From a virus: a stretch of 27,602 nucleotides of DNA. Under the pieces are notes generated by a model that made no database searches, was not told the origin of the DNA, and worked only from the letters and a program-made list of their open reading frames with translations. Both the position numbers and the translations under genes were made by a program. Below are positions 1 to 27,602 of the stretch, in pieces. Each line of letters opens with the position of its first letter. Position 1 is the stretch's first letter. Location of the stretch: the IMG/VR virus record IMGVR_UViG_3300043119_000438, positions 1 to 27,602 of that record; one strand, given 5' to 3'.

Positions 1-451
1 ATAGGTACATACTTCCGTATTGTGCATTTTCTTTGTTGTATTCCTGCATAAGCCATTTAGGAAGTCGCATAAGAATATATTCAACTCTATCTATTGCAGC
101 ATACATATATTCCTCTGTTTGTGATAATATTGCAACTGTATATTGTTGAGTACTTAGACAACCATGAGTTCCATATCCTAAAGATAACCACGTCATACCT
201 AATTGTCTTGCTTTTATAAGTATGTTTTTTGAATTTTCTTCTATTTCTTTTAAAACTCTTTTTTGCTCTGGAAACATTTTAAATAATACAGAACGTTCAT
301 CTGGTGTTTTGCCGCTTTTATTTTCTATATACATGTAATTTTCAAAGAAATATTCTATATCTCTTATAATTTTTCTACGTTCGAGTTCTCTAGTTGCTAA
401 AATTGAAAATGCTTGCTCTGATGTTAATTGTTTCTGTTTTTCATTTGCCAT
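1..451 (-). CDS. terL: Terminase large subunit, N-terminal part (runs off the left edge)
   Basis: Only the first 150 residues are in the window; the rest lies beyond base 1. The reading frame is open from the ATG at 451. Residues 77-89 read ILIKARQLGMTWL, the deviant Walker A (K-A-R-Q-x-G-x-T) of phage terminase large subunits, the ATPase/nuclease that pumps DNA into the prohead. A charged helical N-terminus precedes it, as usual in this family. The start lies 12 nt after the stop of the winged-helix gene, with a weak AGGTTGTG ribosome site. The family call rests on the motif; the nuclease domain is not visible. Confidence 0.85.
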   Translation of the reverse strand, partial: MANEKQKQLTSEQAFSILATRELERRKIIRDIEYFFENYMYIENKSGKTPDERSVLFKMFPEQKRVLKEIEENSKNILIKARQLGMTWLSLGYGTHGCLSTQQYTVAILSQTEEYMYAAIDRVEYILMRLPKWLMQEYNKENAQYGSMYL

Positions 452-463
452 AAAATCACAACC

Positions 464-700
464 TTATTTCAGTAATTCCATTCCTTTATCTGTAACCCAA
501 CCAGAACGTAGTGTAATTCCACTTCCAATATACCCTCGGTCTTCTGCTCGTTCCATTGCTCGATAGCAAACTTTTTCTGGCTGTCCTGTCAATTCACTCA
601 ATAACTCGTAAGGATATTTTCTTTCGTTTGTAAATTTCATTTTATTGCATTCAAGATAAGCTTCTATAACTTGCTTATCTGATATGTGTTTTCTAGCCAT
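464..700 (-). CDS. Small winged-helix phage protein
   Basis: A 78-residue protein with a good ribosome site (GGGAGG, 8 nt before the ATG). Residues about 28-75 look like a compact winged helix: a helix with PYELLSELTG, a recognition helix with VCYRAMERAEDRGYI, then a short strand and WVTDKGMELL at the end. It sits directly upstream of terL in the same direction, with 4 nt to the ERCC4 gene before it. It may be a small DNA-binding or regulatory protein. The exact family is not recognised. Confidence 0.6.
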   Translation of the reverse strand: MARKHISDKQVIEAYLECNKMKFTNERKYPYELLSELTGQPEKVCYRAMERAEDRGYIGSGITLRSGWVTDKGMELLK

Positions 701-704
701 AAAA

Positions 705-1241
705 TTACCTCCCTAACAAATAATTTCGCAAAAAGTAATAAAAGGTATAGTAGATATATTGTGCCGAATACTTATTGTCTTTCATGAAAACAAATGGAAT
801 ATTGTATCTCTCGCTAAAACTGTGCAATGTTCCAATAAATGATAACGGTTCATATTTTGTATTATATTTGTGGTTGATTATATCGTCATATGAGGCATTT
901 TCAATAAGCAAGGTACATTTACCTTTATTTCTTATGAACTCGCTTTCTATGCGCAATCTATCGTTTGAAAAGTTTCCGCTAAGTTCTTCAAGGCTTGCTT
1001 TTCTTTCGATTTTAACTTTATCTGTGAAATATAAATCTCTTTGTATTCCTAACTCGGTATTAGATGGCAATAAAAAAGAGTAGTCACCTGTTTCGAGCTT
1101 TTCTACTATATAAGGTATTTTCTTGGTATCTAACCACTTTGTTATGTGCGAGTTTTCTTGTTCTCTACTGTCGATTAAAATTACCATGCTTTTTAGTAGT
1201 AACTTAACTTCTTTGTCTGTGTACTTGTACATATCTAGCAT
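705..1241 (-). CDS. ERCC4-domain nuclease (XPF-like)
   Basis: A 178-residue protein carrying the ERCC4 nuclease motif set in order: VILIDSREQ at residues 20-28 (D24, R26, E27), LETGDYS around 49-55 (D53) and VKIERKA at 77-82 (E79, R80, K81). This is the G-D-x(n)-E-R-K-x-S metal-dependent active site of XPF/Mus81/Hef-type nucleases, which cut branched or flapped DNA. The protein is only the nuclease domain, with no helicase or HhH tail. An AAGGAAG site precedes the ATG. Phages carry such proteins among recombination genes; here it lies beside terL, so a role in trimming branched DNA before packaging is possible (inference). Confidence 0.85.
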   Translation of the reverse strand: MLDMYKYTDKEVKLLLKSMVILIDSREQENSHITKWLDTKKIPYIVEKLETGDYSFLLPSNTELGIQRDLYFTDKVKIERKASLEELSGNFSNDRLRIESEFIRNKGKCTLLIENASYDDIINHKYNTKYEPLSFIGTLHSFSERYNIPFVFMKDNKYSAQYIYYTFYYFLRNYLLGR

Positions 1242-1253
1242 TTAATCACTTCC

Positions 1254-1571
1254 TTAAAGTGCAAATAAAATCAAGTCTATTAAAATATGTAAAGCTTGGT
1301 CTATGTATAAATGAGTCGTTAATGCTTTTTTCTTATCTTCAGCATTTGCTTTGACTTCATCTATTACTAAATGGCTTACAATCAATATGAGTACTTTCCA
1401 AATAGCAAATACGCCTATTAATTCAAAACACAATGCCATTCCTAAACTATAAATCATTGAGTGAGCTAATAAACTATAAAAGTAATTACCTTTTGTTTGT
1501 GTTAAAAACTCACCTTGTAGTGGAAAATCTAACAAGTAGTGTGCTAATATAATCCATAAGATTGATTTCAT
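1254..1571 (-). CDS. DUF3307 family membrane protein
   Basis: The chosen ATG at 1571 follows AAGGAAGTGATTTTA; a GTG three codons earlier lies inside that ribosome site and was rejected. The 105-residue product has the DUF3307 signature: AHYLLDFPLQ near the start, then LTQTKGN, LLAHSMIYSL, SHLVIDEVKA and a late THLYIDQALHI. It is mostly hydrophobic, with about four membrane segments and conserved H and D residues facing them. The family is common in phages and mobile elements; its function is unknown. It lies between the tRNA and the ERCC4 gene. Confidence 0.8.
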   Translation of the reverse strand: MKSILWIILAHYLLDFPLQGEFLTQTKGNYFYSLLAHSMIYSLGMALCFELIGVFAIWKVLILIVSHLVIDEVKANAEDKKKALTTHLYIDQALHILIDLILFAL

Positions 1572-1588
1572 TAAAATCACTTCCTTAT

Positions 1589-1675
1589 TGGCGGAGAATA
1601 CAGGATTCGAACCTGTGAGACTTTTACATCTAATAGTTTAGCAAACTACCACCTTAAACCCTCGGTCAATTCTCC
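1589..1675 (-). tRNA. tRNA-Ser (anticodon GCU)
   Basis: Read on the minus strand, the acceptor arms GGAGAAT (1675-1669) and ATTCTCC (1599-1593) pair perfectly. They are followed by discriminator G and an encoded CCA (1591-1589). The T-arm contains GGTTCGAATCC. The anticodon loop is TTGCTAA with anticodon GCT (1642-1640), reading AGC/AGT codons. A long variable arm is present, as expected for serine. The gene sits in the phage cluster between a hairpin and the DUF3307 gene. Confidence 0.95.
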
Positions 1676-1681
1676 ATAATT

Positions 1682-1709
1682 AAAAGCACCTCAATTAAGA
1701 AGTGCTTTT
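1682..1709 (-). terminator. Hairpin between candidate RNA and tRNA-Ser
   Basis: AAAAGCACTTC pairs with GAGGTGCTTTT (one G-U pair) around a six-base loop. The hairpin ends in a T run within the stem and lies 6 nt before the tRNA. It could end the upstream RNA or be a processing signal. The weak tail (AATTATG) makes full termination uncertain. Confidence 0.5.
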
Positions 1710-1710
1710 G

Positions 1711-1920
1711 CTAGGTCCATACGCCCTAAAACTCATTGATTTCTCGACGTGGCTCAATGAGTAAGGCCGATCTCCTATTTATTTCAATAGGTCATCGCCA
1801 CCTATAACCGTATCTTGTGGCTTGGCTCGTCAGCTAAGATTTTCCTTCCAATCATCTAACGGTCAATAACCGAAAACATAGTACATTGGCTGTAATCTTA
1901 TATAGATTAACTCGGACATT
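1711..1920 (-). ncRNA. Candidate structured non-coding RNA
   Basis: About 210 bases with no plausible reading frame and many self-complementary segments on the minus strand. End-closing GTCC (1917-1914) and GGAC (1718-1715) can pair. Nested pairs are TAAGATT/AATCTTA, CCAAT/ATTGG and CGGT/ACCG. Further stems are GCCAC/GTGGC, CGAT-GA-CCTATT/AATAGG-AG-ATCG (tandem GA/AG mismatches inside the stem), and ACTCATTGA/TCAATGAGT. It lies just upstream of a hairpin and tRNA-Ser. A tiny frame (ATG at 1942, four codons, stop at 1928) with a good AGGAAG site precedes it. No match to a known class (tmRNA, RNase P, group I or II intron, 6S) could be recognised. Confidence 0.45.
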
Positions 1921-1953
1921 TATATAATTAATCGCCTTCCATATAATCACTTC

Positions 1954-2154
1954 CTAAATTTGTTTTGTAACTCCACCTTGCTTTTTATATTTTCTATGTC
2001 TCATGCATTCTTCTATTCCGTCATAAATTGATAGCGTAAGGTCTAATTCTTCACAATTCTTAAAGTCTTGACACATTGGTTTTTTAATATAACAGGCACA
2101 TATCAATTCTTGATTGTCCCATTTTGTATTGAATGTGAGTTTAATTTTTGACAC
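1954..2154 (-). CDS. Small cysteine-containing phage protein, unknown function
   Basis: A 66-residue protein read from a GTG start at 2154, with GGGAG 10 nt upstream; an ATG 2 nt earlier is in another frame and stops soon. Cysteines occur in a C-x-C-x6-C pattern (residues about 19-28), followed by two single cysteines, which could bind metal. The C-terminus is basic (RHRKYKKQ). It follows the RepL-like gene with a gap of only 6 nt, so it is probably in the same transcript. No family recognised. Confidence 0.55.
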   Translation of the reverse strand: MSKIKLTFNTKWDNQELICACYIKKPMCQDFKNCEELDLTLSIYDGIEECMRHRKYKKQGGVTKQI

Positions 2155-2160
2155 ATTTAA

Positions 2161-2838
2161 TCAACTCCCTATACCTCTTTTTTTCTTGCTAATTTTCATT
2201 GATTCTCTATTGTTAGATTCTTTTTCTCTTTCTTCTTTAGCCATCATCGCCCATTTGGTATCTTTGAACATATTATACAAGTCTTTACTTATCCATTGCC
2301 CTTTATATTGGATATACGGATTTAAGAAATATGATTTTTTCTTTTCGGTAACATTTAATGCTATAATTCCTCTGTCGACTAATTTTTTAATCGTCCTATT
2401 TACAGTCTTTTTATCAACATCTAGCTTCTTGGCAATCCAATCATTTGTCATTGAATGGTTGTTACCCATTGAAATGTACCCTGTTTTATATCCAATACCA
2501 GACATCATGAGAAGCAATATCCTATAATCAGAACTTGTTAAGTTTTCATTAGCCAATCCTGCTATTGCAAAATTACTAAACATGTTAAAACTTCCGCTTT
2601 GACCGAAATCGTATATTTTATCTTTTTCAATTTGTACTTTGTTTTTCTTGTAATAATCAACTTGCTTTTTATTCCGTATAATTTGCGTATCTTTGTTGTA
2701 TATGCCTATCAAATCACCAGTATTGGGATTAACGATAAGGTACTCATTTTCTTCTAGATTCAACATATCACCTACTTTGTGAAAAAAGTTTGCAATTGGA
2801 CATTTTTGTCCCGAAACAAAATGCTTGTTTTTATTCAA
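2161..2838 (-). CDS. RepL-like winged-helix replication/DNA-binding protein
   Basis: 225 residues from a TTG start with a weak AGGTAT site. The N-terminal 70 residues are a small domain with ENEYLIVNPNTGDLIGIY. Residues about 100-175 form a winged helix: LTSSDYRILLLMM, then NDWIAKKLDVDKKTVNRTIKKLVDRGII as helix-turn-helix, a wing, and FLNPYIQYKGQW. The phrase 'NPYxxYKG' after a MarR-like winged helix is typical of the RepL/RepA-type initiators of Firmicute plasmids. The last 40 residues are very charged. The adjacent 850-bp repeat-rich gap could be its target. Whether it initiates replication or only regulates is not shown. Confidence 0.65.
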   Translation of the reverse strand: MNKNKHFVSGQKCPIANFFHKVGDMLNLEENEYLIVNPNTGDLIGIYNKDTQIIRNKKQVDYYKKNKVQIEKDKIYDFGQSGSFNMFSNFAIAGLANENLTSSDYRILLLMMSGIGYKTGYISMGNNHSMTNDWIAKKLDVDKKTVNRTIKKLVDRGIIALNVTEKKKSYFLNPYIQYKGQWISKDLYNMFKDTKWAMMAKEEREKESNNRESMKISKKKRGIGS

Positions 2839-3686
2839 ATTTCAATACCTATATTGATTTTTTAGGCGATTTAGTCCTTTTATTAAGTTATTATACTAAA
2901 ATGGAGGGGAAGCCGACATTTTGTATGCACTTAAATTAACTACTTTTGATTAATTTCTAGAAAAAAATAAAAAATATATTTTTAAGGGTTTGTTATTTAC
3001 CCCACCCCCCACTTTGTCGGTAAAATTCTGTGTCTTTGGGAATGGAATAAATCTTTAACCAATTTTACATGTCTTTGGGAACAGGAGAACCATTATAGAT
3101 ATTTGAAACCCACCCCGGGGTCAATCGGGGATAGGGTACACTCCTACATCTGCATTCACAATCTCCACAATGCCTGTATTTTCAACATGTTTGCCATACC
3201 CCTATGCTATACATATTAAATCAAAGGACCTTTTACGCGCACCAAGAGGGATTTTACAGTAAAGCAGCTAGAGCAATAAAACCTATTTGCATAGGAAAAA
3301 TTAGGAGGAATACTCTAACTGCATGAAGTATGCAATAATTTAAGGTGTTTTTGCATATTTGGTGTAGTTCGGTAGTTATTATGTCGCAAAATAAATCTTA
3401 TATGACTAATTACAATTTATTGCATTAAGCATTTGCAATGATTACAGCAATTATATAAATACCTTTGCGTATTTGCATAAATATTAGTAAAAAACAGTGC
3501 ATATTTGAAATGATTTTATACATGTAATTTTGTGAATTGATGGTCTGGATATCGATAAAACCATGCAATATTTTGCACGAAATAAGGTTCTTTTTGTATT
3601 TGCTTCTATTTATTCCAAGAATATTCAGTCTTTTCATATCACAAATCATTTACCCTTATTTAACAAACGTTCAAATTCCAACAATC
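2839..3686. other. Long non-coding region between terS and the RepL-like gene
   Basis: No credible gene on either strand. It holds a possible minus-strand -10 box for the RepL-like gene (TATAAT, 2895-2890, no good -35). CCGACA (2913-2918) is repeated inverted as TGTCGG (3015-3020). TGTCTTTGGGAA occurs twice (3031-3042 and 3070-3081). GTAAAATT/AATTTTAC (3020-3027, 3061-3068) is an inverted pair. There is a GC-rich patch with the palindrome ACCCCGGGGT (3112-3121), and a cluster of TTGCAT-type words from 3284 to 3580. An origin, a packaging site or both would fit. Confidence 0.6.
3284..3579. repeat. Cluster of TTTGCATA/TATGCAAT-type repeats (iteron-like)
   Basis: Related 7-9-bp words occur in both directions: TATTTGCATA (3284), TATGCAATA (3329), TTTGCATAT (3350), ATTGCATTA (3419), ATTTGCAAT (3431), ATTTGCATA (3471), GTGCATATT (3498), CATGCAATA (3562) and TTTTGCACG (3571). 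Spacing is irregular, so they are not a strict tandem array. They lie beside a RepL-like protein gene, which suggests a replication origin or operator cluster. Confidence 0.4.
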
Positions 3687-4319
3687 TTACTCAACTTCGT
3701 AATCAATATTATCCAATAGCTCCGTATTAGCATATTTGAGTAATTCCTCGTCTGGCAAGTTTTGGATCTGATTTACGTTGATATTTACAGTATTTACACT
3801 TTCTACTCTATCCTTGTACTTATCACTATATAGATTTTTTAGAGAAAATATTAACGCTGTACTATCTGGTACATAGTTTTTTTGCGTAACTGTATTTTTA
3901 ACAATACGGCCCTTTTCTGGGTCATCTGTTACAACTGTTTGTGATTCTGTTGCTGTAAATCCTTCCGCTCTCTTTAATAATGCTTTTTCTAACGTATATT
4001 TTCTGTTGTCGATGCCTTGTTCGTATGCTTGTTTAAAATCTGCATTAGTGCTAAGTAATTTATAAAAAGTAGACACAGCCATATCTAACGCTTCTGCTAT
4101 CTTATAGTTTTCTATTGGTTGTGATGCGTATTCTGTTAATTTATCTAGATCAACAAATTCCATAGCAGATTTTCTACCGCTATTATGTCTATTGTTTGGT
4201 TTTAGTGTTTCTGTTTCTATATTTACATTATCAGAAGCCACAGAATCACTTTTAACACTACTTTTTTTACTCTTAGATGTATTTACACTCTTCGACTTCT
4301 TACTATTTTTATTAGCCAT
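3687..4319 (-). CDS. terS: Terminase small subunit
   Basis: The ATG at 4319 (MANKN) is chosen because GAGGAGG lies 8 nt before it; an ATG 18 nt earlier sits ahead of this site. The 210-residue product has a Ser/Lys-rich disordered N-terminus (residues 1-45). A helix-turn-helix follows (YKIAEALDMAVSTFYKLL), then a long helix with YTLEKALLKRAEGFT and a beta part VTDDPEKGRIVKNTVTQ. A conserved stretch PDSTALIFSLKNLYSDKYKDR comes near residue 170. This is the layout of phage TerS proteins that recognise the packaging site and recruit TerL. It is unusually far (over 3 kb) from terL. Confidence 0.85.
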   Translation of the reverse strand: MANKNSKKSKSVNTSKSKKSSVKSDSVASDNVNIETETLKPNNRHNSGRKSAMEFVDLDKLTEYASQPIENYKIAEALDMAVSTFYKLLSTNADFKQAYEQGIDNRKYTLEKALLKRAEGFTATESQTVVTDDPEKGRIVKNTVTQKNYVPDSTALIFSLKNLYSDKYKDRVESVNTVNINVNQIQNLPDEELLKYANTELLDNIDYEVE

Positions 4320-4346
4320 TTTGTGACCTCCTCGCATATTAAAATA

Positions 4347-4377
4347 AAAAAGCTACATCTCTTTGACATAGCTTTTT
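4347..4377 (-). terminator. Intrinsic terminator in the terS leader
   Basis: On the minus strand AAAAAGCTA pairs with TAGCTTTTT (9 bp) around a 13-base loop, followed by more T (TATTTT). It lies about 16 nt before the terS ribosome site. Any transcript entering terS from upstream must pass it. It may block leftover transcription or be an attenuator/antitermination point for the packaging operon. Confidence 0.65.
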
Positions 4378-4397
4378 AAGTAATTATTCTATTATTT

Positions 4398-4471
4398 GTT
4401 ACAAATGCATGTAACTTTGTATCGTAATTGTAACATTTACGCTAGGTATAATTAAGTCTAATTTGGTCTAA
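4398..4471 (-). promoter_or_regulatory. terS upstream region with palindrome and 10-bp-spaced direct repeats
   Basis: GTTACA-6 nt-TGTAAC (4398-4415) is an inverted repeat, and TTGTAAC recurs at 4429. Two exact GTCTAA copies (4456-4461 and 4466-4471) are spaced one helical turn apart. No good -35/-10 pair is seen for terS on this strand, which would fit a promoter that needs an activator. The binding protein is unknown; the ArpU/sigma-like gene at 8778-9245 is one candidate. Confidence 0.35.
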
Positions 4472-4533
4472 GTTGCATTTTTCAATATTTTGATGTTATT
4501 TTAAATATTACAAACAGTTAATAAAATAATCTA

Positions 4534-4562
4534 TTGACATTACATCTTTAAAGTAGTATTAT
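4534..4562 (+). promoter_or_regulatory. Promoter of the plus-strand cargo operon
   Basis: TTGACA (4534-4539), a 17-nt spacer, and TATTAT (4557-4562): a near-consensus housekeeping promoter. It lies 44 nt before the first gene of the operon. Strong and apparently unregulated by sequence, it suggests expression during lysogeny. Confidence 0.8.
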
Positions 4563-4605
4563 AAGCATGTAAGGTAAAACAATTATTTTATAGGAGGATT
4601 TACAA

Positions 4606-4812
4606 ATGTTATATAAAGCAATAGTTACAGATAAACAAACAAAGCAAACAGAAATTATTGAATCAGATTATAACACAAAGAAAGATTTTATAAATGATTT
4701 AAGAGGGAACGGATATTCTGTTAACCCTTTAAAAGTTAAAAAAGCAAATGTATTTGATTACATCATGAATGAAACAAATTGCTACCCATGGGATTGGAAA
4801 GAAAATAATTAG
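4606..4812 (+). CDS. Small phage/mobile-element protein, unknown function
   Basis: 68 residues, ATG preceded by TAGGAGG with ideal spacing. The sequence begins YKAIVTDKQTKQTEIIES and has a C-terminal segment with FDYIMNETNCYPWDWKEN. The protein is soluble, with mixed alpha/beta character and no known motif. It is the first gene behind the 4534 promoter. The next gene starts about 60 nt later. Confidence 0.6.
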   Translation: MLYKAIVTDKQTKQTEIIESDYNTKKDFINDLRGNGYSVNPLKVKKANVFDYIMNETNCYPWDWKENN

Positions 4813-4874
4813 TATAATAAAACATAAAATTTAATGGTTTGCGGTTGGCCATAAAACCGTTAGGAGGTCCCAAA

Positions 4875-5051
4875 ATGAAATACGCAGTCAAGAATACCAA
4901 AGGCGAATACGCAAAAATGGACATCAACGGAAATTTCAGCTTTACAGATAATGAAAATTTCATGTACTTATTGCCATCTGAGCAAGATGCAGAAAGACTA
5001 GTAAAATTTCTAGGTAATGAAAAATTAAAAGTGGAGGAACTAAAGAAATGA
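4875..5051 (+). CDS. Small protein of the cargo operon, unknown function
   Basis: 58 residues from the ATG at 4875, which follows TTAGGAGGTCCCAAA; an upstream in-frame ATG at 4839 lacks a ribosome site and was rejected. The product starts MKYAVKNTKGEYAKMD and ends LVKFLGNEKLKVEELKK. Short strands come first and a charged helix last. Its stop overlaps the start of the DUF3560 gene (ATGA), which points to translational coupling with that gene. Confidence 0.6.
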   Translation: MKYAVKNTKGEYAKMDINGNFSFTDNENFMYLLPSEQDAERLVKFLGNEKLKVEELKK

Positions 5052-6319
5052 ACAAAAACTATATCAATAATTTAGAAACTGGACACATCGAATTGCATTT
5101 TGAAAAATCAGAATATCAAGCGTTATCAGATGTAGAAAAGAAAGAAATTAAAGGAGCATATTTATTTAGCAGATATGCTAATGCGTGGGTAAGCAGAAGC
5201 ACAAAGAATCATTATAATGCTTTAAGAGTTGCGGAAAAATTAGGTTTTACAGAAGAAGAAAAACAAGGCGAAAAATTAAGCTTTGCTGAAGAATTAGAAA
5301 GAAAAGCGGAAAAAGCAGAACGTAGGGCGGACAGATACGAATATAAAGCAGAAAAAGCAGTTGCAACAGGTAAAAGCTTACAAAGTGAATTAAACTCAAT
5401 GCACGGTGATATAGCATTCTTTACACAACCAATCATCGCAGGTCATGCAGGAAGTCAAGCTTTTGCAAGAAGAAGAGAGAGAATTTATAATAGATATCAC
5501 AAAGGGTTTGAAGAGTACCGCAAAAGCGAATATTACAGAGATAGAGCAGAAACAGCAAGAGAGACCGCAGATATGAAAAAATTAAACGATGCTGTATATC
5601 TAACAAACAGAATAAAAGAATGTAATAGCACAATTAAAAAGTTAGAATCAAATATTGTAAATTACGAAAATAAACTTCACAGAATAGAACAAGGTGAAGA
5701 ATTGAAAAGCTACGCAGGCAATATATTAACAGCAGAACAATTTCAAAAGTGGATTGATGAAACGCTCGATAAAATGGAATACGAGATAGATAAATTATCA
5801 TTTTTAGAAAACCGCATTGAAGAAATAGGCGGAAACAAGTTCTCAAGAGAAAATATTAAAGTTGGTTACATTGTAAATATAAAAGATTTTAGAAAATCTG
5901 AAATTGTGTCAGCTGGTCCAATGAATGTAAAATATAAAATCCTTGAAGGCGGAGCTGCTGGAATGGTTTTAACCGCCCCATATGCAGCAATCACAGAGAT
6001 TGTACAAACAAAAGAAACTAGCGAAATTAAAAACCCCTACGCTATAGGTGATATATTATGCCATTACAACGCAAGCAATACAAACATTATATCTGCATAT
6101 CAAGTCATGAAAATCACTAAAACAGGTGTAAGATTACAAGAAATAGCAATAGAAAACGGAAAGCCGATATCAAATAATTTTAAAAGCATAAAGCAAATAC
6201 AAAAGAAAATTGTTAAAAGTAAATGGAGTGATTTTGTAGGGGTTTATATGGATAATTGGCAACTTTATAAATTTGAAATAGGAGGTCTTGAAAATGACAG
6301 CATATCAAGAATTTGTTAA
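5048..6319 (+). CDS. DUF3560 domain protein
   Basis: A 423-residue protein, the largest of the operon. The N-terminus (residues about 13-70) has HFEKSEYQALSDVEKKEIKG and AWVSRSTKNHYNALRVAEKLGF, the DUF3560 signature found in proteins of plasmids, conjugative elements and phages. Residues 75-215 are a long, very charged coiled coil (repeated RxADRYEYKAEKA-type heptads). The C-terminal 150 residues look beta-rich (VGYIVNIKDFRKSEIVSAGPM). The role of the family is unknown. The ATG overlaps the preceding stop by 4 nt, and the 3' end overlaps the next gene. Confidence 0.8.
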   Translation: MNKNYINNLETGHIELHFEKSEYQALSDVEKKEIKGAYLFSRYANAWVSRSTKNHYNALRVAEKLGFTEEEKQGEKLSFAEELERKAEKAERRADRYEYKAEKAVATGKSLQSELNSMHGDIAFFTQPIIAGHAGSQAFARRRERIYNRYHKGFEEYRKSEYYRDRAETARETADMKKLNDAVYLTNRIKECNSTIKKLESNIVNYENKLHRIEQGEELKSYAGNILTAEQFQKWIDETLDKMEYEIDKLSFLENRIEEIGGNKFSRENIKVGYIVNIKDFRKSEIVSAGPMNVKYKILEGGAAGMVLTAPYAAITEIVQTKETSEIKNPYAIGDILCHYNASNTNIISAYQVMKITKTGVRLQEIAIENGKPISNNFKSIKQIQKKIVKSKWSDFVGVYMDNWQLYKFEIGGLENDSISRIC

Positions 6320-6551
6320 TAACCCAGCTTTAAAGCATGGAAAAACATCAATATTATTCGAGATTGAAGTTGATAGAACTATTAATGATTTAATAGACTT
6401 TATAAACAACTTTTTACACACAAGAGGATTCAAGAAAACAGGACACATGAAGCATGAAGGAGTATACAATGCAGTTTATAACAACTTATATATCTTTGGC
6501 GGAGTGATCCAAGAAGAAAACAAAATAGCGGTTAGAATTAATCAAATATAG
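6294..6551 (+). CDS. Small cargo-operon protein, unknown function
   Basis: 85 residues from the ATG at 6294, which has GGAGG 8 nt before it; a TTG two codons earlier falls inside the ribosome-site spacer. The gene overlaps the end of the DUF3560 gene by 26 nt in another frame. Features are TINDLIDFINNFLHTRGFKKTG followed by a beta-type tail (LYIFGGVIQEENKIAVRIN). No family recognised. Confidence 0.6.
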   Translation: MTAYQEFVNNPALKHGKTSILFEIEVDRTINDLIDFINNFLHTRGFKKTGHMKHEGVYNAVYNNLYIFGGVIQEENKIAVRINQI

Positions 6552-6562
6552 GAGGGTTAAAA

Positions 6563-6694
6563 ACGAGTTTTGAACAATGGTTTAAATGGTATACAGGTTT
6601 ATCCGTTGAACAATTTAAGAACCTATCATTGTCAGATGAAAAATACGAAACAGAATTAAACAAATATCAAGAATTATATCAACGATTAAAGTAA
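6563..6694 (+). CDS. Tiny protein with apparent ACG start
   Basis: A GGAGGG ribosome site lies 6 nt before an in-frame ACG, and no ATG, GTG or TTG starts this frame at a usable place. From the ACG the frame reads (M)SFEQWFKWYTGLSVEQF and ends YQELYQRLK, 43 residues, clearly protein-like. Either translation starts at ACG (rare), or an ATG start has been lost by a T-to-C change and the gene is damaged. Confidence 0.5.
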   Translation, partial: TSFEQWFKWYTGLSVEQFKNLSLSDEKYETELNKYQELYQRLK

Positions 6695-6702
6695 ATAAAA
6701 AT

Positions 6703-6787
6703 AGTGTAGCACAAGCCGACCAAAGCTATTGAGATGCTACACTAACCACCAAAAGAGCGGTATAAATACTCTACACTATACCGTTCT
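6703..6787 (+). other. Two tandem hairpins
   Basis: AGTGTAGCA (6703-6711) pairs with TGCTACACT (6735-6743), 9 bp, loop 23 nt. AGAGCGGTATA (6754-6764) pairs with TATACCGTTCT (6777-6787), 11 bp with one G-U. They fill the gap between two small genes. There is no T-run after either, so they are not plain terminators. A small RNA, an mRNA-processing/stability element or a protein-binding site would fit. Confidence 0.55.
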
Positions 6788-6811
6788 ATTTGTCAATAGA
6801 GAGGTATAGAG

Positions 6812-6904
6812 ATGGAAAAAGTATTGTTTATCGGATTGTATGCGCTGGTATTTTTAATATTAGCTGGCATACTAGAGATAACATTTAAGAATCTTGATTT
6901 TTAG
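6812..6904 (+). CDS. Tiny single-span membrane protein
   Basis: 30 residues from an ATG with AGAGAGG upstream. Residues 4-24 (VLFIGLYALVFLILAGILEI) form one membrane segment, followed by TFKNLDF. Phage cargo operons often contain such mini-proteins; the function is unknown. The next gene has its own ribosome site 5 nt after this stop. Confidence 0.5.
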   Translation: MEKVLFIGLYALVFLILAGILEITFKNLDF

Positions 6905-6922
6905 ATTCGGAGGTATGGGGAT

Positions 6923-7090
6923 ATGATGAGGGATATAATAAATGCCACAAATAAAGTAAATGCAAGGGTTGTTGACTTAATGTTTATAGGGCATTCTCGG
7001 GGATTAAGTTCGGAGGAATATTTAGAACTACAAGAATTAGAAAGAATAGCGAAAGATATTGAAAAATGCATAAATAAAAACAAGGAGTGA
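6923..7090 (+). CDS. Small helical protein, weakly Spo0E-like
   Basis: 55 residues; ATG at 6923 (a second ATG follows directly) with GGAGG 9 nt upstream. It looks like a two-helix hairpin: residues about 5-23, a turn at HSRGLSSEEY, then a helix with LELQELERIAKDIEK. Length and layout recall Spo0E-type aspartyl phosphatases, but their SQELD signature is not intact (LQELE here), so the likeness may be chance. Confidence 0.5.
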   Translation: MMRDIINATNKVNARVVDLMFIGHSRGLSSEEYLELQELERIAKDIEKCINKNKE

Positions 7091-7094
7091 CAAA

Positions 7095-7277
7095 ATGAAA
7101 GAAGAACTAATACCGCTTACAGAGTATGCTAAAATGCATGGAATAACATCTGTAACAGCTAGACAAAGAGCAGCAAGAGGAAGTTTTAAAACAGCTAGAA
7201 AGATGGGTCGAGATTGGTTTATTGATAAAAACGAGCCATATGTCGATAATCGTTTCAAAAAGAAAACAGAGGAATAG
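7095..7277 (+). CDS. Small helix-turn-helix protein (excisionase-like)
   Basis: 60 residues, AAGGAG 8 nt before the ATG and 4 nt after the previous stop. LIPLTEYAKMHGITSVTARQ followed by RGSFKTARKMGRDWFIDKN is the MerR/excisionase-type HTH with its wing. The basic C-terminus (NRFKKKTEE) fits DNA binding. As last gene of the cargo operon it could regulate that operon or the divergent terS side. No integrase is seen nearby, so a true excisionase role is not supported. Confidence 0.7.
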   Translation: MKEELIPLTEYAKMHGITSVTARQRAARGSFKTARKMGRDWFIDKNEPYVDNRFKKKTEE

Positions 7278-7292
7278 TTCCCCTGTTTTTTT
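7263..7292 (+). terminator. Terminator of the cargo operon, formerly bidirectional
   Basis: AACAG-AGG and CC-CCTGTT form a hairpin followed by seven T. On the minus strand the same hairpin is followed by TTTTCTTTTTG. Before the IS insertion it would have served both converging operons. The HTH gene's stop codon lies inside the stem-loop. Confidence 0.75.
7285..7292. repeat. Target-site duplication, left copy
   Basis: GTTTTTTT, identical to 8772-8779 on the other side of the insertion sequence. An 8-bp duplication is normal for the IS256 family. The T-rich word makes this less informative alone, but both copies abut the inverted repeats exactly. Confidence 0.8.
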
Positions 7293-7321
7293 GAGAGTGT
7301 GAAATAATCTCTGTAAAATAA
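7293..7321 (+). repeat. IS left inverted repeat
   Basis: Begins GAGAGTGTGAAATAATCTCT and pairs with the right end at 22 of 29 positions. Just inside it lies another inverted pair (TTTCTAAG..CATATAT at 7336-7352 with ATATATGCTTAGAAA at 7377-7391). Confidence 0.85.
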
Positions 7322-7392
7322 CTTTCTATGATAAATTTCTAAGCACATATATAAAATAATAAAGTAACGAATTATCATATATGCTTAGAAAC

Positions 7393-7421
7393 AGTATAAT
7401 TAAAAGTTTATAGTATGTCAA
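7393..7421 (-). promoter_or_regulatory. Outward-facing promoter at the IS left end
   Basis: On the minus strand TTGACA (7421-7416), 17 nt, then TATACT (7398-7393). It points out of the element towards the 3' end of the cargo operon, antisense to the HTH gene. The terminator at 7263-7292, which also works on this strand, may stop it. Confidence 0.55.
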
Positions 7422-7454
7422 CTAACACCCTACTAAAAGGGTGTTAGCTTTTTT
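7422..7454 (+). terminator. IS-internal terminator
   Basis: CTAACACCCT and AGGGTGTTAG form a perfect 10-bp stem with a 6-nt loop, followed by CTTTTTT. It faces transcription entering the IS from the cargo side and shields the transposase gene from antisense reading. Confidence 0.75.
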
Positions 7455-7466
7455 GAACTAAAATTG

Positions 7467-8690
7467 CTATCTAAGTCGACCTTCAAACATAATTGAAAGT
7501 TCACCATAAACCTTGCCCCAATTTCTTAATGGCATAGTCCACTTTTTAGTAGCTTCAAATGTAGATAAATACAATGCCTTAAGAAGGGAAATATCACTAG
7601 GAAACACACTTCTCTGGCGGTTTAATCTACGGTATGTACTGTTTAAACTTTCGATAGCATTTGTGGTATATATTACTTTTCTTACTTCAGCTGAATACTT
7701 GAAAATTGGGCTTATTACATCCCAGTTAGCTTCCCAACTTTTCATTGCATTAGGATAATGAGCATTCCAGGTTTCTGTAACCTCAAGCATACGCTCATAA
7801 CCATTAACTTCGCTAGGAGCCTGATAGATGGTTTTTAGATCTGCAGCAAATTTCTTTTTATCTTTATCAGCAACATATTTCAATGTATTTCTAACTTGAT
7901 GCACTATGCAACGTTGATATTCTGTATTAGGAAATGCTGCATTTACGGCTTCTTTCATTCCTGTCAAACCATCAGCGCATAGAATCAGAATATCCTTTAC
8001 ACCTCTGTTTTTTAGTTCGTTGAGAGTGCTTAACCAGAACTTGCTGCTTTCATTTTCGCCAATTTGAATACTTAACACTTCTTTATGTCCTTCATCATTA
8101 ATTCCCAATACTACATAAGCTGCAAGCTTTTGAATTACATTGTTGTTACGTACCGAAAAATGAACAGCATCTACAAATACTATTGGATAGACTTTTGAAA
8201 GAGGGCGATGTTGCCAGTCCTCTATCTCAGGAAGAAGTTTATCTGTAATATCTGATATTAATCCTTCGCTTACTTCGAAGCCATAAATATCTTCAATTTG
8301 CTCTGAAATTTGACGTGTTGATAGTCCTTTAGCATACATTGATATTATCTTATCTTCAATATGAGAAATGTCCTTCTGACGTTTTTTTACGATCTGTGGT
8401 TCAAAAGAAGATTCCCTGTCTTGAGGGACTTCAATATCAAACTCACCATACTTACTTCTAACAGATTTTGACTTTAGCCCGTTGCGTGCATTGCTGTTGA
8501 CTGAGCGTTCATATGCCTCATAACCTAAATGGTTGTCCATTTCTGCCTCAAGCATACTTTCGATTGTTCCGCCCAAAAGATCTTTTAATGCATCTTGGAT
8601 ATCATCTGCTGTCTTAATGTCATATTCATTAATTAATGACGCGATGATATTTTGTTTTCCTTCTGATAATCTTGTCCTTCTCTTTGCCAT
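7467..8690 (-). CDS. IS256-family transposase
   Basis: 407 residues, full length, with TAGGAGG 8 nt before the ATG. Order of parts: N-terminal DNA-binding region with LGGTIESMLEAEMDNHLGY and a Ser/Asn-rich NARNG motif; HTH-like LSTRQISEQIEDIYG (about 123-137); then the DDE catalytic residues D174 (VFVDAVHF), D240 (LILCADGL) and E347 (TTNAIESLN). The C-x2-H motif (CIVH, 261-264) typical of the family lies between the second D and the E. Moves the element by cut-and-paste or copy-out. No frameshift or stop. Confidence 0.95.
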   Translation of the reverse strand: MAKRRTRLSEGKQNIIASLINEYDIKTADDIQDALKDLLGGTIESMLEAEMDNHLGYEAYERSVNSNARNGLKSKSVRSKYGEFDIEVPQDRESSFEPQIVKKRQKDISHIEDKIISMYAKGLSTRQISEQIEDIYGFEVSEGLISDITDKLLPEIEDWQHRPLSKVYPIVFVDAVHFSVRNNNVIQKLAAYVVLGINDEGHKEVLSIQIGENESSKFWLSTLNELKNRGVKDILILCADGLTGMKEAVNAAFPNTEYQRCIVHQVRNTLKYVADKDKKKFAADLKTIYQAPSEVNGYERMLEVTETWNAHYPNAMKSWEANWDVISPIFKYSAEVRKVIYTTNAIESLNSTYRRLNRQRSVFPSDISLLKALYLSTFEATKKWTMPLRNWGKVYGELSIMFEGRLR

Positions 8691-8742
8691 AAAAAAAGCC
8701 TCCTATAATTTTTATTTTATCATAGAAAGCTATTTTTTAAAA

Positions 8743-8771
8743 TTAATTTACAGACTTTTCTTCACAGGCTC
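8743..8771 (-). repeat. IS right inverted repeat
   Basis: On the minus strand begins GAGCCTGTGAAGAAAAGTCT; matches the left end at 22 of 29 positions, with conserved TGTGAA and TCTGTAAA blocks. Confidence 0.85.
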
Positions 8772-8779
8772 GTTTTTTT
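8772..8779. repeat. Target-site duplication, right copy
   Basis: GTTTTTTT, identical to 7285-7292. Its last two bases are part of the stop codon of the late-regulator gene (8778-8780), so the insertion left that gene intact by the smallest margin. Confidence 0.8.
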
Positions 8780-9245
8780 ATTTTAACATCTTATTTATTT
8801 CTTTAAACATATTAGATTGCTGTACATACCAAGCTTTTAAGCCTCGCCATGTATGCGGATTCTCTTTTTTATCAATCTCCATTATCTTGTCCCAACTAAG
8901 ATTTTGGAAATATTTCTTTTCTGCAATTTCTCTATGTACAGGTTTTAAGTTGTCAATAATCCTTTCGATTTCTCGTTTTTCTTCGTAGTAATTTTGTATT
9001 CTGTTGTTTAAATATTCCACCTGGTCCGCGAATGTTTCTTTTAACTTTTCTATCCTAGCTGCTGAATTAAATGTCTTGTCTGATATCCCTGTCCCATGTG
9101 GCATATCGCTTATTGCAGAGATTCCAACATCATAATTTACGCTTATTTTGTCTCGTACTTCTTGCAGTTCCTTTTCGCAGTCAGCAATCCATCTATCAAT
9201 GTTTTTGTAGTTATAGAGCATTTTTTTTATATCTTCGGTAGTCAA
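8778..9245 (-). CDS. ArpU/sigma-like late-gene regulator
   Basis: 155 residues from a TTG start, with GGAGG 7 nt before it. The N-terminal 90 residues are helical and charged. Residues about 96-150 read ERIIDNLKPVHREIAEKKYFQNLSW, then a second helix, resembling sigma region 4 as in ArpU/RinA-type phage activators. It is the last gene of the early operon, the usual place for the activator of packaging and late genes; target sites near terS are possible. Its stop overlaps the IS target duplication, and its terminator is now on the far side of the IS. Confidence 0.65.
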   Translation of the reverse strand: MTTEDIKKMLYNYKNIDRWIADCEKELQEVRDKISVNYDVGISAISDMPHGTGISDKTFNSAARIEKLKETFADQVEYLNNRIQNYYEEKREIERIIDNLKPVHREIAEKKYFQNLSWDKIMEIDKKENPHTWRGLKAWYVQQSNMFKEINKMLK

Positions 9246-9248
9246 TCT

Positions 9249-9449
9249 TTACACCTCCACTATTAACCCTGGATTCCTCAAATAATCATTCTTGTCGATA
9301 GTCTCTTTTCTTACATTCCCTTTATCGTTCACATACTCAAAAGTGCAAAAGTGTTCATTTTCAAATATTTTCTTAGCCTTGTACTCTTTTTTAATTAATC
9401 TTTCATCAAGAGTTTGTATGAGTATTTTGATTTTGTATAGCTTATCCAT
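9249..9449 (-). CDS. Small phage protein, unknown function
   Basis: 66 residues; AGGAG 9 nt before the ATG, immediately after the stop of the preceding gene. Highly charged, mostly beta-like (IFENEHFCTFEYVNDKGNV). No motif recognised. The 3-nt gap to the late regulator suggests coupled translation. Confidence 0.6.
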   Translation of the reverse strand: MDKLYKIKILIQTLDERLIKKEYKAKKIFENEHFCTFEYVNDKGNVRKETIDKNDYLRNPGLIVEV

Positions 9450-10025
9450 CTAATCAGCTCCTTTAATACCCAACAAAGCCTTTATATGCTCGATATACAT
9501 CAAGCCGTCTATCATTTCTTCCTGTAAGTATTCTAGCCTTGTTTTCATATCCATTTTGAGATTATCTTCTAGTACTTGTCCGTAATGCTTTATGCCTTTA
9601 TCTGTTTGCCTTTGTTGCATCTTACATATATTATCCCAATAGGAGTGTTTCGACTGACCGATAAGGCTTTTATATTCTTTGTTTATCAAAATAGATTTAG
9701 TAACACTGTTTTCATCTATTTTAGATGTGTCTGCTGTTTCTAATGGCCCCCAGTATGTAGGCTCTATTAACCCTATTCCACTTAAACAATTACCGCATGC
9801 ACTAGAACCTTTATTCACGCAATTATCACAAGTTTTATTTTCTTCTTCCACTAATTCAAATTTAGAAGTGAATCCATCGCACAAATCATCAATGTTGCTA
9901 TATTCATTCCTACAAAGTTCACCATCATCATCTTCAAATTTCCCATTTACAACATCATAAATCTTACCTTTCGTATGAAATTTTCCTTTGTCGTCAATAC
10001 ATCTTACCTTGGCATTCCAACCCAT
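9450..10025 (-). CDS. Phage protein with Cys cluster and MazG-like C-terminus
   Basis: 191 residues. The N-terminus has an SH3-like beta segment (WNAKVRCIDDKGKFHTKGKIYDVV). A cysteine cluster CDNCVNKGSSACGNC follows at about residues 66-80. The C-terminal 60 residues read RQTDKGIKHYGQVLEDN and YLQEEMIDGLMYIEHIKAL, the E-E-x2-D pattern of small all-alpha NTP pyrophosphohydrolase-like domains (MazG/dUTPase-2 superfamily). Such domains hydrolyse nucleotides or house-clean pools. It overlaps the next upstream gene by 1 nt. The enzymatic role is inferred. Confidence 0.6.
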   Translation of the reverse strand: MGWNAKVRCIDDKGKFHTKGKIYDVVNGKFEDDDGELCRNEYSNIDDLCDGFTSKFELVEEENKTCDNCVNKGSSACGNCLSGIGLIEPTYWGPLETADTSKIDENSVTKSILINKEYKSLIGQSKHSYWDNICKMQQRQTDKGIKHYGQVLEDNLKMDMKTRLEYLQEEMIDGLMYIEHIKALLGIKGAD

Positions 10026-10309
10026 TATATCGCCCCTTCGTAGTATATTTTCTTACCATTTTTCAATCCATGTTGTCGCTCAATCTTCGCCCCTTTGCTA
10101 TCTTCCCAATCTTTTAGCATGTAGAGTGCATCTGCTACATCGACCATTGCTAAATCAATATGCATGTGCTGTTCATAACTCAATCCCGCTTTTATCCAGC
10201 AAGGATTTAATGCTATATGTCCCATGGCAGTTAGCTTGTCCTCTGCTTTTTTAAATTTCTCCATGTAATTAAAATCATTTGATATTCCACCACTTATATA
10301 GACCTTCAT
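10025..10309 (-). CDS. DUF4406 protein (nucleoside 2-deoxyribosyltransferase-like)
   Basis: 94 residues. It opens with MKVYISGGISND (the phosphate/nucleobase-binding loop), followed by AEDKLTAMGHIALNP, then MHIDLAMVDVADALYMLKDWEDSKGA and a closing ERQHGLKNGKKIYY. This is the DUF4406 subgroup of the nucleoside 2-deoxyribosyltransferase fold, with the D-x-A-M-x-x-x-D block in place. It may act on nucleotides for phage DNA. It lies next to the MazG-like gene, a fitting partner. Confidence 0.8.
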   Translation of the reverse strand: MKVYISGGISNDFNYMEKFKKAEDKLTAMGHIALNPCWIKAGLSYEQHMHIDLAMVDVADALYMLKDWEDSKGAKIERQHGLKNGKKIYYEGAI

Positions 10310-10327
10310 TATTTTTTCTCCATATTT

Positions 10328-10522
10328 TTAATTTTTAACTATCTCTAAAACACATCTATACTCTATGCCATCATTATCCGCATGCATATCTATGCTTATA
10401 TTTTTAAGTATCTCATTCGCCAAAGACCTTGCTAAATACTTTTTAGCTAATTCTTTTCTGTTGTCCGATGGTATACGCTGTATATCTAAATTATTAAATT
10501 TGTAACTTACTCCTATTTTCAT
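10328..10522 (-). CDS. Small phage protein, unknown function
   Basis: 64 residues; the ATG at 10522 is preceded by GGAGG with 6 nt spacing; an ATG five codons upstream lies before that site. Contains FNNLDIQRIPSDNRKELAKK and an acidic-polar tail. No family recognised. It starts within the last codon of the previous gene. Confidence 0.55.
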   Translation of the reverse strand: MKIGVSYKFNNLDIQRIPSDNRKELAKKYLARSLANEILKNISIDMHADNDGIEYRCVLEIVKN

Positions 10523-10523
10523 T

Positions 10524-10712
10524 TTAGACCTCCACATCTTTAATCTTAACTATCCTCACGCTACTCTTAGCCTTCAAATCCTTTAACTCTACTAAATGTT
10601 GCCACTCTCTGCCATTTAACCGCAGTATGTAAGCTGTAATTTTATAATTGGTATTATCATACTTTACGATTGTTTTGCTCGTTATTGCCTGTTTTACGTC
10701 TTTTAGTTCCAT
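10524..10712 (-). CDS. Small phage protein, unknown function
   Basis: 62 residues rich in Lys and Val, with a beta-type pattern (TIVKYDNTNYKITAYILRLN, HLVELKDLKAKSSVRIVKI). It may be an OB- or SH3-like fold. The next gene downstream starts inside its last codons. Confidence 0.5.
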   Translation of the reverse strand: MELKDVKQAITSKTIVKYDNTNYKITAYILRLNGREWQHLVELKDLKAKSSVRIVKIKDVEV

Positions 10713-10715
10713 TGG

Positions 10716-10829
10716 CTACTTCCTGTTCAAGGTGTGCTTTTCTCTAAAATCCATAATTCGGTTACCTATTTTACAAGTCGGAAGTAAATAGCTATATAAT
10801 TGTATTTTGCATAATATTTTATCTATCAT
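10716..10829 (-). CDS. Small ORF after the RusA gene
   Basis: 37 residues starting at an ATG with GGGAGG 7 nt upstream and overlapping the end of rusA by 11 nt in another frame. The product reads MIDKILCKIQLYSYLLPT and ends HTLNRK. The strong ribosome site supports it; the composition is not distinctive. Confidence 0.45.
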   Translation of the reverse strand: MIDKILCKIQLYSYLLPTCKIGNRIMDFREKHTLNRK

Positions 10830-11181
10830 TTTCAACCTCCCATATTTCAATAATAATGTTTTTGCCCTCATGAAATTTCTGTCTAACTTCCGTTACATAT
10901 TTTCGTTTATCGTCCTCTATTAAGTAACCTTTTAATCCATCTACAAGCATCTTTGTTATATATCCATGATTGTCACAATCTAATTTATCATTGTAGCTAA
11001 TACTTATTATTACAGGGCGTTTAAATAGCTTTTTAGGCACATGTTGTGCTATCATGGAGTAATACATCAATTCGTGTATTTCTTTAGCTTGTTTCTGCCT
11101 TTTAGTCCAATGTATGCCCGAATATATTTTGTTCATGCCATATTGTCCATCAACTTTTAGTGGTATTTCTATTTTAATCAT
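10819..11181 (-). CDS. rusA: RusA-type Holliday junction resolvase
   Basis: 120 residues, the normal RusA size. Motif block KLDCDNHGYITKMLVDGLKG, followed by LIEDDKRKYV, holds the D-x-D-N...K...D-x-L...D-D pattern whose acidic residues bind metal at the active site of the dimer. RusA resolves four-way junctions in phage recombination and replication. Its start follows the previous stop directly. It is grouped with ssb in the replication operon. Confidence 0.88.
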   Translation of the reverse strand: MIKIEIPLKVDGQYGMNKIYSGIHWTKRQKQAKEIHELMYYSMIAQHVPKKLFKRPVIISISYNDKLDCDNHGYITKMLVDGLKGYLIEDDKRKYVTEVRQKFHEGKNIIIEIWEVENDR

Positions 11182-11415
11182 TTAATCACCTTCCAAAATT
11201 TCATTTATCACACATACTGGCAATATTACATGACATTCAATTATTAATTCTTTTGATAGTTCTTCGGCTGTAAAAACATTACCAAGACCTTTAATACCCT
11301 GTTTTACTGCTGTTACAGTTAAACAATCGTCCATGTAAGCCTTTACTGTAAAATCAATATATTCTTCTAGAAATGGTCTTAGCCTTTCTCTTATTTCTCT
11401 TGTGAAAGTGTACAT
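11182..11415 (-). CDS. Small phage protein, unknown function
   Basis: 77 residues from the ATG at 11415, preceded by AAGGAGG with 5 nt spacing; a longer in-frame start upstream lies before this site. Sequence includes EIRERLRPFLEEYIDFTVKA and a hydrophobic C-terminus with VILPVCVINEIL. Ends at the rusA start. No family recognised. Confidence 0.55.
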   Translation of the reverse strand: MYTFTREIRERLRPFLEEYIDFTVKAYMDDCLTVTAVKQGIKGLGNVFTAEELSKELIIECHVILPVCVINEILEGD

Positions 11416-11427
11416 TATTCCTCCTTT

Positions 11428-11451
11428 GGAAGTCACCTTTCGGCAACTTCC
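11428..11451 (-). promoter_or_regulatory. GNRA-loop hairpin just before a ribosome site
   Basis: On the minus strand GGAAGUUGCC and GGUGACUUCC pair over ten consecutive positions (two G-U) around a GAAA tetraloop. It sits between two genes, 3 nt before the ribosome site of the gene at 11415. It could set mRNA stability, processing or translation of that gene. It has no T tail and is not a terminator. Confidence 0.55.
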
Positions 11452-11463
11452 TTTGTTATCTTA

Positions 11464-11787
11464 TCAATCCATCAAGTCAAAATGAATTACATCATATCCT
11501 TTATTTTTCAATACTTCTGCAAATTTATCTCTAACTCTAGTTCTGTCATTTCCTTGATTGCCACCGCTTGTATTAAGCATATAACCCATGCCTATCCACG
11601 CTCTTTTACCTTTGCAATATAAACCAGCGTTTTTTATTGATTCAAGAACTTTTTCTTCTCTCCAACCCTTTAATCTTAAAAATGTTGCATCAAGATTGCA
11701 TGTTCCTCCATCATTGCCCGTTTGAGCTTTTAAAGCTTCTTGATATGCTTCTTTTAAATCTATTGTTAATTGTTCGTATTTGTCCAT
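11464..11787 (-). CDS. Conserved-looking phage protein, unknown function
   Basis: 107 residues from the ATG at 11787 with GGGAGG at good spacing; the longer frame upstream has no ribosome site. The middle reads FLRLKGWREEKVLESIKNAG, followed by CKGKRAWIGMGYMLNTSGGNQGNDRTR, a Gly-rich basic loop, and a C-terminal AEVLKNKGYDVIHFD. Lies next to ssb; perhaps a nucleic-acid-associated protein, but this is a guess. Confidence 0.6.
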   Translation of the reverse strand: MDKYEQLTIDLKEAYQEALKAQTGNDGGTCNLDATFLRLKGWREEKVLESIKNAGLYCKGKRAWIGMGYMLNTSGGNQGNDRTRVRDKFAEVLKNKGYDVIHFDLMD

Positions 11788-11797
11788 AATTTCCTCC

Positions 11798-11857
11798 CTA
11801 ACAAGCTTCTGCAAGCCATGTATAATTTTTGTTTCGTTCTTCGTCATCTTTGTCCAT
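11798..11857 (-). CDS. Very small ORF between ssb and the next gene
   Basis: 19 residues: starts at an ATG with GGAGGG 6 nt upstream and ends 10 nt before the next gene's ATG. Product begins MDKDDEERNKNYTWLAEAC. Either a leader peptide or a decayed gene. Confidence 0.35.
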   Translation of the reverse strand: MDKDDEERNKNYTWLAEAC

Positions 11858-11866
11858 ATTTCCCTC

Positions 11867-12280
11867 CTAAAATGGCACATCATTCATATTATCTACTGGC
11901 TGAAATATATCCTCTTCCCCTAGGAAATCATCAAAGCTGTTAGTCTGTGGTTTAGCTTGTCCATCTGATTTCTTGTCTAAAAATTCAATTTGATTTACAA
12001 TTAAGTCCGTTGTATAGGCTTTTCCAGAACCGTCCTTTTTATCGTAAGAGCCTAATTGAATTTTTCCATCTATCAAAACTTTTGAACCCTTTTGTGTATA
12101 ATTTGCAATAGCTTCTGCTGTTTTTGCAAACGCTGTACAATTAAAATAGCTAACTGTTTTCTTGTCTCCCCAACCTTCGTTGTTTGCTATAGTGAACTTT
12201 ACAACAGCCATTCCTGTCGATGGTACAAATTTTAATTCGCTGTCTTTAGTGAGATTTCCTGTAACTACAAATTTGTTCAT
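11867..12280 (-). CDS. ssb: Single-stranded DNA-binding protein
   Basis: 137 residues. Begins MNKFVVTGNLTKDSELKF, with the OB-fold strands TGMAVVKFTIANNEGWGDKK and TVSYFNCTAFAKTAEAIANY, then GSKVLIDGKIQLGSYDKKDG. A flexible linker and an acidic tip ending NMNDVPF follow; this is the tail that recruits partner proteins. Coats ssDNA in phage replication and works with RecT. Ribosome site AAAGGAG. Its start overlaps the end of the homing endonuclease gene. Confidence 0.95.
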   Translation of the reverse strand: MNKFVVTGNLTKDSELKFVPSTGMAVVKFTIANNEGWGDKKTVSYFNCTAFAKTAEAIANYTQKGSKVLIDGKIQLGSYDKKDGSGKAYTTDLIVNQIEFLDKKSDGQAKPQTNSFDDFLGEEDIFQPVDNMNDVPF

Positions 12281-12819
12281 ATCAATTTATTCTCCTTTAA
12301 ATTGTATTTTTGTATATAATTTCTTACTGTTTTTATTGAACAATTTAGTATTTTAGATATATCTTTTATAGGTAGTTTTTTGCAATTATATAAAAGATTT
12401 AATTTTTGCTTGTCAAGATTTAATATCACAGGATTTAATCCAGTATCATAAGCGTGTCTAATGTTTTCGCTGAATGTACACCATTCAAGGTTTTCAACTT
12501 TGTTGTTTGACTTATTTCCATCTCTATGATTGACAAAATCTTTTCCTTTGATACCATTTATAAAAGTTTCAGCGACTATTCTGTGTACTCGATATGTTGT
12601 TTTTATGCCATTTTTATATAATTTAACACAATGATATCCGTCACTGTTTGTAGTAGTCTTTAAAATTCGTTCTTTAATAATTCCTTTCTTGCCATTACCT
12701 TCTCGTTTTCTTGACAAGCTTTTGACTTTGCCTAAATTGCTAATTTGATAATAACCTTCATATCCTTCTATTGCTTTCCATTCTTCAATCGTAATATCAT
12801 TCCTCCTTATAATTAACAT
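12277..12819 (-). CDS. NUMOD4/HNH homing endonuclease
   Basis: 180 residues. NUMOD4 motif EEWKAIEGYEGYYQISNLGKVKS at residues 12-34, then the HNH core YRVHRIVAETFI / DFVNHRDGNKSNNKVENLEW at about 76-112. A C-terminal HTH (PIKDISKILNCSIKTVRNYIQKY) serves target recognition. Free-standing, between a small gene and ssb. The ATG at 12819 overlaps the previous stop but has no clear ribosome site, whereas a perfect GGAGG lies 6 nt before an in-frame ATT a few codons inside. This suggests a shifted or unusual start. Confidence 0.88.
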   Translation of the reverse strand: MLIIRRNDITIEEWKAIEGYEGYYQISNLGKVKSLSRKREGNGKKGIIKERILKTTTNSDGYHCVKLYKNGIKTTYRVHRIVAETFINGIKGKDFVNHRDGNKSNNKVENLEWCTFSENIRHAYDTGLNPVILNLDKQKLNLLYNCKKLPIKDISKILNCSIKTVRNYIQKYNLKENKLI

Positions 12820-13040
12820 CTATCAGCTTTTATGCCTATAAATTTTAAAATCTCAACTATAAACCCTTCGCCCCATGCACTGAATCTATAATATTCACCG
12901 TCAAAAGCGTACCATTCCTCTGTATCTTCCTCAAACGGATTAATTTCACTAACCGAAACAACATCATTATCAACCGATATTTCATATTTTTTAGGTTCTT
13001 GTTTACATTTTTCTAACCAAAATTTATCTTGTTCGTTCAT
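12813..13040 (-). CDS. Small acidic phage protein, unknown function
   Basis: 75 residues, ATG with GGGAG upstream. Acidic centre (EINPFEEDTEEWYAFDGEYY) and aromatic-rich. No known family. Its end overlaps the homing endonuclease gene, so the endonuclease inserted beside it without breaking it, or clipped its original end. Confidence 0.55.
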   Translation of the reverse strand: MNEQDKFWLEKCKQEPKKYEISVDNDVVSVSEINPFEEDTEEWYAFDGEYYRFSAWGEGFIVEILKFIGIKADRC

Positions 13041-13044
13041 TCAT

Positions 13045-13497
13045 TTACTCCCTCCCTGTACTTCCAAAACCGCCTGTACCTCTGCTAGTTTCGTCTAATT
13101 CTTCTACTTCTTCCCATTCTGCTTGATATACGTCAACTATTATTCCTTGTGCTATCCTATCGCCATGTTTCACCTCAAAAGGTTCCTTGCCATGATTAGT
13201 TAAGCATATCTTTATTTCACCTCTATAATCAGAATCTATAGTGCCTATGCCATGTGTTACACTTATACCATGTTTAAATGCGTTTCCGCTTCTTCCTGGT
13301 ATTAATAGCGCCTTGCCTTTTGGTAGTTGTATGTATAATCCTGTGTCAATATTGCATTGTTGACCTGGTGCAATCTTAATATATCTACAACTTTTGATAT
13401 CGTAAGGCAATACTGCTCTTATATCAAATGCTGCTGCCCCTTCTGTTTCATACTTTGGCAATGGAAATCCACTTTTATTTATTATTTTTACTTTCAT
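13045..13497 (-). CDS. dut: dUTP diphosphatase
   Basis: 150 residues with all five trimeric dUTPase motifs in order: AAAFDIRA, GRSGNAFKHGI, GTIDSDYRGEI, GDRIAQGII and the P-loop-like RGTGGFGSTG at the C-terminus. Hydrolyses dUTP to dUMP and PPi, keeping uracil out of phage DNA and feeding dTMP synthesis. The catalytic Asp lies in the third motif. Full length, no missing residue. Confidence 0.97.
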   Translation of the reverse strand: MKVKIINKSGFPLPKYETEGAAAFDIRAVLPYDIKSCRYIKIAPGQQCNIDTGLYIQLPKGKALLIPGRSGNAFKHGISVTHGIGTIDSDYRGEIKICLTNHGKEPFEVKHGDRIAQGIIVDVYQAEWEEVEELDETSRGTGGFGSTGRE

Positions 13498-13794
13498 TTA
13501 TTTCTCTACCTCCGTTATCTCAATTCCCATAATTTCACCCAAAACCTCTAATCCCTCACTTGTAACACAATACAGTTTAGGATTCTCTCCAAACCCTTGT
13601 TGAAAGTTTGTCTTTCTTGCCAATCCTTGTTCAACTAAGTTGTCCCATTCTTTATCATCACCAGATGTTGTAAAATAGTTTCTCCACGCTTTATATTTTC
13701 TGTGCTTAGTTCCTGTTACCCTTCTATTTTCAAGACCTATGCAGTGTTTTATAAGTCTAATTTGACTTGTTGTTATTGTGTAATTTTTGTTCAT
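13498..13794 (-). CDS. Phage protein, unknown function
   Basis: 98 residues; the ATG at 13794 follows AAGGAGG; the longer frame has no such site. Starts TITTSQIRLIKHCIGLENRR, with KYKAWRNYFTTSGDDKEW, then YCVTSEGLEVLGEIMGIEI. The last part looks like a winged helix (VTSEGLEVL). Its start overlaps the preceding stop (ATGA). Confidence 0.6.
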   Translation of the reverse strand: MNKNYTITTSQIRLIKHCIGLENRRVTGTKHRKYKAWRNYFTTSGDDKEWDNLVEQGLARKTNFQQGFGENPKLYCVTSEGLEVLGEIMGIEITEVEK

Positions 13795-14198
13795 TCGATT
13801 TCCTCCTTGTAAGATTTTGGTTTTTCTTGCCATGCTATAACATTGCATTTGCTTTCTTTGAATGTAATGGATTTTTTATTAAATTTATATTTTCCCCAAC
13901 CTAAACACATATCATAATTCATGATAAAAATATCTTTGCCATCGCTTACAATATATGTATCGTCGTAACTCGGTAATCTCTCTTTACAAGATATCCAACC
14001 ACCATTTAATTGTTTTTCGAGAGTTTCTATTGCTAAATCAAATATTTCTTTAAATTCCAATCCACTTTGTTTTAATTCTTCAAAATTACAACCAACAATT
14101 CCTAAATCTATTGCTTTTTTAATTTCTTCATCTTCTAAGCTTTTATCTAATGTAACTATTGATTGCTTTAATTTTTCTATCGCTTTTTCAATCTCCAT
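13791..14198 (-). CDS. DUF551 protein
   Basis: 135 residues from the ATG at 14198 with GGGGAAAG upstream (a longer in-frame start exists but would overlap the neighbour by more). N-terminal half helical (EKAIEKLKQSIVTLDKSLED, LEFKEIFDLAIETLEKQL). Then the DUF551 motif GGWISCKERLPSYDDTYIVSD with its C-terminal VIAWQEKPKSY. DUF551 is frequent in phages; function unknown. Confidence 0.75.
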   Translation of the reverse strand: MEIEKAIEKLKQSIVTLDKSLEDEEIKKAIDLGIVGCNFEELKQSGLEFKEIFDLAIETLEKQLNGGWISCKERLPSYDDTYIVSDGKDIFIMNYDMCLGWGKYKFNKKSITFKESKCNVIAWQEKPKSYKEEIE

Positions 14199-14310
14199 CT
14201 TTCCCCAACCTTTCATTTTTATATTCTTCAAGTCCAACAATAATGACAATACTCATTCCAGTAGCTCCAAAGATTGAGCCTAGTATAAAAGTTATGATGT
14301 GTGCAATCAT
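14188..14310 (-). CDS. Tiny membrane protein (DUF3789-like)
   Basis: 40 residues. The ATG overlaps the previous stop (ATGA) with AGGAAAA before it, and its end overlaps the DUF551 gene start. One or two membrane segments: MIAHIITFILGSIFGATGMS and IVIIVGL, then a charged tail EEYKNERLGKDGD. This layout is common in Firmicute phage replication operons (DUF3789-type). No role is known. Confidence 0.6.
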   Translation of the reverse strand: MIAHIITFILGSIFGATGMSIVIIVGLEEYKNERLGKDGD

Positions 14311-14744
14311 TGTTGTTTTCCTAGTGCCTTTTCAGCTTCTTCTCGTGTTAGAAATAAATCTTCCATTCTGTGGCTTTCACCAGTTTCAAACCAACTACCA
14401 TTATCTTCATTTTGAAAAGCTAGCATAACCCTAGTTTCATCTTTGTCTATGCAAAAACCGCTAATTTTACAGATATGTGTTTTATTTTTTATATTTATAA
14501 AAACTGTATCTCCAAACTTAAAATGTAATATAATTAACAGTTTTTGCATTTCTAAATCTTCATACTCTTTTAATTGTTCTAAGATTGTATCAACTAATTC
14601 TTTGTTAAATGGTGATATTTCCTCTGGCTCTAATCCTGTAGATTTATAATCTGCCAATTTATTCAAAGCATCTGATAAATTAAAATGATGTTCTCTTAAT
14701 GTTTCTATGGCTCTATCTGTTTTGTTATTAGTTAATTGTTCCAT
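14307..14744 (-). CDS. Conserved phage protein with C-terminal LTREEAEKAL motif
   Basis: 145 residues, GGGAGG 7 nt before the ATG. N-terminal DRAIETLREHHFNLSDALNK and KLADYKSTGLEPEEI is a phrase seen in many phage hypothetical proteins. A beta-type centre (FGDTVFINIKNKTHICKISG) and a terminal LFLTREEAEKAL follow. The function of the family is not known. Confidence 0.65.
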   Translation of the reverse strand: MEQLTNNKTDRAIETLREHHFNLSDALNKLADYKSTGLEPEEISPFNKELVDTILEQLKEYEDLEMQKLLIILHFKFGDTVFINIKNKTHICKISGFCIDKDETRVMLAFQNEDNGSWFETGESHRMEDLFLTREEAEKALGKQQ

Positions 14745-14755
14745 CTTCTACCTCC

Positions 14756-15508
14756 CTAATTCACGTTATAAATAGTTGTTTGAACATTCTTAGCTAACTT
14801 ATTATTAAAATCACTAACAAATTGCTTTACAATTTCAAACCCGTATGATTTCCTCCCCAACTGTTCGGCAGCTAACAAAGTTGTTCCGCTCCCTGCACAT
14901 GGGTCAATTACCACGTCGTTAACATCTGTAAATATGCTTATTAATTTTTTTAGCACTGGTAATGGTTTTTGGTTAGGATGTATTTTCGGAACCGAATTAT
15001 CTTTTTCCCAATGCATCCAATTAAAAATCATTTTTCCGTCATTATTAAATTTTGGTAGCTTGTCTCTATATAAAACAACTGCATGCTCTGTCGCTCCGAC
15101 TATTTTCATATTTGCTTTTAGCACTTGTGGGCTATAATTTTTAATAAAGAACATTGGAAACCCATGATTAAAACCATATCTTTTGCCTGTATCAATCAGC
15201 ATTTGCATTTGGTCGAATGCACAAAATATTATCATTGCTGGTGCTTTGTTTACTTCTTTAGGTTCTTTTATAAGTAACTTGCTACAAAAATGCATATACT
15301 CTACTAGGTTAAAGTTTGAATCACTGTTGAAAAATTGCTTGCCTGCTTTCTTGCTTTCACCTTTTTTGTTATCACCGTCAATATACCATTCCGTTGAACT
15401 GCCATAAGCATTTTTGCCAATGCAATATGGTATATCTGCTATCACTAATTGCGCTTTTGGTATTCCATATTTTTTATAATTTTGGAAATTATCATGATAT
15501 AGCTTCAT
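14756..15508 (-). CDS. DNA methyltransferase, beta class (N6-adenine or N4-cytosine)
   Basis: 250 residues. Motif IV near the N-terminus reads ADIPYCIG (D-I-P-Y instead of D-P-P-Y), and the SAM-binding motif I comes later as DPCAGSGTT, with HPNQKPLPVL before it: the beta-class circular permutation. No restriction partner is adjacent, so it probably protects phage DNA or mimics host modification. The Ile in the catalytic tetrad is a known but less usual variant. Confidence 0.88.
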   Translation of the reverse strand: MKLYHDNFQNYKKYGIPKAQLVIADIPYCIGKNAYGSSTEWYIDGDNKKGESKKAGKQFFNSDSNFNLVEYMHFCSKLLIKEPKEVNKAPAMIIFCAFDQMQMLIDTGKRYGFNHGFPMFFIKNYSPQVLKANMKIVGATEHAVVLYRDKLPKFNNDGKMIFNWMHWEKDNSVPKIHPNQKPLPVLKKLISIFTDVNDVVIDPCAGSGTTLLAAEQLGRKSYGFEIVKQFVSDFNNKLAKNVQTTIYNVN

Positions 15509-15512
15509 ATTG

Positions 15513-15761
15513 TCATCTCTCTTTCTTAAACTGTTCTCTAAGCTCTAACATTTTCTTTCCCATTTTTGCATCTTCTTTATTTTCTATTTCTTCAATCAAA
15601 TTAACATTTCTCATGTTCAAAAGATGTTGACTTCCATCACTCGTAGTTATCAATGCTGTGTCTTGTTCTTGCCTAATTTGACTAACATTCTTAAAATTCC
15701 TTGATGTTGATATAGAATTGAACCAGACTTTTATAATTGCGTTGTTAAATTCTGCTATCAT
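15513..15761 (-). CDS. Small phage protein, unknown function
   Basis: 82 residues, GGAGG 7 nt before the ATG. Starts MIAEFNNAIIKVWFNSI, with DTALITTSDGSQHLLN, then a charged coil ending REQFKKER. A small beta sheet plus helix; no family recognised. 4 nt before the methyltransferase start. Confidence 0.55.
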   Translation of the reverse strand: MIAEFNNAIIKVWFNSISTSRNFKNVSQIRQEQDTALITTSDGSQHLLNMRNVNLIEEIENKEDAKMGKKMLELREQFKKER

Positions 15762-15777
15762 ATAAATTCCTCCACTT

Positions 15778-16137
15778 TTATTTATTTAACCACTTATCCA
15801 TTTTTTCATATAACTTTTTAGCACACTCTTTGCATAATGACATTCCACAGCCGTATTCATCGCAAAAGCTAAATGAAGTTTCTATCCATTCATCAACATA
15901 TTTTCCGCAAGATGAACATTGTTCTTTACCTTCTAATGGATATTTTTTCTTTATTTCTTTAATTGGTTTGCACATTTTATAATAAACATGTTCTAATGGT
16001 GATTCTTTGCTTAACATTGTTTCTTTGCTACATTTATGCGACCAATACGAATTGAACCAACTATCAAATCCGTCTTTAGTATTTTTAATAATAGTTTTGA
16101 GCTTTTTATCTTCGTTATTTACTTTCCATTCAAGCAT
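15778..16137 (-). CDS. Zinc-ribbon phage protein
   Basis: 119 residues from the ATG at 16137 (AGGAGG upstream; the longer frame overlaps the previous gene and lacks a site). The C-terminal half has CSSCGKYVDEW, then FCDEYGCGMSLCKECAKK, giving a likely two-metal ribbon. The N-terminal half is charged. Could bind nucleic acid or protein; no family recognised. Confidence 0.6.
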   Translation of the reverse strand: MLEWKVNNEDKKLKTIIKNTKDGFDSWFNSYWSHKCSKETMLSKESPLEHVYYKMCKPIKEIKKKYPLEGKEQCSSCGKYVDEWIETSFSFCDEYGCGMSLCKECAKKLYEKMDKWLNK

Positions 16138-16147
16138 TTTGCACCTC

Positions 16148-16681
16148 CTAATCCAACAAATAAACTTTAGCCATATGCCTACCAATAGACGGTATATCTT
16201 CTAAGTTCTTTGTATAAATATCCAACTTGTTACCAATTATTGCACTTCCGCTATCCTCTACGGTTCGTATACCAATTCCTTCGATAAACACTCTACTTCC
16301 TACAGGCAATACCGACCAGTCTGATGCGATAGTATAATCCTCTTTCACAGGTTCACCGCTAGCGGTAATACCGTAGTCTTTATCTCCTGGATTCTTGCCT
16401 GTGCTTTCAAAATTCGCTGTGTAATATGTAATTTGAAACTCTCCGATATAATTATTTTCAGATAATAAACTCTTAATTTCCCTAGCATCTTCCAAAGCAT
16501 ATTTCAAAGCCATATTTTCGATTTTAAGCTTGTCAAGGTTCGTTGTGGTGTAAATATACCTTGTCGTGCTTTTTGTTTCTTCTTGACATGTCCCATAAGC
16601 TGTGATAACAAATATTGTAAGTATTAAAAGCCACGAAATTATTATTGTTAGAATTATGTTTCTTTGTCGTTTATTTTTCAT
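16148..16681 (-). CDS. 3D-domain exported/membrane-anchored protein
   Basis: 177 residues. Basic start then a membrane segment at about residues 9-29, a helical spacer (45-75), and a double-psi beta-barrel 3D domain (about 78-177). Its three aspartate motifs are TIASDWSVLPVGSRVFIEGI, TVEDSGSAIIGNKLDIY and, within the latter, the LD of LDIY. Related domains occur in cell-wall lytic or RlpA/MltA-like proteins. Exporting a wall-active domain from the replication operon, between methyltransferase and loader genes, is unusual; it may act at the host surface. Confidence 0.82.
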   Translation of the reverse strand: MKNKRQRNIILTIIISWLLILTIFVITAYGTCQEETKSTTRYIYTTTNLDKLKIENMALKYALEDAREIKSLLSENNYIGEFQITYYTANFESTGKNPGDKDYGITASGEPVKEDYTIASDWSVLPVGSRVFIEGIGIRTVEDSGSAIIGNKLDIYTKNLEDIPSIGRHMAKVYLLD

Positions 16682-17460
16682 TAGTTACCTCCATCAATCT
16701 TTAACCGATAATTATTCTTAATATTCTTGTCAATCTCTACAAGATAATCCTTGCACATTTCATATATCCTAGAGCCAATAGCTTCATCAAAATTCAATAA
16801 ATCGTTCATGTCGTGTTCGCTAGATAAGATAATCGGCAATTTGTTCATGTATCGGTAATTGATAATCTCAAACATGATGTTTTTATCACTATCCGTTGTC
16901 TTACCTTTCAACATATCGTCTATTAGCAATACTTTTGCATTTCTGTATTTGTCTAGTTGCTTTTGATAATATTCTTCATCGGTCATGTTTTGCTTTAAGT
17001 TTGTAATCACATCTCTATAACTGAAATAAGCAACTGACATTTTCCTTTTCTGCAAAAGACTTAATCCTAAGGCTATTGTTAAATGACTCTTGCCTGCTCC
17101 AACTTGTCCAATAAATGCTATACTATTTTGCTTAGTGTTTTTAATTTTCATAAAGTTTTTATAATATGCCAATCCAACGTTTTTCATCAACTTTGAAGTC
17201 TCGTTCCATTCTTCAAAATTTGTGAATGTGAACTTATCATCTTTGATTCCGCTATTTTCAAACATTTTCTCTGCTTCTGCTATCTCGAAACATTCGCATC
17301 TTTTGCAGTTATTATTATCGTCCATTATCCAGTATGTATCTTTGCATTTAGGACATTTATATAAGTCCAAGTTCTGCGATTTCTTCATCAAGCGATTTTC
17401 CGCTACTCTCTGTTTTAATCTTTGGAACGTCAAATTTAATTCTGTTTCCGTACTTTCCAT
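16681..17460 (-). CDS. dnaC: DnaC-type helicase loader ATPase
   Basis: 259 residues from the ATG at 17460. CPKCKDTYWIM with later CKRC forms a zinc ribbon (about 36-60). AAA+ core: Walker A GQVGAGKSH, Walker B AKVLLIDDM, sensor-type LPIILSSEHD and an arginine-containing SRIYEMC. Loads the host replicative helicase at the site opened by the organizer. It overlaps the organizer gene by 104 nt in another frame; a later start at 17388 would shorten this to 32 nt, but has no better ribosome site. Confidence 0.9.
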   Translation of the reverse strand: MESTETELNLTFQRLKQRVAENRLMKKSQNLDLYKCPKCKDTYWIMDDNNNCKRCECFEIAEAEKMFENSGIKDDKFTFTNFEEWNETSKLMKNVGLAYYKNFMKIKNTKQNSIAFIGQVGAGKSHLTIALGLSLLQKRKMSVAYFSYRDVITNLKQNMTDEEYYQKQLDKYRNAKVLLIDDMLKGKTTDSDKNIMFEIINYRYMNKLPIILSSEHDMNDLLNFDEAIGSRIYEMCKDYLVEIDKNIKNNYRLKIDGGN

Positions 17461-18181
17461 TGCTTTCACCGCCTTTTTTATCCTTACTAGCCCATTTGGT
17501 TATTGCTAGATAATGATTTTTATACTTATATCCTTTAAGCTCAATGCCTTCTGATAATGTATTTATCCAATATTCCCATTTACAAGGAAACTTTTCTTTG
17601 AGTTGTTCTAATTGTTTGTCAGTAAGTAAAACATTTTTGTATTCACCATATTTATGTTTTTTATTAATATCTATTTCTTTATCTTTATCTATTTCTTTAT
17701 CTATTTCTTTATCTATATCTTTATCTAGCGAGCTAACATTAGCTTTACTGTTAGTTTTACTGTTAGTTTTACAATCCTCTTTACCCTCTGCGATTAGCTT
17801 TTGTTTTTCTCTATATTCTTGCATATAGGTTCGCATATACTCTTTTTTATTTTCCAACTGGTCTAACGTTTGATGTTTGCTCCAATTCGGAATTGTTATT
17901 GCATTATTTATCACTTCAATCATTCCAAATTTTTCAAAAGTACTAATTGCTAATCTTACTGTGTTTATAGGTCTCCTAAATATTGTTGCAAGCATTTCAT
18001 CCGTATATGGTAATTTGTCATTAAATAATAAAACTCCACCATTATTAATTTTTCCCGCTAATGTCAATAATTTGAACCATATTACAATCATTGCATCTGA
18101 TTCGGGCATGCTCTCCACTAACAATATTTTTTCATCATCGAATATATCTGTTACAATTTTAATCCATTTAACATCTGCCAT
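17357..18181 (-). CDS. Phage replisome organizer
   Basis: 274 residues from the ATG at 18181 (GAGGTG upstream, overlapping the previous stop as TAATG). N-terminal winged helix (about 1-115) with VKWIKIVTDIFDDEKILLVE, TDEMLATIFRRPINTVRLAI and MIEVINNAITIPNW: the phage replisome-organizer N-domain. A Lys/Glu/Asp repeat linker (about 152-173) joins a C-terminal domain (LTDKQLEQLKEKFPCKWEYW). Binds the phage origin and hands the helicase-loader complex to it; the dnaC gene follows. Confidence 0.85.
   Translation of the reverse strand: MADVKWIKIVTDIFDDEKILLVESMPESDAMIVIWFKLLTLAGKINNGGVLLFNDKLPYTDEMLATIFRRPINTVRLAISTFEKFGMIEVINNAITIPNWSKHQTLDQLENKKEYMRTYMQEYREKQKLIAEGKEDCKTNSKTNSKANVSSLDKDIDKEIDKEIDKDKEIDINKKHKYGEYKNVLLTDKQLEQLKEKFPCKWEYWINTLSEGIELKGYKYKNHYLAITKWASKDKKGGESNGKYGNRIKFDVPKIKTESSGKSLDEEIAELGLI
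17668..17727. repeat. Short tandem repeats coding a charged linker
   Basis: Repeats of a 12-bp unit (CTATTTCTTTAT and variants) encode DIDKEIDKEIDKDKEID in the organizer linker; next to it are KTNS repeats (17741-17770). Replication slippage could change linker length without a frame shift where units are multiples of three. Confidence 0.8.
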
Positions 18182-18669
18182 TATTTTTTTATCACCTCTT
18201 GCTTGTGTAATTGCACGTGACATTGTTTACAAAGCGTTATTCCATTATCAATGTTATATCTTTCGTTTTCATATTCTGAAAACTTTTTAATATGATGTGC
18301 TTCAAGATTTAAATTACTTCCGCATTTTTTACAGACATAATTATCTCTTTTGAGAACACTTTCTCGCCATTGTCTATATTTGTAAGTTAGCCTTTTCTTT
18401 GCTATTTCTGCTCTTCCGATTACAATATCCCAATTTTTTATTTCGTATATTCCACTATCGTTAATATCAATGAATTTAGACTTTATTAGTGAATCTATAT
18501 CATTTTTATTGCAACCTAGCATTTTGCAAATAGACCTTAAATTATTTAATAAACCCTTTTCATTTGCTCTAATTACTAGATGAAAATATAATGCTTGTGT
18601 CGATAGAGGCATATCTAAAAATGCGTCACTATCTATTATTGTTTTTGCAAACATTCTTTTCTCTGCCAA
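18181..18669 (-). CDS. Organizer N-domain fused to an HNH endonuclease
   Basis: 162 residues from a TTG start with GAAGGTGAG before it. Residues 1-90: MAEKRMFAKTIIDSDAFLDM, LSTQALYFHLVIRANEKGLL, CKMLGCNKNDIDSLIK: the winged-helix domain of a replisome organizer. Residues 95-157: WRESVLKRDNYVCKKCGSN, LEAHHIKKFSEYENERYN, GITLCKQCHVQLH: a complete HNH with two CxxC zinc ligand pairs. The normal C-terminal part of the organizer is replaced. Possibly an endonuclease aimed at the origin by its winged helix. The next gene is a complete organizer. Confidence 0.85.
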   Translation of the reverse strand: MAEKRMFAKTIIDSDAFLDMPLSTQALYFHLVIRANEKGLLNNLRSICKMLGCNKNDIDSLIKSKFIDINDSGIYEIKNWDIVIGRAEIAKKRLTYKYRQWRESVLKRDNYVCKKCGSNLNLEAHHIKKFSEYENERYNIDNGITLCKQCHVQLHKQEVIKK

Positions 18670-18673
18670 TTTC

Positions 18674-19117
18674 TCACCTTCTTGCGTTATTAATTACCGC
18701 ATTTGCTGTTGGATCACTATTGCTCTTGTTAGAAAATTCATTTTCATAACTACCGTAAATATTTTTAATAATTTTTTCTTCGATAGCTATACTTTCTTTT
18801 GATTTTTGTCTTGCGATATCTTTAATCTTGTCAAGTTTTTCTTCTGTTATTAAATTGTTATATAATAAATAACTAATTAATTCACAATTGATATTTCTTT
18901 CTTCAAGACTTTTTTCTTGTATAATTGTTTGTCGATGCTGAATTTGTGTAACCATTTTTTTCAATTGTGAAGCTTTTTGAGCGTAGATATTTTTATGATA
19001 ACCTTTAGCTTTTAACGCTTTTGTATTATACTCGTTCATTTCATCAAGCATATTTTCTAGTAATTCTTCTTCGACCATTAAAGTTGTGCCGCACTTTTTA
19101 CATTTGATTAATCTCAT
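18674..19117 (-). CDS. Zinc-ribbon, coiled-coil phage protein
   Basis: 147 residues, AAAGGAG 7 nt before the ATG. LIKCKKCGTTLMVEE gives a single CxxC at the N-terminus; the rest is helical, with AQKASQLKKMVTQIQHRQTI and an Asn/Ser-rich tail. May form a dimer. Unknown function. Confidence 0.6.
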   Translation of the reverse strand: MRLIKCKKCGTTLMVEEELLENMLDEMNEYNTKALKAKGYHKNIYAQKASQLKKMVTQIQHRQTIIQEKSLEERNINCELISYLLYNNLITEEKLDKIKDIARQKSKESIAIEEKIIKNIYGSYENEFSNKSNSDPTANAVINNARR

Positions 19118-19148
19118 TCTTATTCTCCTTTCATTTGGTGTTAATCAA

Positions 19149-19164
19149 AGGGGATTTCTCCCCT
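19149..19164 (-). terminator. Weak hairpin after the exonuclease gene
   Basis: AGGGGA and TCCCCT pair around a 4-nt loop, followed by TTTG only. It overlaps the exonuclease stop. More likely a partial terminator or mRNA end-stabiliser than a full stop. Confidence 0.35.
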
Positions 19165-20128
19165 ATAAATCAAGCCAATAAATAGGCTCTGTAATTTGTT
19201 TTATACTCTTGCAATAATCGCATACACCGCAACCTATAGGCTCTGCTGTACCCTCTTTAAGTTCTTTAACTCTTAAAATATGTGGCTTGATTTCTTCAAG
19301 AGTTGTTTTTACAAAATCCTCAAGACTATTTTCATCTTCTGTCTCGAATGTTATTAACGCTTTGTCTGGAACATCTTCTTTGCTAGCAGCTATAATATTC
19401 GGTGTAAAATATTCACCTAAATTCTGTTTGATTATTTCACAATAAATAGCCATCTGCCAATCATAATGCCAAGCTAAAATAAAATTAACTTTTCTTTTGT
19501 AGTCATCGGACCAAGTTTTATCAGAAATATTTCTCATGAATTTCAAGTCTGCAAAATATTTCTTCTCTTTGTTCAATAAGTCAACCTTAATTTTTATTGG
19601 TAGACCGAATATATCGCCTGTGAAGATAAATTCTTTCTCACATTGAGTGATAATACTATAGATAGCCTTGTCGTTCTTTAAAACGTCGATTACGGTGTCA
19701 CAAATTTGAAATGAAGCTTTAAGTCCACCAGCATTTTTTCCTTTAGAAGCCATTATCTCTGGATGCTCTTCAATAAACTTTTGAAGAGTTCCTTCGCTCC
19801 ATGCGTGGATATAGCTACCTTGCAACATTGCTTCTGACGATTCTTCCTTTTGATATTTTCCTTCAAGAATAGCCATTTCTCTAGCTTCACATTCAATAAA
19901 TGCTTTTAGTTGAGAGGAACCGCTATATAAGCGATTCATCTCTGGACTAAAATAATTATCATCTGTTGGTATTGGCAATGTATTAATATTCATTTTTGAA
20001 GGTTCTGCTTTGTCAATTTCTATAGGCTTGTTTTTGCCATATAAATTATTTTCTTTGCAAAAATTATCAAAACATCTATCTGCCAATGATGGCTCTATTG
20101 TTAAATCAGTAAATTTAATATTATTCAT
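19163..20128 (-). CDS. PD-(D/E)XK exonuclease (RecE/YqaJ type)
   Basis: 321 residues. Motif blocks: LYSGSSQLKAFIECEAREM, AMLQGSYIHAWSEG (motif I region), then the core IKVDLLNKEKKYFADLKF (D...D-x-K) and AWHYDWQMAIYCEI with the motif III Q. The C-terminus has CGVCDYC, a cysteine cluster like the iron-sulfur or zinc staple of related nucleases. Chews one strand so RecT can anneal the exposed ssDNA. Overlaps the recT end by 8 nt. Confidence 0.85.
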   Translation of the reverse strand: MNNIKFTDLTIEPSLADRCFDNFCKENNLYGKNKPIEIDKAEPSKMNINTLPIPTDDNYFSPEMNRLYSGSSQLKAFIECEAREMAILEGKYQKEESSEAMLQGSYIHAWSEGTLQKFIEEHPEIMASKGKNAGGLKASFQICDTVIDVLKNDKAIYSIITQCEKEFIFTGDIFGLPIKIKVDLLNKEKKYFADLKFMRNISDKTWSDDYKRKVNFILAWHYDWQMAIYCEIIKQNLGEYFTPNIIAASKEDVPDKALITFETEDENSLEDFVKTTLEEIKPHILRVKELKEGTAEPIGCGVCDYCKSIKQITEPIYWLDL

Positions 20129-20930
20129 TTTCTGATTCCTCTTTTAAGCAATCTGGTAAATCATCGTCTAACTCTGGATTTACTTCATCGACTATAGAAT
20201 ATTCCACGTCCTCAACTTCTTTTTCTGTTAAAATATTTTTAGCCTTAGATTTTGTTTCTTTAACTTCACTATCTCCACCATCATCAAAAGCTTTTTTTTG
20301 TTCTATATTGTCAAAGTCTAATGAAATATTTTTACACAATCTCCTTAAAACTGTTTTCTTGTACATTTCGCCCGTACTCTTTACCCAGCTTGTACCATTT
20401 GGCATTTTAGAATAATCTTTCCTAGTCTTTTCGATTTCTGCCTTACTCATAGTTTCATAAATCATGCTTCCGTCTTGATAATAACAAACTGCAAAGGCTC
20501 CGATTATTTCACCATCATTAAATGCCATAGGTTTAAAACTTATAATTTGTTGACCGTCTTTTATTTCTTCTACAAACTCATCATTCTCACGTACAAGCTT
20601 TGCATATATATCTTTAATAGGATTGATTGAATACTTTTTAGCAAGCTTTATTTCGCCTTTGTAATCGGTCTGAAACTGTAAGCTGTTTCCATAAGGAATT
20701 GCATAACATTCTTTATTTAGGAAATCTAAACCGAGAAATGCACCTTTTAACATTGTTCTTGCTACTGATAGAGCATTGCACTTTTCTATACCTTTTGTAT
20801 CTTGCAATACTGTAATTGAGTTTTGTAAAAACCTAGTTTTGTTAAAATCTTGCGGTAATGCATCAGCCTTGCTTTCTAAAAGTGTGTTTAAATTTGAATG
20901 TACGCTTTTTAAAATTAAATCATTAGCCAT
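20121..20930 (-). CDS. recT: RecT-family single-strand annealing protein
   Basis: 269 residues. Core RecT blocks: LSVARTMLKGAFLGLDFLNK, ECYAIPYGNSLQFQTDYKGE, PNGTSWVKSTGEMYKKTVLR, with an acidic C-terminal tail (PELDDDLPDCLKEESENE). Anneals complementary ssDNA after the exonuclease. Together with the exonuclease, ATPase and SSB it makes a complete phage recombination set. Confidence 0.95.
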   Translation of the reverse strand: MANDLILKSVHSNLNTLLESKADALPQDFNKTRFLQNSITVLQDTKGIEKCNALSVARTMLKGAFLGLDFLNKECYAIPYGNSLQFQTDYKGEIKLAKKYSINPIKDIYAKLVRENDEFVEEIKDGQQIISFKPMAFNDGEIIGAFAVCYYQDGSMIYETMSKAEIEKTRKDYSKMPNGTSWVKSTGEMYKKTVLRRLCKNISLDFDNIEQKKAFDDGGDSEVKETKSKAKNILTEKEVEDVEYSIVDEVNPELDDDLPDCLKEESENE

Positions 20931-22592
20931 TTATATTTCCTCCCCAAATTTGTTTTCAATCTCAAAACCTTCTGTATCTTGATATTTAGTAACCGTCATA
21001 AAAGTTTGAATATCGTTGCTCTCACAAATTTCAATAACTTTCTTTTGCATATCTTCATCTAAATTTTGGAATCCATCAAGACACATTACTCTAAGTTCGC
21101 CCATTCTTTGTAAAGCAATTTTGAAAGCTGCATCTAATTTTTCGCCGTCTGAAAGACCATCTAATAAAGTGCCATTAATACGAATTAATCCGTTTTCATC
21201 AACTGATATACCGTCAAGTGGAAGTTCGTGTATTTTTAATAGCTCTGATGGCTTCTCGCGTGCTATCGTGATTAGTCTAGTCAAATAGTCTGCATGACCT
21301 TTCTTTGTAGCAAGTTCACCATCACGAATGAATAACATTCTGTCCCAATCCCTTAAATATCCTTGCATCTCAACGACTTTTTCAGCTTCTATTTTTAGTG
21401 GCTCAATGTCTATTTCCTCATTGTTTTCAAGATATTCAGAAGCTTTTCCAATTCTTTGCTTTTCAAGTTCAATTAGCTGTAATGTATTTTTTTCAATGGA
21501 TTCTTTTTCAAGTTCTTTCTTTTCGTCAAGTGTTGATATTTCTTGCTCTTTTACAGCTATTTTTTGTTGCTGCTGTTTGATTTCTTCTTTGCTTTGCTGT
21601 TCTGCTTTTGTTGTTTCTCTTTTAGCTGTCTCTTTTAATTCAATGTAATTTGCTTTTAGCCTTGCAATATCTTTTTCTAGCTGATTATCATAATCTTTTA
21701 GCTGATTCTCTAAAAGAGTTCCTAAACCTTCTATTTTGCTGTTTTCCTTTTCAATCTTCTGTTTTGATAGTTCTATAAGGTCCTTTAAATCTTGTTTTAA
21801 TTCGCTATATTTGACGTCTAATCTAGCCTTTTTAGCTTCTTCATCAGCTTTAATTGAATTGACTTTATTATCAAAATTTTCTTTCAAATTTTTTGCTTCG
21901 GTAATAAATTTATTAACTCTTTCAGCATCAGAAACTTTGTTGTAATACTCTTGAATTTTCTTATCCTTCCACTCGTTTCCGTTATAATTGTCTGGAAGTC
22001 CTCTTTCAATATTTTTAACTTGTATGTCAAGATTTTTAATATCTCTATTTACTTCTTCACGCTCTTTATAAAACTTGTTTTCAACGTCTTTTAAGACTTG
22101 CAACATATGCTTGTCTGTATTTATTCCACTTAGAACATCTTTATCGTCTAAAAACCATTTAACTATTTCCTCTGCTGAATAATTCATCTTTATCATGCTT
22201 AAAATGATGTTGGTTTGTTCTTTAGCTGTTAGATTAATGAAGTCTAACGGTCTAAAAACATCACCTTTTATAAATTTTCTAAGCTCTGATTCTGTAGATT
22301 TTATACCTTCACCTTGTTTTCTAAGTTTGAAATAATCCGATTTATCATTTCTTAGTTTTCTTTCAATTTCTAACCCGTCATCAGTTTCAATAAACAAGGT
22401 AGCTTCATTTTCTCCGTGACTTATTAGTTCAGTTCTTCTTCCTGTGTTGTTAAATGCCTTTTCTATGCCCTCTAGCACGCTTGTTTTTCCGCTTCCTGTT
22501 TTACCTTTTAGTATGTTTAATTTTGGATCTGCATCATAATTAAATTCTTTTACACCTATAAAGTTTTTGATTTTAATATTTTTAATTTTCAT
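20931..22592 (-). CDS. SMC/Rad50-like AAA ATPase
   Basis: 553 residues. KIKNIKIKNFIGVKEFNYD, then Walker A GKTGSGKTS (residues 30-38). A long coiled coil occupies about residues 165-400. C-terminal ABC signature GLSDGEKLDAAFKIAL and Walker B VMCLDGFQNLDED. The glutamate after the Walker B Asp is Gly here (LDG). The globular-coil-globular plan is that of SbcC/Rad50/RecF relatives. Placed right before recT, it likely aids phage recombination; no SbcD-type nuclease is adjacent. Confidence 0.85.
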   Translation of the reverse strand: MKIKNIKIKNFIGVKEFNYDADPKLNILKGKTGSGKTSVLEGIEKAFNNTGRRTELISHGENEATLFIETDDGLEIERKLRNDKSDYFKLRKQGEGIKSTESELRKFIKGDVFRPLDFINLTAKEQTNIILSMIKMNYSAEEIVKWFLDDKDVLSGINTDKHMLQVLKDVENKFYKEREEVNRDIKNLDIQVKNIERGLPDNYNGNEWKDKKIQEYYNKVSDAERVNKFITEAKNLKENFDNKVNSIKADEEAKKARLDVKYSELKQDLKDLIELSKQKIEKENSKIEGLGTLLENQLKDYDNQLEKDIARLKANYIELKETAKRETTKAEQQSKEEIKQQQQKIAVKEQEISTLDEKKELEKESIEKNTLQLIELEKQRIGKASEYLENNEEIDIEPLKIEAEKVVEMQGYLRDWDRMLFIRDGELATKKGHADYLTRLITIAREKPSELLKIHELPLDGISVDENGLIRINGTLLDGLSDGEKLDAAFKIALQRMGELRVMCLDGFQNLDEDMQKKVIEICESNDIQTFMTVTKYQDTEGFEIENKFGEEI

Positions 22593-22955
22593 CTATTTCC
22601 CTCCAAATAAAAAATTATATAAAGATTCGTTATTATCTTCCTGTATCTCAACAACTTCTGTTGCCAACTGTTCAACTAAAGACAAATATTCTTCATGAGT
22701 TAAATCAATTTGTTGTTTTACATATCCCTTTTCATCAACCGTTGCTATTTTGTGGCTTATTACTGTATTTAACATTGGTTTTTCATCTTTGATAAGTTCG
22801 CATTCTTCTTCACAAATCCACCATGATTCGTTGTTGTTTTTTGCTCTATAACCATTACCCTTATTTGTTTTTTCGATTGTAACAATTTCTCCTATTTTAA
22901 AACCATGTGCATTTATATCGCCTGTAATCCTTACTTTATCGCCTACTTTTAACAT
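22593..22955 (-). CDS. Phage protein with SH3/KOW-like N-terminus
   Basis: 120 residues. N-terminal MLKVGDKVRITGDINAHGFK, then GEIVTIEKTNKGNGYRAK and WWICEEECELI look like an SH3-type barrel; the C-terminal half is a helix ending NFLFGGK. No enzyme motif. It joins the ATPase gene without a gap. Confidence 0.6.
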   Translation of the reverse strand: MLKVGDKVRITGDINAHGFKIGEIVTIEKTNKGNGYRAKNNNESWWICEEECELIKDEKPMLNTVISHKIATVDEKGYVKQQIDLTHEEYLSLVEQLATEVVEIQEDNNESLYNFLFGGK

Positions 22956-22958
22956 TAA

Positions 22959-23501
22959 CTATTCACCTCTCAATTCTTTTAATAATGATATATTTATAGT
23001 TGACATTACCTCATTTTTTACAACATTTGTTTCTGGTATCTTAAATCCTAGTTCTTTCAAATATTCAGTAGCCTGTGCGCCTGTCATTGAAGAAATATTA
23101 CCTTTTAACTTTGTATATTCGTTTCTTATTTGCTCTCTTTGTGCTTCGTATTTAACTGTCGGTTTATCTGACATGTACGATTTTTTATTTAACGTTTTTA
23201 AAATATCTTTTTCCAATCCACCTCTATTTAGCAATGATTCTAAATAATATGTCGCTTGTCTAGTGTATGAATTGTAATACGAATAACTATCGCTTTTTTC
23301 AAAATACATATCTATTTGTTTTAGCTCTTTTAGTAATGTTTTTATTTCAATTTCAAGTTCCTTGACATCTAACCCTTTCAATGATTCGATTACTATTTTT
23401 TCTTTTAGTTTTTCAACTTCTCTATTTCTGATGTTGCGTATATTTTCAATCGTTGTTTCTTCCTCTGATTCAAGAAATTTCTTTATTTGAATTTTATTCA
23501 T
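22959..23501 (-). CDS. Coiled-coil phage protein, unknown function
   Basis: 180 residues. N-terminal heptads (TIENIRNIRNREVEKLKEK, ELEIEIKTLLKELKQID), a tyrosine-rich centre (SYSYYNSYTRQATYYLESLL), and a C-terminal MTGAQATEYLKELGFKIPE. The upstream gene is 13 nt away. No family recognised. Confidence 0.6.
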   Translation of the reverse strand: MNKIQIKKFLESEEETTIENIRNIRNREVEKLKEKIVIESLKGLDVKELEIEIKTLLKELKQIDMYFEKSDSYSYYNSYTRQATYYLESLLNRGGLEKDILKTLNKKSYMSDKPTVKYEAQREQIRNEYTKLKGNISSMTGAQATEYLKELGFKIPETNVVKNEVMSTINISLLKELRGE

Positions 23502-23514
23502 TTATATTTCCTCC

Positions 23515-23772
23515 CTAAAATTTATCAAATGTTGGTTTTGTTGTTATTCTCTCAAACTTATTATCTTCTATTTCTATCTTTGCATCTTTAGTTCCCAAGT
23601 GATGAATCCATATAGGTATATATCCATGTCCTTTGCTGTTGCAACTTTCAACTTCTCTACCACTTGCGATTAGTTCCTTAATCAGTTCGTTTGCCAAATA
23701 ACCTATTTTTTCATCTGAATTCAGCCTTTTAATTTTTATATCAATTTTCCATTTCCAAAATTTAAATTTCAT
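23515..23772 (-). CDS. Small phage protein, unknown function
   Basis: 85 residues starting MKFKFWKWKIDIKIKRLN (an amphipathic, Trp-rich strand), then SDEKIGYLANELIKELIASG and a beta tail (IEIEDNKFERITTKPTF). Overlaps the previous gene by 4 nt. Not recognised. Confidence 0.55.
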   Translation of the reverse strand: MKFKFWKWKIDIKIKRLNSDEKIGYLANELIKELIASGREVESCNSKGHGYIPIWIHHLGTKDAKIEIEDNKFERITTKPTFDKF

Positions 23773-24206
23773 ATTATTTCCTCCCTCAAAAACTCAATCC
23801 AATTTTCCATATCATCTAAAATATAATTTTTAAGATGTTCTAGTTGTTTATTACTATCTCCATCTAAATCAACCTTACTTAAAAAGTCTTTCTCTAAAAC
23901 TTCTATCAAGTCACTTTCCAACTCTTTATCAACGTTTCCTATGCCCCATATCTCTAAGAAATATTCTTTGTGCTTGTCCAACCATTTAAGCCCTAGTCTG
24001 TCTGTATATTCCTTCTCAGCACACTTGTAACATATATTGTTATGTATTTGTTCCTCAAAGTAATATCTTTCGCATAAATCGCATTTGTAGGCTTCTTCGT
24101 AGCCTGTGCTATTACAACCAGGACAAACATTTAATAATTCGCCTGTATCATCTTTAATTGTTTCTACTTGATTAAATATTGTTTCACAATCTCTGCAGCT
24201 ATACAT
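23769..24206 (-). CDS. Phage protein with two zinc ribbons
   Basis: 145 residues. MYSCRDCETIFNQ with CPGCNSTG, then CDLCERYYFEEQIHNNICYKC, give four CxxC pairs and two zinc sites. The C-terminal half (EIWGIGNVDKELESDLIEVL) is helical. A nucleic-acid- or protein-binding adaptor by appearance; no enzyme motif. Confidence 0.65.
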   Translation of the reverse strand: MYSCRDCETIFNQVETIKDDTGELLNVCPGCNSTGYEEAYKCDLCERYYFEEQIHNNICYKCAEKEYTDRLGLKWLDKHKEYFLEIWGIGNVDKELESDLIEVLEKDFLSKVDLDGDSNKQLEHLKNYILDDMENWIEFLREEII

Positions 24207-24723
24207 TTTTAGCCTCCTTTTTAGTTCGTTTCAATGGTTGTTTGCTATTAGATTTAAGTTTTCTATATTTTCTCCAAGTTGCAATATTGGAACTTGATGT
24301 ATTTGTTAATTTAGCAATTTGACTATCAACAAAACCTTGATTATATAGATCCATTCGTATTTTATTTTTCTTCTCAATTTCAATAGTTCTAGTTGATGGA
24401 TTGGCTTCTAAATTATTCTTTTCTCTCCAATATCTAACACTTGAATCTTGCGAACCCTCTATCTTTGCTATATCGCCATCAGATAAACCTTGATTGTATA
24501 ATTTCAATCTGCTTTCGTGTGAATATTCTCTTTGCCATTTTTTAGCGTTTCCGTATTTCTTTTCTAAAATTTTGTCTGCTAGTTTATTTAATTTTTCATC
24601 GGCTTTTTTATTATCTGGGAGAACTTCATCTAGTTTTAATATGCTTACTAACTCATCTTTTGTTAATTCACCATCTGCTGCTATCATTCTTCTGTAGTCG
24701 TTTATAAAATTTTGTAGTGACAT
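24199..24723 (-). CDS. Protein with duplicated helix-turn-helix
   Basis: 174 residues. After a helical N-terminus there are two copies of a 35-residue unit: RLKLYNQGLSDGDIAKIEG followed by SVRYWREKNNL, and RMDLYNQGFVDSQIAKLTN followed by NIATWRKYRKL. Each has the pattern YNQGxxDxxIAK, a homeodomain/Hin-like HTH. The C-terminus is very basic. Probably binds a DNA repeat. Confidence 0.7.
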   Translation of the reverse strand: MSLQNFINDYRRMIAADGELTKDELVSILKLDEVLPDNKKADEKLNKLADKILEKKYGNAKKWQREYSHESRLKLYNQGLSDGDIAKIEGSQDSSVRYWREKNNLEANPSTRTIEIEKKNKIRMDLYNQGFVDSQIAKLTNTSSSNIATWRKYRKLKSNSKQPLKRTKKEAKNV

Positions 24724-24724
24724 T

Positions 24725-25282
24725 TCATTCGTTCACCTCGTTTGTAAATATTTCTCTGTTTAAATAGACAGGTTGATAGTCATTTCTTACCGGTAACATC
24801 ATCAACATTTCTTCGCTATTTTCATGTGTGACATATATAGGTCGAGTAGGAATATTGCCATATATTTGTACTGGTGAAAATTCGTTTATAAAACTCATAA
24901 AAGTTCTATCCATATAAACATAATTTTTAGATGCTTTTAGAATCTGCAAATCTTTATCGCTGTGAATTTGCGTTAATCTTGTATCCGTCAACACTTCTGC
25001 ATCTTTTGGAAGTTCCAACAATCCAATGAAATTATTTATTTGTTCTTCTGTCATTACTTCTAATCTACCGTCAAATTTAAGCGCGAATCCTGTTCCGATG
25101 TCTGGTATTGTCTTAAATAAATTTATTAAAGGGACGAAGATCCATTTTTCTACATGTAAAGTTTTCTTTGTTCTAAGTCCAAAATATCCTGTAAATAAAT
25201 AGTTAAATTCCTCTGTCCTAAACCAAAATATTTGAGTTGACTTCCCTTTTAAGTATTTGCTTATATTTTTAAAATTTATCAT
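24725..25282 (-). CDS. Phage protein, unknown function
   Basis: 185 residues with AGGAGA before the ATG. Mixed alpha/beta; notable stretches are KIPDIGTGFALKFDG-like (TIPDIGTGFALKFDG), EEQINNFIGLLELPKDAEV and LPVRNDYQPVYLNREIF near the end. No catalytic or binding motif recognised. The gap to the gene before it is 65 nt and carries the plus-strand promoter at 25303. Confidence 0.6.
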   Translation of the reverse strand: MINFKNISKYLKGKSTQIFWFRTEEFNYLFTGYFGLRTKKTLHVEKWIFVPLINLFKTIPDIGTGFALKFDGRLEVMTEEQINNFIGLLELPKDAEVLTDTRLTQIHSDKDLQILKASKNYVYMDRTFMSFINEFSPVQIYGNIPTRPIYVTHENSEEMLMMLPVRNDYQPVYLNREIFTNEVNE

Positions 25283-25302
25283 ATGAAATCTCCTTTATTT
25301 TT

Positions 25303-25331
25303 TTGACATATCTGTTTTAATGTGCTATAAT
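25303..25331 (+). promoter_or_regulatory. Perfect consensus promoter on the opposite strand
   Basis: TTGACA (25303-25308), exactly 17 nt, TATAAT (25326-25331). It faces against the early operon. All twelve hexamer bases match consensus. Confidence 0.8.
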
Positions 25332-25337
25332 TCTGTT

Positions 25338-25390
25338 TGAATGTTTTTTATTGACCGTTCCTATTGGCGTAGGCGGTCTTTTTTCTTTTT
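25338..25390 (+). ncRNA. Candidate short antisense RNA
   Basis: Starts about 7 nt after the consensus -10 box and ends at a strong terminator: GACCG-TT-CCTA / TAGG-CGGTC (5 plus 4 bp, loop TTGGCG), then TTTTTTCTTTTT (25379-25390). It would be roughly 50 nt, antisense to the 3' end of the zinc-finger gene at 25348-25485. A reading frame in it (ATG at 25341) runs past the terminator and has no ribosome site. Confidence 0.55.
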
Positions 25391-25485
25391 ACGCAATCTG
25401 GACAAATGTAGTGTTTCCTGTACCTCTCTTTCTTTTGTGAACTAATGCCCCAAGTTGTGTGACATTGAATACATTTTAGTTTCAT
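25348..25485 (-). CDS. 45-residue zinc-finger protein
   Basis: ATG at 25485 preceded by GAGGTAAACA. Sequence: MKLKCIQCHTTWGISSQ, then YICPDCVKRKKTAYANRN. Two CxxC pairs (residues 5/8 and 28/31) make one zinc site; the C-terminus is basic. Overlaps the end of the gene at 25442-25639 by 44 nt. Its last codons coincide with the antisense terminator hairpin. Confidence 0.65.
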   Translation of the reverse strand: MKLKCIQCHTTWGISSQKKERYRKHYICPDCVKRKKTAYANRNGQ

Positions 25486-25639
25486 TGTTTACCTCACTTT
25501 CTGGCACTTCTTCGTCCCAACATTTTTTACATCTTTTGTTTCCACAATTTGTTGTCAAGTTAAATTCAATGTCTCTACATTTTGCAGTTTCAAAATCTTT
25601 GTTCGGATTCTGTTTAATCCATAGTTCTTTGTATGTCAT
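25442..25639 (-). CDS. Small cysteine-rich phage protein
   Basis: 65 residues; ATG at 25639 after GTGAGGTTGACA. Starts MTYKELWIKQNPNKDF and has CRDIEFNLTTNCGNKRCKKCWDEEVPE: cysteines in a C...C-x4-C-x2-C pattern and a W after the last one. Similar LWxKxNP...CKKCW proteins occur in many phages; function unknown. Confidence 0.65.
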   Translation of the reverse strand: MTYKELWIKQNPNKDFETAKCRDIEFNLTTNCGNKRCKKCWDEEVPESEVNNETKMYSMSHNLGH

Positions 25640-25844
25640 TGTCAACCTCACTTTCTAACTTGATTTTTAAAAACTTAATACCTTTAATCTTTCCGTTGGC
25701 ATTCCTATTAATTGCCGACGATATATTATTTTCTTTAACTCCTGTAAGCTTGCTTAATTCTCTTAAATTTCCAGCAACTGCAAATGGCAACTCATATGCA
25801 TCTGGACTTACTGCTAAATATAAAGTGTTCGCTCTGCTACTCAT
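25614..25844 (-). CDS. Small HTH-like protein
   Basis: 76 residues. ATG at 25844, overlapping the previous stop (ATGAGTAG), with AAGGAG 10 nt upstream; an ATG three codons before is too close to the ribosome site. After a beta start (TLYLAVSPDAYELPFAVA) comes NLRELSKLTGVKENNISSAI, a helix-turn-helix-like helix pair, and a basic C-terminus. Possibly DNA-binding. Confidence 0.6.
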   Translation of the reverse strand: MSSRANTLYLAVSPDAYELPFAVAGNLRELSKLTGVKENNISSAINRNANGKIKGIKFLKIKLESEVDNDIQRTMD

Positions 25845-25998
25845 TTTCTCCATACTCCTTACAACTAATTGCAAATCTATTCTTGTCCCACTCGCTAGGT
25901 GTTGTTTCTTGCTTGTCCTCGAATGCGCTGCAAGATGGTTTATCTTTGCAATTTGTACATCTTCTTTTTTCTGCTTCTTGGGATTGTATGTAGTTCAT
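25837..25998 (-). CDS. 53-residue cysteine-containing phage protein
   Basis: ATG at 25998 with AGGAGGTACCCA before it. Sequence begins MNYIQSQEAEKRRCTNCKDK and continues PSCSAFEDKQETTPSEWDKN; cysteines at residues 14, 17, 23 and 46 (CxxC-x5-C...C). Too short to place in a family. Overlaps the next gene start by 8 nt, which supports both. Confidence 0.6.
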   Translation of the reverse strand: MNYIQSQEAEKRRCTNCKDKPSCSAFEDKQETTPSEWDKNRFAISCKEYGENE

Positions 25999-26008
25999 TG
26001 GGTACCTC

Positions 26009-26878
26009 CTATTTAATATTTTTAAATATGTGTGCTATTACATCTACTGTCCAACCATCACCAACAGTTGAATATCTTTCTGTATCGCTTATCCCATATG
26101 TATAATTATCTGGTAAAGTTTGAAGTCTTTCGTATTCCAATGGAATTAACTTTCTACATTTTCCGTCTTGAAAAACTTTCTTTTGAAGATTTCCACCTCT
26201 GCAAGTTGTCAATGTATTACACTTTCCGTTGAGATTATAAACTTCTTTCATATGTCTATGACCTTTCATTTCAAGAGTACATTGAACCTTTTTATCATAA
26301 CCATGAAATATAAAATCTTTGGAGTACCAGTATTTTTCAGGAATTTCATCAGCGTTCAAAACAATGTCCTTTAACATTATTTTTTTATCTATAGGTTGTG
26401 TTACATTTGGAATATTAGTCCAATATAATCTTCTCCTGTCTGCAGCACTAACCAAGTTAGAATTTATTTCTATTGGCTCAACTCCTAAAAAATTTGTTAT
26501 TTCATTTTTCCATATATCTTGCATAGGAACATTCTCTAATAAAAAATATTCTGGTTTTAGTCGTTCCAAAGCATCTACGTAATAATAAAATAAACTGCTT
26601 TTTTTACCATTTAATCCCTTTACATCATTTCTATCGAATTTATATACACTTAAATCTTGGCAAGGGCTTCCTCCAATTAACAAATTTATATCTTTTAATG
26701 AGGATATATCTAATTTTGTGATATCACCTAATTGAATTGTGTTTTTATAATTTTTTTGAGTGATACTTATAGCATATTTGTTAATTTCGCTTGCATAATA
26801 CTTATCTACTTTAATCCCAGCTCTTTCAAGTGCTACTTGACCGCATGAAATGCCATCAAATAAACTTAATACATTCAT
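26009..26878 (-). CDS. DNA (cytosine-5) methyltransferase
   Basis: 289 residues with the C5 motif order: MNVLSLFDGISCGQVALERA (SAM site), GGSPCQDLS with catalytic Cys, FLLENVP, SAADRRRLYW, a target-recognition region, then KLIPLEYERLQTLPDNYT and VGDGWTVDVIAHI. Short, like the monospecific phage enzymes. No restriction enzyme is adjacent, so it probably guards phage DNA or serves regulation. Second methyltransferase in the operon after the one at 14756-15508. Confidence 0.93.
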   Translation of the reverse strand: MNVLSLFDGISCGQVALERAGIKVDKYYASEINKYAISITQKNYKNTIQLGDITKLDISSLKDINLLIGGSPCQDLSVYKFDRNDVKGLNGKKSSLFYYYVDALERLKPEYFLLENVPMQDIWKNEITNFLGVEPIEINSNLVSAADRRRLYWTNIPNVTQPIDKKIMLKDIVLNADEIPEKYWYSKDFIFHGYDKKVQCTLEMKGHRHMKEVYNLNGKCNTLTTCRGGNLQKKVFQDGKCRKLIPLEYERLQTLPDNYTYGISDTERYSTVGDGWTVDVIAHIFKNIK

Positions 26879-26994
26879 CTACTTTTCCTCCTACTCTCGA
26901 CCAAACAATAACCACCTAGCCAGAGTACGCAATTTATTAAAAATCCTTGAACTAGTAGGGTTATTGGCTGGCTGTGATTTAATAAAAAGTTCAT
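26875..26994 (-). CDS. Tiny membrane protein
   Basis: 39 residues; start overlaps the previous stop (ATGA) and the end overlaps the methyltransferase ATG; GGAAGGTG upstream. Segment PITLLVQGFLINCVLWLGGY spans a membrane once; tail ESRRKSR is basic, so the C-terminus is likely cytoplasmic. Unknown role. Confidence 0.5.
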   Translation of the reverse strand: MNFLLNHSQPITLLVQGFLINCVLWLGGYCLVESRRKSR

Positions 26995-27332
26995 ATCTTT
27001 GCACCTTCCATATTTTCTATAGCAATCCGCATAAGTGCTATCAAATCTCCGTTTGTAAACTTTTCATCAATAATTATGCTTATACCATATCGCTCTTTGA
27101 TTCTTTCTTCTAAGACGGGATATTCATTTAACAATGATTCTTTTGCATGTCTGATTGCTCTTTCTACTCTGCTTGCTTTAGTATCGTGTTTTTCTGCTAT
27201 CGCTGAATATACGTCCATCATCTTTGTGTTAGGCTTGTACAATTCGATAGCTGTTGATATGTATTCAAAGCCTTTTGTTGATGGTTTAATGCCTATGTAG
27301 AGTAGTTCTTTTTGTATCTGTTGTTTGTTCAT
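26991..27332 (-). CDS. Stand-alone Spo0A C-terminal (DNA-binding) domain protein
   Basis: 113 residues, AGGAGG 6 nt before the ATG. KELLYIGIKPSTKGFEYISTA, then MMDVYSAIAEKHDTKASRVE followed by RAIRHAKESLL, match the Spo0A effector domain, including its SRVERAIRHA recognition helix. The receiver domain with its phospho-Asp is absent. Spo0A controls entry into sporulation by binding 0A boxes. A phage copy without receiver could bind the same sites without phosphorylation and alter host sporulation, or be a private phage regulator. Confidence 0.88.
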   Translation of the reverse strand: MNKQQIQKELLYIGIKPSTKGFEYISTAIELYKPNTKMMDVYSAIAEKHDTKASRVERAIRHAKESLLNEYPVLEERIKERYGISIIIDEKFTNGDLIALMRIAIENMEGAKI

Positions 27333-27341
27333 GGTTTCCTC

Positions 27342-27602
27342 CTAAATATTAATTTGATTATTACACTGTTTAATTTCGCAATTTAACGCAAAAGGTGTCT
27401 TATATTCACTAATCATTTTTAAAGCGATGTCGGTTTGATTTCTCTTGATTGCTTTGTAACTTGTTACCGCAAATTCTCTTTTAAGTTGTCTATGTATGTC
27501 TGAATAAATTTTGCCTCTAATAGATTTATCATTGTACGCTTTAGCATCTTTACCGCCTAAACACTCGACACCTTTTTTCTTTACTGAGTAAGTTATCTTG
27601 TC
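27342..27602 (-). CDS. ORF6C-like C-terminal part of a phage antirepressor (runs off the right edge)
   Basis: The last 86 residues of a gene whose start is beyond 27602. AKAYNDKSIRGKIYSDIHRQ followed by LKREFAVTSYKAIKR and IALKMISEYKTPFAL resemble the ORF6C domain at the C-terminus of phage antirepressors and Rha/BRO-like regulators. The N-terminal domain is not seen. It ends 9 nt before the Spo0A-like gene. Family call is moderate. Confidence 0.6.
   Translation of the reverse strand, partial: DKITYSVKKKGVECLGGKDAKAYNDKSIRGKIYSDIHRQLKREFAVTSYKAIKRNQTDIALKMISEYKTPFALNCEIKQCNNQINI

Follow-up and report, generated by a model that had tools for sequence, protein, structure and literature searches.

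A putative OOP-like antisense RNA encoded by a temperate clostridial phage within its early operon, and a family of similarly built units with a hypervariable hairpin loop

Introduction

The OOP RNA of bacteriophage lambda is made from its own promoter within the early operon, on the cI strand. It ends at a hairpin, and its antisense target is the last part of the preceding gene plus the gap that follows. With another group of antisense RNAs, P1/P7 c4 RNA and the plasmid copy-number RNAs R1 CopA and ColE1 RNA I, a variable hairpin loop is the determinant of recognition and incompatibility. OOP acts on cII as an antisense RNA through RNase III (PMC12197685), and the references given in PMC5869508 include work on the RNase III-dependent loss of cII mRNA. 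Phage P22 has sar, a small antisense RNA at an early-operon junction that controls the level of the antirepressor, while STnc6030 of Salmonella phage BTP1 is an antisense RNA of superinfection exclusion for which escape mutations cluster in the paired region (both PMC12197685).

Here we describe a unit of this kind in a stretch of viral DNA of 27,602 nucleotides (positions 1 to 27,602 of IMG/VR record IMGVR_UViG_3300043119_000438; hereafter "the window"). Like lambda OOP (pO-tO), the unit has its own promoter and terminator and lies antisense in a temperate early operon, on the cI strand; like P22 sar, its predicted product is a small antisense RNA at an early-operon junction. We consider, with moderate confidence, that positions 25303–25390 form a small, complete gene for an antisense RNA, embedded in the early operon of a clostridial phage that is temperate, and that the RNA most likely acts like OOP.

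Results

A promoter-terminator unit antisense to the early operon

The plus strand of the window contains, at 25303–25331, a promoter of the sigma-70/sigma-A type, TTGACA-17-TATAAT, with its −35 box at 25303–25308, its −10 box at 25326–25331, a 17-bp spacer and a TG at 25323–25324, the extended −10 being TGTGCTATAAT (25321–25331, +). This was the only perfect TTGACA-17-TATAAT in the whole window, and a promoter scan of 7700–27602 found the 12/12 match to be unique on both strands. The promoter is followed by a hairpin at 25353–25378 (+), GACCG-TT-CCTA-(TTGGCG)-TAGG-CGGTC, with arms GACCG at 25353–25357 and CGGTC at 25374–25378 (MFE −11.3 kcal/mol on folding, z about −2.2), and then by the T tract T6CT5 (TTTTTTCTTTTT, 25379–25390, +). 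A simple terminator scan did not list this hairpin because its stem is bulged. With the 5' end set 7 nt past the −10 box and the 3' end within the T tract, the predicted RNA measures about 48–53 nt (25338–25390, +).

These elements agree with the preliminary description, which had reported a mismatch-free promoter on the plus strand, a hairpin with T6CT5 behind it, a gap in this part of the operon and an antisense position relative to the 3' end of a zinc-finger gene. The gap extends from 25283 to 25347, between two minus-strand genes. The one of which the 3' end lies under the predicted RNA (25348–25485, −) encodes a 45-residue, Cys-rich, zinc-finger-like protein with a weak match to DUF7836 (E 4.9e-5, below the Pfam cut-off). 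The next gene downstream in the operon (24725–25282, −) is an ORF of 185 codons, for which phages, viral contigs, genome contigs and 71 genomes of the bacterial family of Metaclostridioides mangenotii contained no relative other than the identical protein of the contig described below. Its ribosome site (complement of 25287–25293) is directly upstream of the antisense promoter and outside the RNA.

Prophage-borne antisense antitoxins are known in Clostridioides difficile (PMC7699646), and the RNA might accordingly be the antitoxin of a type I toxin-antitoxin pair. The opposed 45-residue product is, however, highly charged as well as Cys-rich and is devoid of a hydrophobic segment, its gene sits in an operon rather than standing alone as a toxin gene, and no small hydrophobic toxin ORF faces the RNA. 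On the character of the protein we reject this explanation, to which we attach practically no credence.

To estimate what chance would yield, we shuffled the whole window 300 times, keeping its dinucleotide composition. Perfect promoters were found at a mean of 0.08 per shuffle (0.003 with the TG), and the relaxed unit, TGnTATAAT plus a terminator, at a mean of 0.01, compared with 1 observed. A perfect promoter with a terminator within 75 nt was encountered in none of the 300 shuffles. The unit is therefore real, a chance origin being very unlikely.

The rightmost 7.6 kb of the window is 100% identical to IMG/VR contig IMGVR_UViG_3300043037_000042 (59,439 bp), and from the aligned coordinates we took the window as positions 10754–38355 of this contig, with the unit at 36056. 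To the right of the window, the plus strand of the contig encodes a tyrosine integrase and a repressor (CI) in which an HTH part is combined with a Peptidase S24 part; the minus strand encodes a Cro-like protein and a BRO/ORF6C antirepressor. The minus strand of the window encodes a Spo0A-C-like protein, a DNA methylase, small genes, an AAA ATPase, RecT, an exonuclease, DnaD/DnaC-like proteins, a dUTPase and the small subunit of terminase. The phage carrying the window is a clostridial one and, by its gene content, temperate. Since CI and the integrase are on the plus strand and the early operon is on the minus strand, the unit is antisense in the early operon and points in the direction of lysogeny, which upholds the earlier placement of the unit inside the early operon of a lysogenic phage.

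The early-operon protein at 26991–27332 (−) has a Spo0A C-terminal DNA-binding domain (Pfam E 1.6e-14) and is a possible link to host sporulation. The phage also contains a transposase gene (phrog_2331, E 5e-156; window 7467–8690, −) and an ORF of 423 codons running against the general gene direction (window 5048–6319, +), without PHROG match.

Palindromes resembling CI operators (GTTRCGNNNYGYAAC) are confined to the cI/cro region. Those at L006:19330–19344 and 19657–19671 flank the cro-like gene and are likely the CI/Cro operators of the window's phage. No CI-operator-like site was found at the antisense promoter of the window, and control of this promoter by a CI operator was rejected for want of such a site; its lack is compatible with activity of the promoter in the lysogen. 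A second perfect TTGACA-17-TATAAT is present on the window's contig (L006:18834–18862, +), opposing the early operon, directly upstream of the BRO antirepressor gene and divergent from it; downstream of it is an ORF of 55 codons (L006:18881–19048) without Pfam match.

The antisense promoter also contains a 13-nt direct repeat (TCTGTTTNAATGT), unmentioned earlier, of which the two copies are 21 bp (two helical turns) apart. Copy 1 (TCTGTTTTAATGT, 25311–25323, +) is in the promoter spacer and is a candidate operator half, while copy 2 (TCTGTTTGAATGT, 25332–25344, +) overlies the inferred start site. No further exact copies were found in the 59-kb contig. The repeat is a candidate operator and hints at some regulator of the promoter; a role as replication origin or iteron was judged unlikely, as there are just two copies in 59 kb.

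Similarly built units in clostridial phages

Exact or loose DNA patterns for the window's promoter and repeats, as well as a DNA pattern for its hairpin, matched solely in the identical 59-kb contig, where the unit has the same sequence. Comparison of the window unit's DNA with the 71 genomes mentioned above yielded short A/T-rich chance matches alone.

A search with RecT led to two M. mangenotii prophages (60% identity), both of which have an antisense extended −10 and a terminator directly upstream of the recT module. The hairpins of the two prophages differ (GAGTCG-TTGGAG-CGGCTC versus GAGCCA-TTGCCG-TGGCTC), pairing being kept while the overlapping codons are changed. A search of the same bacterial family revealed more distant copies in two genomes (G011 and G008), where the DNA match covers little more than the unit itself. 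By genome, the members of the family are found in G008, G009, G011–G014, G025, G026, G055 and G061; the hosts are Peptostreptococcaceae prophages and C. difficile phages, the latter comprising phiC2, phiCD27, CD1801 and phiCD418, in which the unit adjoins Gp157 and Erf, or Bet, genes. The architecture is conserved: in every member inspected, the downstream gene's start and ribosome site come first, followed by the antisense extended −10, the RNA and, last, the end of the upstream gene. The predicted RNA lies antisense to the gap as well as to the tail of that gene, its terminator has the form GAGCC-loop-GGCTC, and several members have an upstream gene ending ...VQI-stop right before the hairpin.

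To define the family, we used a covariance model (R1) made from the family sequences with the window left out. At E ≤ 0.001 it identified 16 elements in 11 of the 71 genomes of the bacterial family of M. mangenotii, and the same 11 genomes when applied to 394 genomes of the order. In IMG/VR, a search pattern was matched by 76 contigs; the model gave 59 of these a score of 48.9–86.8 bits. The family stem covaries; all six pairs are formed in every sequence (100% paired), and the closing pair is A-U, G-C or U-A.

With the 4227 covariance models of Rfam, the window gave a tRNA alone at the gathering threshold, and the family loci together with L001 gave no match at E ≤ 1. None of the papers searched dealt with this RNA family; a study of C. 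difficile 630 mentions antisense start sites in prophage genes in general terms (PMC3649979). The antisense units of clostridial phages thus appear to be an undescribed RNA family.

Three further observations concern these phages. In many members, including L026, L028, L064, L066 and L067, the palindrome TATAGCTATA or a similar one is found right behind the −10 box; it differs from the window's direct repeat and is possibly an operator or start-site element. A family unit is next to Gp157 genes on five C. difficile plasmid records (NZ_CP149728, NZ_CP149717, NZ_CP149718, NZ_CP149725 and NZ_CP149754), probably extrachromosomal phages, three of which contain the phiC2 allele at 100%. Finally, a second kind of antisense promoter-terminator is present in C. 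difficile phage contigs (L077:9620–9692 (−), L079:2750–2822 and L113:3344–3416; 33 bits with the model). Its sequence is TATGTTATAAT ... GGAGTG-TGAAAG-CACTCC-TTTTC, right before a gene of which the ribosome site, GGAGTGTGAAAG, repeats the hairpin sequence. In the sense mRNA, the hairpin could pair with GGAGTGTGAAAG and so hide the ribosome site.

How does the window unit compare with the family? The window has the family's extended −10 (TGTGNTATAAT), facing the early operon from the other strand; its TGTGCTATAAT at 25321–25331 is identical to that of L026, L028, L064 and phiC2. Also shared are the geometry (ribosome site, antisense promoter, RNA and 3' end of the upstream gene), the sequence TTTTTTATTGA before the hairpin and the T tract, and the window loop, TTGGCG, is the loop core of L050. 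The family hairpin, TTTTGAATTGAGCC-loop-GGCTCTTTTC, is absent from the window, which has the similar TTTTTTATTGACCGTTCCTATTGGCGTAGGCGGTCTTTTTTC with different arms, and the flanking genes are not those of the family. The covariance model gave a weak match to the window unit (22.1 bits, E = 0.55 over 80 kb), in which the register was kept over the −10 box and the hairpin was unaligned; the unit ranked first within the window, the runner-up scoring 20.8 bits. Looser patterns revealed no intermediates between the window unit and the family: two of the matches (L150 and L151) lacked a terminator and a third (L153) was judged a probable chance match. The window unit is built like the family and is possibly a divergent member of it. 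As to the conservation in related phages raised in the preliminary description, the architecture recurs in other clostridial phages, but the exact unit was found elsewhere only in the identical contig.

That the window unit is represented in the collections by a single sequence would suit a chance arrangement or a relic, in other words an idle promoter and terminator such as a cargo (moron) unit that has lost its gene, and the second perfect promoter at L006:18834 (+) does drive a small ORF in a similar place. We find this improbable in view of the absence of the unit from all 300 shuffles and of the recurrence of the same layout in many phages.

The promoter is among the best-conserved parts of the unit across relatives, and it adjoins or overlaps the ribosome site of the next gene. 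Both facts would also suit an antisense promoter with a built-in brake, where what matters is the loading of polymerase or transcription through the junction (by interference, or by activation or DNA opening) and the RNA is a by-product. For lambda, a contribution of the pO promoter itself to the control of DNA replication, independent of the RNA, has been reported (PMC12197685). Against this, no replication origin was identified and the DnaD/DnaC-like genes of the window are about 7 kb away; moreover, the conserved GAGCC/GGCTC stem and the hypervariable loop described below would be left unexplained. We regard this explanation as rather unlikely and retain the OOP-like antisense RNA as the preferred one.

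The hairpin loop is hypervariable and has inverted alleles

Among closely related family members, the hairpin loop differs far more than its surroundings. In 13 disjoint pairs, picked by flank similarity alone and thus blind to the loop, as a guard against double counting and module exchange, 20 of 104 loop positions differed (19.2%), compared with 234 of 6306 flank positions (3.7%; P = 2.8e-9). When all pairs were taken, which are not independent, the values were 42.9% for the loop and 5.6% for the flanks, so that the loop diverges about five to eight times as much as its surroundings. Terminator-like hairpins used as controls from the same loci showed no such effect (5.2% in loops and 5.1% in flanks, the pairs again not being independent). 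Individual pairs illustrate this. L081 and L116 agree in the compared flanks and have the loops ATTGCCGT and ATTGCTGT; L057 and L080, which are 99.7% identical over 300 nt on one side, have TCACCCTA and TCGCTATA; and L099 and L111, with flanks of 97.7% and 94.9% identity, have ACGGCAAT and TCGCTATA.

Some loop alleles are the reverse complement of one another. Three such pairs were found (ACGGCAAT/ATTGCCGT, ACTGCAAT/ATTGCAGT and TCTGCAAA/TTTGCAGA) against 0.03 expected with shuffled loops, which points to flipping of the loop between the stem arms. A recent inversion in place is something that we infer rather than observe, because the best inverted pairs have diverged in one or both flanks. 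Some of the large loop differences fall together with an exchange of modules on one side, and part of the loop exchange accompanies module exchange because the hairpin sits at a recombination joint.

A stand-alone promoter and terminator, as in other prophage small RNAs, could equally belong to a trans-acting RNA of which the targets are mRNAs of the host or of other phages rather than the phage's own operon, and STnc6030, with its escape mutations in the antisense target, provides a precedent from superinfection exclusion (PMC12197685). Yet the family unit is antisense at the same early-operon junction in every member inspected, and a loop that differs between near-identical phages would be surprising if the target were a fixed one in the host. 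We therefore give this possibility a low probability and keep to antisense control of the phage's own early operon as the preferred reading.

Of six genomes with two contigs, two share a loop allele, both being C. difficile genomes with two prophage contigs. A simple incompatibility of equal loops within one genome was discarded on these grounds; the loop is no absolute bar to co-residence.

Discussion

The likeness of the window unit to OOP is one of design. We reject OOP by descent, since the opposed gene is not cII and the neighbor is not O/ori, and neither the window unit nor the clostridial family has any sequence relation to OOP. OOP opposes cII and is next to O/ori, whereas the window RNA would oppose the gene for the 45-residue Cys-rich protein, with the 185-codon gene as the next one. 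In the clostridial phages the RNA would be directed at a Cys-rich gene or at small genes that precede recombination genes, and the hypervariable loop with its inverted alleles belongs to the clostridial family. Sar of P22 belongs to another phage group and has another target; in the window's phage the antirepressor gene lies about 2 kb or more upstream in the early operon and is not opposed by the RNA. STnc6030 is a prophage antisense RNA, as proposed for the clostridial family, but faces the tailspike gene, whereas the RNA of the window or the family faces the early operon. With P1/P7 c4, CopA and RNA I, the family would share the logic of recognition through a variable loop, with the difference that co-resident clostridial prophage contigs with equal loops exist.

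How would an OOP-like RNA act here? The promoter, strong and on the lysogeny strand, would produce an RNA of ~50 nt ending at the hairpin terminator. This RNA would be complementary over its whole length to early mRNA at a single junction, covering the 3' end of the 45-codon gene and the gap, with the next ribosome site excluded. Its hairpin loop would contact the complementary sequence on the early mRNA, upon which the duplex might be cut, or translation or elongation disturbed at the junction, and low-level early transcripts would be silenced or trimmed. Polymerases that start at the antisense promoter may interfere as well. Such a design, a short RNA matching the junction with a stable hairpin and a fast-evolving loop, fits antisense control through loop contact, of the sort seen in the copy control of plasmids and, judged by geometry, in lambda OOP. 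From the DNA we infer transcription, pairing and repression, as well as a function of the window copy shared with the family.

The fast evolution of the loop suggests a self-recognition switch. The loop would be the point of recognition, and a phage that altered it, also by inversion, would escape the RNA made by a related prophage. In cis, RNA and target would change together, so that a loop change would be free at home and would alter recognition by and of other phages. Inversion would turn a loop sequence into its own complement, and pairing with the former partner would be lost in one step. We propose a role in compatibility or immunity because a change or inversion of the loop would be costless in cis and yet alter recognition between phages. 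Tentatively, and with clear reservations, we picture a family of antisense RNAs of ~55–65 nt with the loop as an allelic, partly invertible tag. The RNA of a prophage would silence an incoming phage with the same loop, which could escape by loop mutation, swap or flip, and this would constitute a second, protein-free immunity on top of CI, the window unit being a divergent version.

Lambda and P22 provide the best-known antisense RNAs of phage early operons, and the units described here would be a widespread equivalent in phages of Peptostreptococcaceae, including those of C. difficile. The larger result is the family with its hypervariable loop and inverted alleles. If the loop is a recognition tag, these phages would possess a compact immunity or compatibility system made of RNA only, which could be tested by swapping a few bases, and phiC2, phiCD27 and similar phages would offer ready natural sets of loop alleles.
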